Of a stretch of DNA of 64,000 nt, positions 1 through 64,000 are shown piece by piece. The notes under the pieces were generated by a model. That model was not told the origin of the DNA, did no database searches, and was given only the letters and a program-made list of their open reading frames with translations. Made by a program: the position numbers and the translations under genes. Position 1 is the stretch's first letter; the number at the start of each line of letters is the position of its first letter. Source of the DNA: Amphibalanus amphitrite (taxonomy: Eukaryota; Arthropoda; Thecostraca; Balanomorpha; Balanidae); assembly GCF_019059575.1 (NCBI RefSeq), contig NW_024882309.1:248001-312000 (forward strand), given 5' to 3'.

Positions 1-1495
1 CACAGCGGTAATCTGATCCATTTTGTCTTTCTAGTTTCTCAACCTGCAAAGGACAAATCATACTTAAGGGAACGAGCATCAACATAAGTACCAGTTTTCA
101 ACAAACCTATAATTTATATTGAAATAAAACCTCGCAAGTAAAAATCCAAATGGATCCCAGATGAATTATTAAAAAGCCACACTGAACTTTCCATTCATAT
201 ATTAACCTTTCAGCAACCTACCACCTTGGATCACTGCGTAAAGTAGGAAGGTAGGTATACCAATACGTTGTTACTCTGCTTGGGTTATACCAATGCAATC
301 CAAGTCAAATTCATGGGTTGTGACAAGAGCTGCACAATATCATGCATTACAACAAGTACTGGATGTAAGCTAGCCTCAAACATCCAAAATAGAAGAAAAT
401 GATGGTACTGTGATGACTGATAAATTACAGTGATTGTCGGTGTTTTTGCCTTTATCTGAACATACCTATTTATCCTTGAATAAAGACACAGAACTCCGTG
501 AAGCTCAAAATGTGCAAGGTCAGTCGCTTTCCCCACAGCCAAGTTACAATTCGTAGCAGAATAATAACACACCCACAGTGAAACTCCAGCGAACTGCAAC
601 GTGTGTTGCCAGAGTGTACAGCTGGAAATTGGTAGCTGATTTGGTTTTATCTAGTAGCATAAAATGTAAGGATCATATAAATAGTACCTAGTTATTGGAG
701 ACTTATATCGATAAATCCATTACATTTTAATAGATTCACAGATCAATTCGGAAAATTTGATAGCACAATGCATTAAAATGAATATTTCGTCAAGCAAATG
801 AAAATTTCATTTAGGTCAAAGTGTAGAAACTAGTACAATAGAGGGTGACGTTTCCTACTAGAATAAGGCGAGATGCTAGCGTCATCCCGTACACAACAGC
901 ATAATTCAAGGTTCACGATTCACTCACCAGATGTCCCTGTCCTGAACATGTCTAGCTTACCGCATCATGATCATCACTTTCTTTGATTTGTAACGTAAGA
1001 TGATTTTCATTGAAGTCCGTACTGTACATGTGATTTTGTAAAGCAGCTTTTGACAGCAAAATTTTCTTCGTCATATCCAGGTTCAGTCTAATCTGTATGC
1101 TTCGATACCATTTCGATCTACCAGCTTTTATTTAGTAGCAGCTTACTAATCTTTCTGGCGCATCTCTTTCAAACCTAACGCAGCTTCAGTTTTTTCCGTG
1201 TTCGATAGCAACATTTCTTTATTTTTTTCATATGTCATCACTCAAATATGCCATGCAAAAAAGCTGCCCTCAGCTTTTTTAGCTTACCAACGTTGGAAAT
1301 TTTCGGCAAAATAACACTTATTATGGCAAAAGAAACGTAAAAAATACTCAATTGGTCAATTTAGTGACACTTTGATTTAAACTGTCAGTTTCTATGGAAA
1401 CCGAAAAGGTAAATGTGCTTCTAATAGCTTTCTTGAATAGAGCTGGAATCAAGGCTGGAATACATCAAAAACATTTCAACATAGCATTGACCAAG
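1..1495. other. Unannotated AT-rich DNA
   Basis: I see no convincing gene, RNA gene or repeat boundary here. Open frames are short and lack recognisable protein features. It may be intergenic or intronic DNA of a gene outside the window. Confidence 0.4.
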
Positions 1496-1795
1496 GCCCT
1501 ATATACCAGGTAGGGTCGTCCGGCGATTCTACCTTTTCGTGACGTCAGCTCGTGACGTCATTTGGAGTCAAGTCTCGAAGCCCCGTTCAATCCCCATGTA
1601 AATGAGCGATTTTCGAAGCACTGTAGAATGAAGTCTGCACAAGATATATCAAACCTAAGTATCTTATCTGAAAGAGCAGACAATTTTCTGCAAGTTATCT
1701 ATTACGTGTTTTTCGCTAAATCTTTTGATTTTTTCACAAAAGCGTAAAATGTCCCCCCATGTCTCCGCAGCCTCCCTGCCGCCGGCCGCCGCGCG

Positions 1796-1868
1796 GTCGC
1801 GGTAGTGTAGTGGTTAGCGTGCCCGCGCAGTATTCCAAAGGTCCCGAGTTCGAATCTATGCGGTGCGG
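1796..1868 (+). repeat. tRNA-Val-like SINE head or tRNA pseudogene
   Basis: The stretch carries a good RNA polymerase III A box (TAGTGTAGTGGTTAGCG) and B box (GAGTTCGAATCT) at tRNA spacing, and AAAGGTCCC before the T arm as in animal tRNA-Val. The anticodon arm does not fold properly and the acceptor stem is poor, so a working tRNA is unlikely. A tRNA-derived SINE head is the best reading. The tail beyond about 1870 is A/T-rich and I could not define its end. Flanking DNA has several TGACGTCA motifs (about 1540-1560 and 2068). Confidence 0.5.
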
Positions 1869-2292
1869 AACTTTAATTGCAATTCCAAGCTGAATATACG
1901 CACATCCATAATAAATTATTATTCGTATAGCTAAACTGTCACCAAGCTATCCATATAAATTAACTTCACCCAAAATATCGGCAAGATTCTATTAAAATAT
2001 AAATTCAAATATGGCGGCTTGGACTGCCGCGTGCGTTAGGCTCCGCCCATAGCTCCGCCCACATGCGTGACGTCATTCGTGTTAGTGGACACACGCGGAG
2101 ATAGGGGACGACAAGGGCCTGGCATTGACCAACAGTGACATGTGTCACAGGCTCAGTCGGCTAGTTCTCTATATACCGTGAGTCGGCTCAGTCACAAGCT
2201 ATTTATATAGACCGTGGACTCAGTGACATTTTATATCTTGAAGAGCATTTTTCATCAAGTTTGCATATAGGTAGGTAGCGCGGTCAGCGGTG

Positions 2293-3006
2293 TATAGACC
2301 TACACCAGTCGGGCGCACTAGGGTAATTCCGTTCCATATATAGAAACGTTTCTATATTTGGAAACGTTTCTGTATTTGAAATGTTTTTTGTTCCATATAT
2401 AGAAACGCTCGTTCCATAAATAGAAACGCCAACCTTCCGGACGATTTATTTTAAAGCAAGATGCGTTATATAACTTTCTAGATGGTGGAATGCCATCTAG
2501 TGGCAACAAGGAAGCACTCAGGTGAAAATGACATGTCAATTTCGCCAAAACTTAAAACATCTATTTAGCCCAAATTAGCCAATATTCTGCCAAAAATCAG
2601 CCCAAATCAGGTTCTGGACGTCATATTTGAAGGGAAACCTTAATGGAAGTTTTTCTCTTATTCGCAATTTCTTCTACATTTTACACAAACCGGAAATCAA
2701 ATCGTCGTCATTACCATGGGCCACCATGGATTTCTTCGGGCCTCCTTGCGATTATAAACTCAAATGTTGGCTTGTCACTGGTGGTAACCGTTTTGTGCGA
2801 AATTTCGCCAGAGTTTGCGAAGATCGTCAAACAGGTGAGCGTGCACCTACCGTTTCCAAATATAGAAACGCAGCGTTTCCATATTTGGAACAAGCGTTTC
2901 TATATATGGAACATCGTTTCCAAATATAGAAACGTTTCTATATATGGAACGGAATTACCCTAGTGCGCCCGACTGACACTACGCGGTTGCGTAGTGTAGG
3001 TCTATA
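2293..3006. mobile_element. Foldback MITE with long inverted ends
   Basis: The ends are inverted copies. The arms at about 2306-2430 and 2850-2975 share CAGTCGGGCGCACTAGGG and then several copies of a GAAACG/CGTTTC-type motif. Outside them lies a second short inverted pair (TATAGACCTACAC at 2293, its complement ending at 3005). The right side also has a small perfect hairpin at 2976-2997. TA at both outer limits could be the target duplication. The centre (2460-2850) has no recognisable coding sequence, so the element looks non-autonomous. The superfamily is not clear. Confidence 0.6.
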
Positions 3007-3182
3007 GGTACCTGTTGTACTCTGATATTTACTGCCTGGGTGCCTTAGGTATCACAAACAATGCTCAAAATTGAGCTTTTTGCCTGTTCCATTTCAATGC
3101 CTTGGTATGTAGGTAAATCGGTATATGTCAAGTTTAGGTCCTAACTACAATTGTGACGCTGTTGATACGAATATGTAACAGC

Positions 3183-3345
3183 AAAAATTTTAGGTTTTAG
3201 GTTAGGTTAGGTTGTAGGTTTGTAGGTTTTAGGTTGTAGGTAGGTAGGTTTGTAGGTTTTAGGTTGGTAGGTTGTAGGTTTGTAGGTTGTAGGTTGGTAG
3301 GTTATAGGTAAGTAGGTAAGGTTAGGTCAGGTTTGATTGTTTTTT
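3183..3345 (+). repeat. Degenerate TTAGG-type interstitial telomeric repeat
   Basis: The stretch is built from GGTTA, TAGGT and GTAGGTTT words, with clean GGTTAGGTTAGG near the start and GGTTAGGTCAGG at the end. TTAGG is the usual arthropod telomeric pentamer. The array is imperfect and interstitial, so it is not a working chromosome end. Confidence 0.65.
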
Positions 3346-3511
3346 CTTTTATTTGCGAGAGATATGAGTATCATTTTTGGATTCAGGATGTCAAATAATG
3401 TAAAAATATGAAAAAACTGTCAATGAAATCTGCTTAGGACTTAAACTTGACATTTACCGGTAAATCAGTGGTAAATCAAACTACGTATTTGCTGGCAGTT
3501 AACAATTTAAA

Positions 3512-4641
3512 CCAGGGGTGCGGAGCCAGAGCCAGCACATTTTAGCCGGAGCCAGAGCCGTGAAACAATTAAGCCCTGAGCCAGAGCCGTCAAAGAAGGG
3601 AGTGACTCCGCCTCGGGTGTGTTTTTCTCAGAGGAAAAAATTGACCTAGGGTGCGTTCGGAGAGTGCGGAATATTCCCCGTCATCGTGAAAATTCCCCGT
3701 GTTGCGTTCGGAGAGGGACATTCCATACCGCCGATTTCAAGGATCGCCGCTACTGCGCCAAGTTGAGTTCGTGGGATTTTGTTTGGGTTATTTGGTTATT
3801 TGGAACGCCACATCTATGGCAAGATGTAATAAGAATGAAGCTCTTGAAGAAAGAACAACTAGGAAAAATCACAATTATTTTCCAAAAGTCCCATCTGTAC
3901 TGTGCCCCCCCCCCCCACCCCAAACACACACAACACAACACTTCAAATTATCGTTTTCATTGCTTCAGAGGACAATCACACAACTGAGTAAGCATAATCA
4001 ATTGTTGGATTTGCAATAAGACTGATCAGGGTGGAAACAAACGCAAGAAATATCCATTTATGTTCAATAATATACTCACTCGAGCATACCGATGGGCGCC
4101 GCCATCTTCACGGGAACGACGCGTGAGATGCTTTTTAGATTCCGCGCTTTCCGCGTCCGTTCCGCGGAACATTCCCCGGGAATCGCTCTCCGAACGGCAC
4201 ATTCGGCGGAAATTTCATGCCGGCGTGGAATATTCCCCGGGAATCTGCCTCTCCGAACGCACCCCTAGCTCAGTTTGACAGTACAAGGCAGTAAAACATG
4301 TGATACGTCATAATCATTTCCTCATGGGCCCAGGGCCATCACATGAGTGAAAAAAGCTAAATACGTATCTCCAGTGTTCCACAGTATGCAATCAACCTCA
4401 TTGTCAGCTCCTCCCTCCCCACGTCTACTGCATCCCCAGAGCCTGAGGACCAGTCATCAGGTGACGGCCATTGTTTTGATCAAATAGGGGATGTACTGAG
4501 TCGGACCCGGAACCGCCGGAGCGGACCATTTTACTCGGAGCCGGACTCGGACCTGCCATGACACTTCACCCGGAGCCGGAGCCGATTTTTTTTTTCTCCA
4601 GAGCCAGAACCGTCTGAAATTTCCGCGGCTCTGCATCCCAT
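3512..4641. repeat. GAGCCG-rich degenerate element split by an insertion
   Basis: Two GAGCC(A/G)GAGCC-rich flanks (3512-3620 on the plus strand; about 4490-4641 with both GGAGCCGGA and CTCTGCATCCC words) look like the two ends of one element. The left starts GGGGTGCGGAGCC and the right ends GGCTCTGCATCCC, an imperfect inverted pair. The Harbinger-like MITE at 3649-4264 sits between them. I see no clear target duplication for the outer element. Confidence 0.4.
3649..4264. mobile_element. PIF/Harbinger-like MITE with CTA target duplication
   Basis: The ends are inverted: GGGTGCGTTCGGAGAG at 3649 and its exact complement ending at 4264. The trinucleotide CTA flanks both sides (3646-3648 and 4265-4267). 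A three-base target duplication and a GGGTGCGTTCG terminus are typical of PIF/Harbinger elements. Subterminal ATTCCCC and GGGAAT words are repeated at both ends. The 616-bp interior has no transposase, so this is a non-autonomous copy. Confidence 0.7.
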
Positions 4642-4704
4642 ATAAAATGTCCAATAAAATGTCCATTGAATTATGAGTGCAGTTACTTAGTCTAGCATCA
4701 GAGG

Positions 4705-5840
4705 TTAACCCGCGCCCCACTGGGGTCTGCGTATAACGCCCCCTCCTAACTCCGAAACTATGGGGCCGATCGTCAAAATTCGAACGGAGTCTGATCTAGC
4801 CCCAGAAAAATTGCTGAGTGAAACCTAATTTCATTGACCTCGAGGTCATCGATGACGTCACAGGCCAGGCCAAAGTGAAAATTATCGATAATTGGCTTGT
4901 TCGCATTTTGGGCTCTGGCCGCCATCTTACAAGTCAGATCAGGCTCATTTTTGGTTTACACACTCATGAACAGATGCTTTAATACCCTGAAGGTACCAAA
5001 CTTGTACTTCGATCTTCAGGTCAGGTCAGGGTCAGGTCATCACAGGTTACAGAAATCTTGTGTCATGCATTGGTCACATGACACATGTTTTATGGTCTAT
5101 TTAGGCCATAGATCTCGAATTCGATGTCGTTTTTGTCATTCGAGTTCATTTTGAGTTGAATTTAGCTTAGGTCAGGCCACTTTCAGGTCAAAAAAGGTCA
5201 AATTTTAAAAGTTGATTTTTTTAAAATAAAAATGTGTCTATCGGATGCAGTTTGAGCTCAGAAACACGATGGTCTTATTTATATTGGTGTACGAGGTCAA
5301 ATACGCACTGAAAAATTGATTTGAAAAAATTTATAATCGTGGAATTTTTGCTATAATGTGTATAACTTGGCCATTTTTGAAGACATCTGGCTAACACCTG
5401 CTAGAGTAAGTCATAAGCATTTATTTTTTCACATATTCCGTTTTTTTTCTCGAAAAGTCAAAAACTTTTTGAATAAAATATAAAAATGTAAATTTTAGAT
5501 TTTAGTGTATAATATTTCCAAAATTTTCAAAATTTTCAAAATCCGAAATAGCAGTTTGATCGCGCAATCTGTTTTGAGTCCTCTCAAGCAAAGAAATTGG
5601 GTCTAGCTTAAAAACTGAGCGCTTGGGAGCGATTGCCGTGGTTCAATGTTTTGCGTCGATATCGGCAGAACATGACGTCACTCTGACGTTTATTCCGGCC
5701 GACCTATGGTAGCTACGAAGTTCATATTTTGACACAAGGTGTCAAATTGATGCATCCAAAGGTACTGAAAGTTTGGTTTCGATACGTCAAGCGGCTTAGA
5801 AGTTATTGCAGAAAAACGCGAGTGGTGGGGCGCGGGTTAA
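4705..5840. mobile_element. TTAA element A (piggyBac/Kolobok-like, non-autonomous)
   Basis: It begins TTAACCCGCGCCCCAC and ends with the complement of TTAACCCGCGCCCCAC. The interior has AGGTCA-rich stretches (about 5018-5045, 5170-5200), a TGACGTCA near 4853, and long A/T-rich segments without an open frame. The body around 4830-4880 resembles that of the element at 30706-31893. The TTAA target and CCC/GGG tips fit piggyBac-type elements; Kolobok also uses TTAA. Unlike its relatives it lacks a clear G-run/C-run hairpin at each end. Confidence 0.65.
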
Positions 5841-6843
5841 CCCTATTCTGGGCGGGGGGCCTTAAAGGCCCCCCGTCAGGTTTTTCTTGTGCCATTGCTA
5901 AACGCCGCAAGACTGAAAGCTCATACTCGGTGACTTTTTCTAAACATTCATTGCGCACATTTTGACAAAAACAAGTTGCCGGGTCAGGTCAGGTCAGGTC
6001 ACCAAAGGAGGTGTGTTGACCCCACCTCGGAAAAGTTTGCAACCACGCCAGAGCTAGAGTTTTTGACTGATCAATTTCTTCTCTTCAGGTTTTAGTTAGG
6101 GTACCAGTATGTGCAATTTGTATATCTCAGAATTTTTATATCTGTGACCTGAGGTCAGGCCAGACTTGTGACCTTTACATTGCAAGCCTATATGGGAAAA
6201 TATTGGAATGCTTCCTGCTTCGTGTAAACGAGTCAAAACCACCCAATTCTTTCAGTATTATGAAAGATTATCTAATCGGTGATGATCCTGGTGCCGCTTA
6301 TTGACAGGGGCACCGGGAAAGGTCATCGGAGGTCATGTGACGTCATAAATCGTTTTTTGTCAATAAATCACGACATGATGGCGCTAAAGACTTGTAAGTG
6401 GTACCAAAGTGCTCGCCTGGTCAAGGCGCGTCATTTGGTATGCGGCATGACCATACCCCACAACCTCATTGGTGAATGACCTGACCTTAATATCTGGTCA
6501 AATTTCATATTGACCTGTGAAGATCATCGCATAGGTACTTAATTCGAATCGCCTCGACGAGAGCAACAAAAATGAATTAATTTTAAGTCTCTATGTTTCT
6601 TAGTTCAAAAGTTATATTAGTAACTAATTTCAAAACATTTTATCGTTGATGACCTCTGGTGACCTCAATATTGACCTGACCCGAAAACGACTTTGTAAAA
6701 GTTGTAGATCTTTAAGCGACCTATCAAACGCCGTTTGCCGTTTGTCGCTCCGATGCGTGCTTTTTGAGATATGAAGGGGGGGGGGGGCGAAAAGGCCCCC
6801 GCCCAGAATCGAGCCTTTCAGAGCCCGCCCGGAATAGGGTTAA
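5837..6843. mobile_element. TTAA element B, sharing a TTAA with element A
   Basis: It runs from TTAACCCTATTCTGGGCG to the complement of TTAACCCTATTCCGGGCG. Hairpin modules lie near each end: a G-run, CCTTAAAGG and C-run at about 5850-5876, and a G-run, CGAAAAGG and C-run at about 6776-6806. The interior contains TCAGGTCAGGTCAGG (about 5984) and AGGTCA/TGACCT words. No coding sequence is visible. It abuts the preceding element at a common TTAA, so one probably inserted at the flank of the other. Confidence 0.7.
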
Positions 6844-7075
6844 TGCGAAATTAAGATAGAATGTAGGTTTTTGGTACCTAACTACCCTACCACTATTCAG
6901 ACATCAAATCATGTTACGCAGCAAACAAGCTGAATCATTTATTCCTCCTTATAAGTGCGGATGCAACCCAGAAATTGAGCATGTCCAATTTCTCAGTGCA
7001 GCCTTCTAAGCTGGTGGGGCAGGGGATTATTTGATTGGGTGATGCTGGAGAAGTGGATCTAAAAGAGGTGCCACG

Positions 7076-7352
7076 CAGGGCTGCGGAGTCGATGGATTTT
7101 CGGCGACTCCGACTCCGGCTTTCGAAAACCAACTCCGATTCCGACTCCGACTTCGGGCAGAACTGTCGACTCCGACCGACTCCAACTCTCGACTCCGACT
7201 CCGCAGACCTGGCACGGCTGCGGAGTCGACGGATTTTCGGTGACTCCGACTCCGATACCGGCTCGGGCTTCCAAAATCGACTCCGACTCCGATTCCGGTC
7301 ACAACTGTCGACTCCGGCGGACTCCGACTCCAACTGCGACTCCGCAGCCCTG
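7076..7352. mobile_element. hAT-like MITE with GTGCCACG target duplication
   Basis: The ends are inverted: CAGGGCTGCGGAGTCG at 7076 and GACTCCGCAGCCCTG ending at 7352. A perfect 8-bp direct repeat, GTGCCACG, flanks it (7068-7075 and 7353-7360), as expected for hAT transposition. The inside is made of GACTCCGACTCC words in two halves that repeat each other. It lies about 230 bp upstream of the IFT43 start codon. Confidence 0.8.
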
Positions 7353-7581
7353 GTGCCACGTCTCTGTTTCGGACAGGCCGCCATCAGGCACGTGACAGAA
7401 TGCCTCATGTTAATTTGATTCCCCCAAGCCTGATAGATGACAGAGCAATGAAGTTTCTCATATTATGCAATGTGGACTGGTAGGTAGGTAGCTAAGTATT
7501 GACTTTTGAGTGTGCCTTTCCAGGCCTGTGCTGTGTGTGAGAAGCCATTTGTCTACCCGCTGCTCCGGACTCCTGTCTGCA

Positions 7582-10228
7582 ATGGGGGACCCGCTGGACG
7601 ACCTGGATGACATCCTGAGCAGTCCGCAGAGCCGGCCACGCACCAGCTACCTGGCGCCGTCCTCGGAGCCGCGGCCGGCCACCTCGGCGCCGCCGCGGCC
7701 GCGCCAGGAGGTCACCGGCTGGGGCGACGCGCCGCCGCCCGGCTCGCCGGCCCCGGCGTCCGGTCCGCCGGTGGGCCGCCGTCAGAGGTCCGGCTTCCAG
7801 GACCCGGTCACCACCTCCAGGTACAGAGTCGGCTGGACTACGCTGGACATTGCGGGGCAGATAGCTGCCCGCTGGCTCTGGCTCTGCCGGCATTTAGACA
7901 CCCTCATTTGTTCGTACAAATGTATTCAATTAAGCAAAAATGGGAATCGGTTTAGACTTTGTCGATGTCCGCTGCAGCTGACCCTGTGAATCGACATACG
8001 CTGTGGAGATGCCTGGTCACCGTGTAAAGTCGATCTTTTCATCGGCCTTTGTGCCGACCGGCGGCCCGTTCGCAGCGCGCCGGAGCCGAAGCCGTTGGCC
8101 AAGCCTCGTCCGGCGACATGGGACGACGAGGACGCGGTGCTGCCTATGATCCCCGACCTGGAGGAGGTGCAGGAGGAGGACCTGGCGCTCCAAGTGGCCG
8201 CCGCACCACGGTCAGTCAGCGGGGGTACGGGGTACCAGAGGGTCCTGAACTGGGGACCTGATTAGAGACCTAAACTGGGGACCTGGCGCTCCAGGTGGCC
8301 GCCGCACCACGGTCAGTCAGCAGGGGTACCACGGGGACCTGAACTGGGGACCTGAACCAGGGACCTGGCGCTCCAGGTGGCCGCAGCGCCACGGTCAGTC
8401 AGCGGGAGTACCACGGGGACCTGAACCGGGGACCTGGCGCTCCAGGTGGCCGCCACACCGCGGTCAGTCAGCGGGGGTACGGGGTACCACGGGGCCCTGA
8501 ATTGTGGACCTGAACCGGGGACCTGGCGCTCCAGGTGGCCGCCGCACCACGGTCAGTCAGCGGGGGTAACACGGGAACCTGAACTGGGGACCTGATTAGA
8601 GACCTAAACTGGGGACCTGGTGCTCCAGGTGGCCGCAGCGCCACGGTCAGTCAGCGGGGGTAACATAGGGACCTGAACCGGGGACCTGGCGTCCCAGGTG
8701 GCCGCCGCACCACGGTCAGTTAGCGGGGGTAACACGGGGACCTGAACTGGGGACCTGGACCGGGGACCTGGCGCTCCAGGTGGCCGCAGCGCCACGGTCA
8801 GTCAGCGGGGGTAACATAGGGACCTGAACCGGGGACCTGGCGTCCCAGGAGGCCGCCGCACCACGGTCAGTTAGCGGGGGTAACACGGGGACCTGAACTG
8901 GGGACCTGGACCGGGGACCTGGCGCTCCAGGTGGCCGCCGCACCACGGTCAGTCAGCGGGGGTACGGGGTACCACGGGGTTCTGAACTGGGGACCTGATA
9001 GAGACCTAAACTGGGGACCTGGCGCTCCAGGTGGGCGCCGCACCACGGTCGGTCGAACTACTTGTAGCAGTTTGACCCGGCCGGTCCTGTCAAGATTACT
9101 GGATCACTGTGTGTGATGGGAATATACCGTTTTTATGTAGTCCTTTGGTTCCATGCTGTTATTCTCAGTACGTTTTCCGCGATTATTTGGATGGCTGTCT
9201 TTCTCGCTCACATTCTGCTGGTCACAAAGATGAGGTGCTATCGCGGTCTTATGCACCACCTGCCTTTCCCCAAATATCTCCCTGTATTTGTATTTGTATT
9301 TGTATTTACATTTAAGAGCGATCCACATACGATGTGCGTGGCGATTACTGCCCTGCACCCCTTGCCTCCCCCAGTCCCGCTCCCGGCCACCCTCTGACGC
9401 GCCCGCCATATCTGCGCGTCGGACAGGGCGCGGGTGAACCGGGTGGTGACCATGCAGGAGCTCAATGACGACCTGTTCAAGCACCCCACCTTCATGGCGC
9501 TGGAGGACATCGACCTGCGGCTGCTGACGCGCGCCCTCACCGAGCCGGCCGACGTGCAGGAGGTCGGTGGGGCGACACGGCAGACAGTGGGGCGCAATGG
9601 GACAGGGGGAGACGGTGTTCATTGTTTCTTTAACCAAAATTCGAAACGCATAACTAGTTTTCTGTCTATTTTGAATTGCAATTTTCCTTCTCTGGGTGTG
9701 GGACGTGCAGTGTAACAGTGTTGGATCCCAGCTGACCTGACCTGACCTGACCTAACACCCCTCAGCCGGACCGGCCCTGGGTGTGGGACGTGCTCTGGGG
9801 TCCCAGTGACCTGACCTGACCTGACCTAACTCTCCACAGCCGGACCGGCCCCGGGTGTGGGTGGGGCGTGCTGTGGGGTCCCAGTGACCTGACCTGACCT
9901 GACACTCCCGCAGCCGGACCGTCCCTGGGTGTGGGACGTGCTGTGGGATCCCAGTGACCTGACCTGACCTGACACTCCCGCAGCCGGACCGACCCTGGGT
10001 GTGGGACGTGCTGTGGGATCCCAGTGACCTGACCTGACCTGACACTCCCGCAGCCGAACTGGCCCAGGGTGTGGGGCGTGCTTAGGGGTCCCAGTGACCT
10101 GACCTGACCTGACACTCCCGCAGCCGGACCGACCCTGGGTGTGGGACGTGCTCTTCACGGAGGTTCTCTCAGAGGTTCAACAGGACGAGGACTCTGATGA
10201 CGGCGCAGTGGACCTGCCGACACCAAAG
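7582..10228 (+). CDS. IFT43: Intraflagellar transport protein 43, four exons
   Basis: IFT43 is a subunit of the IFT-A complex, which drives retrograde transport in cilia. Proposed exons are 7582-7820, 8076-8210, 9427-9562 and 10124-10228. All junctions are AG/GT and phases agree (2, 2, 0). The joined protein is 205 residues; the human protein is about 208. Diagnostic stretches are an acidic start (MGDPLDDLDDIL), IPDLEEVQEEDLALQVAAAP at about 105-124, RVVTMQELNDDL and DIDLRLLTRAL in exon 3, and WVWDVLFTEVLSEV in exon 4, all matching family blocks in order. The ATG at 7582 is the first in frame; CTTTCCAG at 7516-7523 may be a 5' UTR acceptor. After AAG at 10228 either a short terminal exon follows or the transcript reads on to TAG at 10277-10279. 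Introns 2 and 3 are mostly tandem copies of the adjoining exon ends. Alternative functions are unlikely. Confidence 0.9.
8166..9055 (+). repeat. Minisatellite built from the IFT43 exon 2 end and its splice donor
   Basis: The last bases of exon 2 with its donor are followed by ten further imperfect copies (units of about 69-100 bp starting near 8286, 8366, 8436, 8526, 8620, 8689, 8770, 8839, 8920 and 9021). Each keeps GCG(C/T)(T/C)CCAGGTGGCCGC and nearly all keep the donor CGGTCAGT. Extending exon 2 past the first donor reaches an in-frame TAG within about 60 bases, so the first donor must be used for a full-length protein. Confidence 0.85.
9721..10123 (+). repeat. Minisatellite built from the IFT43 exon 4 start and its splice acceptor
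   Basis: Five copies of a 70-74-bp unit precede the real exon 4. Each has CAG followed by a close copy of CCGGACCGACCCTGGGTGTG (starts at 9766, 9840, 9914, 9984 and 10054; real exon at 10124). Each unit also carries TGACCTGACCTGACCT just upstream of the acceptor. Copies run in frame for about 17 codons and then hit TGA, so only the last copy can give the conserved C terminus. Confidence 0.85.
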
Positions 10229-12146
10229 GTAGGTCACGTGACACCCTACACTGCCTATAGCCGTGATGCTGCCGTTTAGCTGTGCCTTGGCATTCATTGT
10301 GTCTGGCGTTGACCGTAGTAGCTCAGGATCGGACGCAGTTGCCTCGCCTGTATTAGGAGCATGTAGAGTGTACTATTTGATAGAAACGCATCAGATGAAT
10401 GTTCGATCCTGTAGAAAGACGTCATTGCTCCGTGTGTGTAGCTGAGTAGCAGTGATTGTATGTTGACCTGTTGTGTAGGTAGCGTCGTTTTGAATGTGCA
10501 GCTACTTCCCAGCTGTTAGTGACCAGTATAACACATAAGTGTCTGGGCCGCCGTCTGTGTTAGTTCGATTTGCCGCACCGGTGCGGTCACCGGAGCCTGG
10601 GTCCGGAACCGTAGCCGCCCGCTGACGGGTCCGGGTCTGGTCTCTGCCCGGAGCCGCCCGCTGACGGGTCCGCCGTCGGCCGCCGTTCTGTTCCAGTCTC
10701 GAGCCTCTGCGCGCGGTCGACGCGCCGCCTCTGGTCGCCTGCCGAACTCGGCCAAACCGCGCGGTCAGCCGGCCGGCCTGTGAGGGTCCGACCGGGAGCC
10801 TCAGACGGCGGCCAGCGGCCGGCTGTAACACCCCACGGCAGGACAGCGCGCCGCGAGCGGCACCGCGGCCGACGGCCGTCAGCTGACGGCAGTCCGTCAC
10901 CTGACAGAGGAGATCGTCCTGACGGCAGTCTGTCACCAGCTGACGGCTGGACGAAATTACCGATATGTCGGCCTCGGGACGCTGGGACCGCGGTAGTCGC
11001 CATCATTTCAACGAATATTGGCCTTCTGAATTGCCTTGCAGGAGCAGCTTGTAACTAAAAAAATGAAGCTGTTACTTACCGGACGATGCCTCCGTTGCCA
11101 TTTTTCTAGTCGATCTGTGCACTGCATGTCCTGCCCACAGCACATAATGTGCCTTCAATGTGATGCTGCTACTCAGCTGTTGCCTTTATCGTGTTTTATC
11201 ATGCACCTAGTCACGGCGGCTGGCCATTTGTCAGATATTGCGTCATTTTTTTTTGTGATGTAAAGCAGATCTGTTTGACCTGTTCCTATTTGTCCTTAGA
11301 GTGGTAGAAGCTGACATAATTTTACGCTGCATGCTTGTTGCAAAAATGATGCGATCTCTTTTACAATTAAAAGCTAGTTGCGCACATTTTATCGCATCAT
11401 CCACATTCATTGATATTACAATAATCTAGTCAAATCTATAACTGTCGTGCTGGCTATGGATAATCGTATGCGATGCAGAATCGTTAGTTTATTTTATGCC
11501 TTCGAACTGTCAATTTCCTGCCGTCTAGTGACCCCACTCGCGCTCACGTGTCCAGGCTGCGTGGGTTCACAGCGGCTACCGGCCCTTCTGAGTCGGAGGA
11601 GGTCGCTGCTGGTCACCGCACTGCTAACCCAGCCAGCTAGTCTGCCATCAGCTCCACGGCTCCGTCCGCGCGGTTGTATGAATGGGTGCGATTGCCAGTC
11701 GTGGTCTCCGTCATACTCTAGACTCTGTTCCGAGCCGTTAGGTCCAGGTTTGGAACGTCGCGGCAGGCAGGTCACAGCGGCACCCCAGTGTGTCACCGAA
11801 GCGTGTCGTGTTGATCTGTTCACGCGTAAGTCATTCCGAAGCACGTCCTGTGATAGTGTATCGATTCCGTCCATATCTGTCACCAATACACAGCACATCT
11901 GAGTGGACGAGTGAACTGTGAACCGAAGGGCCGTCCGAGGCGGAAGAAACGGGACCGACGTGGGTCAAGCTGAAAATAGCTACATTGAAGGAACGTCTGT
12001 ATAAAAATTCCATCTCGCGAAACAACTATAAAAACCCAAAGAAATTATATTTGTCAAAACCTCACTCGACAACACTAAATAGAAAACTGGGCTACAGCAC
12101 AAACACCGAAATAGCATCGCAAACGTTGCTATCAAAGCACAGAATG
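10229..12146 (+). other. No gene recognised; possible IFT43 3' end and GC-rich segment
   Basis: The stretch 10540-10990 is very GC-rich, with repeated CCGCTGACGGGTCCG words. Good-looking acceptors at 11040 (TTGCCTTGCAG) and 11552 (ACGTGTCCAG) could start a terminal IFT43 exon; the second would add AWVHSGYRPF and stop. I cannot choose between them. No other protein family is recognisable. Confidence 0.35.
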
Positions 12147-13507
12147 TACAGGGTGTCCCATAAGTTCGTTCTCACCTTTTATTTGCATGTAAAACATAGT
12201 ACATTGCGTTTTGATATGTTTATAACCCCTCAATGTGCTCCCCATTTCATAGGCAAACACATGAATACATGCTGCGACATGCCAACCGGCATGTTTGGCA
12301 GCATAGCAGGCTTGAAGTTAGCGCAGACTGACTTGGCATGCGCCGTGAGCTCCTCAATGCTGGAACACCGCTTCGCTTCGACGAGCCTCGATTTCAATAT
12401 TCCCAACACATTTTTATGAAATTTGGATCCGATGAGTTGCCTGGGATGTGATCTTGCCACACACGCCTATCACAGTTTCCTGGCACTGCTTTTATGCTTT
12501 GCTTGACCTCTGCACTGATGCACTGTCTTGCTTGAAGATGGGCCTACGACCTCCCGGATGCCATTTTCTACTAAAAAAATGTGGTCATACTTGCGGTTCA
12601 AGTTAAGCTAGAAAGCTGAAACTCCTCCTAGATCTTCTTGGAGAAGCATTCTGCGTCCCAAGACTGTTTCTGGAGCATCATTCGCAACGTGATCAGTGTC
12701 TGGACGCATATTGACCCACATTACCGTGACCCTGGCCTTTTGCATAGGAATAAAGCTGAATGACACAAAGGCCTTTTCCGTCGCCCATATGGGACCGTTT
12801 TGGGGTTTGGACGGGTGTTTTATCTCGAGCACGGACTAGGTAGTCCAGATGACCACATTGATGTCATCGACCCTCCAGTTTTTTTTAGCCTCAGGCATAA
12901 CGAAACACATGTTTGGCCATTTTAAGACGTTTTTGACTGTTTTGAGCCCTCCGGTAAGTAGAGCTTAAGTCACCTTGAGTTAGGTACCCCGAAATGATAC
13001 TCTTAGACAGCTGGCAATACATCCTGAAAAGCCTGTTTACCAACTTTCTAACGCTAAGACCTTTTTGACGGCCATTTTGGCGCCACACAGTTTTGGCCAC
13101 ATGGCTCACTCGTGAAATCTGACAAAAAAGAGCATAAACTTGCAGCGATTGACTCCCGACAAATCATCGGCGTCACTTGTTGACTGTGCGTCCAGTTAGC
13201 GATAGACATTGGCTACATACTGGATGGCCTCAATCACCCTCAACCGTCGTGAATGGCCCAGTGCGGTCTAAATACCGAGACGTTCCCGTATCAGAGACCT
13301 CTATGTTGCGGCGTAAGCCGTCTCCAAAGGAAGTGAACTCTCTGGCAAAAAATATTTTGTCTAGACGAATTAGTTACCGTGGAGCACATTCACAGTTGCC
13401 ATGGCAACCCCAAAAGCTCAGTTACAAAATAAATTAAGCGTGGCTTTAAATAAGAGAGCCTCTTAAAGAAAAATTTAGGTGAGAAGGAACTTATGGGACA
13501 CCCTGTA
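12147..13507 (-). mobile_element. Mariner-like transposon with TA target duplication
   Basis: The ends are inverted repeats of about 30 bp: TACAGGGTGTCCCATAAGTT at 12147 and its complement ending at 13507, with one mismatch in the first 30. TA lies at both tips. The length of about 1.36 kb is typical of a mariner. The minus strand holds a decayed transposase. Confidence 0.85.
12230..13110 (-). pseudogene. Decayed mariner transposase
   Basis: Read on the minus strand, fragments match the catalytic domain of IS630/Tc1/mariner transposases. An IFKQDSA-like block (Asp codon at 12525-12527) corresponds to the second catalytic aspartate. A GNSSDPNF-like block (Asp codon at 12427-12429) corresponds to the usual NSPDLNP motif. 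They are about 33 codons apart if a frameshift is allowed for, close to the D34D spacing of mariners. Downstream, ILKSRLVEAKRCSSIEEL and a helical tail also fit the family. At least one stop and one frameshift lie between the two aspartate motifs. The N-terminal DNA-binding half is hard to follow. The copy is dead. Confidence 0.75.
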
Positions 13508-13992
13508 GAAGAAGCATCACAGTCGTCCGCTTCTGATACCAGAAGCAAGGGTGAGAGTTCTTCCGCCTCTCCTGGTGGGCCGCAGTGCAATGGGACCGCC
13601 TCTGTGGCAGTATTCACAATCACGATTTAAGGGTAGGGGTAGGAGTAACGGGTAACTGGCTATTTTTGTGGCCGTATTCACAAACCAAGTTTACCCCTGG
13701 TGGTCGCCCGGCGCCACGCAGACGGCACCGCGCAGGCCAGGTGCGGATACGGCCACTGGAGTGTACCCTGGGGTCGGCGGCGGGCCCACGTCACCTTCCA
13801 GTGGCTCCGTCCTCACACAGAGTCCGCACAGCTCCACGGCCATCAGCCCCCAGACCAGGCACTGCCCGCACACCCGGTGAGACTCGTGTACGAGCCGCCG
13901 CGTCGACTCGCACGATCATACCGTGCCGGCGGCCCACTGCGGCGCCCCCCCCCCGCAGCCCCGAGCAGCCGCCCGACTGTCCACTCGCCCGA
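13508..13992. other. TSNAX 3' flank; no separate gene seen
   Basis: This GC-rich stretch lies downstream of the TSNAX stop codon and may include its 3' UTR. A C-run lies at about 13947-13954. I see no protein family or clear polyadenylation signal. Confidence 0.35.
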
Positions 13993-16900
13993 CTAGTCGG
14001 CGGCGTAGTCGTCGTGCGCGCCGTAGTCGTCCGCGGCCGAGAACACATCGGCCAGCATGTGCCGTGGGATCTCCTCCCCGCGAACCTTCAGCTGGTAGCA
14101 GGCGTTCTCGACCTTGGTCAGACTCTGCCGCAGCGTGGCCAGCTTGCGCGTGATCTCGCGCGGACCGGTGTTACCTGCCGGAGACGGCCGCGCGGGAACT
14201 GTTAGAGCCAGGGCTAAGGAGTCGGACTCGGAGTTGGAGCCGGTCGGAGTCGACAGTTCTGCCCGGAGTCGGAGTCGGTCGGAGTCGATAGTTCTGCCCG
14301 GAGTCGGAGTTGGAGTTAACGCCGCATGGATCAACGTCATGCACTGAACCCTAATTTGGTTGACGATACTGCGGTCGAAATTAGATTTTGTTGAAAAAAG
14401 TGCTGCTGTATTGGACGAACGTTTTCAGCGAAAGAAGTAGAAGGCGGTGAATATCCCAGAACCTGCTTTCTAATTCTTGTAACGCAAAGCCTTGGAACGC
14501 ACAAGGGATCGTTAACCCGGCAGTTGCTGGGGTATTTCGCCACCCACCGTTTGCTGGGGGGGGGGGCGTTAAACGCCCCCAGCCGATAACTCGAGAACCA
14601 ATAGGCGCAGCGAAACGCACGAGGCGGCAAACGAAAGAGCGCGACGAGACGCTTCAGATGAGTACTTTAAAGTTGAATTTTGAGGTCACAGGTCGGGTCA
14701 AGGTCAGGTCAAACACCTGAAATCGGGCTTTCAGTAGCATGGACTTCAGGACTTCGCAATGGGCGCCTCTCGTCACAAACTCTGTCAAAACGGTGCACAA
14801 TCCATCATATAAGGCCTACAAGAGTGTCCGCTCCATGTAGGGGTCAGTCAAGCATAGGTCAGGGTCAAGGTCAGGTCAACCGGGTAGGCACATATCCCCG
14901 AAAATCAAAACTGATATTCGCAGCCTGTGACACATGTTTTATGGGTAATTTGGGGCGTAGAACACGATGGTGACATTCATTTTATCATATGTGTACGTGT
15001 TTGGCTAAAAAAGTTCAATTTAAGAAATGCATGTATCATGGTCGTGAAGTAGTCACGAGAAATTGCAAAGATTCAGTTCAAGATTTTGGAAAATGCGGAA
15101 CGATAATCAATAATTGAAGATAGCCATTTGATTGTTCATGGTATTGGCAGTCTAATGGCATTTACGGCATGTCTGTATGTCTATTCTGTGATTTTATATG
15201 ATTTTTTGAACATATGCCGTTTTTGGTCGAAAACTCAGAAATCATGACGTCACTAAAACCTCGATATCCCAAAAATTTTCCAACTGATTTTTTTGAAACT
15301 TTGTCACAATAAACTTCAATCAATTCCCTACAGGTACCCAAAATTTGGCGCGCCTGCGGCGCACCGTTTTTATGCTATGGCCCGGCGAAAAAAAGTGGGG
15401 GCGTTTAACGCCCCCCCCCCCAGCAACTCGCGGGTTAAAGGCAAGATAAAAACATCTCCATTATGAACTTCAATACCATAATATGGATTTTAATAGAACC
15501 GCCCGGACTCAGAGTAGGAGTTGGAGTGATTTTTGAAGTCGGAGTCGTAGTCGGAGTCACTTTAACCCGCGAGTTGCTGGGGGGGGGCGTTAAACGCCCC
15601 CACTTTTTTCGCCGGGCCATAGCATAAAAACGGCGCGCCGCAGGCGCGCCAAATTTTAGGTACCTGTAGGGAATTGATTGAAGTGTATTGTGACAAAGTT
15701 TCAAAAACATCGGTCGGCAAATTTTTGAGATATCGAGGTTTTAGTGACGTCATGATTTCTAAGTTTTCGACCAAAAATGGCATATGTTCAAAAAATCATA
15801 TAAAATCACAGAATAGACATACAGACATGCCGTAAACGCCATTAGACTGCCAATACCATGAACAATCAAATGGCTATCTTCGATTATTGATTATCGTTCC
15901 GCATTTTCCAAAATCTTGAACTGAATCTTGGCAATTTCTCGTGACTACTTCACGACCATGATACATACATTTCTTAAATTGAACTTTTTGAGCCAAACAC
16001 GTACACATATGATAAAATGAATGTCACCATCGTGTTCTACGCCCCAAATTACCCATAAAACATGTGTCACAGGCTGCGAATATCAGTTTTGATTTTCGGG
16101 GATATTTGCCTACCCGGTTGACCTGACCTTGACCCTGACCTATGCTTGACTGACCCCTACATGGAGCTGACACTCTTGTAGGCCTTATATGATGGATTGT
16201 GCACCGTTTTGACAGAGTTTATGACGAGAGGCGCCCATTGCGAAGTCCTGAAGTCCATGCTATTGAAAGCCCGATTTCAGGTGTTTGACCTGACCTTGAC
16301 CCGACCTGTGACCTCAAAATTCAAATTTAAAGTACTCATCTGAAGCGTCTCGTCGCGTTCTTTCGTTTGCCGCCTCGTGCGTTTCGCTGCGCCTATTGGT
16401 TCTCGAGTTATCGACTGGGGGCGTTTAACGCCCCCCCCCCCCCCAGCAAACGGTGGGTGGCGAAATACCCCAGCAACTGCCGGGTTAAAATCCATCGACT
16501 CCGCAGCCCTGATAAGAACACCGTACTGGAGTCACCCACCGTCACGTACACCGTACTGGAGTATCTAATCGTCACATACACCGTACTGGAGTCACCTACC
16601 GTCACATACACCATACTGGAGCCACCTACCGTCACATACACCGTGTTGGAATCACTGACCGTCACAGCACCGTACTGGAGTCATTGACTGCAATTGTCAG
16701 TGACCGTTACAAACACTGTACCAGAGTCACGGAACTGCTCGATACAGAACACGTAAAATAGTCCAGCCGATATGACATTTCATGAAAGCTCACTGACTGT
16801 TTTATGATATGTACCAAGACTGCGGGCATATGCCTTATTGCCTTATTACCCCTTTATCGCTATCCAAGACGTCTATCAGTGCGGTTAGCACAGAAGATGC

Positions 16901-18589
16901 CATAAAACGACAAATCCTGTCAAATCCGGTAATAGATAACAGGCTATGATACCCGGCACCCCACCCCGGCCGGCGCCGGTTCGCCCCACCCACCGATGTT
17001 GACGAATCCCTCGTGGATGGTGCGCAGCAGGGCACAGAGCCGCCAGCACTCCTCCAGCTGGCCCGAGCTGACCGAGCTGATGCAGCGGCGCATCAGCTCG
17101 CCCGTCAGGTCGGCCAGACCCAGCACGTACTCGTGGTAGGGCAGCGGCAGCCGCAGCGGGTCGCCCACCTCGCCCTGGCGCAGAGAGACGGGTTAGCACA
17201 GCGGTAGGGGGACGGTGGCGATGGGGATGTGTAGAACAGCTGCGAGGCCATGCGGGGGTCGATGGAGACTGGCACCCAAAGGCAGTCAGGACTGGGCACG
17301 GCATATGGGGCGGAGACCCCGGCGGGACGGCCCCTATAGGCACTGACGACAGTAGCTACCACCCCGCCCCGTACCTTGTATCATGACACCCACCCCGCCC
17401 GGTACAGTCTCGGCGGCACCCACCCCGCCCGGTACACACAGTCTCGCGGCACCCACCCCGCCCGGTACATACAGTCTCGTGGCACCCACCTCTCCCGGTA
17501 CATACAGTCTCGTGGCACCCACCGCGCCCGGTACATACAGTCTCGTGGCACCCACCTCTCCCGGTACATACAGTCTCGTGGCACCCACCCCGCCCGGTAC
17601 ACACAGTCTCGCAGCACCCACCTCTCCCGGTCCAGTCTCGGCGGGCGGCGGCGGCTCGCCGGCGGTGGTGGAGGGCTCGGCCCCTGACGCCGGCTCCGCA
17701 CTCCCCCCGGGGTATGTCAGGCGCTGCTGCACCTCGGCGCAACTGATCACTCGGTCGTTGAGTAGGTAGTGGTAGAAGGAGAGCGCCTCAATGTACTCCT
17801 GCAGGCCTGTTAAACGCACGGAACGGCCGTAAGGCAATGAGTAGGTCAGTTCACGTTGACGGGTGCGTGGTAACTGGTAACACCCATTTTGCAGAGCGCT
17901 GGTAGGTGCAGCAACTCGCTAATAACATCAACCACCAAAAGGCTCGCTAAGGATGAATGAATGTTACAAATATGACAAATCACGAATATTAAAGTACCAT
18001 AAGTATAGCAAACACGGTGGTGTTCCACAGTTCACGCAGCATACGGCCCCGCAGCGCAGCTGACTACCCGTCCGGCCTCACCAGGGCTGATGGCGCGCAG
18101 GTACAGGTACGGGTCGTGGCCGGCCAGCTCCTCGGCAATCTGGCGCAGCGTGCCGCCCTCCAGCTGACGGAACCGTCCGGCCGCCTCCTCTAGAACCTGC
18201 CGGTCCTGCTCCTCACTGCCGGGCGGGACAGAGCAGGCGCGGTGTCGGGTGCAGTCAGACTCGGCTACACCAACCCACGTCCCGTAACAGAGCTAAATAG
18301 GCCACAACAAATCCACCATCGCCCTGAGTTCCACCCACCTCGTCACCCTGTGCAGCATGAAGATGATGCGCTTGCTCTCGATGGTGACGTCGCGGCTCTT
18401 CTTGACCAGCCGCTCGTAGAGGTCGTGCTTGCTGTCCAGCTGGGAGGCGAAGCCGCGAAACATGGCCGTCACGGGCGTGTCGTCCGCGGCCGGCTCCGGC
18501 TTGGGCTCCGGCGGACGACGCTCGCCGCCGTCACCATGGCGACTGTTGCCTTGACGACCACCCCGGTGGCGGGGACGACCAGAACTCAT
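13993..18589 (-). CDS. TSNAX: Translin-associated factor X (TRAX), five exons
   Basis: TRAX pairs with translin to form C3PO, an endoribonuclease that removes the cleaved passenger strand during RISC loading and processes tRNA fragments. Proposed exons are 18589-18339, 18215-18082, 17806-17622, 17174-16994 and 14174-13993 (stop TAG 13995-13993). All junctions are GT-AG and the phases agree (2, 1, 0, 1), giving 310 residues; human TRAX has 290. Family blocks appear in order: [20 protein letters not shown] in exon 1, [11 protein letters not shown] across exons 2/3, [11 protein letters not shown] in exon 4 and [17 protein letters not shown] in exon 5. The acidic residues that form the nuclease site in the family are kept (Glu132, Glu135, Asp212 in this model). 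The exon 3 end is uncertain because eight donor-like copies follow each other in frame. Intron 4 (2.8 kb) holds two inverted TTAA elements. Confidence 0.93.
14512..15438 (+). mobile_element. TTAA element C in TSNAX intron 4
   Basis: It is 927 bp long, from TTAACCCGGCAGTTGCTGGG to the complement of TTAACCCGCGAGTTGCTGGG. Hairpin modules with a GCGTTAAACGC core between G- and C-runs lie near both ends (about 14560-14580 and 15398-15422). The interior has AGGTCA clusters, TGACGTCA and no open frame. The element at 15562-16488 is an inverted near-copy of the same length. Confidence 0.8.
15562..16488 (-). mobile_element. TTAA element D, inverted copy of C
   Basis: It is exactly 927 bp and nearly the reverse complement of the element at 14512-15438, differing at scattered bases and in G/C-run lengths. 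Both ends carry TTAA and the GCGTTTAACGC hairpin core. Only 123 bp separate the two copies. Confidence 0.82.
16518..16700 (+). repeat. Intronic minisatellite, about 35-bp unit
   Basis: Five to six imperfect copies of a unit containing CACCGTACTGGAGTCAC and CTACCGTCACATA lie in TSNAX intron 4, close to exon 4. Unlike the intron 3 array it does not obviously copy an exon boundary. Confidence 0.7.
17380..17632 (-). repeat. 33-bp minisatellite built from the TSNAX exon 3 splice donor
   Basis: Eight copies of a roughly 33-bp unit lie end to end (anchors near 17388, 17418, 17451, 17484, 17517, 17550, 17583 and 17616). The copy nearest exon 3 is the proposed exon end, GGAGAG followed by GTGGGT. On the minus strand every copy keeps GTGGGT. 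Because most units are 33 bp, the reading frame stays open through the array as 11-residue repeats ([15 protein letters not shown]). Confidence 0.85.
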
Positions 18590-18779
18590 GATATTTCTGA
18601 AAACAAGAGATTTTACAAACTACTCACAATTAGAAAAACTTTGAAAAATGACTTTAAACATGATGTTGTTTCACTAGCCTACAAGCATGTGCTGTTACTT
18701 GTTAGTTTGAAACTCATGCTACACTTGATTTTAGTAGGTAGGTATTACTTGCCAGGACAGGTAAGCTGCTCAATCGTCA

Positions 18780-19302
18780 GTTAATGGAAATGATGGAAAC
18801 ATACCACTTAGGTACCACAAATAATATTTTTTTTTGCACTTAAAATGATTTTTTTGTGTGTGCTCAAAATGATCAGAAAAGAGCATAATAAATATTTTCA
18901 AAAATAATTTGATTGTTTTCATAAATAAAGAACTATATTCCAATTTCCATCTTTGGTAGAGGCTAAATGGTGTTTGCGGGGGAAGCTTATTACGCATTGG
19001 CCGATCAAATTGCATAGTTCAAATTTTAAATTCAAAAACCAACTTATGCTGATTGGCAGCGCTGGCCTCTGCAACAGGTGGCTGCATCATTGGCATTCTT
19101 CAGTATGGCACACTAAATTTCTGCACAAGGCACTGATCTCAGTGTGAAAAATGGAATAACTTCCTTTGCCTAGGGTGATCATTGGGCTTTGTGCTGTTAA
19201 AGCTCCTCATTTGTGCTACAGTGCTAGTCTCAGCTCAAGGTAGGTACAAAATTGGGTATTCCAGTTCAAAATCCCATGTTAAAATGGTATATTTCCTTTA
19301 AG
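18780..19302. repeat. Dispersed repeat, sister of 24349-24795
   Basis: From about 18843 the sequence matches the one near 24394 in order: GGAAGCTTATTACGCATTG, CTAGGGTGATC, GCTAGTCTCAGCTCAAG, then CCCATGTTAAAA and ATTTCCTTTAA. The left limit is unclear. No coding capacity is seen. It lies upstream of the TSNAX start codon. Confidence 0.55.
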
Positions 19303-19454
19303 TGGTCAATAATTTGTGTTATGCACTTCCAGTGTTGCCATGATTGAGATAGATTGAGCTTCCCTGTTAGGATTGAGCAGAGTTTACCCTTTATACTGTA
19401 GCATCAGTATACCCAATATCTACCCCAGATTCAGTAACGGCGGAACACCTTCAA

Positions 19455-20405
19455 TTAACCCTCGCACGACCAGGCCATTTCTCATAACACGAACGACCAG
19501 GGGGGGGGGGGTTGTTACGTCCCCCCCCCCTGGCGTTTCGAAACGGAAGGTCGTAGAGCTTAGCGGAAAAAACCAACGGATTGCTCTCAACGAGATCTCG
19601 CGATTGGTGGTATATTTTTTGGTCCTAGGTCAACATTTGACCTACTTATGACCGGTCAAAGGTCAAAATTTCCGAAAAAATCAAACTTTTTCAACTTTCC
19701 GCGGCGATTGCGGCAAAACGGTGGGAGATATCGACTTTAAACCTTCACTATCGTGTTCCTTGATCAATTCTCTATCGTTTGGTATGTATTTCGTTTCCCT
19801 AGCTCTAAAAATGGCGCGTTGGGAGCGCCGGAAGTCGGCAAGGTCACAGTCGGCGGCAGAAATTCGAAAAATCAAAATTTAAATTTTTGAAATCTGATTG
19901 TATTTTTTGATTTGGGAGGTCCATTTGCTCCCTATAGAAGCTAATATTGCTGCATATTCCCATTGAGGTGACAAGAATTAGCAAAATAGTGGTTCGGGCG
20001 CTTTTCAAAAATAGTACCGGACGCTGTTCCACTTGTGACGTCATAGCTCCGTGACCTGACCTGACCCGGTCAATTTTCTTGCACCACACGATAGCCAATG
20101 CTTGCCCCAACATGCATGGGAAGTTTCATCATGATCCATCAAACAATGTGGGTATCACCGGCAGAAAACCTAGGGATTCGGCGCACACGCTTGGTAACTG
20201 TCGGCCGGAGGCTGTACCTCTTATGACGTCATAACTCCGTGACCTGACATGACCCGATCAATTTTTTTTCGGCAAAAGATGCGCAAAGGTTGCCCCAGAG
20301 GGTATTGAAAATTTCAGCCCGCTACGACAAGCCGTTTAGCGTGCACTTCGAAAAAACCTCAGGGGGGGGGTTGATACAACCCCCCCCCAGGCGTTCTAGG
20401 GTTAA
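19455..20405. mobile_element. TTAA element E
   Basis: It begins TTAACCCTCGCACGACCAG and ends CTAGGGTTAA. Hairpin modules are a G-run, GTTGTTACG and C-run at about 19501-19530, and a G-run, TTGATACAA and C-run at about 20362-20388. The interior contains TGACCTGACCTGACCC and TGACGTCA twice (about 20036 and 20224), each followed by CTCCGTGACCTGAC. No open frame is seen. Confidence 0.75.
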
Positions 20406-20527
20406 GGGGGGCACTGCCGACTTTTGGTCCCATTCTTTCTATGCAACACCCATAGGGCTAATGTTAAAATGCCAAAATCAAAGGGGGGCACTGTGCCCCA
20501 GTGCCCTCCCCGTTCCGCCGCCGGCAT

Positions 20528-20996
20528 TAGTAGAGCAGACATCACACGAAGGTTTTCCAACCAAGGAGAGGCGCTGTGGGTTGTAGGGTAGGTTTGTAGG
20601 TTTGTAGGTTGTAGGTTTGTAGGTTGTAGGTTAGGTTAGGTCAGGTTAGGTTAGGTTAGGTTAGGTTAGGTTTGTTTAGGTTTTGTTAGAAAGAAGTACA
20701 GTCCACAGCAGAAGTAATGTGGGGTTTCAGTCATGGGTATGTTCTGCCTCTGAAGCTTTGGAACAATTAGCCAGACTACAATAAAACTTTGAATGTAGCT
20801 TATATGTATCATCACCCTTGCAGCTGCAACTTTAGCTATTGACATCTTCTTTTCGATCACTCCGCTTTAAACAATCGCCAGTCAAAGCCAACCGTTGAGA
20901 TTGGTAAAACCCTACATTACTTTAGCGGTGGGATGTACCTCCAGGCATAGCGCCTCTCCTTGGTTGGAAAACCTTCGTGTGACGTCTGCTCTACTG
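20528..20996. mobile_element. Inverted-repeat element carrying telomeric pentamers
   Basis: The ends are inverted copies of about 45-50 bp sharing TCACACGAAGGTTTTCCAAC and CAAGGAGAGGCGCT (left 20528-20577, right 20948-20996). Just inside the left end is a TTAGG/TAGGTTTG array (20582-20690), including five clean GGTTA units in a row. The rest has no recognisable gene. Confidence 0.6.
20582..20690 (+). repeat. TTAGG interstitial telomeric repeat
   Basis: The array consists of GTAGGTTT words followed by GGTTAGGTCAGGTTAGG and more GGTTA units. It mixes TTAGG and TCAGG pentamers. It sits inside an inverted-repeat element, so it probably moved there as cargo. Confidence 0.75.
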
Positions 20997-21628
20997 ATAC
21001 CCCGCCGCCTATGCCCAGATTGTTATTCTCACATAATGCATAGTGATAAACTATGGTCTATGACCGTCATTATTTAACAGAAAAATTTAAAATACCTCAA
21101 AATAATAGGTACATACCTAAAGGAATCGGTCGTCAATACTACCCAACACAAGGCCAAGATACCAGCAACAATCGAGAATTATTTTTGCAGCCGCACCAAG
21201 GCTATAAGCCGCAGGGTATATCCACAGTGTACATAAATAGGTATATCGGCTATATATGGCCTTGGGTATATCAATATTGATATAGAACAACATAAACCGC
21301 ACTTCTCCTTCTTCGTGGATTAGGGCGCGTAGCCGTCAGGCTAACATAAACCAGGGTATATTGAGTGAAGGGTAGGACGAACTTTGGTAGGAATTTCTAG
21401 TATAACTACTAGAAAACCTACTATATGTGGTCGGGACTAGCAAAAAGTTAGTTCAAACTAGAATATGGTAGCGCTTATGGTTGGCAGTCGTGACGCGCAC
21501 GTGACATTCATTTCTTAAATTTCAGGTTTTAGGGGCCGATTAGTGGGCAGATACATTCAATTAGCTATTAATAATTGATAATGCAAACATTCAAGAATCT
21601 ACATCATTCAATTATAGCCAAAATCACG

Positions 21629-21703
21629 CGGCGCTCCCAGGATTCGAACTCACGACCCTCGGATCCGTAGCCCGATACGCTACCGACTGCGCCACCGAGG
21701 ACC
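21629..21703 (-). repeat. tRNA-Arg(ACG)-like SINE head or tRNA pseudogene
   Basis: The minus strand reads GTCCTCGGTGGCGCAGTCGG at the 5' part and GAGTTCGAATCC as a good B box. The anticodon arm folds (TCGGG/TCCGA) with loop CTACGGA, giving anticodon ACG. The T stem and acceptor stem pair badly, so it is more likely a tRNA-derived SINE head than a working tRNA. I could not fix the end of the SINE body. Confidence 0.5.
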
Positions 21704-22223
21704 GCGCGCCGACGATCGGAGAGGCGGATCGCGGGTGCTGGCGTGCAGAGAAATCTTTACCCTGTACGCCGTAGAAGATCGGCTGGGTTTCGTGAAAAAT
21801 GGTAGAGGAATTGTCGAAAGAAAACTCATCGATCTATCATTTGGGACTAAGAACCATTGATTCCTTCAAAGGTTGACCGAGATATCGCTCGCCGAAAACA
21901 GGCCATTTAACACGTAAACCCTATGGGCTGGTAGGAAATGTACGCCGTGGAGCAGCAGTGCTACCAACTAACTTCGGCGGGGGCCGAACATAAACCGCAC
22001 TCAGCCGCACTCACTCCCAATAATTGTCGCAAATGCGTCGTTGACACCCCAAAACAGTGCTGCCATATGTAGTCGTAACTCAAAATGAGGGAAACGGCAA
22101 GGCAAAATGACAGGGATCACGTGGCGTGGAGGACAGTACCTTGGACATTACTTACAGTACTAGTTCCAATAGATAGTGACTAGTCTTCATTTCCGAAATT
22201 AGGTACTTGACTCTCGAAAGTCG
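21704..22223. other. No gene seen
   Basis: Mixed-composition DNA without a recognisable protein, RNA gene or element boundary. ACATAAACCGCACT occurs here (about 21988) and also near 21290, suggesting a small repeat or the ends of an unresolved element. Confidence 0.3.
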
Positions 22224-22505
22224 GTTCCGACCATAGAGATCTTATATACATAGAGATGACACGTCTATGTTAAAGCACTTGATTTCGTGGCGATTCAGTG
22301 GGTCTTTTTAAGCAAGGTTTTCTGGGGTGCCATGGTCCGTGACTTGCATTTTGTAAGGATTCGGTCAAGGAGATTGTGTTCACATCCGCTTATTTTTAAG
22401 TACAGTTTTTCTTTTTTGTCTAGCTGTGACGCTTTCGAGCGTTATTATTGAAATGAAATTAGGCATGTTTTAACCTTATGCTCGTATCAGGTACTGCATG
22501 TATCA

Positions 22506-23723
22506 TTAACCCTCGCCGTCCGACGGGGGGGGGGGGGGCGGGTGCCGCCTCCCTATAGGGTTTTTCACGATAGCTCCGAACACGCGGGCGATAGAGAGCT
22601 GAAACTTGGCATACCTGACCTTTGATCCAAGCCGCATCTTGTGACACCAACCGCATTTTCAGGTCAGGTCAGGTCACTGACCTGTGACGTCATAAGTGAA
22701 CCTCTGCACAGTCCTCAGATGTCGCAACTTCGCAACGCCGTCAGTGCCAGAGGAACTTTCACAGGGAGATGAAACTTACAGGATGTAGTATCATCCAGAG
22801 GTCTCACAACTTGTACATATATCTCGGATTTTCCCTAAAAATCACATGAGGTCAGGTCGGCCACGTGACCTCACCATTAAGTATAAGTCAATGGGGAAAA
22901 ATGAAAACTGCTTTGTTAGCGCCGAGAACTATCTCAAACTGTCTCCAGCACATGGAATCGTGATGTCTTGCACGCCTTGCAAGGTCCGATGCTTCACTTT
23001 TGCATTGTTGACATTGCGTGGCGTCATTTATGGTCACTTGGGTCATTGATTAAAGAAAGCGCGGTTTTGGGGCTCATGATCACATATATAACCGCAATGA
23101 AAACCGTAAGACGGTTTGACAAAAGTCAGTTTGTCAGTTTGGCCAACATGTCTTATTTTCTTGGCCCTATTTTGAATATAATTATTAGCATGAGGCTTAC
23201 GGTTTTCATTGCAGTTATATACTTGGGCCATTAGAGTTTTTCATCAATAACTCCCCATCAAATTGAGTTAGCGAGTCGGGAAAGCCACCAATAAACTCAG
23301 GAAGACCTGCCGATTCGAGTAATATGTAGCATGACCTCTTTCAACCAGCTTCGTGATCTAGGGGAGCTGACCTGCCCTTGACCCGAGGTCAACACCTCAA
23401 GTTGACCTCACCCGAACAAAAAGTATACCATTCGACGCGCCTGAGCGAGGCGAACACGATGATGCCAAAATCGCGGCTCTCCGACCGTTTTTTTTGCGAA
23501 GTTATGAAAAACTGAACCCTGGCCCTTGGTCACTTGACCTGACCTCATGAGACCTTAAAATCGGGTACCAGTCCCTGTGTCTTGTAACGGCGCACACGCT
23601 TGTTTTTTCCGCGACGCTCTAGCTTCATCAGGGGCGAAACGGCGAGGGAAATCGTACCAACGCCCCCCCCCCCCCCCCCGGCCGGCGCGTATGTAGAAAA
23701 CCAATAGGTCCGGCGAGAGTTAA
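22506..23723. mobile_element. TTAA element F
   Basis: It starts TTAACCCTCGCCGTCCGACG and ends CCGGCGAGAGTTAA. A G-run, CGGGTGCCG and C-rich hairpin lies at about 22525-22552. The right end has a long C-run (23661-23678) preceded by CGTACCAACG. AGGTCA and TGACCT words and the TATCTCGGATTTT...AGTCAATGGGGAAAAATG block are shared with the elements at 48208 and 51743. It contains a hairpin insertion at 23084-23221. Confidence 0.7.
23084..23221. repeat. Palindromic hairpin element
   Basis: Arms of about 26 bp face each other: ATATAACCGCAATGAAAACC on the left and its near-complement on the right (ending TTATAT at about 23220), with one mismatch and a loop of about 85 bp. This is probably a tiny foldback MITE inside the TTAA element. 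Confidence 0.6.
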
Positions 23724-23899
23724 TGTATCATTGAATGGGAACATGCAACATATGTATATTTGAGCTTGCACCGTGCTCAGAAAGGTTCAGAACAGCCGTT
23801 TTCACGACGGTTGACCGAAAACGCCAAACTTGACCAAATCTTAAGGAACCTACCCTGAAAATTCCATGAACCTGACCCAAATGACCTTAGACCTGTAAC

Positions 23900-24300
23900 C
23901 TTTTTTGGGGGGGACCATGTCAGGGGGGCGATGCATAAAACATGCATCGCACAACAATAGTAAATAGTAAAGTTGGTTCATGTGCTGACCCTCGGTGACC
24001 TGACCTGTGACCTGACATGGTATTATCAGTGACCTCTAATAGCAACATATATTCTAGGCAACGTACGCCCTATTTTTAACGTACGCGAAACATTTTATCT
24101 TTGACCTGACCTGTGACGTCATCGGTGACCCCGAGGTCAATGAGATTGGAGTTCCGTCGACAAATTTGACAGGGCTATCGAACATCGTTTGAATGTTACG
24201 GATCCGTCCAGTAGTTTCGGAGATACGGGAGGGGGGCAAAAAAATGCCCCCCCCCCCACCGCGCGGAAGGTGGCCGGGAGGTCCACCGCCTGCCGGGTTG
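23900..24300. mobile_element. Fragment of a TTAA element (G)
   Basis: A G-run with CGATGCATAAAACATGCATCG (about 23929-23951) and a right G-run, CAAAAAAATG and C-run (about 24229-24257) mark it as kin of the TTAA elements. The right tip reads GCCGGGTTGA instead of GGGTTAA and the left tip is not visible. The interior has TGACCTGACCTGTGACCTG words. Confidence 0.5.
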
Positions 24301-24348
24301 ATGAGACCCTGAATGAGAGAGAATGTTTTTAGGCGAGCTTTTAAAGGA

Positions 24349-24795
24349 AACAGTCCACTTTCCTGAAATCAGTATTTTGCTTTTGATTTATGATTTTTTA
24401 TGCTCAAAATAATCATGAAATAAAATAAAACCTTTTTGTAAAAACAATTATTTTCTTTATTTTAATATAGGGCGAACTATATTCTATGTAAAATAATGTT
24501 TGACGCGGAAGCTTATTACGCATTGACCAATCATATTGCGTAGCTCAAACCTACGAATACTGCATTGGCTGTAAGCAGCACGCTGATTGGCTGACGATGA
24601 CGTGGCTGCATTCCTGTGCAAGGCACGCATTCCTCTACAAGGCACTCTTTTCGGAACGAGAAATGGAATTTCTTCGTCTAGGGTGATCGTTGAGCCGTAA
24701 AAGCTCCTGATTTGTGCTAGTCTCAGCTCAAGCTACGAAACTGCTATTCCAGCTCAAAACCCCATGTTAAAAGTGAACTATTTCCTTTAAGGAAT
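24349..24795. mobile_element. MITE, sister of 18780-19302
   Basis: The ends are roughly inverted: TTTAAAGGAAACAGTCCAC on the left and GTGAACTATTTCCTTTAA on the right. Its interior is homologous to the repeat near 18.8-19.3 kb. No coding capacity is seen. Confidence 0.55.
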
Positions 24796-24979
24796 TCAAT
24801 AAAAACACAAAATGAAATCATGCTACAAATTTCATTGCTTACCTCAGGAATGAAATAAGCCAGGAAAGAACAGCAATATTTTTAACCAGTAAAACGCCTT
24901 TTGGGGCGACCAACGGAGCGAGCGAGAGGGTGGGCCTTGGACAAGCAAATTTGCAAGGGACACCTCCAACTAACTTGTG

Positions 24980-25220
24980 CACTGCACCCTACTAACCGGT
25001 CCCTAGCGATGTGCCAAATTTGAGCGCAATCGGCCTAGCCGTTCTCGAGATCTGGATGCGGCACCCTGCACGTGCACACGTGCAAAATGGGTCGCAACTG
25101 ACTTTTGCACGGCACCCTACTAACTGGTCCCTAACCATGTACCAAATTTCAGCACAATCGGTTCAGCCGTTCTCGAGATCTGGAATCGACCCCTGCACGT
25201 GCGCACGTGCAGCAGCACCC
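24980..25220 (+). repeat. Two-copy tandem repeat
   Basis: A unit with GCACCCTACTAAC(C/T)GGTCCCTA, then CAATCGG and GCCGTTCTCGAGATCTGGA occurs twice with a period of about 120 bp. A third, weaker echo (CTTTCAGCGCAATCGGCCAAG) follows near 25275. Repeated GCACGTGCACACGTGC words sit between copies. Confidence 0.55.
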
Positions 25221-25802
25221 CAACTGTGGCACACGGATATGCATTGCCTAGTGGGTGCCTACCTACATACCAACTTTCAGCGCAATCGGCCAAGTAGTTA
25301 CCAAGATATTGCAACAATTGCAAAACTGACACCTCTTCGTTTTGCACGTGGCACGTGCATAAGCGGTCATCAACATGCATCGAGAATAGTCCAATACTTG
25401 GTAGAAGGAATGAAGCTACCCTAGAAATATTATCGAATGTAAATCGGTCAAGTGGTTGCTGAGATATAAGCCTCGCAAAAGCGTAACTACGGCCGGCCGG
25501 CCGCTCATACTCAGAAATTTCCGTTAATCTACGAAAGACTACGCTTGCTTCGCTCGCTACGTAATAATTTCTTCAGACTAACAATGCCTCAGCCATATTG
25601 GCACGCTACTGGCTGAAAATAAGTTGCTTAAAAAGACCCACTGAATCGCCACGATTTTAAGTGCATGTCATCTCTATGTATATAAGATCTCTATGGTTCC
25701 GACGAGGTCATATTACAGATGCACCGCGGCACGGGAAACAATCCCTGGCTCGGCAATGGACATCACGGCATGAACAGGTTGAGGTAGGAAAACGGGTGTT
25801 TG

Positions 25803-27731
25803 CAGGGGCGTAGGCAGGGGGGGGCCACTGGGCCATGGCCCCCCCCCCCCCCTTGGGCGCCGAAGGCGCCCTTGCGATTGGAGGGCGCCGAAGGCGCCCT
25901 CCAATCGCGAATGCAATTGTGATAGAATCGAATCGAAAAACAATCGCGACTGGATACGTAAGCCTATATGATCGCTGCCTTCCTGCCCACTGATGCCCTC
26001 ATTTGATCGGTGTACTCCTACCTATTGGTGCTCTCCTGTAAATAGGCGCCCTCTCACCCGAAGGCGCCCTCCTGTAGGTCGCCACCCTGCTACACATTGC
26101 TACCATTCTGCTGGTCGGCGCCCTCATAATTATTGGCGCCCTCCTATCTATTGCGCCCTCATGTGAAATTTTTATGGCCGCCCTCCTCCCTTTTGGCACC
26201 CTCTTGTTGAGTGCCGCCCTTCTAGCCATTGGCGCCCTCCTACCTATTGGTTTCCTAGTCCCTCCTGTTGAATGCTAATCGGGGCCCTTCTACCTATTGG
26301 CGCCCTCGTGTTGATCGCCGCCCTCCTAACCACTGGCGCCCTCCTGTTGATCGCCGCCCTCCTATCCACTGGCACCTTCCTGTTAAATCGGCGCCCTCCT
26401 CACAGACGCCCTCCTGTTCAATGTCATCCTCGGGCAAAGGCGCCTTCCTCACCATTGCCACCCTCCTGTTAATCGTCACCCTTCCACTCATTGGCGACTT
26501 CCTGTTGATGACCGCCCTCCTACCCATTGGCGACCTCTTGTTGATCGCCACCTTCCTATCTATTGGTGCTCTCCTGTTCCTTGCCGCCCTCTCACCCATG
26601 GTGGCACCCTCCTGTTGATTGTTGATCGGAGCCTTCTTACCTATTGGCGCCCCCCTTTTGATCGCCGCCCTTCTACCCATTGGCGTCCAAGTTTCGGTGA
26701 TTGAAGGTGCTCAACACTGTATGCATCTGTGAGAAGGTCATGAGGGCTGGTCGAGGTAATTTGGATGAAAAGCCCGAGAAGACTAATCGATCTCATGAGG
26801 AACAGCCCTGTTATGGTTCCTCTTTCTGTTGCTGCCGCCTTCTCGTTGTGCGCTTGTGTTTACGCACCTCGCGCTCCGGTATCAATCCGATATGGTGATC
26901 TGGTGTCGGTGAGTATGCCACCGCCAATAAACTTTTCTAAATTTCTACATCGTCACCCATGGGCAAAGCTTTCTATACAGCTTGTGTGGCATCGGCCCCA
27001 CCAAACCTTAGGTATTTTTTACACCTTCAAATTTGGTAAAAGAGCGGGAAGAGCTTTGAACAGTGAGCACGCAAAAGATGTGCCTAAAAAGCGGAGGAAA
27101 AGGTTGTTTTCAAAAATTTCGCGCGCCTTCGGCGCAGCATTTCGCAAACTCTTCTTTACTAGGAACTTAGTACCTATGCCAATAACTTGCAACCTTTTTG
27201 TCACGTGTGAGATGAACCCGCGCCAGGAGGTTTCTTCAGACATGCGGTTAAAAAAGATCCGAAAAAGGTGCCACTACGTTACGAGCTTCCGTTTTTTTTC
27301 CTGGGGGAGAGAGGGAAGTGGGTGAGCGGGAGGGGCACACCTTTTGGTACATTGCTTTTACACGTGCTGTAAAAATGCAAACCATAGTCGCTAAAAGCAA
27401 GGTCATCAGGTCATGTCAAGTGCTCTAACTTAAAAAAAGTGCTCTAACTTAACTTAAATTGTCACTTAAGCTGAGCGGGTGACTTGACCTTTTTTGGCCT
27501 GGAGTAAAAACAAAATACACACGATGCCAAATCAATGCAGCATAACCTACCATACCAAGTCACGCAAAAAAAAAAACTGGTGGCGTGGTAAAAAAACGCA
27601 TCCACCCCCCCCCCCCCCCCCCCCCCACTGAGCGGATTTTTATCTCGCGACCGTATGGCGCCCTCCTGGGGTGAGGTGGCGCCCTCCAAACCCTTGGCCC
27701 CCCCCTTCGCGATTTTCTAAATACGCCGCTG
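25803..27731 (+). mobile_element. hAT-like element carrying a minisatellite, copy 1
   Basis: It begins CAGGGGCGTAGGCAGGGG and ends TACGCCGCTG, an imperfect hAT-type inverted pair, with a perfect 8-bp duplication GGTGTTTG on both sides (25795-25802 and 27732-27739). Near the left end is a GGCGCCGAAGGCGCC palindrome series, then a 36-bp minisatellite. The right half (about 26700-27700) resembles the left half of the copy at 52300-54779 in opposite orientation. A frame of 186 codons in the right half is not conserved throughout in the other copy, so I do not call a gene. Confidence 0.82.
25985..26695 (+). repeat. 36-bp minisatellite inside hAT copy 1
   Basis: About 19-20 imperfect copies of a unit such as GGCGCCCTCCTGTTGATCGC plus CGCCCTCCTACCTATT. 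The same unit in reverse orientation fills part of the element at 52300-54779. Confidence 0.8.
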
Positions 27732-27739
27732 GGTGTTTG

Positions 27740-28251
27740 AGCAACCCATGTTCATTGTGCCAGTCATCAGTCATGCCAGGGCACTAAAGAGTCAGTCATG
27801 CATGACACGCTCATGACTAACTTGCGAATTACGATTCCTGACCACTGGCGGTCGCAGCCGCTAGCAAAAGGGGGGGCCAAAGTCACACTCGCGGGACATA
27901 ACATTTATCCGTCACCGGGAGGGGGGGGGGTGATCGGCTATTTTTTTACGTCCACGAGGTGCCGCGCAGTTGGCATTACTTATGCTTCATCCATCTGATT
28001 CTTGCGTGAAATCTTTAAGCTCAATTTAAGGCAAACTCACCAGTTCCATTTCCCGTCCCACGGTGCTTCCACCGGTCGGCCCACTGCACCATGACGACGG
28101 ATCGGTGTAGCATAGGTATACTGGAAGGTCAGGCACGCGGATTCATGACCTTACCACTATAAAACAATTCGGAAAAGTACAGATACCTCTTGCTTTGAAC
28201 AAGCATGTGAAACCCAGAGAGCATTTTCAGACTATGACATTTACCTACCCA
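27740..28251. other. No gene; possible hAT-like terminal fragment
   Basis: CACTGGCGGTCGCAGCC at about 27842, followed by G-runs, resembles the terminus seen in reverse at 44812 and 45354. No matching second end is found nearby. The remainder has no recognisable gene. Confidence 0.3.
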
Positions 28252-28394
28252 TATAGGTAAATGTCCGTGAAGTTAGCGTCAGCAACAGCAACGAATACAG
28301 CGTCGGATTCAGAATCGCTTAAAAAACCGCCATCAGGTTAATTTGGGGACGGGGAACACGAATATGACATTTATTTTGCCCTAGCTCCCTTCCT

Positions 28395-31300
28395 TCATCC
28401 CTTAATCGTCCCTTAAAGGACGGGGCGCGTCAAAAGTGCCCCAAGGCTTCGTCTGATCGCCAAAATAATGGTCGCAATCGATTCCTCGGGTCAATATCTA
28501 ACCTCAGTCGAAGGTTCCAGACCTGTGCCTCCTATCCTTCATCCCTTAATCGTCCCTTAAAGGACGGGGCGCGTCAAAAGTGCCCCAAGGCTTCGTCTGA
28601 TCGCCAAAATAATGGTCGCAATCGATTCCTCGGGTCAATATCTAACCTCAGTCGAAGATTCCAGACCTGTGCCTCCTATCCTTCATCCCTTAATCGTCCC
28701 TTAAAGGACGGGGCGCGTCAAAAGTGCCCCAAGGCTTCGTCTGATCGCCAAAATAATGGTCGCACTCGATTCCTCGGGTCAATATCTAACCTCAGTCGAA
28801 GGTTCCAGACCTGTGCCTCCTATCCTTCATCCCTTAATCGTCCCTTAAAGGACGGGGCGCGTCAAAAGTGCCCCAAGGCTTCGTCTGATCGCCAAAATAA
28901 TGGTCGCAATCGATTCCTCGGGTCAATATCTAACCTCAGACGAAGGTTCCAGACCTGTGCCTCCTATCCTTCATCCCTTAATCGTCCCTTAAAGGACGGG
29001 GCGCGTCAAAAGTGCCCCAAGGCTTCGTCTGATCGCCAAAATAATGGTCGCAATCGATTCCCCGGGTCAATATTTAACCTCACTCGAAGGTTCCAGACCT
29101 GTGCCTCCTATCCTTCATCCCTTAATCGTCCCTTAAAGGACGGGGCGCGTCAAAAGTGCCCCAAGGCTTCGTCTGATCGCCAAAATAATGGTCGCAATCG
29201 ATTCCTCGGGTCAATATCTAGCCTCAGTCGAAGGTTCCAGACCTGTGCCTCCTATTCTTCATCCCTTAATCGTCCCTTAAAGGACGGGGCGCGCCAAAAG
29301 AGCCCCAAGGCTTCGTCTGATCGCCAAAATAATGGTCGCAATCGATTCCTCGGGTCAATATCTAACCTCAGTCGAAGGTTCCAGACCTGTGCCTCCTATC
29401 CTTCATCCCTTAATCGTCCCTTAAAGGACGGGGCGCGTCAAAAGTGCCCCAAGGCTTCGTCTGATCGCCAAAATAATGGTCGCAATCGATTCCTCGGGTC
29501 AATATCTAACCTCAGTCAAAGGTTCCAGACCTGTGCCTCCTATCCTTCATCCCTTAATCGTCCCTTAAAGGACGGGGCGCGTCAAAAGTGCCCCAAGGCT
29601 TCGTCTGATCGCCAAAATAATGGTCGCAATCGATTCCTCGGGTCAATATCTAACCTCAGTCGAAGGTTCCAGACCTGTGGCTCCTATCCTTCATCCCTTA
29701 ATCGTCCCATAAAGGACGGGGCGCGTCAAAAGTGCCTCAAGGCTTCGTCTGATCGCCAAAATAACGGTCGCAATCGATTCCTCGGGTCAATATCTAACCT
29801 CAGTCGAAGGTTCCAGACCTGTGCCTCCTATCCTTCATCCCTTAATCGTCCCTTAAAGGACGGGGCGCGTCAAAAGTGCCCCAAGGCTTCGTCTGATCGC
29901 CAAAATAATGGTTGAAATCGATTCCTCGGGTCAATATCTAACCTCAGTCGAAGGTTCCAGACCTGTGCCTCCTATCCTTCATCCCTTAATCGTCCCTTAA
30001 AGGACGGGGCGCATCAAAAGTGCCTCAAGGCTTCGTCTGATCGCCAAAATAATGCTCGCAATCAATTCCTCGGGTCAATATCTAACCTCAGTCGAAGGTT
30101 CCAGACCTGTGCCTCCTATCCTTCATCCCTTAATCGTTCCTTAAAGGACGGGTCGCGTCAAAAGTGCCCCAAGGCTTCGTCTGATCGCCAAAATAATGCT
30201 CGCAATCAATTCCTCGGGTCAATATCTAACCTCAGTCGAAGGTTCCAGACCTGTGCCTCCTATCCTTCATCCCTTAATCGTTCCTTAAAGGACGGGTCGC
30301 GTCAAAAGTGCCCCAAGGCTTCGTCTGATCGCCAAAAATATGGTCGCAATCGATTCCTCGGGTCAATATCTAACCTCAGTCGAAGGTTCCAGACCTGTGT
30401 CTCCTATCCTTCATCCCTTAATCGTCCCTTAATAGACAGGGCGCGTCAAAAGTGCCCCAAGGCTTCGTCTGATCGCCAAAATAATGGTCGCAATCGATTC
30501 CTCGGGTCAATATCTAACCTCAGTCGAAGGTTCCAGACCTGTGCCTCCTACCCTTCATCCCTTAATCGTCCCTTAAAGGACGGGGCGCGTCAAAAGTGCC
30601 CCAAGGCTTCGTCTAATCGCCAAAATAATGGTCGCAATCGATTCCTCGGGTCAATATCTAACCTCAGTCGTAGGTTCCAGACCTGTGTCTCCTATCCTTC
30701 ATCCCTTAACCCGCGCCCAGATGGGGTCTGCCGAGCAATGCGGTCTGATGGGGGGGGGGCCATTTTGGCCCCCCCCTCAGATCTCGAGAACCACGCAACA
30801 TAGCGACAAGCGGTAAACGGTGTTGGATAGCCCCAACGGGGAACTACCTTGTGACCCAATTTCATTGACCTCGGTCAAACCGATGACGTCACAGGTCAGG
30901 TCAAAGGTCGAATTTTCACCGTTTACAGGCATTTCAAGAAATGCGTTGTAAAATCGAGTAAAATGCATTTCATTGAAAATCATCGATGGGGAAATGATCT
31001 TCAAACACATATTTTGCTATTTGAGGTCACTGATACCAGGTCAGGTCACAGAGGTCAGGTCACTGGGGGGGGGGGGGGTCACAATATGAAAGTGTCGTGT
31101 GATACATGTTTTATGGTCCATTTTACATGACAAATGCGATTATGTGGGTCAGACAGACTTAAGGGCCAGCTTAGATCACGTTTTGGTCAAGGTCAGGTCA
31201 AGGTCAGGTCAAGGTCAGGTCAAATTAGGTCAAATTTCAAACATGATATTTTTGCATAAAATGGGTATTGATTCGATGCCGCTCGTCACGGGGAGTTCAA

Positions 31301-33252
31301 TGGTGGTCTCCGTTTTGCGCTACGAGGTCTAGAATTGCTAAAAATTGAGTTCAAAAATTTGACGTCATCAATTTTTAACAGTTTTTTCGCTATAACTTGG
31401 CCAAAAAAGAGGTATCGATCTAAAATTTGGTGTGTATATCGAAGAGCGCAGGGACTATCACATATATTCCGTTTTTTTTCGAAATTCGAAAAAAAATTGG
31501 AATTTTTTTGAGTTTTTCTAAAAAAAATCAATTTTTTTGATTTTTGGGGGTCACAATCCCAAAATTTCGAAAATCCGAGATGGCAGTTTTGTAGCGCCGT
31601 CTTTTCTTTACACAACCACATAAAGAACTTTAAAATTGCTTGTTAACTGTAGAATTGGTGAGCGTTTCAAGATGTCATGTTTTTTGCTCATTTTTACTCG
31701 AACATGACCTAAGTTTGACCTCAATAACTCCTGACCTGAGGTGACCTGTGACTTGAAATTTTGTGTGAAGGTGTCAAATTGATGCCCGGTAAGGTACCCA
31801 AAATTTGGCGGTGCTGCGCGCTGCCGTTTTCGCGCTATTTAAGAAAAACCACAGGGGGGGCCAAAATGGCCCCCCCATCAGGGCGCGGGTTAATCGTCCC
31901 TTAAAGGACAGGGCGCGTCAAAAGTGCCCCAAGGCTTCGTCTGATCGCCAAAATAATGGTCGCAATCGATTCCTCGGGTCAATATCTAACCTCAGTCGAA
32001 GGTTCCAGACCTGTGCCTCCTATCCTTCATCCCTTAATCGTCCCTTAAAGGACGGGGCGCGTCAAAAGTGCCCCAAGGCTTCGTCTGATCGCCAAAATAA
32101 TGGTCGCAATCGATTCCTCGGGTCAATATCTAACCTCAGTCGTAGGTTCCAGACCTGTGCCTCCTATCCTTCATCCCTTAATCGTCCCTTAAAGGACGGG
32201 GCGCGTCAAAAGTGCCCCAAGGCTTCGTCTGATCGCCAAAATAATGGTCGCAATCGATTCCTCGGGTCAATATCTAACCTCAGTCGAAGGTTCCAGACCT
32301 GTGCCTCCTATCCTTCATCCCTTAATCGTCCCTTAAAGGACGGGGCGCGTCAAAAGTGCCTCAAGGCTTCGTCTGATCGCCAAAATAATGGTCGCAATCG
32401 ATTCCTCGGGTCAATATCTAACCTCAGTCGAAGGTTCCAGACCTGTGCCTCCTATCCTTCATCCCTTAATCGTCCCTTAAAGGACGGGGCGCGTCAAAAG
32501 TGCCCCAAGGCTTCGTCTGATCGCCAAAATAATGGTCGCAATCGATTCCTCGGGTCAATATCTAACCACAGTCGAAGGTTCCAGACCTGTGCCTCCTATC
32601 CTTCATCCCTTAATCGTCCCTTAAAGGACGGGGCGCGTCAAAAGTGCCTCAAGGCTTCGTCTGATCGCCAAAATAACGGTCGCAATCGATTCCTCGGGTC
32701 AATATCTAACCTCAGTCGAAGGTTCCAGACCTGTGCCTCCTATCCTTCATCCCTTAATCGTCCCTTAAAGGACGGGGCGCGTCAAAAGTGCCCCAAGGCT
32801 TCGTCTGATCGCCAAAATAATGGTTGCAATCGATTCCTCGGGTCAATATCTAACCTCAGTCGAAGGTTCCAGACCTGTGCCTCCTATCCTTCATCCCTTA
32901 ATCGTCCCTTAAAGGACGGGGCGCGTCAAAAGTGCCCCAAGGCTTCGTCTGATCGCCAAAATAATGGTCGCAATCGATTCCTCGGGTCAATATCTAACCT
33001 CAGTCGAAGGTTCCAGACCTGTGCCTCCTATCCTTCATCCCTTAATCGTCCTTTAAAGGACGGGGCGCGTCAAAAAAGTGCCCCAAGGGTTCGTCTGATC
33101 GCCAAAATAATGGTCGCAATCGATTCCTCGGGTCAATATCTAACCTCAGTCGAAGGTTCCAGACCTGTGCCTCCTATCATTCATCCCTTAATCGTCCCTT
33201 AAAGGACGGGGCGCGTCAAAAGTGCCCCAAGGCTTCGTCTGATCGCCAAAAT
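28395..33252 (+). repeat. 144-bp satellite, left arm
   Basis: Near-identical 144-bp monomers (for example CTTAATCGTC at 28401, 28545, 28689) run to 30705 and resume in register at 31890, after the TTAA insertion. Landmarks in each unit are GGACGGGGCGCGTC, CCCCAAGGCTTCGTC and ATCGATTCCTCGGG. As 144 is a multiple of three, one frame stays open for long stretches; this follows from the period and does not indicate coding. Confidence 0.93.
30706..31893. mobile_element. TTAA element H inside the satellite
   Basis: It starts TTAACCCGCGCCCAGATGGG and ends CATCAGGGCGCGGGTTAA. Hairpin modules with a CCATTTTGG or CCAAAATGG core flanked by G- and C-runs lie near both ends (about 30749-30777 and 31854-31878). 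The interior has three AAGGTCAGGTC units in a row (about 31190-31220) and TGACGTCA twice. Intact satellite units nearby show the empty site CCCTTAATCG, so the TTAA duplication is direct. Confidence 0.85.
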
Positions 33253-33270
33253 CAGACGTCCGCGACCAAT

Positions 33271-36200
33271 ATTTGGCGATCAGACGAAGTCTTGGGGCAC
33301 TTTTGACGCGCACCGTCCTTTAAAGGACGATTAAGGGATGAAGGATAGGAGGCACAGGTCTGGAACCTTCGACTGAGGTTAGATATTGACCCGAGGAATC
33401 GATTGCGACAATTATTTTGGCGATCAGACGAAGCCTTGGGGCACTTTTGACTCGCCCCGTCCTTTAAGGGAGGATTAAGGGATGAAGGATAGGAGGCACA
33501 GGTCTGGAACCTTCGACTGAGGTTAGATATTGACCCGAGGAATCGATTGCGACCATTATTTTGGCGATCAGACGAAGCCTTGGGGCACTTTTGACGCGCC
33601 CCGTCCATTAAGGGACGTTTAAGGGATGAAGGATAGGAGGCACGGGTCTGGAACCTTCGACTGAGGTTAGACATTGACCCGAGGAATCGATTGCGACCAT
33701 TATTTTGGCGATCAGACGAAGCCTTGGGGCACTTTTGACGCGCCCCGTCCTTTAAGGGACGATTAAGGGATGAAGGATAGGAGGCACAGGTCTGGAACCT
33801 TCGACTGAGGTTAGATATTGACCCGAGGAATCGATTGCGACCATTATTTTGGCGATCAGACGAAGCCTTGGGGCACTTTTGGCGCGCCCCGTCCTTTAAG
33901 GGACGATTAAGGGATGAAGGATAGGAGGCACAGGTCTGGAACCTTCGACTGAGGTTAGATATTGACCCGAGGAATCGATTGCGACCATTATTTTGGCGAT
34001 CAGACGAAGCCTTGGGGCACTTTTGACGCGCCCCGTCCTTTAAGGGACGATTAAGGGATGAAGGATAGGAGGCACAGGTCTGGAACCTTCGACTGAGGTT
34101 AGATATTGACCCGAGGAATCGATTGCGACCATTATTTTGGCGATCAGACGAAGCCTTGGGGCACTTTTGGCGCGCCCCGTCCTTTAAGGGACGATTAAGG
34201 GATGAAGGATAGGAGGCACAGGTCTGGAACCTTCGACTGAAGTTAGATATTGACCCGAGGAATCGATTGCGACCATTATTTTGGCGATCAGACGAAGCCT
34301 TGGGGCACTTTTGACGCGCCCCGTCCTTTAAGGGACGATTAAGGGATGAAGGATAGGAGGCACAGGTCTGGAACCTTCGACTGAGGTTAGATATTGACCC
34401 GAGGAATCGATTGCGACCATTATTGTGCCGATCAGACGAAGCCTTGGGGCACTTTTGACGCGCCCCGTCCTTTAAGGGACGATTAAGGGATGAAGGTTAG
34501 GAGGCACTGGTCTGGAACCTTCGACTGAGGTTAGATATTGACCCTAGGAATAGATTGCTACCATTATTTTGGCGATCAGACGAAGCCTTGGGGCACTTTT
34601 GACGCGCCCCGTCCTTTAAGGGACAATTAAGGGATGAAGGATAGGAGGCACAGGTCTGGAACCTTCGACTGAGGTTAGATATTGACCCGAGGAATCGATT
34701 GCGACCATTATTTTGGCGATCAGACGAAGCCTTGGGGCACTTTTGACTCGCCCCGTCCTTTAAGGGAGGATTAAGGGATGAAGGATAGGAGGCACAGGTC
34801 TGGAACCTTCGACTGAGGTTAGATATTGACCCGAGGAATCGATTGCGACCATTATTTTGGCGATCAGACGAAGCCTTGGGGCACTTTTGACGCGCCCCGT
34901 CCATTAAGGGACGTTTAAGGGATGAAGGATAGGAGGCACGGGTCTGGAACCTTCGACTGAGGTTAGACATTGACCCGAGGAATCGATTGCGACCATTATT
35001 TTGGCGATCAGACGAAGCCTTGGGGCACTTTTGACGCGCCCCGTCCTTTAAGGGACGATTAAGGGATGAAGGATAGGAGGCACAGGTCTGGAACCTTCGA
35101 CTGAGGTTAGATATTGACCCGAGGAATCGATTGCGACCATTATTTTGGCGATCAGACGAAGCCTTGGGGCACTTTTGGCGCGCCCCGTCCTTTAAGGGAC
35201 GATTAAGGGATGAAGGATAGGAGGCACAGGTCTGGAACCTTCGACTGAGGTTAGATATTGACCCGAGGAATCGATTGCGACCATTATTTTGGCGATCAGA
35301 CGAAGCCTTGGGGCACTTTTGACGCGCCCCGTCCTTTAAGGGACGATTAAGGGATGAAGGATAGGAGGCACAGGTCTGGAACCTTCGACTGAGGTTAGAT
35401 ATTGACCCGAGGAATCGATTGCGACCATTATTTTGGCGATCAGACGAAGCCTTGGGGCACTTTTGGCGCGCCCCGTCCTTTAAGGGACGATTAAGGGATG
35501 AAGGATAGGAGGCACAGGTCTGGAACCTTCGACTGAGGTTAGATATTGACCCGAGGAATCGATTGCGACCATTATTTTGGCGATCAGACGAAGCCTTGGG
35601 GCACTTTTGACGCGCCCCGTCCTTTAAGGGACGATTAAGGGATGAAGGATAGGAGGCACAGGTCTGGAACCTTCGACTGAGGTTAGATATTGACCCGAGG
35701 AATCGATTGCGACCATTATTGTGCCGATCAGACGAAGCCTTGGGGCACTTTTGACGCGCCCCGTCCTTTAAGGGACGATTAAGGGATGAAGGTTAGGAGG
35801 CACTGGTCTGGAACCTTCGACTGAGGTTAGATATTGACCCTAGGAATAGATTGCTACCATTATTTTGGCGATCAGACGAAGCCTTGGGGCACTTTTGACG
35901 CGCCCCGTCCTTTAAGGGACAATTAAGGGATGAAGGATAGGAGGCACAGGTCTGGAACCTTCGACTGAGGTTAGATATTGACCCGAGGAATCGATTGCGA
36001 CCATTATTTTGGCGATCAGACGAAGCCTTGGGGCACTTTTGACTCGCCCCGTCCTTTAAGGGAGGATTAAGGGATGAAGGATAGGAGGCACAGGTCTGGA
36101 ACCTTCGACTGAGGTTAGATATTGACCCGAGGAATCGATTGCGACCATTATTTTGGCGATCAGACGAAGCCTTGGGGCACTTTTGACGCGCCCCGTCCAT

Positions 36201-39200
36201 TAAGGGACGTTTAAGGGATGAAGGATAGGAGGCACGGGTCTGGAACCTTCGACTGAGGTTAGACATTGACCCGAGGAATCGATTGCGACCATTATTTTGG
36301 CGATCAGACGAAGCCTTGGGGCACTTTTGACGCGCCCCGTCCTTTAAGGGACGATTAAGGGATGAAGGATAGGAGGCACAGGTCTGGAACCTTCGACTGA
36401 GGTTAGATATTGACCCGAGGAATCGATTGCGACCATTATTTTGGCGATCAGACGAAGCCTTGGGGCACTTTTGGCGCGCCCCGTCCTTTAAGGGACGATT
36501 AAGGGATGAAGGATAGGAGGCACAGGTCTGGAACCTTCGACTGAGGTTAGATATTGACCCGAGGAATCGATTGCGACCATTATTTTGGCGATCAGACGAA
36601 GCCTTGGGGCACTTTTGACGCGCCCCGTCCTTTAAGGGACGATTAAGGGATGAAGGATAGGAGGCACAGGTCTGGAACCTTCGACTGAGGTTAGATATTG
36701 ACCCGAGGAATCGATTGCGACCATTATTTTGGCGATCAGACGAAGCCTTGGGGCACTTTTGGCGCGCCCCGTCCTTTAAGGGACGATTAAGGGATGAAGG
36801 ATAGGAGGCACAGGTCTGGAACCTTCGACTGAGGTTAGATATTGACCCGAGGAATCGATTGCGACCATTATTTTGGCGATCAGACGAAGCCTTGGGGCAC
36901 TTTTGACGCGCCCCGTCCTTTAAGGGACGATTAAGGGATGAAGGATAGGAGGCACAGGTCTGGAACCTTCGACTGAGGTTAGATATTGACCCGAGGAATC
37001 GATTGCGACCATTATTGTGCGATCAGACGAAGCCTTGGGGCACTTTTGACGCGCCCCGTCCTTTAAGGGACGATTAAGGGATGAAGGTTAGGAGGCACTG
37101 GTCTGGAACCTTCGACTGAGGTTAGATATTGACCCTAGGAATAGATTGCTACCATTATTTTGGCGATCAGACGAAGCCTTGGGGCACTTTTGACGCGCCC
37201 CGTCCTTTAAGGGACAATTAAGGGATGAAGGATAGGAGGCACAGGTCTGGAACCTTCGACTGAGGTTAGATATTGACCCGAGGAATCGATTGCGACCATT
37301 ATTTTGGCAATCAGACGAAGCCTTGGGGCACTTTTGACGCGCCCCGTCCTTTAAGGGACGATTAAGGGATGAAGGATAGGAGGCACAGGTCTGGAACCTT
37401 CGACTGAGGTTAGATATTGACCCGAGGAATCGATTGCGACCATTATTTTGGCGATCAGACGAAGCCTTGGGGCACTTTTGACGCGCCCCGTCCTTTAAGG
37501 GACGATTAAGGGATGAAGGATAGGAGGCACAGGTCTGGAATCTTCGACTGAGGTTAGATATTGACCCGAGAAATCGATTGCGACCATTATTTTGGCGATC
37601 AGACGAAGCCTTGGGGCACTTTTGACGCGCCCCGTCCTTTAAGGGACGATTAAGGGATGAAGGATAGGAGGCACAGGTCTGGAACCTTCGACTGAGGTTA
37701 GATATTGACCCTAGGAATCGATTGCTACCATTATTTTGGCGATCAGACGAAGCCTTGGGGCACTTTTAACGCGCCCCGTCCTTTAAGGGACGATTAAGGG
37801 ATGAAGGATAGGAGGCAGAGGTCTGGAACCTTCGACTGAGGTTAGATATTGACCCGAGGAATCGATTGCGACCATTATTTTGGCGATCAGACGAAGCCTT
37901 GGGGCACTTTTGACGCGCCCCGTCCTTTAAGGGACGATTAAGGGATGAAGGATAGGAGGCACAGGTCTGGAACCTTCGACTGAGGTTAGATATTGACCCG
38001 AGGAATCGATTGCGACCATTATTTTGGCGATCAGACGAAGCCTTGGGGCACTTTTGACGCGCCCCGTCCTTTAAGGGACGATTAAGGGATGAAGGATAGG
38101 AGGCACAGGTCTGGAAGCTTCGACCGAGGTTAGATATTGACCCGAGGAATCGATTGCGACCATTATTTTGGCGATCAGACGAAGCCTTGGGGCACTTTTG
38201 ACGCGCCCCGTCCTTTAAGGGACGATTAAGGGATGAAGGATAGGAGGCACAGGTCTGGAACCTTCGACTGAGGTTAGATATTGACCCGAGGAATCGATTG
38301 CGACCATTATTTTGGCGATCAGACGAAGCCTTGGGGCACTTTTGACGCGCCCTGTCCTTTAAGGGACGATTAAGGGATGAAGGATAGGAGGCACAGGTCT
38401 GGAACCTTCGACTGAGGTTAGATATTGACCCGAGGAATCGATTGCGACCATTATTTTGGCGATCAGACGAAGCCTTGGGGCACTTTTGACGCGCCCCGTC
38501 CTTTAAGGGACGATTAAGGGATTAAGGATAGGAGGCACAGGTCTGGAACCTTCGACTGAGGTTAGATATTGACCCGAGGAATCGATTGCTACCATTATTT
38601 TGGCGATCAGACGAAGCCTTGGGGCACTTTTGACGCGCCCCGTCCTTTAAGGGACGATTAAGGGATGAAGGATAGGAGGCACAGGTCTGGAATCTTCGAC
38701 TGAGGTTAGATATTGACCCGCGGAATCGATTGCGACCATTATTTTGGCAATCAGACGAAGCCTTGGGGCACTTTTGACGCGCCCCGTCCTTTAAGGGACG
38801 ATTAAAGGATGAAGGATAGGAGGCACAGGTCTGGAACCTTCGACTGAGCCTAGATATTGACCCGAGGAATCGATTGCGACCATTATTTTGGCGATCAGAC
38901 GAAGCCTTGGGGCACTTTTGACGCGCCCCGTCCTTTAAGGGACGATTAAGGGATGAAGGATAGGAGGCACAGGTCTGGAACCTTCGACTGAGGTTAGATA
39001 TTGACCCGAGGAATCGATCGCGACCATTATTTTGGCGATCAGACGAAACCTTGGGGCCTTTTTGACGCGCCCCGTCCTTTAAGGGACGATTAAGGGATGA
39101 AGGTTAGGAGGCACAGGTCTGGAACCTTCGACTGAGGTTAGATGTTGACCCGAGGAATCGATTGCGACCATTATTTTGGCGATCAGACGAAGCCTTGGGG

Positions 39201-42200
39201 CACTTTTGACGCGCCCCGTCCTTTAAGGGACGATTAAGGGATGAAGGATAGGAGGCACAGGTCTGGAACCTTCGACTGAGGTTAGATATTGACCCGAGGA
39301 ATCGATTGCGACCATTATTTTGGCGATCAGACGAAGCCTTGGGGCACTTTTGGCGCGCCCCGTCCTTTAAGGGACGATTAAGGGATGAAGGATAGGAGGC
39401 ACAGGTCTGGAACCTTCGACTGAGGTTAGATATTGACCCGAGGAATCGATTGCGACCATTATTTTGGCGATCAGACGAAGCCTTGGGGCACTTTTGACGC
39501 GCCCCGTCCTTTAAGGGACGATTAAGGGATGAAAGATAGGAGGCACAGGTCTGGAACCTTCGACTGAGGTTAGATATTGACCCGAGGAATCGATTGCGAC
39601 CATTATTGTGCCGATCAGACGAAGCCTTGGGGCACTTTTGACGCGCCCCGTCCTTTAAGGGACGATTAAGGGATGAAGGTTAGGAGGCACAGGTCTGGAA
39701 CCTTCGACTGAGGTTAGATATTGACCCTAGGAATAGATTGCTACCATTATTTTGGCGATCAGACGAAGCCTTGGGGCACTTTTGACGCGCCCCGTCCTTT
39801 AAGGGACAATTAAGGGATGAAGGATAGGAGGCACAGGTCTGGAACCTTCGACTGAGGTTAGATATTGACCCGAGGAATCGATTGCGACCATTATTTTGGC
39901 AATCAGACGAAGCCTTGGGGCACTTTTGACGCGCCCCGTCCTTTAAGGGACGATTAAGGGATGAAGGATAGGAGGCACAGGTCTGGAACCTTCGACTGAG
40001 GTTAGATATTGACCCGAGGAATCGATTGCGACCATTATTTTGGCGATCAGACGAAGCCTTGGGGCACTTTTGACGCGCCCCGTCCTTTAAGGGACGATTA
40101 AGGGATGAAGGATAGGAGGCACAGGTCTGGAATCTTCGACTGAGGTTAGATATTGACCCGAGGAATCGATTGCGACCATTATTTTGGCGATCAGACGAAG
40201 CCTTGGGGCACTTTTGACGCGCCCCGTCCTTTAAGGGACGATTAAGGGATGAAGGATAGGAGGCACAGGTCTGGAACCTTCGACTGAGGTTAGATATTGA
40301 CCCTAGGAATCGATTGCTACCATTATTTTGGCGATCAGACGAAGCCTTGGGGCACTTTTAACGCGCCCCGTCCTTTAAGGGACGATTAAGGGATGAAGGA
40401 TAGGAGGCACAGGTCTGGAACCTTTGACTGAGGTTAGATATTGACCCGAGGAATCGATTGCGACCATTATTTTGGCGATCAGACGAAGCCTTGGGGCACT
40501 TTTGACGCGCCCCGTCCTTTAAGGGACTATTAAGGGATGAAGGATAGGAGGCACAGGTCTGGAACCTTCGACTGAGGTTAGATATTGACCCGAGGAATCG
40601 ATTGCGACCATTATTTTGGCGATCAGACGAAGCCTTGGGGCACTTTTGACGCGCCCCGTCCTTTAAGGGACGATTAAGGGATGAAGGATAGGAGGCACAG
40701 GTCTGGAATCTTCGACCGGGGTTAGATATTGACCCGAGGAATCGATTGCGACCATTATTTTGGCGATCAGACGAAGCCTTGGGGCACTTTTGACGCGCCC
40801 CGTCCTTTAAGGGACGATTAAGGGATGAAGGATAGGAGGCACAGGTCTGGAACCTTCGACTGAGGTTAGATATTGACCCGAGGAATCGATTGCGACCATT
40901 ATTTTGGCGATCAGACGAAGCCTTGGGGCACTTTTGACGCGCCCCGTCCTTTAAGGGACGATTAAGGGATGAAGGATAGGAGGCACAGGTCTGGAACCTT
41001 CGACTGAGGTTAGATATTGACCCGAGGAATCGATTGCGACCATTATTTTGGCGATCAGACGAAGCCTTGGGGCACTTTTGACGCGCCCCGTCCTTTAAGG
41101 GACGATTAAGGGATTAAGGATAGGAGGCACAGGTCTGGAACCTTCGACTGAGGTTAGATATTGACCCGAGGAATCGATTGCTACCATTATTTTGGCGATC
41201 AGACGAAGCCTTGGGGCACTTTTGACGCGCCCCGTCCTTTAAGGGACGATTAAGGGATGAAGGATAGGAGGCACAGGTCTGGAATCTTCGACTGAGGTTA
41301 GATATTGACCCGCGGAATCGATTGCGACCATTATTTTGGCAATCAGACGAAGCCTTGGGGCACTTTTGACGCGCCCCGTCCTTTAAGGGACGATTAAGGG
41401 ATGAAGGATAGGAGGCACAGGTCTGGAACCTTCGACTGAGGTTAGATATTGACCCGAGGAATCGATTGCGACCATTATTTTGGCGATCAGACGAAGCCTT
41501 GGGGCACTTTTGACGCGCCCCGTCCTTTAAGGGACGATTAAGGGATGAAGGATAGGAGGCACAGGTCTGGAACCTTCGACTGAGGTTAGATATTGACCCG
41601 AGGAATCGATCGCGACCATTATTTTGGCGATCAGACGAAGCCTTGGGGCACTTTTGACGCGCCCCGTCCTTTAAGGGACGATTAAGGGATGAAGGTTAGG
41701 AGGCACAGGTCTGGAACCTTCGACTGAGGTTAGATGTTGACCCGAGGAATCGATTGCGACCATTATTTTGGCGATCAGACGAAGCCTTGGGGCATTTTTG
41801 ACGCGCCCCGTCCTTTAAGGGACGATTAAGGGATGAAGGATAGGAGGCACAGGTCTGGAATCTTCGACTGAGGTTAGATATTGACCCGCGGAATCGATTG
41901 CGACCATTATTTTGGCAATCAGACGAAGCCTTGGGGCACTTTTGACGCGCCCCGTCCTTTAACCCGCGCGGCGCTGGGGTCTCCAGCCGAACGCGCGGGG
42001 CTGGGGGGGGGTAAATTTTACCCCCCCTGTTATCTCCCGAACTAATGGTCCGATTTGGAAAATTCAAACGCCAATCGAAAGCTCTTATCACGAACTACTA
42101 AAAACATGTACTTAATTTAAAGTTTGAGGTCAAGGTCAAGGTCAGGTCAAGGGTACAAATTGCTAGTTTCTACAGTATCGGCCTTGCACCGTAGTTGCCG

Positions 42201-43590
42201 AAGAATGGAGTCATGGACTGAGACTGATCGCCCAAAACGTGTTCTTAGGCTACCAAGACAATATTCGTTGCATACAATATCATTCAGAGGTCAAGGTCAA
42301 GGTCAGGTCAGGTCAGGTCAGGTCACCAAAAAACAAAATATAGAAAAGGGCATGTGCGACACATGTTTTATGGGTCATTTTACTCATAGAATTCAATAGG
42401 CACACTCAATAAGTGATATGGACCACCTCTGGATGAATTTCAGGTCGAGGTCAGGTCAAGGTCAGGTCAAGTGAGGTCAAATTTTGAAGTTGGTTGTTAA
42501 GGCCTAAAAAGGTGTCTATCTGATGCAGTTTTTCACGGCAAATCGAATGGTGCTATTTTTGTTTCCGTACGAGGTCTAGAACTTCAAAAAAAGTCATTTT
42601 TCAAAAAATTTGTGTGTCGTGACGTCATAAAATTTTGAATAACTCCCACATTTTTGAACCGATTCTTCTAAAATTTGGTATGTATGTGCACATAGACAAC
42701 TTCTCTGACATATATTCCGGTTTTTTCGATAGACTCAAAATTTTGGATTTTATAATGATTTTCCCAAAAAAGTCAGTTTTTTGAAAAACTTTAGGCCAAA
42801 ATCCAAAATTTTCAAAAAACCGAGATAGCCATTTAATAGACAAAGTAAAATTACGTATAAACTTTTTTGTTACGTCTTGATTCCTTTAAAAATGAAGATG
42901 TTAGCGGCGTTTGAACTTTTGCCGTTTTTGAGGCGAAAATGGCGAACATGACGTCACTAAAACGTCAATTTCTCAAAAATTTTCCGACGGATTTCGCTGA
43001 AATTTTCAGGGAACGTGTCAAATTGATGTAAGAAAAGGTACTGAAAGTTTGGCGGCGCTGCGCGCCGCCGTTTCTGAGATATCGCAAAAATTCGCGAGGG
43101 GGGGTAAAATTTACCCCCCCCAGCCCCGCGCGGGTTAAGGGACGATTAAAGGATGAAGGATAGGAGGCACAGGTCTGGAACCTTCGACTGAGCCTAGATA
43201 TTGACCCGAGGAATCGATTGCGACCATTATTTTGGCGATCAGACGAAGCCTTGGGGCACTTTTGACGCGCCCCGTCCTTTAAGGGACGATTAAGGGATGA
43301 AGGATAGGAGGCACAGGTCTGGAACCTTCGACTGAGGTTAGATATTGACCCGAGGAATCGATCGCGACCATTATTTTGGCGATCAGACGAAGCCTTGGGG
43401 CACTTTTGACGCGCCCCGTCCTTTAAGGGACGATTAAGGGATGAAGGTTAGGAGGCACAGGTCTGGAACCTTCGACTGAGGTTAGATGTTGACCCGAGGA
43501 ATCGATTGCGACCATTATTTTGGCGATCAGACGAAGCCTTGGGGCATTTTTGACGCGCCCCGTCCTTTAAGGGACGATTAAGGGATGAAG
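33271..43590 (-). repeat. 144-bp satellite, right arm, with higher-order repeats
   Basis: These are the same monomers as on the left, inverted. Variant units recur at fixed distances: a block with CCCTAGGAATAGATTGCTACC is at about 34541, 35837 and 37132 (1296 bp = 9 units) and again at about 39724 (2592 bp = 18 units). Other markers, such as GGGATTAAGGATAGG (38518, 41110) and GACCCGCGGAATC (38715, 41307, 41884), support an 18-unit period. A TTAA element splits the array at 41959-43138. Confidence 0.9.
41959..43138. mobile_element. TTAA element I inside the satellite
   Basis: It starts TTAACCCGCGCGGCGCTGG and ends CAGCCCCGCGCGGGTTAA. Hairpin modules with a TAAATTTTA or TAAAATTTA core between G- and C-runs lie near both ends (about 42003-42028 and 43098-43121). 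The interior has AGGTCAGGTCAGGTCAGGTC (about 42304) and TGACGTCA. The satellite sequence CCTTTAAGGGACG is the empty site. Confidence 0.85.
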
Positions 43591-43731
43591 GAAGGGAGTT
43601 AGGGCAAAATAAATGTCATATTCGTGTTCCCCGTCCCCAAATTGACCTGATGGCGGTTTTTGAAGCGATTCTGAATCCGTTGCTGTATTCGTTGCTGTTG
43701 CTGACGCTAACTTCACGGACATTATAGGTAA

Positions 43732-44085
43732 CATACCTAGTTGTGTGGCGGCGGGAGAGAGTAGGTACACACACCGACCTCTGGAGACCCCCCACAGGTT
43801 CCGAACTTTCAAAATTGGCATCTGAGGGCCGCGCGCGACTCCTGCGGGGCTTCGCAACGGCTCTATTGGGGCTCACTCAACCTGCCTAGTCTTACTGCTA
43901 AAAAGACTGGCCCTGAGCCCTAAGGACTTCATCAGTCTCTGCCAGCCCCAGGACCCACACCGGCTCATGGGGTCCCGACGTCGAAATATGAGGGAATCTG
44001 CGCCGGACCATCAGGACGTAAAGTAATCTCGATCAGGACCAACGTAAGGCTGTGCCGGAGACTGCGTGAGCCCTGTGATCTTCAG
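43732..44085. other. No gene seen between foldback element and minisatellite
   Basis: GC-rich unique-looking DNA. No protein family, RNA gene or element boundary is recognised. Confidence 0.3.
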
Positions 44086-44089
44086 AAAC

Positions 44090-44640
44090 CCACCCATGTA
44101 TGTTTTCACATAGAGGCCAGTTTAGGGTCCTCAGAGACCAGTACAGGGCCTGCAAACTACAAAGGCCAGTAGTTTGAGACAATCAGTGACCGAGTTGGGC
44201 TCTCAGAGGCTAATGTGGGTCATTACAGGCCAACATGGGCCCTCAGAGGTCAGCGTGGGGCCCTAAAAGACCGGCATGAGCCGTCGTTGGACCCCAGAGG
44301 CCAGCAGAGGGCCCTCAAAGGCCAAGATGGGCCCTCCTCAGAGGCCAATGCAGGCCCTTAAAGGCCGGCGTCGGGTCTTCAGCAGCCAGTGCGGGGCCCT
44401 CATTGGCACCTAAAGGTTCGTCTTGGGACACCACAGACAGAAATAAGGCCACCAGAGACCGGTGTGAGATCCTCAGACGCCGGTTGGGACCCCTGAGGCC
44501 GGTTAGGGGCCCTCATAGGCCAGATGTGGGGTCTCAGAGGTTGATGTAGGCTCTTAGCGGCCAACGTGGGCGCTTGACCGCCACTGAAGTTCCCTCAGAG
44601 GTCAGTGTAGGACGCTCAAAGACCGGTGTGGGAGCTATAT
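44090..44640 (+). repeat. Degenerate minisatellite, about 30-bp unit
   Basis: Many diverged copies of a unit like GGGCCCTCAGAGGCCAGTGT follow one another with irregular spacing. No open frame of interest crosses it. Confidence 0.7.
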
Positions 44641-44689
44641 TAATAGCTGGGCGTGGGTTTTTTGAGCCTCGTGATGATCGAATAATTGC

Positions 44690-45356
44690 CAGGGCCCCAT
44701 ACACCTATATGGGGGCCCATTGGTTGTTTGAGGGGGGGGGGCAAATTATATGATGGCCCCCTTTATTGACCTTTGGGGGGCATGGCCCTGATGCCCCCCC
44801 CCCCCCCGCGACCGCCACTGTGTACACATTACACACATGCCTCTGAGATTACATACTAGCTCATGCAAACTCTATGCAGGCCCCGGAGTTCCCACGCTAA
44901 TCCTTAAGAAACCAAGCCGGCATACGGCGTCACCACCGGGCTTCTGAGGTACACAGCACCAACCCATGAGGTCTTACTTTAGTGTCTTAGAGCCAATCTC
45001 CTTTAGCAGGGCCCACCCACCACTGCCGAAGAGGGTCTCATGCCAGCCATTGTTGGGCCTACGAGAGCCTCAAGTAAACCCACGCTGATATTCCATATAA
45101 GATCCGGCCATACTCGTGAACCAGTGCCAGCGACGCTGACCGCCAAATTGACAGAATGCGAAACTGAGCCCACCCATGAGTGAAATTTACGTCCTTTGAT
45201 GGCGCAAGAAAGAAAATGAAACATACGAAAAGCTTTTCTAGGACTTTTGTTCGATCTGAAAGGTGGGGCCAAAAGATAGTATGGCCCCACCTTTCAGCAC
45301 CAAAGGGGGGGCCATGGCCCCCGTGCCCCCCCCCCCCCCCTGGGACCGCCAGTGTT
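44690..45356. repeat. G-run and C-run remnants with GACCGCCA(C/G)TG ends
   Basis: Two stretches (44734-44815 and 45280-45356) combine G-runs, GGCCATGGCC-type palindromes and C-runs, and end GCGACCGCCACTG and GGGACCGCCAGTG. These look like hAT-type termini, but the matching left ends and target duplications are not found. The intervening 44816-45279 has no recognisable gene. Confidence 0.4.
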
Positions 45357-45402
45357 CCTGACTCATATGTCACTAGAAGCGCACGCTAAACTGCCTTATG
45401 CC

Positions 45403-48207
45403 ATGTCCGTCAAGACAGCCCATATTCAGCCCAGATTCGGGACACCTCCGATCAAGCTGAAACTCGCACACAATGTAGGCCATGACATGCCCAATCCACA
45501 GTCCGAGTCATTTGGCGGCACTCCCAGCCGTTTGACCTACAGAGGTCAGCAAAGGTCACGTGGCCCAAATTTGCACAGCAGATTGTGGCCCACCCAGTAG
45601 AGCTAGAGCGCTAAAAATGGCACCAATCGACTCGCCAGCATCTAATCTTACTTTCCCAAAACTCATTTGACCTCTCAAGGTCATGCGATGACCTAGGGTC
45701 ATTTGTGGGCTATGTCGAAAATACACTTGCACAGCAGTTTTCGAGTAGAGGAATTGACCGAATTCCAAATCAAAGCACATCATCGGGTAGCCCATAGGCC
45801 GTAATAACTTTCCTTAAAAATCGCTTCTCGATGTGTGACCCCGTTTGGCCTCAGCATGTCAAAAGGTACAAATAAACGACACTCGATACGTCGCAGCCCG
45901 GATTCAGCCCAGATTCGGGACATCTCCGATCAAGGTGAAACTCGCACACGATGTAGGTCCTGACATGCCCAATCCACATTCCGAGTCATTCGGCGGCACT
46001 CCCAGCCGTTTGACCTACAGATGTCAGCAAAGGTCACGTGGCCCAAATTTGCACAGCAGATTGTGGCCCACCCAGTAGAGCTAGAGCGCTTAAAATGGCA
46101 CCAATCGACTCGTCAGCATCTAATCTTACTTTCCCAACACTCATTTGACCTCTCAACGTCATGCGATGACCTAAGGTCATTTGTGGGCTATGTCGAAAAT
46201 ACACTTGCAGAGCAGTATTCGAGTAGAGGGATTGACCGAATTCCAAATCAAAGCACATCATCGGGTAGCCCATGGCCCGTAGAAACTTTCCTTAAAAACC
46301 GCTTCTCGATATGTGACCCCTTTTGACCTCGGCAGGTCAAAAGGTACAAATAAACGACACTCCATACGTCGCAGCCCGGATTCAGCCCAGATTCGGGACA
46401 TCTCCGGGCAAGGTGAAACTCGCACACGATGTAGGTCCTGACATGCCCAATCCACATTCCGAGTCATTCGGCGGCACTCCCAGCCGTTTGACCTACAGAG
46501 GTCAGCAAAGGTCACGTGGCCCAAATTTGCACAGCAGATTGTGGCCCACCCAGTAGAGCTAGAGCGCTTAAAATGGCACCAATCGACTCGTCAGCATCTA
46601 ATCTTACTTTCCCAACACTCATTTGACCTCTCAACGTCATGCGATGACCTAAGGTCATTTGTGGGCTATGTCGAAAATACACTTGCACAGCAGTTTTCGA
46701 GTAGAGGAATTGACCGAATTCCAAATAAAAGCACATCATCAAGTAGCCCATAGGCCGTAGTAACTTTCCTTAAAAACCGCTTCTCGATATGTGACCCCGT
46801 TTGACCTCGGCAGGTCAAAATGTACAAATAAACGACACTCCATACGTCGCAGCCCGGATTCAGCCCAGATTCGGGACATCTCGTATCAAGCTGAAACTCG
46901 CACACGATGTAGGTACTGACATGCCCAATCCACAGTCCGAGTCATTCGGCGGCACTCCCAGCCGTTTGACCTACAGAGGTCAGCAAAGGTCACGTGGCCC
47001 AAATTTGCACAGCAGATTGTGACCCACCCAGAAGAGCTAGAGCGCTAAAAATGGCACCAATCGACTCTCCAGCATCTAATCTTACTTTCCCAAAACTCAT
47101 TTGACCTCTCAAGGTCATGCGATGACCTAGGGTCATTTGTGGGCTATGTCGAAAATACACTTGCACAGCAGTTTTCGAGTAGAGGAATTGACCGAATTCC
47201 AAATTAAAGCACATCATCGGGTAGCCCATAGCCCGTAGTAACTTTCCTTAAAAATCCCTTCTCGATGTGTGACCCCGTTTGACCTCGGCAGGTCAAAAGG
47301 TACAAATAAACGACACTCCATACCTACGTCGCAGCCCGGATTCAGCCCAGATTCGGGACATCTCCGATCAAGCTGAAACTCGCACACAATGTAGGTCCTG
47401 ACATGCCCAATCCACAGTCCGAGTCATTTGGCGGCACTCCCAGCCGTTTGACCTACAGAGGTCAGCAAAGGTCACGTGGCCCAAATTTGCACAGCAGATT
47501 GTGGCCCACCCAGTAGAGCTAGAGCGCTAAAAATGGCACCACTCGACTCGCCAGCATCTAATCTTACTTTCCCAAAACTCATTTGACCTCTCAAGGTCAT
47601 GCGATGACCTAGGGTCATTTGTGGGCTATGTCGAAAATACACTTGCACAGCAGTTTTCGAGTATAGGAATTGACCGAATTCCAAATCAAAGCACATCATC
47701 GGGTAGCCCATAGGCCGTAGTAACTTTTCTTAAAAATCGCTTCTCGATGTGTGACCCCGTTTGACCTCGGCAGGTCAAAAGGTACAAATGAACGACACTC
47801 GATACGTCGCAGCCCGGATTCAGCCCAGATTCGGGACATCTCCGATCAAGGTGAAACTCGCACACGATGTAGGTCCTGACATGCCCAATCCACATTCCGA
47901 GTCATTCGGTGGCACTCCCAGCCGTTTGACCTACAGAGGTCAGCAAAGGTCACGTGGCCCAAATTTGCACAGCAGATTGTGGCCCACCCAGTAGAGCTAG
48001 AGCGCTTAAAATGGCACCAATCGACTCGTCAGCATCTAATCTTACTTTCCCAACACTCATTTGACCTCTCATCTTCATGCGATGACCTAAGGTCATTTGT
48101 GGGCTATGTCGAAAATACACTTGCACAGCAGTTTTCGAGTAGAGGAATTGACCGAATTCCAAATCAAAGCACATCATCGGGTAGCCCATAGGCCGAAGTA
48201 ACTTTCC
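45403..48207 (+). repeat. 478-bp tandem repeat
   Basis: Six units begin at about 478-482-bp spacing (anchor ATTCGGGACA near 45433, 45912, 46390, 46869, 47352 and 47830), with high identity. Each carries AGGTCAGCAAAGGTCA, and AAGGTCATGCGATGACCT or a close variant. Short open frames recur once per unit but have no protein features. Confidence 0.9.
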
Positions 48208-49241
48208 TTAACCCGCGCACCGACGGGGGGGGGCGGATATCCGCCCCCCCCCCCCTGAGGTTTTTCGCGAATAGCGGGAAAACCGCGGCGCGAAATTTAG
48301 TACGACTATTCCCTCATCAATTTTACACATGGTGTGCAAGTTTGAACCTCCTAACTTTAAAGGTCAGGTCACCAGGTCACTTTGAATGACCCAACCACTT
48401 CAAAGTGACTTGGGTCACTTTGAATGACCCAAGTCACTTTTTTGCAACTTTGTCACCGTGCCAGAGCTACAGTAGATGTCGGAGGCCTTTGAAAGTCGCA
48501 GGGTGTTATAAGGTCATTAGTAGCTACAATTTGTATATCTCGGAATTTCGATATCGGTGACCTAAGGTCAGGTCAATTTCGCGACCTCCCCATTATAAGT
48601 CAATGGGGGAAAAATCAACTCCCTATTTTTACCACTAAAACGGGTCGGAATGGCCCCATATACCATACATGACTTCATATACGATCAACCTTCACTACCT
48701 TGAGGTCTGTTTTGCTGTTGGGCAGCTGTGAGGTCATGTGACGTCATCAAAGGTCACCAAAGGTTTTTGGCCAATAACTCCGTACAGGAACAAGATACAG
48801 CCGCGTGGATGGTCTCATTGTGTTCCGCTCGTCAAGACGCATCGAATGATATACATGATGACCTCGAGGTCACGTGACCTGAGGTCAACCTTTGACCTTG
48901 ACCTTTCGAGGTCAACATATATATCATTCGATGCGGATTGACGAGAGAATCACGATGATGCCCTTAGTTTGCTCCTATCTTGACTAATTCGCACGTTATT
49001 CGAGAAAAACTCTCCATATCTAGCGCCGCCATTTTGAATTTTTCGACCCCTGTGACGTCATCTTTGACCTGACCTGAAAATGACCTTTGTAAAAATTGTA
49101 GATCTTGACCGTGCGTATCCGATGCCGTTTACCGCTTGTCGCTATCTTGCTTCGTTCTCGAGATCTCAGGGGGGGGGGCGGTCATCCGCCCCCTCCCGTC
49201 GGTGCGAAGTTGGCGCAGACCCCCGTCGGTGCGCGGGTTAA
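48208..49241. mobile_element. TTAA element J inside the 478-bp array
   Basis: It starts TTAACCCGCGCACCGACGGG and ends CGTCGGTGCGCGGGTTAA. Hairpin modules with a CGGATATCCG or CGGTCATCCG core between G- and C-runs lie near both ends (about 48225-48255 and 49170-49196). Neighbouring units show the empty site TTTCCTTAAAAACCGC. The interior is AGGTCA/TGACCT-rich, with paired CTTTGAATGACCCAA repeats near 48382-48440. Confidence 0.85.
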
Positions 49242-49675
49242 AAACCGCTTCTCGATATGGGACCCCGTTTGACCTCGGCAGGTCAAAATGTACAAATAAA
49301 CGACACTCCATACGTCGCAGCACGGATTCAAATGACAAATGACAAATGACCTTAGGTCATCGCATGACCTTGAGGGGTCAAATGGGTAATGGGAAAGTAA
49401 GATAAGATGCTGGCGAGTCGATTGGTGCCATTTTAGCGCTCTAGCTCTACTGGGTGGCCCACAATCTGCTGTGCAAATTTGGGCCACGTGACTTTTGCTG
49501 ACCTCTGTAGGTCAAACGGCTGGGAGTGCCGCCGAATGACTTGTACTGTGGATTGGGCATGTCATGGCCTACATTGTGTGCGAGTTTCAGCTTGATCGGA
49601 GGTGTCCCGAATCTGGGCTGAATCCGGGCTGAATCTGGGCTGAATATGGTCTGTCTTGACGGACATCCTTATGCC

Positions 49676-50088
49676 TACCTAGTCCTAACTGCCCAAGTTA
49701 CTACCTATCTAAACATCTAACCTGACCTGCTGCTGCTGCTGGAGACTGCACTGCATCCTGCACTCAACAGCGCAGTCTTTGCATATTTTTTTATGCAAAA
49801 GACATTAGACTAGTCGTCTGCATAAGAAGGCATTAAGGAATGAGCTTAAATCAATGAACGATGGAAAATAATCATTCAGGTGCCATACTGTTGACTGGTT
49901 TATCCTCAATAATGAGAAATTGACAATCCATGGCCATCTCTTCCTTGCTACAAATAGTCAAAACTAGTGAGTTGGTATGCCTCCCACATTTTTGTTTTGG
50001 AGTGGCTCTAAAATGTCTGAGCCTTGCCACGCAGCCACACACACTTTCCGTGAAATCCACCGGCTCAACTGGCGGTGCCGCTGTGAGT
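49676..50088. other. 3' flank of the CCCH-RING gene
   Basis: No gene is recognised. The stretch nearest 50088 probably includes the 3' UTR of the minus-strand gene. A short CTGCTGCTGCTG run lies at about 49729. Confidence 0.35.
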
Positions 50089-51651
50089 TTACGGCTCGGC
50101 GGCCAGTCCACGCTCACGGAGCACCGTCTGCCGCGCAGCGCGCTTCTCCTGGCTCATGGAGTTGACGGCGCGCTCGACCATCTGGTCCAGCGTGACGGAG
50201 GCGGTCCGGGTGACGATGGGCGCGCGGCACATGGGACAGACGGCTCCGCCGGCGGCCCGCTGCTGCACCGAGTCCACACAGTCGCGGCAGAACGTGTGGC
50301 TGCAGCCGAGCGTGGTGGCGCGCACCAGCAGCTCCAGGCAGACGCTGCAGACCAGCGCCCGCTCCAGCTCCTGCTCGCGCTGCTCCTGCTGCTCCCGCTG
50401 CAGGAGGCGCTCCTGCTCCAGGGCGGCGGCCAGCCGCTCCTGCTCCTGTCGGCTCCGCTCGTAGTCCACCTCCAGGGCGGAGAGCTTGGCGTTGAGGCCG
50501 CCCACCACGCCCTCCAGCTGGTCGCTGCCCTCGGCCGTAACCAGCAGGCTGCGCTCCAGACTGTCGCGCTCGGCGAGCAGAGTGCCGTGGCGCGCGGCCA
50601 GCTCTCTCTCCCGCTCCTCGGCCACCAGCGTCACGTGCTCGGCCTCGGCCTGCAGGGCGAGGCGGGCGCGCCGAGTGTCGACCAGCTCCCGCTCCGCCTC
50701 CAGGCCGAGCCGCGCCACCGTCTGCAGCGTCTGCTCGAGCCGCTCTCGCTCCTCCAGCAGCTGGCCGGTCTGCTCCGCCTGCGCCTCCAGCAGCTGGCCG
50801 GTCTGCTCCGCCCGCTCCTCCAGCAGCCGGTCAGCTCCGGCGGCCCGCTCCGCGGCCACGGTCGGCGGCTCGGCCGGCGCTGAGGCGCGCAGCTCCTCCC
50901 TGATTTCCCGCAGCGCGCTGGACGCGCCCACGTTGAAGAAGCGCAGGACGCGGTGGTTGTGCGCGCTGCTGAGGCGGTGCTCCAGCCTGCAGCGTGAACC
51001 GTACAGGCAGTCGCCGCGCGCATAGTGAAAGCAGCAGTGCAGGGCGAGGCAATCGCTGGAGAGGCACCCGGCGCGGCTGTTGTGGCGGCGGCAGACGGTT
51101 GGCCGCAGGGGTCTCTCGTCAGCCTCCCGCCGCAGTCTGCCCAGCACCGCAGAGGTGTTGAAGTAGTCGATGCCGCTCCGCTGCAGCACGCGCGCGTTAT
51201 GCGGGCTGCTCAGACTGTGACTCCTGCGGCAGCGGCCTCCGGGACAGCGGTTCGTCACCATAAGGTAGCAGAGGTGCAGCGTGGGGCAGTCCTCCTTCAG
51301 ACACCCGCTGCCGTTGTAGTGAAGGCAGACGGGCGGCAGTCCGCCGGCCGCTGTCGCTGGGCCGCTGCCGGCCCCCGCCGAGGTGTACTGGCGGCGCAGC
51401 TCGGTGAGCAGCTGTAGCGGCTGCCGGCGGCCGGCCGGGACGCCGAGCTGGCGCAGCAGCGCCGCCGTCCGCTCCGTCTCCAGGGTGTGCGGCAGCCGGC
51501 AGCGCGCCCCGAACCGACACTGGCTGGTCACGAAGTAGAAGCAGACGTGGAGCGCCTGGCAGTCGGGCCGCCGGCAGCCGGCCGGCGCGTTGAAGTGCCG
51601 GCAGATGCTGGGCGTCGGCGTTACCGAGAGGCTGCCGCCGGCTCCCGCCAT
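50089..51651 (-). CDS. CCCH zinc-finger, coiled-coil, RING E3 ligase-like protein
   Basis: A single-exon frame of 520 residues starting at the ATG at 51651 (MAGAGGS). Upstream codons run into the adjacent transposon and are not conserved-looking. Three double CCCH modules lie at Cys17-His55, Cys109-His145 and Cys187-His225. Each has the form C-x7/8-C-x4-C-x3-H then C-x7-C-x4/5-C-x3-H, with LH(V/L/C)C between fingers and, in two of them, a following N-x-RVL block, as in the RNA-binding N termini of PARP12 and ZAP (ZC3HAV1). Residues about 268-433 form a Glu/Gln/Leu-rich coiled coil with a repeated AEQTGQLLE segment. A canonical C3HC4 RING lies at Cys435-Cys475. RING fingers of this type recruit E2 enzymes, so an RNA-sensing or RNA-binding ubiquitin ligase is the likely role (inference). 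No PARP domain is present. Makorin and Unkempt also join CCCH and RING but with other spacing. Confidence 0.85.
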   Translation of the reverse strand: MAGAGGSLSVTPTPSICRHFNAPAGCRRPDCQALHVCFYFVTSQCRFGARCRLPHTLETERTAALLRQLGVPAGRRQPLQLLTELRRQYTSAGAGSGPATAAGGLPPVCLHYNGSGCLKEDCPTLHLCYLMVTNRCPGGRCRRSHSLSSPHNARVLQRSGIDYFNTSAVLGRLRREADERPLRPTVCRRHNSRAGCLSSDCLALHCCFHYARGDCLYGSRCRLEHRLSSAHNHRVLRFFNVGASSALREIREELRASAPAEPPTVAAERAAGADRLLEERAEQTGQLLEAQAEQTGQLLEERERLEQTLQTVARLGLEAERELVDTRRARLALQAEAEHVTLVAEERERELAARHGTLLAERDSLERSLLVTAEGSDQLEGVVGGLNAKLSALEVDYERSRQEQERLAAALEQERLLQREQQEQREQELERALVCSVCLELLVRATTLGCSHTFCRDCVDSVQQRAAGGAVCPMCRAPIVTRTASVTLDQMVERAVNSMSQEKRAARQTVLRERGLAAEP

Positions 51652-52299
51652 TACTGACGGGAGAGTGACGGGAGAGCTGGAACAGACGAACACACGGCGA
51701 CGCGTCGTTACGGGCCGAAACACCTGCACCTCAGCAATAGGATTAACCTTCGCCCCAGTGGGGGGGGGGGCATATGTTACCACCCTGTCGCGTTTTTTGC
51801 GTGTAAATAAAAAACCGCGGCGCGTAGCGCCGCGCCGCTTGGGGTAGCTTTTGGTACATCAATTTTGGACAATGTGTGAAATTTTTGACCCCAGGTCATG
51901 CCAGGTCAGGTCACCAGGTCAAGTTAACTGACCAAGCCCAAAAAAAAGTTTGCAATCATGTCCAGCCTGCAGTGTTTGTCGGAAAGGTTTTAAACTTGGT
52001 GGATTGCATGATGTTATGGGCGCCTACAATTTGTATATCTCGGGTTTTTTATATCCGTGACCTAAGGTCAGGTCAGTGGCGTGACCTTTCCATTACAAGT
52101 CAATGGATAGAAAATGAAAATGCCTGTAGATCCGTGTGTACGCATAGGAACAGTCCAAATATTTCAGAATCACAATGATTTGGACCACCCGTGATGACCA
52201 AGGTGTCATTTTTGCTGATAGCCTCTAGAAAGGTCATCCGAGGTCATTTGAGGCTACAAACAGATTTTTGCCAATAACTCGAGATTGGGAAGAGATAGA

Positions 52300-54779
52300 C
52301 AGCGACGTATTTAGAAAATCGCGAAGGGGGGGGGCAAGGGTTTGGAGGGCGCCACCTCACCCAAGGAGGGCGCCATACGTTCGCGAGATAAAAATCCTTA
52401 ACGATCGCTCAGCGGAGGGGGGAGGGGGGGTGGGAGGCCTTTTTTTACTGCGCCACCAGTTTTTTTTGCGTACCTTGGTATAGGTTATGCTGCATTGATT
52501 TTCCATCGTGTGTATTTTGTTTTTACTCCAGGTCACAAAAGGTCAAGTCACCCGCTCAGCTTAAGTGACTATGCTTAAAACATTTTTTTAAAGTTAGGTC
52601 ACTCGACATGGGCTGATGACCTTGCTTTTAGCGACTATGGTTTACATTTTATAAAGCACGTGTACCTAAGAGTAATGTACCAAAAGGTGTGCCCCTCCCG
52701 CTCACCCAGTTCCCTCCCCCAACAGGAAAAAACGGAAGCTCGTAGCGTAGTGGTATATGGGATTTTTCTACCGCATGTCTGAAGAAATGTCTTGGCGCGG
52801 GTTATTCTGACACGTGACGAAAAGGTTGGAAGTGATTGGCTATAAGTTCCTACTAAAGAAGTGTTGTTGTGCGCGCCGAAGGCGCGCGAAATTTTTGAAA
52901 ACAACCTTTTCCTCCGCCTTTTAGGCACATATTTTACGTGCTCACTGTTCATAGCTCTTCTCGCTCTTTTACCAAATTTGAAGGTGTAAAAATACCTAAG
53001 GTTTGGTGGGGCCGGTGCCACACAAACTGTATAGGAAGCTTCGCCCATGGGTGACGATGTAGAAAAGTTTATTGGCGGTGGCATACACACCAGACCACCA
53101 TATCGGATTGATACCGGAGCGCGAGGTGCGTAAACACAAACGCACAACGAGAAGGCGGCAGCAACAGAAAGATAGGTGAACCATAACAGGACTGTTCCTC
53201 ATGAGATTGATTAGCCTCCTCGGGCTTCTCATCCAAATTACCTCGACCAGCCCTCATGGCCTTCTCACAGATGCATATTACAGTGTTGAATACCTAAATA
53301 ACCAGCTTCAATCACCGAAACTGATGCCTGCTGTTGCAGCCGAACCTGTTGACAATACTTAATCGTGATCCATATAAAATAGATGTCATGATGCATGTAA
53401 AGTAAGATCAATCCGTTAAGACCAAAGACGTGTTTTGTGCATGGTAGAGCGTAGACAGTTTTGGTATGCTTCATTCATTATGCTGAATGCACGTTCATTT
53501 GTGGCATTTTTCACAGGCCACAAATGAACAAAGTAGATAAATCAGGAAAGACATCAATATGTGCAAGAGAACTGCTAAGTTGGGAAACATGCCAAAGGAG
53601 TAGATAAATTATAGGAGGGCAGCGATCAACGGAGGTCGCCAATAGGTAGAAGGGCTGCCTGCGATCGACAGGAGGTCGCTAATAGGTAGGAGAGCCCCGA
53701 TCAACATCCCGAGTTTCGACAGGAGGGCACCGATAGTTAGGAGGGTGGCAAGCAGCAGGAGGGCGCCAATGGGTAGAAGGGCGGCGATCAACAGGAGGGC
53801 GCCAATAGGTAGGAGGGCCCCGATCAACAATCAACAGGAGGGTGCCATGCAGGTGAGAGGGCGGCAAGGAACAGGAGAGCACCAATAGATAGGAAGGTGG
53901 CGATCAACAAGAGGTCGCCAATGAGTGGAAGGGTGACGATCAAGTTCAACAGGAGGGTGGCAATGGTGAGGAGGGTGCCTTTGCCCAAGAGGATGACATT
54001 AAACAGGAGGGGACCTGTGGGGAGGGCGCCAATTTAGCAGGAAAGTGCCAGTGGGTAGGAGGGCGGCGATCAACAGGAGGGCGTCAGTGGTTAGGAGGGC
54101 GGCGATCAACACGAGGGCGCCAATAGGTAGAAGGGCCCCGATGAACATTCAACAGGAGGGACTAGGGAACCAATAGGTAAGAGGGCGCCATGCAATGGCT
54201 AGAAGGGTGGCACTCAACAAGAGGGTGCCAAAAGGGAGGAGGGCGGCCATCAAAATTTCACGAGGGCACAATTGGTGGGAGAGCGCCAATAATTATGAGG
54301 GTGCCGACCAGCAGAAGGGCACCATTGTGTAGGGCAAGGTGGCGACCTACAGGAGGGCGCCTTCGGGTGAGAGGGCGCCTGTTTACCAGAGAGCGCCAAT
54401 AGGTAGGAGTACAACGATCAAATGAGGGCGCCAGTGGGTAGGAGGGCAGCGATCAACAGGCTTACATAGGCGACTACCGCTACGCTTAGAAAGCTTTAGC
54501 CTACAAATGCGGTTGGAGGGCGCCCAAGGGAGCCCTCCAATCGTATTTGGAGTGCGTATTTGGAATGGCGCCCTCCGAGGGCGCCCTCCAACCGTATTTT
54601 CCCTGCAAACACATTCGCGATTGGGCGCCCTCCAGTCGCGATTGTTTTTCGATTCGATTCTATTACAATTGCATTTGCGATTGGAGGGCGCCTTCGGCGC
54701 CCTCCAATCGCAAAGGGCGCCTTCGGCGCCCAAGGGGGGGGGGCCATGGCCCAGTGGCCCCCCCCTGCCTACGCCCCTG
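52300..54779 (-). mobile_element. hAT-like element carrying a minisatellite, copy 2
   Basis: On the minus strand it begins CAGGGGCGTAGGCAGGGG; the other end is CAGCGACGTATTTAG on the plus strand. A perfect 8-bp duplication GAGATAGA flanks it (52292-52299 and 54780-54787). It is a longer sister (2480 bp) of the copy at 25803-27731, inverted relative to it. It holds a larger block of the same 36-bp minisatellite, and the GGCGCCTTCGGCGCC palindrome series is longer too. No transposase is seen. Confidence 0.82.
53600..54475 (-). repeat. 36-bp minisatellite inside hAT copy 2
   Basis: About two dozen imperfect copies of units such as GGGCGGCGATCAACAGGAGG, reverse complement of those in copy 1. Confidence 0.8.
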
Positions 54780-55420
54780 GAGATAGAACGCTGGGGATGG
54801 TCTCATTGTGTTTGTCTTGCCGAGACGCATCGACTGATTTGCAACATGACCTTTTCCGGTCAGGTCATGACTTTGACCTGAGGTCAAATTTTCAAGTTGA
54901 CCTTTCAAGGTCAAATTATAGTTCATTCGACGCGTCTCGGCGAGAGAAACACGATTCTGGCAATAGAAATGTCGTGGCTTTTTGTAGTCGAAAGTTATTG
55001 TCGAAAAACGCTTTTCGTAAAAACAGCTATTTTTGGAGTTTTTGCCCTCTCGAGGCTAAACCGTTGACCTGAGGTCAATTTTGATAATGACCTTATCAAA
55101 AGAAGAGTTCAAAAGCTATCAATTGCTGTTCTATGCGTTTTTCTAGCTACCATAGTTCCTGAGATAACGTCATGTTTTCTCAAAAATATAATGACAATTG
55201 GCAAATTTTGACCTTTGATGACCTCTGGTGACCCCAATATTGCTCTAAGATGAAAAATGACCGATATACTTTCAAACGTACGCATTAAGAGCTATCGACT
55301 GCTTTTTACCGCGTCTTTCTATCCCTCTTAGTTTTTGAGTTAGAGGTGGGTGGTAACATATGCCCCCCCCCCCCCCACTAGGGCGAAGTTGGCTGAGACC
55401 GCCACTGGGGCGCGGGTTAA

Positions 55421-57730
55421 GGAATGTGGTAATGGACGGATTTAGGCACACCGTCCATGGAGCCATAATTGACGTGTTTAAGACGTAATTCCCCTTGTAG
55501 TGGTGAATTTCAGCGGACTTGGCGGAACAAGGTCATTGTTTTCTTCTGCTAGTTCAAAGGAAGCAATTATGAATTTATGAATGCCTACATAATTATAAAG
55601 AAAAAATGTTGGATGGCTGTACTCTCGTATTTCTGCTCCACTGCAAATTGACCCGGGTTCGACCGTCATGCTGTGGGACAATGGCGGCTGGAGCAGTACC
55701 GACGGCGCGTCGTTCTCGGGTGTCGTCTGGTCTGGACGCGCACTGCTTAGTGCTCAGAGTTCGGTCCACCCCGCCCCCCTCCCCGGCGGCGCCGGCTGCC
55801 GTGTCAGCAGCGCGGGGTCGTGTGACACGGACCGGCGACCGGCCCGGGGCGCCGGCAATGCACACTGCACGGTGCACCGCTCACGGCGCAATTTACTAGC
55901 CTTGGACACAGCCGGCCCAAACAGACCAATCAATGCCAGCTCTGCGCCGTCATAGGCGCCATGGCAGCCGGCGAGCTTTTTTTACAGGACAGTCACACAT
56001 TTTGTCGCTCAGTGACAGGCTCAGTGGTGCAGTTTGGGAAAAAATGCATGACGTCGTCCCTGCACGTAGGTATTCTGCCATTATAGATGAACTCTGTTTT
56101 GACTTTTGACTGATTTTTATTATTTGGTGGCTGATTGGTCTATAGGTGAATGTTGATAAGGTTATCAGGAGGTAAGGGACGTACTTCGGGTTTTCGGTAC
56201 ATATGTATTGCTGTGATCTAGCCGCAACCGTCCTTTTATCTCTAGATCTCTTGTGTCAAGAACATTTTATTCTTGTGGTTTGTTACCGGCACCTAAACAT
56301 GCTACTCGTGAGACCGATCAATTTAGCACTGAGCAGTGCACCTGTTTTGCTGAATACGAAATAGGTATCCCACAACCGAACGAAAGCTCAACTGAAAAAA
56401 AAACAAGACAAAACCACAAATATCCCCTAATCAACTATCAAGCAATAACCCTGCGCGGGGAACTATCGACAAAGACCAAAACCAGCCCACAATTATCCCG
56501 GAATAAGATAATGTCGCCCTGCAGTCCCGTGCGCTCCGTTACCTCAGGATGCGGTGCCGATGCGGTCGGAGGTGTCGGCCGGCACAGTGGACTGTATCAC
56601 CGAGCCCGCCTGTCTGCTGCCTGACCCCTGTGCCGGCGGTCCGGGCTGGCCCCGCCCCGCCGGCCGCGCCGCCCGGCCACCTAATCGGCCGGCTGTGACG
56701 CCACCGGGCGGCGTCATCCGTTCACTGTGCAGTGCGAACTGAGCATGGCGCGATCACGGCATATTGAGCGGCCCGCAGTGCCATCAATCAGGCATACCTG
56801 CAGGCCAGTAACGGAGGAACGGGAACAAAGAACACTCAAAACAGAAGTAAACAGAAGGCAGTGAAGCGGGAGAGAACAGGGGACAGTACAAACCAGTAGG
56901 AATCTGGGGACAGTATGTATGTACCTAACAACCGATAACAGTAGATGCTGTGTGCCATTGCCGCTCTATCCCTATTATCGATGCATGTTCCATTAGTGTC
57001 GGTAGGTAACCCTTTATAGTGTCGGTATGCAAATGCATGCCCTGACGGTGTTTGTCCGCGTTATTTGCCCCCCAGTACCGTAGCATCAAACATCAGTGCT
57101 TGTCCCGTGGTGCTTGTGTGTCTCCTGATGCCGTGTTATTGACCCCGTGGTATCGTTGCGCCCCCCCCCCCCCTCCGCTGTAGGTCGTCTCGCCGCCCTC
57201 CCCTCGGCAGCACCAGAACCGTATCACCTCTCCGGTAAAAACACTCCGTCAATCGATCGTGGCTGCCGCTCCGTCAGGTGGGGGGGGGGGGGGGTAAATA
57301 CCACGACCCTGTTCCCGACCTACGGCTCCGACCACCGGGCACCGACCCGGGCATTAGGACCAATCCCGGGTCGAAGTAACTCGATTACCTTCCGCGTTAT
57401 TCCATCGTCATTACAGGAACGGCTGGTCCCCAGTGACCACTGTCCACCAGCATCTACTACCGCCCAACTTGTAACGATTCTACCTTGCTGTAGAATCGTT
57501 ACCAAAAGGGGGAATAGACTCGATAGCTGGCCCTCCACCCAAAGGCTTTGCTTGATATATTTTGGAAATCGTGGAAAGCGCAATGCAGGAAGAAACAAAT
57601 AAAGAAACAAATCCTTGTTTTTTTTAAGCAACACCTTTCCCAGCTTTCCCTGGCGGCTCGGTGAAAGAAATATTGCCGTCGGGTCGGCTGCGGTCGGCAT
57701 GCAGCCAGGCACAGTGAAGTCCCGCAGTGC
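55421..57730. other. GC-rich DNA without a recognised gene
   Basis: GC-rich islands (about 55690-55890 and 56510-56740) alternate with AT-rich stretches. Long C-runs and G-runs occur near 57160 and 57280. Open frames are proline/arginine-rich by composition and match no family I know. First exons or UTRs of an unseen gene are possible. Confidence 0.35.
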
Positions 57731-57734
57731 TTGG

Positions 57735-58590
57735 GCGCTGGAACCGGCGGATGGAGCAGTGGGGGCGGGAACCGGAGGACGGAGGGCCCGGGCGGGACCA
57801 GTGGGGGCGGGGTTCGGCGGACGGAGGGACCAGGGGGCGGGACCGACGGCGGGACCGGTGGGGGCGGGGTCCGGAGGATGGAGGGACCAGTGGGGGCGGG
57901 GTCCGGCGGATGGAGGACGGAGGGACCAGTGGGGGCGGGGGCCTGAGGATGGAGGGACCAGTGGGGGCGGGGCCTGAGGACGGCGGGACCGGTGGGGGCG
58001 GGGTCCGGCGGATGGAGGACGGAGGGACCAGTGGGGGCGGGGGCCTGAGGATGGAGGGACCAGTGGGGGCGGGGCCTGAGGACGGCGGGACCGGTGGGGG
58101 CGGGGTCCGGCGGATGGAGGACGGAGGGACCAGTGGGGGCGGGGGCCTGAGGATGGAGGGACCAGTGGGGGCGGGGGCCTGAGGACGGCGGGACCGGTGG
58201 GGGCGGGGGCCTGAGGACGGCGGGACCGGTGGGGGCGGGGTCCGGCGGATGGAGGACGGAGGGACCAGTGGGCCTGGGCGGGGTCCGGAGGATGGAGGGA
58301 CCGGTGGGGGCGGGGGCCTGAGGACGGCGGGACCGGTGGGGGCGGGGTCCGGCGGATGGAGGACGGAGGGACCAGTGGGCCTGGGCGGGGTCCGGAGGAT
58401 GGAGGGACCAGTGGGGGCGGGGGCCTGAGGACGGCGGGACCGGTGGGGGCGGGGGCCTGAGGACGGCGGGACCGGTGGGGGCGGGGTCCGGCGGATGGAG
58501 GACGGAGGGACCAGTGGGCCTGGGCGGGGTCCGGCGGATGGAGGGACCAGTGGGCCTGGGCGGGGTCCGGCGGACGGAGGGACGTCGCCC
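57735..58590 (+). repeat. G-rich minisatellite, about 36-40-bp unit
   Basis: About 20 imperfect copies of GGACCAGTGGGGGCGGGG plus TCCGGCGGATGGAGGACGGA-like segments. The opposite strand is open for 383 codons as a Pro/Thr/Ser-rich repeat, which I take as a by-product of the composition. Confidence 0.85.
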
Positions 58591-58599
58591 CGTCCTCAG

Positions 58600-58985
58600 C
58601 TCCGCCGCCGGCGGGGACGCGGCTCTGTGTGCGTCTGGTGCGTGGCGCAAGGCCAGGGCAGGGCGGCTGCCGTCGGGTGGTGGTCTCCGATCGGTGCGAT
58701 CACGCAGGGCCGGCGCCGGCGGCGGTCAGCCAGACCGGCGCGCGGGAAGGGGTGGCGCGCGCGGCCCGCTCAGTTGGCGGGCGCGCCGCGGCGGCGATCG
58801 GTGCAGTGCAGTGGCGCGCGGTATATTTCTGGCGCGAGCGTCGTTAGTGGAGTCGGGGACGTTGGTCGGGTGTGACGCCCGCTCGAGAGCTCCCGGGGAC
58901 GGTGCGCGAGAGGAGAGAGGAAGGCGCACCGAGGAACGGAGGAGGAACCGCGCCGCGGCCGCACGTGATAGTGAGTGGCGCACGG
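58600..58985 (+). promoter_or_regulatory. Candidate GC-rich promoter and 5' non-coding exon
   Basis: A CpG-rich segment contains GCGGTATATTTCTGG at about 58818, a fair TATA box in GC-rich surroundings. About 150 bp downstream is a donor-like GATAGTGAGTGG (58967-58978). Together these could mark a promoter and first untranslated exon of a plus-strand gene whose coding part I cannot find in the window. Confidence 0.25.
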
Positions 58986-59582
58986 AGATGGGCGTCTGAT
59001 GCAGCAAACGGCGCGAGGCTATCAAAACATGTGTTCAGCTCTTATCAGCTATCATACGCTACGATATCAGGAATGCCAGCTTGACCGTTGACGTGCTTAA
59101 ATTGTGCAATATTTTGTCAATTAGATTGGACTTTTTGGGTTCAACTTCAGGCGCATTTCGCACGGTACACAGCCCTTGGCATTGACAAATAAAGTCATCA
59201 GTCGACTACTGTTGTGGTCGTTTGAGCCGTTTGACTTCACGGTTAATGGTTAGGTATGGCGTACCCTGCACTCTCCACGTTTTTGTGTTGATCAGGTGCT
59301 GCTTCCATTCCATTGTGTGTCACTGCTTGGCCATTGTTTGTTCATGTGCTGCTTCCCCTTCAGTCCTAACATCCTTTTTGATCGAAGTGATTTCTGCACT
59401 ACTGGCTGCTTGACTGAGTTAAGGGAGTCTGCTATGCTCTCTTTTGTGTTTGTAGGTAAGTTGCGTACTACCATTTGGGGAATTTATGATCCAGCCTATC
59501 AACAGGGCTGGGATGCCTTGCTATACGCGTTATTGTGCATCTGTTTTACATGTTATGGCTTGCGCTTACTGTTGGCATGTTG
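58986..59582. other. No gene seen
   Basis: Unique-looking DNA without recognisable protein or RNA features. A donor-like GTAGGTAAGT lies at about 59454 but I found no partner exon. Confidence 0.3.
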
Positions 59583-59900
59583 ACCTAACCCGGAGGGGTA
59601 TGCCTATAGTAAAGGCGCTGGCTTACCTCGGAGGGGTGTAATCAATTATCAAGGTGCTGGCCTATAGCTCGGAGCGGTAAAGTAAAGGCGCTGATCGCTA
59701 GCTTAGCTCGGAGGGGTGACAGAAAGGTACTGGCCGCCGGCTTGGCTTGAATGGATGTATAGGTCGCTGGCTTAACTTGAAGGGGTGTAATGAAACCGCT
59801 GGTTTACCTAGAAAGGGTGTAATGAAACCGCTGGTTTATCTCGATAGGTGAACTAAAGGTGCTACTGCTGGTTTGACTCCTAGAGATGTAATACAGGCAC
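59583..59900 (+). repeat. Degenerate tandem repeat, about 40-50-bp unit
   Basis: Seven or so loose copies of CTCGGAGGGGTGTAA, then AAAGGCGCTGGCTTACC. Two of them are nearly identical (GGTGTAATGAAACCGCTGG at about 59785 and 59817). Confidence 0.6.
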
Positions 59901-60119
59901 CGCCTCGCTTCTTATCCATCAGCTCGATATGAGCCGAGGTAGGTGCTCAGACTGACGATTTTCGTAAGGTCCTGCCGTTCATGTCGTACCAGTTATATGG
60001 GACAATACAGTCTCTGGTACAGAACTGATCGGTGTGCCGAGCAGTTCATTACAAGAGTAAGTGTTGTGAACTGCGAAGTGCTTTTGCGAGGAACATAGCG
60101 AGCATAAATATGTGGAGAA

Positions 60120-60253
60120 TCATTGACCTTTTCCTTGAACATAAAATCAAAGCCAAAAGTTATAATTACGATGAGGTTTCGGCTATAAGCCCTCGATTTG
60201 ACGAAGTATTGCTTTTGGCTTTGATTTTGTTTATTCGAGGAAAAGTTCAATGA
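60120..60253. repeat. Small foldback MITE
   Basis: Arms of about 40 bp are inverted: TCATTGACCTTTTCCTTGAA and AAAATCAAAGCCAAAAG on the left, their near-complements on the right, with a loop of about 50 bp. No coding content. Confidence 0.65.
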
Positions 60254-61260
60254 CTCTTCACATTATTTGATGCAAGAGTTAGCAGCCCTGAATGGGGGTA
60301 ATTGTGGCGCTGGCTCAGCTCGATGGCTTTTGCGCAGTGCTGCACCATATTTACATTACAGAGCTGTTATGCTGGTATGCTGTGCTGCGGCTGATGTACC
60401 CGGCAGTCGAAATAGAGGCCCTGTCAGTGGGAACGGCGCGGACAGGGGCACCTTTAGATGGACAACACTCCCAGCCTGCAGTTGCACAGACGGGCTGGAG
60501 CTGAGGCCGTGACCCCCCAGAGTCATCTCCGAGCACCCACAAACACCGGCCGATGTTCAGCATCGGTATGTCGACCTGGACATTATGTACTGTCGAACGG
60601 CCATTGGAGCGTCCCAGTCGCCGGCCGGCCGCCCGCCGCGCTCCCATGGGCATAAATCTGACAACGGCTCGATAAAACCAGTCGGCAGATATTCCACAAT
60701 AGAAGAGCGATAGGCTGCGAGCTACGAAACAGAGTAAACGGAACAGTGACTGTGTGTAAAGATGGCTGACTGGGCGGGGGAGTCGTGTGCTGACCGGTCA
60801 CAGGGGAGGGGCCAGACAGAGGGGTAGTGGGGGGGGGGGGAGCTCCCACAAAGGCGGCGGCTTAGCCGCCGCGGTCCGCCCTGCTGATCCGCTCTGCGAA
60901 AATGGACAGCGACTGGCGTCACACGGACCCCGATCGATACATTGAACTTGCATGCAGCTCGTATAGAGCTTCCTGTGGGCTTTCGTTGCCCCGGGCATGG
61001 GAAGAGCGCAGTTGGAATGCGCATTAAATTGACGTGCTGGCATGGTGTGTCAGCTGATTCTCCAGCTGATAAACCAGTTTTAGTGCCTGGGCTGTGATTG
61101 GCACTGTGAGTGATGTGTCTCTATTTTTCCCTGCCGGCATTGCCTGGTACACAGTGTAGATAGGCAAGTTGCACATTTCAATCATGTATTAATGTATTGA
61201 ATGCTGGGCACACATCTGAAACAGAGACACACAGGTATATCAGCGTTATGCCCGTCTATC
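60254..61260. other. No gene seen
   Basis: No recognised protein family. A G-run at 60827-60840 and GGCGGCGGCTTAGCCGCCGC at about 60853, a perfect inverted repeat, are the only notable features. Confidence 0.3.
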
Positions 61261-61464
61261 TCCCCCCAAGTCTTTGGGAGCCTGACGGACAAAGACTCAC
61301 AATCTACAAACTAGTAACAATATGCACTGCTGACGGTACTGACAACTCGCTCGTAGCTACCGAACGAAGGTGACGGGAATCGAAAGGCGAAGCCGCGAAG
61401 AGCAACACGAGAGCGGACGCGGATACGGTTGATGCGCGTCGCTGAGATAGTACAGACAGGCGGA

Positions 61465-62265
61465 TCACTGCATAAAGTCAGGGTCACGGTATTTCGCGGG
61501 TTTGGGTGCTCGTCGCCGGCCGCTGCGACGCGGAGCTTGAGGCTCCGGGGACGATACAGGCGCAGGTGGGATATCAAGCATCGGTGGTTGCTGTGAGGGC
61601 GGGCTGTCGGACACCTCCCGCATCGGCGGTCGAGCGCGCTGCTGGTTTTGCGGGGACGCGGGGGAACGCGATGGGGTGCGAGGTGTGCGCACTGGGGCCG
61701 GAGACGGAGACTGCGTCGGTGATGAAGGTGTCGGCTCCATCTGAGGGGCGGCCGTCGGCCGCACGGGTGACTCCACCCGCGGAACCAGTGTCGGCGACGA
61801 GGGCGTCGTTGCCGTCCTGGGGGCATCAGGCAGCCGCGCAGGGGGTAGCTGATTTCGTAGGCTGTCAAGTAGATCATCGAGACGAGCGCCGCGGCTGGGG
61901 ATGACGGGGCTGTATCTCCGGAGAAACTGGCGGTTTCGCAGAGTGACCCGACCGCTCCCGTCGACACGCACGACGTACTGGTTGTGTTGACCGACCTCGA
62001 TGATGCGCCCTGTTTTATCCCACTTTTTGGGATATCGTCCAGTCTGGTTTTGCAAGCGAACTGTGTCGCCGACCTTGAGAGGAGGGAGCCGTTTGGTGTG
62101 TTCAGACCAGCGCTCGTGTGAGCGCATGTGCCGATTCCTCAGGGCCTCTTCGCGGGCGAGTATAAGAGTCTCTCTCCAGGTAGGATGAGGAAGGTACTGG
62201 CCTGGGTGGATGGCATGGTGTGTCGTTTCGGGAACTAGCGAATGAAGTTTAGTACCGCCGTTCAC
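61465..62265 (-). pseudogene. C-terminal end of a Ty3/gypsy-type polyprotein (partial)
   Basis: The minus-strand frame matches the end of the integrase region of Ty3/gypsy retrotransposons. HTKRLPPLKVGDTVRLQNQ is followed by KKWDKTG, QYVVRVDGSGR and RNRQFLRR, the small beta-barrel typical of these integrases. A Pro/Ser-rich tail of about 130 residues follows, ending in a basic RRSGRRRAPKP segment and a TGA/TAG-type stop. The catalytic core, RNase H and reverse transcriptase are absent upstream, so it is 5'-truncated. The frame opens with a non-ATG codon at 62265 and the true limit is unknown. A purine-rich tract (CTTGGGGGGAGAT on the minus strand, about 61260-61272) could be the polypurine tract before a 3' LTR. 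I cannot delimit an LTR. Confidence 0.75.
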
Positions 62266-63130
62266 CGGTGGATGGCGCTAGCTTGTAGTTTCGGCGAAAA
62301 CTCCGTCTGAGATGTTTGAAGGCTTCCCTTAATCCCTTGTTCAAACATGGACCCCGTCAGCCCCGGCAGAGGTATTTGTCCAGTGTACACCGCACGCACC
62401 GCACCTGAGGACGGGTCAGCTGAGGGAGGGGAGTCACTATTGTGGCCTGTGGAATGCCGCGCCGGTCGGGGGACGCCGGGTCGGGAGGAGTGGGGGAGGG
62501 GGGAGGCAGCGCCGTTCTTGCGGTGACGGGCTGGCTTGTCGCCTGGCTACGCTCAGTCGGCGAGGCGCTGCGCATGACCCGCGCAGCTGTGAGTCCATGG
62601 ACAATTTGCCCGTTCGTAAGCACGAGCGGCTAGAATACTGCCGGTGCAGATTTTCAGCATAGGCACGATGATACGGTACGGGAAAACGATGCATCGTTCA
62701 CATTGACATTTGAACTTGTAGCGGTTGCCAATAGACGTATGGATAGAAATAATGGGATGGGGGAACATTAAACCGTTGAATTGGGTGACGTTCATTTCTC
62801 ACAGCTCTACCTCTACCTACTCACTAAAACGTGCGCTATAGTCGGATAGGTATAGCTGTCATCATCGTACCTATTTATTCAGCGTCGCTTGTGCGACGCG
62901 ACAACAAACAAAACACCAATAACACGCGAGTAGCCTAAGTAGGCGGCGAGCTGCCCTGCAGTTACTCTGGAGGACAACTTGCAAACTGTCCAGTGTCCAC
63001 TTTCCGTGTCCACGATGCCATCCGGCATGGGTGCGACACGCACACGGTCCGATTCCATAGGACTACCAGCTGCGAGCTCCATCACTGCACACAAGCTGTT
63101 ATGATACATATTACATAGTACTAGAGGGAC
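62266..63130. other. No gene seen
   Basis: Upstream side of the retroelement remnant. A minus-strand Pro/Thr-rich frame at 62623-62357 might be more of the same element, but no motif supports it. Confidence 0.3.
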
Positions 63131-64000
63131 AGCATTACGCGCAGCGTAATAAATCAATTTTCATTAAAATCGGCCCAGTAGCGGCCGAGTTATTGCAAGA
63201 ATAAATTTGTTGACTCCTCTTGGCCGGCGGTGCCCTGCGCCGGTATTCATTGCCAAACGTCAGTGACCTTCCGGCTCTGATTTCGGTCAGTTTTGCAAGC
63301 GAAGAAACTGAGCCTTCGAGCAGACGGCACGTGCCGTCTGCTCGAAGCCGGCCGCGGCCAAAATCCCGCAGAGATGCGCCCGCCACGTGCAAACCGCCGA
63401 GCGCACCCCCACCAAAATTTAATACGACAAATGGTTGCACGCGCCCGACTTGCAAGAATAAATTTGGTGAATCCTTGTGGCGGGCGGTGCCCTGCGCCGG
63501 TATTCGTTGCCAAAGGTCAATAACCTGCCGTCTCTGATTTCGCTCAGTTTTGCAAGCGAAGAAACTGAGCCTAAGGCACGTGCCGTCTGCCCGACGCCGG
63601 CCGCGGCCAAAATGCCCTAAAGATGCGCCCGCTACGTGCAAACCGCCGAGCGCACCCCCACCAAAATTTAATACGACAAATGGTTGCACGCGCTCGACTC
63701 GGCCCGAAAATTTCAACCCCGCAGCCCTTACCGTCGCCTCGCAATAGCCCGCCAAAGGGAACTGACGCGTTTCATACATGCATACATACATACATACATT
63801 TTGATTTTTATAAGAGTAACTAGGTGTCCTGCATTACGCGCAGCGTAATAAATCAATTTTCATTCAAATTGGCCCAGTAGCGGCCGAGTTATTGTCAGAA
63901 TAAATTTGGCGACTTCCCTAGGCCGGCGGTGCCCTGTGCCGGTATTCATTGCCAAAGGTCAGTGACCTCCCGGCTCTGTTTCCGCTCAGTTTTGCAAGCG
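63131..64000 (+). repeat. Tandem repeats of about 255 bp, cut by the window end
   Basis: The unit from AGAATAAATTTG to the ACGACAAATGGTTGCACGCG block occurs at about 63196 and 63452 (255-bp period) and restarts at about 63896. The preceding GCATTACGCGCAGCGTAATA block occurs at 63131 and 63832. The first copy holds a perfect 34-bp palindrome at 63314-63347. A tetranucleotide ACAT(ACAT) run lies at about 63776-63798. Confidence 0.75.

What the first reader, a model, noticed from the sequence alone, without database searches (positions are those of the whole stretch)
28261..43722. A 15.5-kb foldback transposon whose arms are a 144-bp satellite
The whole satellite block is bounded by inverted ends (ATGTCCGTGAAG...) and an exact 9-bp target duplication, TATAGGTAA. 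So the satellite moved, or was seeded, as part of a transposon rather than growing only in place. The orientation switch near 33260 makes it one giant inverted repeat. Direct observation: ends, duplication and orientation. Inference: mobilisation in trans by an unseen transposase. Drosophila FB and some Mutator-like foldback elements show comparable subrepeat arms and 9-bp duplications.
Basis: partly seen in the sequence, partly recalled or inferred. Interest (0 to 1): 0.88.

Follow-up and report, generated by a model that had tools for sequence, protein, structure and literature searches.

The report
Satellite DNA packaged as jumping palindromes
Two blocks of tandemly repeated satellite DNA in this animal-like genome are jumping genes whose bodies are almost nothing but satellite repeats arranged as a large inverted repeat, and dozens of relatives with the same ends sit elsewhere in the genome.

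Summary
Window 28261-43722 (W1) is a 15,462-bp inverted-repeat element flanked by an exact 9-bp direct repeat, TATAGGTAA. A second element, 45403-49666 (W2), has the same 12-bp ends, the exact repeat CCTTATGCC and a 478-bp satellite arm. Of 854 exact end matches in the genome, 100 were listed; I fetched all 31 facing pairs within 30 kb among them. With W1 and W2, and one insertion seen twice counted once, 27 of 32 elements have an exact 9-bp duplication, two have one mismatch and three have none; mismatched ends agree in 0 of 990. Elements read cap, satellite array, orientation switch, inverted array, cap; inserts aside, they are satellite. W1 and two elements at unrelated sites share an identical switch-point sequence, so the palindrome itself was apparently mobile. 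Best reading: non-autonomous foldback transposons resembling Rehavkus, Tetris and FB, moved in trans. No transposase with these ends was found. Satellite-only palindromes reaching 27 kb, in related 143/144-bp groups and a 478-bp group, look like a new variant of a known kind.

The parts
28252..28260 (.). left target-site duplication TATAGGTAA of element W1
   Evidence: exact match to 43723-43731
28261..28384 (+). left cap of W1 (terminal inverted repeat outside the array, 124 bp), starts ATGTCCGTGAAG
   Evidence: inverted copy at 43599-43722; cap of the same type on the 8 family A elements and a close variant on the 11 of A2
28385..30709 (+). left arm, 144-bp satellite, first part
30710..31889 (.). 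nested element with CCCGCGC...GCGCGGG ends between duplicated TTAA (30706-30709, 31890-31893); not part of W1
31890..33255 (+). left arm, 144-bp satellite, second part
33256..33261 (.). palindrome centre ACGTCC (junction CCAAAATCAGACGTCCGCGACCA); identical junction in L012 and L047/L048
33262..41962 (-). right arm, 144-bp satellite, 60.4 copies, with extra similarity at spacings of 9 and 18 monomers
41963..43134 (.). second nested TTAA element (TTAA 41959-41962 and 43135-43138); not part of W1
43135..43598 (-). right arm, outermost 3.2 satellite copies
43599..43722 (-). right cap of W1
43723..43731 (.). right target-site duplication TATAGGTAA
45394..45402 (.). left target-site duplication CCTTATGCC of the second element, W2
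45403..49666 (.). W2: second foldback element, ends ATGTCCGTCAAG; left arm 478-bp repeat (45416-48211 and 49238-49330), right arm only 290 bp (49342-49631)
48212..49237 (.). TTAA element nested in W2 (TTAA 48208-48211 and 49238-49241)
49667..49675 (.). right target-site duplication CCTTATGCC of W2

Best explanation
W1 (28261-43722) and W2 (45403-49666) are copies of a dispersed family of non-autonomous cut-and-paste foldback transposons. Each copy consists of two short inverted caps carrying the cleavage ends (ATGTCCGT[G/C]AAG) and, between them, a tandem satellite array that switches orientation once (unequal arms). A transposase encoded elsewhere recognises the caps and inserts the whole palindrome with a 9-bp staggered cut. 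Between jumps the arms lengthen, shorten and homogenise by unequal exchange, so copies of one lineage keep the caps and sometimes the centre but not the arm lengths. Shown: ends, duplications, one architecture in the elements fetched, one centre shared by elements at unrelated sites, no coding sequence of their own seen. Inferred: cut-and-paste, trans mobilisation, a Mutator/Rehavkus-type enzyme (from the 9-bp duplication and satellite termini), unequal exchange as the cause of arm turnover.
For: Exact 9-bp duplications at 27 of 32 elements, 2 more with one mismatch; 0 of 990 mismatched end pairs agree. In the 100 listed places, 31 facing pairs of ends lie within 30 kb and no outward-facing pair does (read from the listing). 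By eye, both ends of each pair are of the same subfamily. Counting runs of 30 bp or more, one orientation switch in each of 33 (12,998 bp inside L035/36 are unread; the short centre of L022 goes back and forth). Stretches over 60 bp that are neither cap nor satellite occur in 9 of 33 elements (12 stretches), besides the unread part of L035/36; 10 of the 12 have inverted ends of their own by eye, those of L023 and L041/42 do not. A 4,001-bp sample of the unread part is satellite with two cap cores. W1, L012 and L047/48 share the centre but have unrelated flanks and different duplications. The array frame shows no consistent excess of changes at third codon positions.
Against: No transposase-bearing copy with these ends was found. 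Of 111 Mutator-domain (PF10551) matches, 15 were read as 3.3-kb loci, and none of the 15 has facing ends; one MULE family here has other ends. L013, L014 and L016 have no duplication at these ends but inverted flanks. Monomer order is not detectably shared between W1 and its same-centre relatives, so the shared centre could reflect conversion between copies. The tool's own control for the 12-bp pattern, read backwards, is high (300 and 280 against 426 and 428). Array lengths rest on the assembly.
Confidence: 0.88

Rival explanations
1. Ordinary satellite that grew in place; the inverted ends and 9-bp repeats are coincidence or by-products of local inversion.
For: Arms are long, unequal and homogenised: left-against-right divergence is under 5% in 21 of 24 elements of groups A, A2 and B that have full monomers in both arms (which drops monomers under 75% identity).
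Against: Exact 9-bp duplications at 27 of 32 sites with the same ends, 0 of 990 in the cross-pair control, and one centre at three unrelated sites.
Confidence: 0.03
2. The satellite was spread by another route (extrachromosomal circles, gene conversion), and a small transposon captured pieces of it many times.
For: Most elements have their own centre (28 different junctions among 32 elements, counted), so palindromes were formed or re-formed many times; monomer order is not conserved between W1 and its same-centre copies. Whether satellite also exists outside caps was not tested (the monomer search did not complete).
Against: In subfamilies A and B both cap and monomer are homologous, the monomer in the same rotation, so cap and satellite were probably joined in their common ancestor. 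Family B arms contain internal copies of the cap core, 5-16 in each of the 7 elements read in full.
Confidence: 0.08
3. The palindromes are assembly artefacts (hairpin reads folded back on themselves).
For: L013, L014 and L016 have flanks that are inverted copies of each other, and one insertion appears twice in opposite orientation on one contig (L017/L018).
Against: 29 of 32 elements have a direct, not inverted, 9-bp duplication with at most one mismatch, and their left and right flanks are not inverted copies (L023 has a 56-bp and L025 a 19-bp direct similarity between its flanks, out of register with the duplication); a folded read cannot make that. The inverted flanks of L013 and L016 end after about 150 and 76 bp.
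Confidence: 0.02

Closest known systems
Rehavkus (Mutator-related; e.g. Rehavkus-1_TC of Tribolium)
   Same: 9-bp duplications; a minisatellite or satellite in the termini; Rehavkus-1_TC carries a 164-bp satellite in its inverted termini (passages of PMC6446971 and PMC10218199).
   Different: Rehavkus-1_TC is a 9.5-kb element with arrays of mostly 5 and 8 monomers, and the group has a PHD-finger transposase (same passages); the elements here show no coding core, and single arms reach 65 repeat copies (L045/46). Known hosts are arthropods and annelids; the host here is unnamed.
Tetris of Drosophila virilis
   Same: Non-autonomous foldback, satellite-length repeats (about 220 bp) in the inverted termini, 8-10 bp duplications, no transposase found, satellite arrays of up to 66 copies (PMC4079207: abstract, section 10 and first part of section 16 read).
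   Different: Tetris has a middle domain and only three structurally complete copies, with terminal repeats of up to 1,735 bp; the authors suggest that larger arrays may have disrupted transposition. Here arrays of several kb lie inside elements with intact ends and duplications.
Drosophila FB and Tm1 of root-knot nematodes
   Same: Composite inverted repeats with tandem subrepeats of varying number, 9-bp duplications (Tm1 passages, PMC3169594; FB itself recalled).
   Different: Subrepeats are about 14 bp in Tm1 (FB recalled as 10-31 bp), not 143-478 bp; Tm1 has transposase-coding and histone-hairpin members.
Muta1 and other Aedes MULEs
   Same: MULEs with 8-9 bp duplications and subterminal tandem repeats; Muta1 is classed as a type-2 foldback element (passages of PMC5225508).
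   Different: Subterminal repeats are 9-15 bp; Muta1 encodes its own transposase and is active.

Membership tests
Mutator-like elements (MULE superfamily) | 8-11 bp target-site duplication | tested here: met
   exact 9 bp in 27 of 32 elements; definition from passages
Mutator-like elements (MULE superfamily) | long terminal inverted repeats | tested here: met
   124/132-bp caps plus inverted arrays (A, A2, B); family C cap only 35 bp plus array
Mutator-like elements (MULE superfamily) | MULE transposase acting on these ends | tested here: inconclusive
   111 PF10551 matches in the genome, 150 of 204 candidates scored; 0 of the 15 loci read (3.3 kb each) have facing ends; one family has other ends
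Rehavkus | 9-bp target-site duplication and satellite or minisatellite in the termini | tested here: met
   definition from passages
Rehavkus | transposase with PHD finger | not tested
   search for PF00628 in the genome was sent and never answered
Foldback (FB-type) elements | inverted repeats built of tandem subrepeats of variable number | tested here: met
   33 of 33 elements, 4 subfamilies; L025 holds less than one full monomer per arm
piggyBac/Kolobok (TTAA) elements | TTAA duplication at the element's ends | tested here: not met
   seen at the nested inserts, not at W1 or W2; that TTAA marks these groups is recalled
Protein-coding repeat array | third-position excess of substitutions in the long open frame | tested here: not met
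   changes by position mod 3 (third codon position of the open frame listed first): W1 61/56/49, L012 40/30/33, L047/48 91/79/81; L029 20/53/15 and L033/34 67/32/77 are uneven, in opposite ways

The most novel reading that the evidence does not exclude
Satellite and transposon are one replicating entity here. A coreless palindrome of ~144-bp repeats is both cargo and body of the element, has kept monomer length (143/144 bp) and the link of cap to monomer while the monomers diverged to 50% identity between subfamilies, and repeatedly re-forms its palindrome centre (28 different junctions among 32 elements), for example by template switching between inverted arms during gap repair after excision. 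Jumping would then be a main source of new satellite loci in this genome.
Probability: 0.35. Interest if true: 0.78.

Novelty: new variant of a known kind. Interest (0 to 1): 0.62.

Why it matters
Whether satellites seed transposons or transposons seed satellites is an open question, often argued from fragments. Here one genome offers many insertion sites, most marked by a duplication, of satellite-only elements ranging from less than one full monomer per arm (L025) to 91 counted monomers (L045/46), and probably more in the part-read 27-kb element. Array growth, loss and palindrome formation can thus be compared copy by copy. Larger arrays were suggested to have disrupted transposition of Tetris; here six elements of 12-27 kb, W1 among them, have intact ends and exact duplications.

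Tried and rejected
Coding array: rejected, no consistent third-position excess. Mirror symmetry of variants about the centre or from the caps, expected if one arm were a fresh copy of the other: not consistent in the 18 elements tested (ratio to the mean 0.82-1.14 centre-anchored, 0.74-1.14 cap-anchored); blocks of 9 monomers match strongly at other offsets in L029 and L027. Collinear monomer order between W1 and its same-centre relatives: not found; weak (0.83) for L030/L035. The FLYWCH-type MULE of this genome as the source of the enzyme: its ends are GAGTCCCC...CACCCG (the FLYWCH label is recalled from its look, no call). Relation of the 478-bp monomer to the 143/144-bp ones: within the range of 100 shuffles. 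A cap-derived origin of the A and B monomers, as proposed for Tetris: no signal above 200 shuffles. The same test for group C is void, because the piece that I took as its cap ran into the array. Three facing pairs of ends more than 200 kb apart in the listing were not treated as elements. One search cut most right ends at the wrong base and was replaced. One search cut two right flanks wrongly (25 of 32 and 0 of 1,052); one search is the corrected count (27 of 32 and 0 of 990).
Full report
What was claimed and what is there. The finding names 28261-43722 as a foldback transposon made of a 144-bp satellite. The ends, the 9-bp direct repeat TATAGGTAA on both sides and the orientation switch at 33256-33261 are all present. 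The two ends are inverted copies over 588 bp at 97.6%. Each arm is interrupted by a TTAA-flanked element with CCCGCGC...GCGCGGG ends. Without them the element is about 13.1 kb, with 3,691 bp of satellite on the left and 9,165 bp on the right.

A second element in the window. At 45403-49666 the same 12-bp end (with C in place of G at one position) opens and closes an element flanked by the exact 9-bp repeat CCTTATGCC. Its left arm is a 478-bp tandem repeat; its right arm is only 290 bp; it too has a nested TTAA element.

The family in the genome. The window lies in an unnamed 807.6-Mb assembly of 2,644 contigs. The exact end ATGTCCGTSAAG occurs 426 times forward and 428 times reverse; the tool's control, the pattern read backwards, occurs 300 and 280 times, which is high. 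Equal base use would give about 96 per strand (my arithmetic). The first 100 places were listed. In that list 31 facing pairs lie within 30 kb and no outward-facing pair does; I fetched all 31, leaving 17 kb inside the largest unread at that point. Of the 8 end loci returned with sequence (L001-L008), 8 carry a family cap and satellite, among them the 4 that are in no facing pair. With the two window elements there are 33; L017 and L018 are one insertion seen twice in opposite orientation on one contig, so 32 are counted.

Target-site duplications. 27 of 32 have an exact 9-bp duplication, two (L031/32, L043/44) have one mismatch, and three (L013, L014, L016) have none; none of the exact ones extends to 10 bp. 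Matching the left 9-mer of one element with the right 9-mer of another gave 0 of 990, and none with a single mismatch. In the three exceptions the flanks are inverted copies of each other, for about 150 bp in L013 and 76 bp in L016 and for at least 89 bp in L014; I do not know why. Two further elements have direct similarity between their flanks, out of register with the duplication: L023 (56 bp) and L025 (19 bp).

Architecture. Counting runs of at least 30 bp, every element reads cap, array, one switch, inverted array, cap. The 67-bp centre of L022 goes back and forth on a finer scale. Lengths run from 455 to 26,929 bp, median 6,469 (n = 32). Four groups appear: A (144 bp, 8 elements with W1), A2 (144 bp, 11), B (143 bp, 8) and C (478 bp, 5 with W2). 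Caps are about 124, 124, 132 and 35 bp long. Stretches over 60 bp that are neither cap nor satellite occur in 9 of 33 elements, 12 stretches in all; 10 of the 12 have inverted ends of their own by eye and look like nested transposons, those in L023 and L041/42 do not. In L035/36 12,998 bp remain unread, and a 4,001-bp sample from the middle is satellite with two cap cores. Apart from the array frames, no long frame that could be a transposase was seen in the non-satellite stretches; the longest, 212 codons in L037/38, lies in a nested stretch and was not searched against families. The open frame of the W1 array has no clear third-position excess of changes.

Common ancestry of A and B. The A and B caps align over their length (score 10 against a mean of -15.5, SD 4.4, in 500 shuffles, beyond the first 20 bp), and the monomers align best in the same rotation (12.5 against -9.2, SD 3.0, in 40 shuffles). 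Monomer identity is 72 of 144 overall, 40 of the first 60 and 20 of the last 60, so the homology rests on part of the monomer. Cap and satellite were therefore probably joined before A and B split. The arms of B contain internal copies of the cap core, 5 to 16 in each of the 7 elements read in full and 5 in the first-read parts of L035/36; those listed start at cap position 15, 16 or 21 and so lack the cleavage end. In L021 (group C) two short internal pieces of its cap occur. In the A elements none was found; in A2 only the displaced right cap of L020 was hit.

Did the palindrome itself move? The junction at the centre of W1 (CCAAAATCAGACGTCCGCGACCA) is identical in L012 and L047/48 and is not part of the monomer consensus; 89-100 bp of flank on each side of the three are unrelated and the duplications differ. 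L030 and L035/36 share another centre in mirror image, and L013 and L014 a third. The other centres differ, 28 in all among 32 elements, by BLAST-based phase. Monomer variants do not show conserved order between W1 and its same-centre copies, and only weakly for L030/L035, nor consistent mirror symmetry within 18 elements. Left and right arms of one element are under 5% apart in 21 of 24 elements of A, A2 and B, and closer to each other than to other elements in 18 of 24 (7 of 7 in A, 5 of 9 in A2, 6 of 8 in B); group C is more divergent (monomers under 75% identity were dropped). The reading that fits is: transposition keeps caps and centre, and unequal exchange then rewrites the arms. The step from these patterns to unequal exchange is inference. 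The W1 right arm shows extra similarity at spacings of 9 and 18 monomers, the mark of block duplication.

Which transposase? Duplications of 9 bp and satellite termini point to the Mutator clan and within it to Rehavkus (passages of PMC6446971 and PMC10218199). The genome has at least 111 Mutator-domain matches, so enzymes of the right kind exist, but none was found between these ends in the 15 short loci read. One MULE family was delimited from five loci and has other ends. The search for a PHD-finger enzyme did not complete. The superfamily is therefore likely, not shown.

Known or new. Tetris (PMC4079207; abstract, section 10 and the first part of section 16 read) is a foldback with 220-bp repeats in its termini that seeded satellite arrays of up to 66 copies. 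Rehavkus-1_TC carries a 164-bp satellite in its inverted termini (passages). Tm1 and Muta1 have short subrepeats (passages). Two reviews of satellites from transposons were seen in passages; both cite Tetris. The principle is thus in print. The searches listed no paper whose title or opening abstract describes satellite-only palindromic elements of this size; I opened only the papers named here and PMC13359780 (passages), so a description inside another listed paper is possible. What I have not seen described is a family whose whole body is an inverted satellite of up to 27 kb, at dozens of sites with exact duplications, in several related satellites and one other. I call it a new variant of a known kind.

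Noticed in passing
L013 (C7:481369-482609), L014 (C9:1727889-1729554), L016 (C15:1952997-1955468), with L065-L068: Elements whose flanks are inverted copies of each other beyond the usual ends (about 150 bp in L013, 76 bp in L016, at least 89 bp in L014); in L013 and L016 the outer sequence looks alike (GGTAA...). Possibly a subfamily with longer ends or an insertion inside another inverted-repeat element.
   Followed up: partly
window 14512-16488, 30710-31889, 41963-43134, 48212-49237; candidate 4705-5840: TTAA-flanked elements with CCCG... ends and runs of G, several with AGGTCA motifs; the one at 14512-16488 is itself a near-palindrome (932-bp arms, 97%). Similar TTAA inserts lie inside L015, L024 and L037.
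   Followed up: partly
window 25803-27731 and 52300-54779: Two copies of another repeat in opposite orientation (pieces of 85-95% identity), with 18/36-bp tandem repeats, lying outside the two satellite elements on either side.
   Followed up: no
G000:C16:1592743-1597707 and 1931121-1936085 (L017, L018): The same insertion occurs twice in opposite orientation 338 kb apart on one contig, with identical flanks over the 89 bp compared: a large inverted duplication or an assembly join.
   Followed up: partly
window 50089-51858 (- strand): 589-codon open frame with CCCH zinc fingers and a RING finger (Pfam).
   Followed up: partly
window 3188-3333 and 20575-20684: TAGGT-type tandem repeats resembling the arthropod telomere motif (recalled); TATAGGTAA, the duplicated target of W1, also occurs at 3303 in one of them.
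   Followed up: no
family B elements such as L011, L015, L023, L027 and L030: Higher-order repeat lengths of 448, 591, 734 and 877 bp equal 2 to 5 monomers of 143 bp plus 162 bp, which fits one unit containing the cap core.
   Followed up: partly
L022 centre (element positions 501-620): The switch point contains short pieces in alternating orientation, as if the strand had been switched more than once.
   Followed up: no
25 target-site duplications counted: No strong base preference within the 9-mer, but A at 28 of 50 positions five bases outside it (both sides pooled).
   Followed up: no
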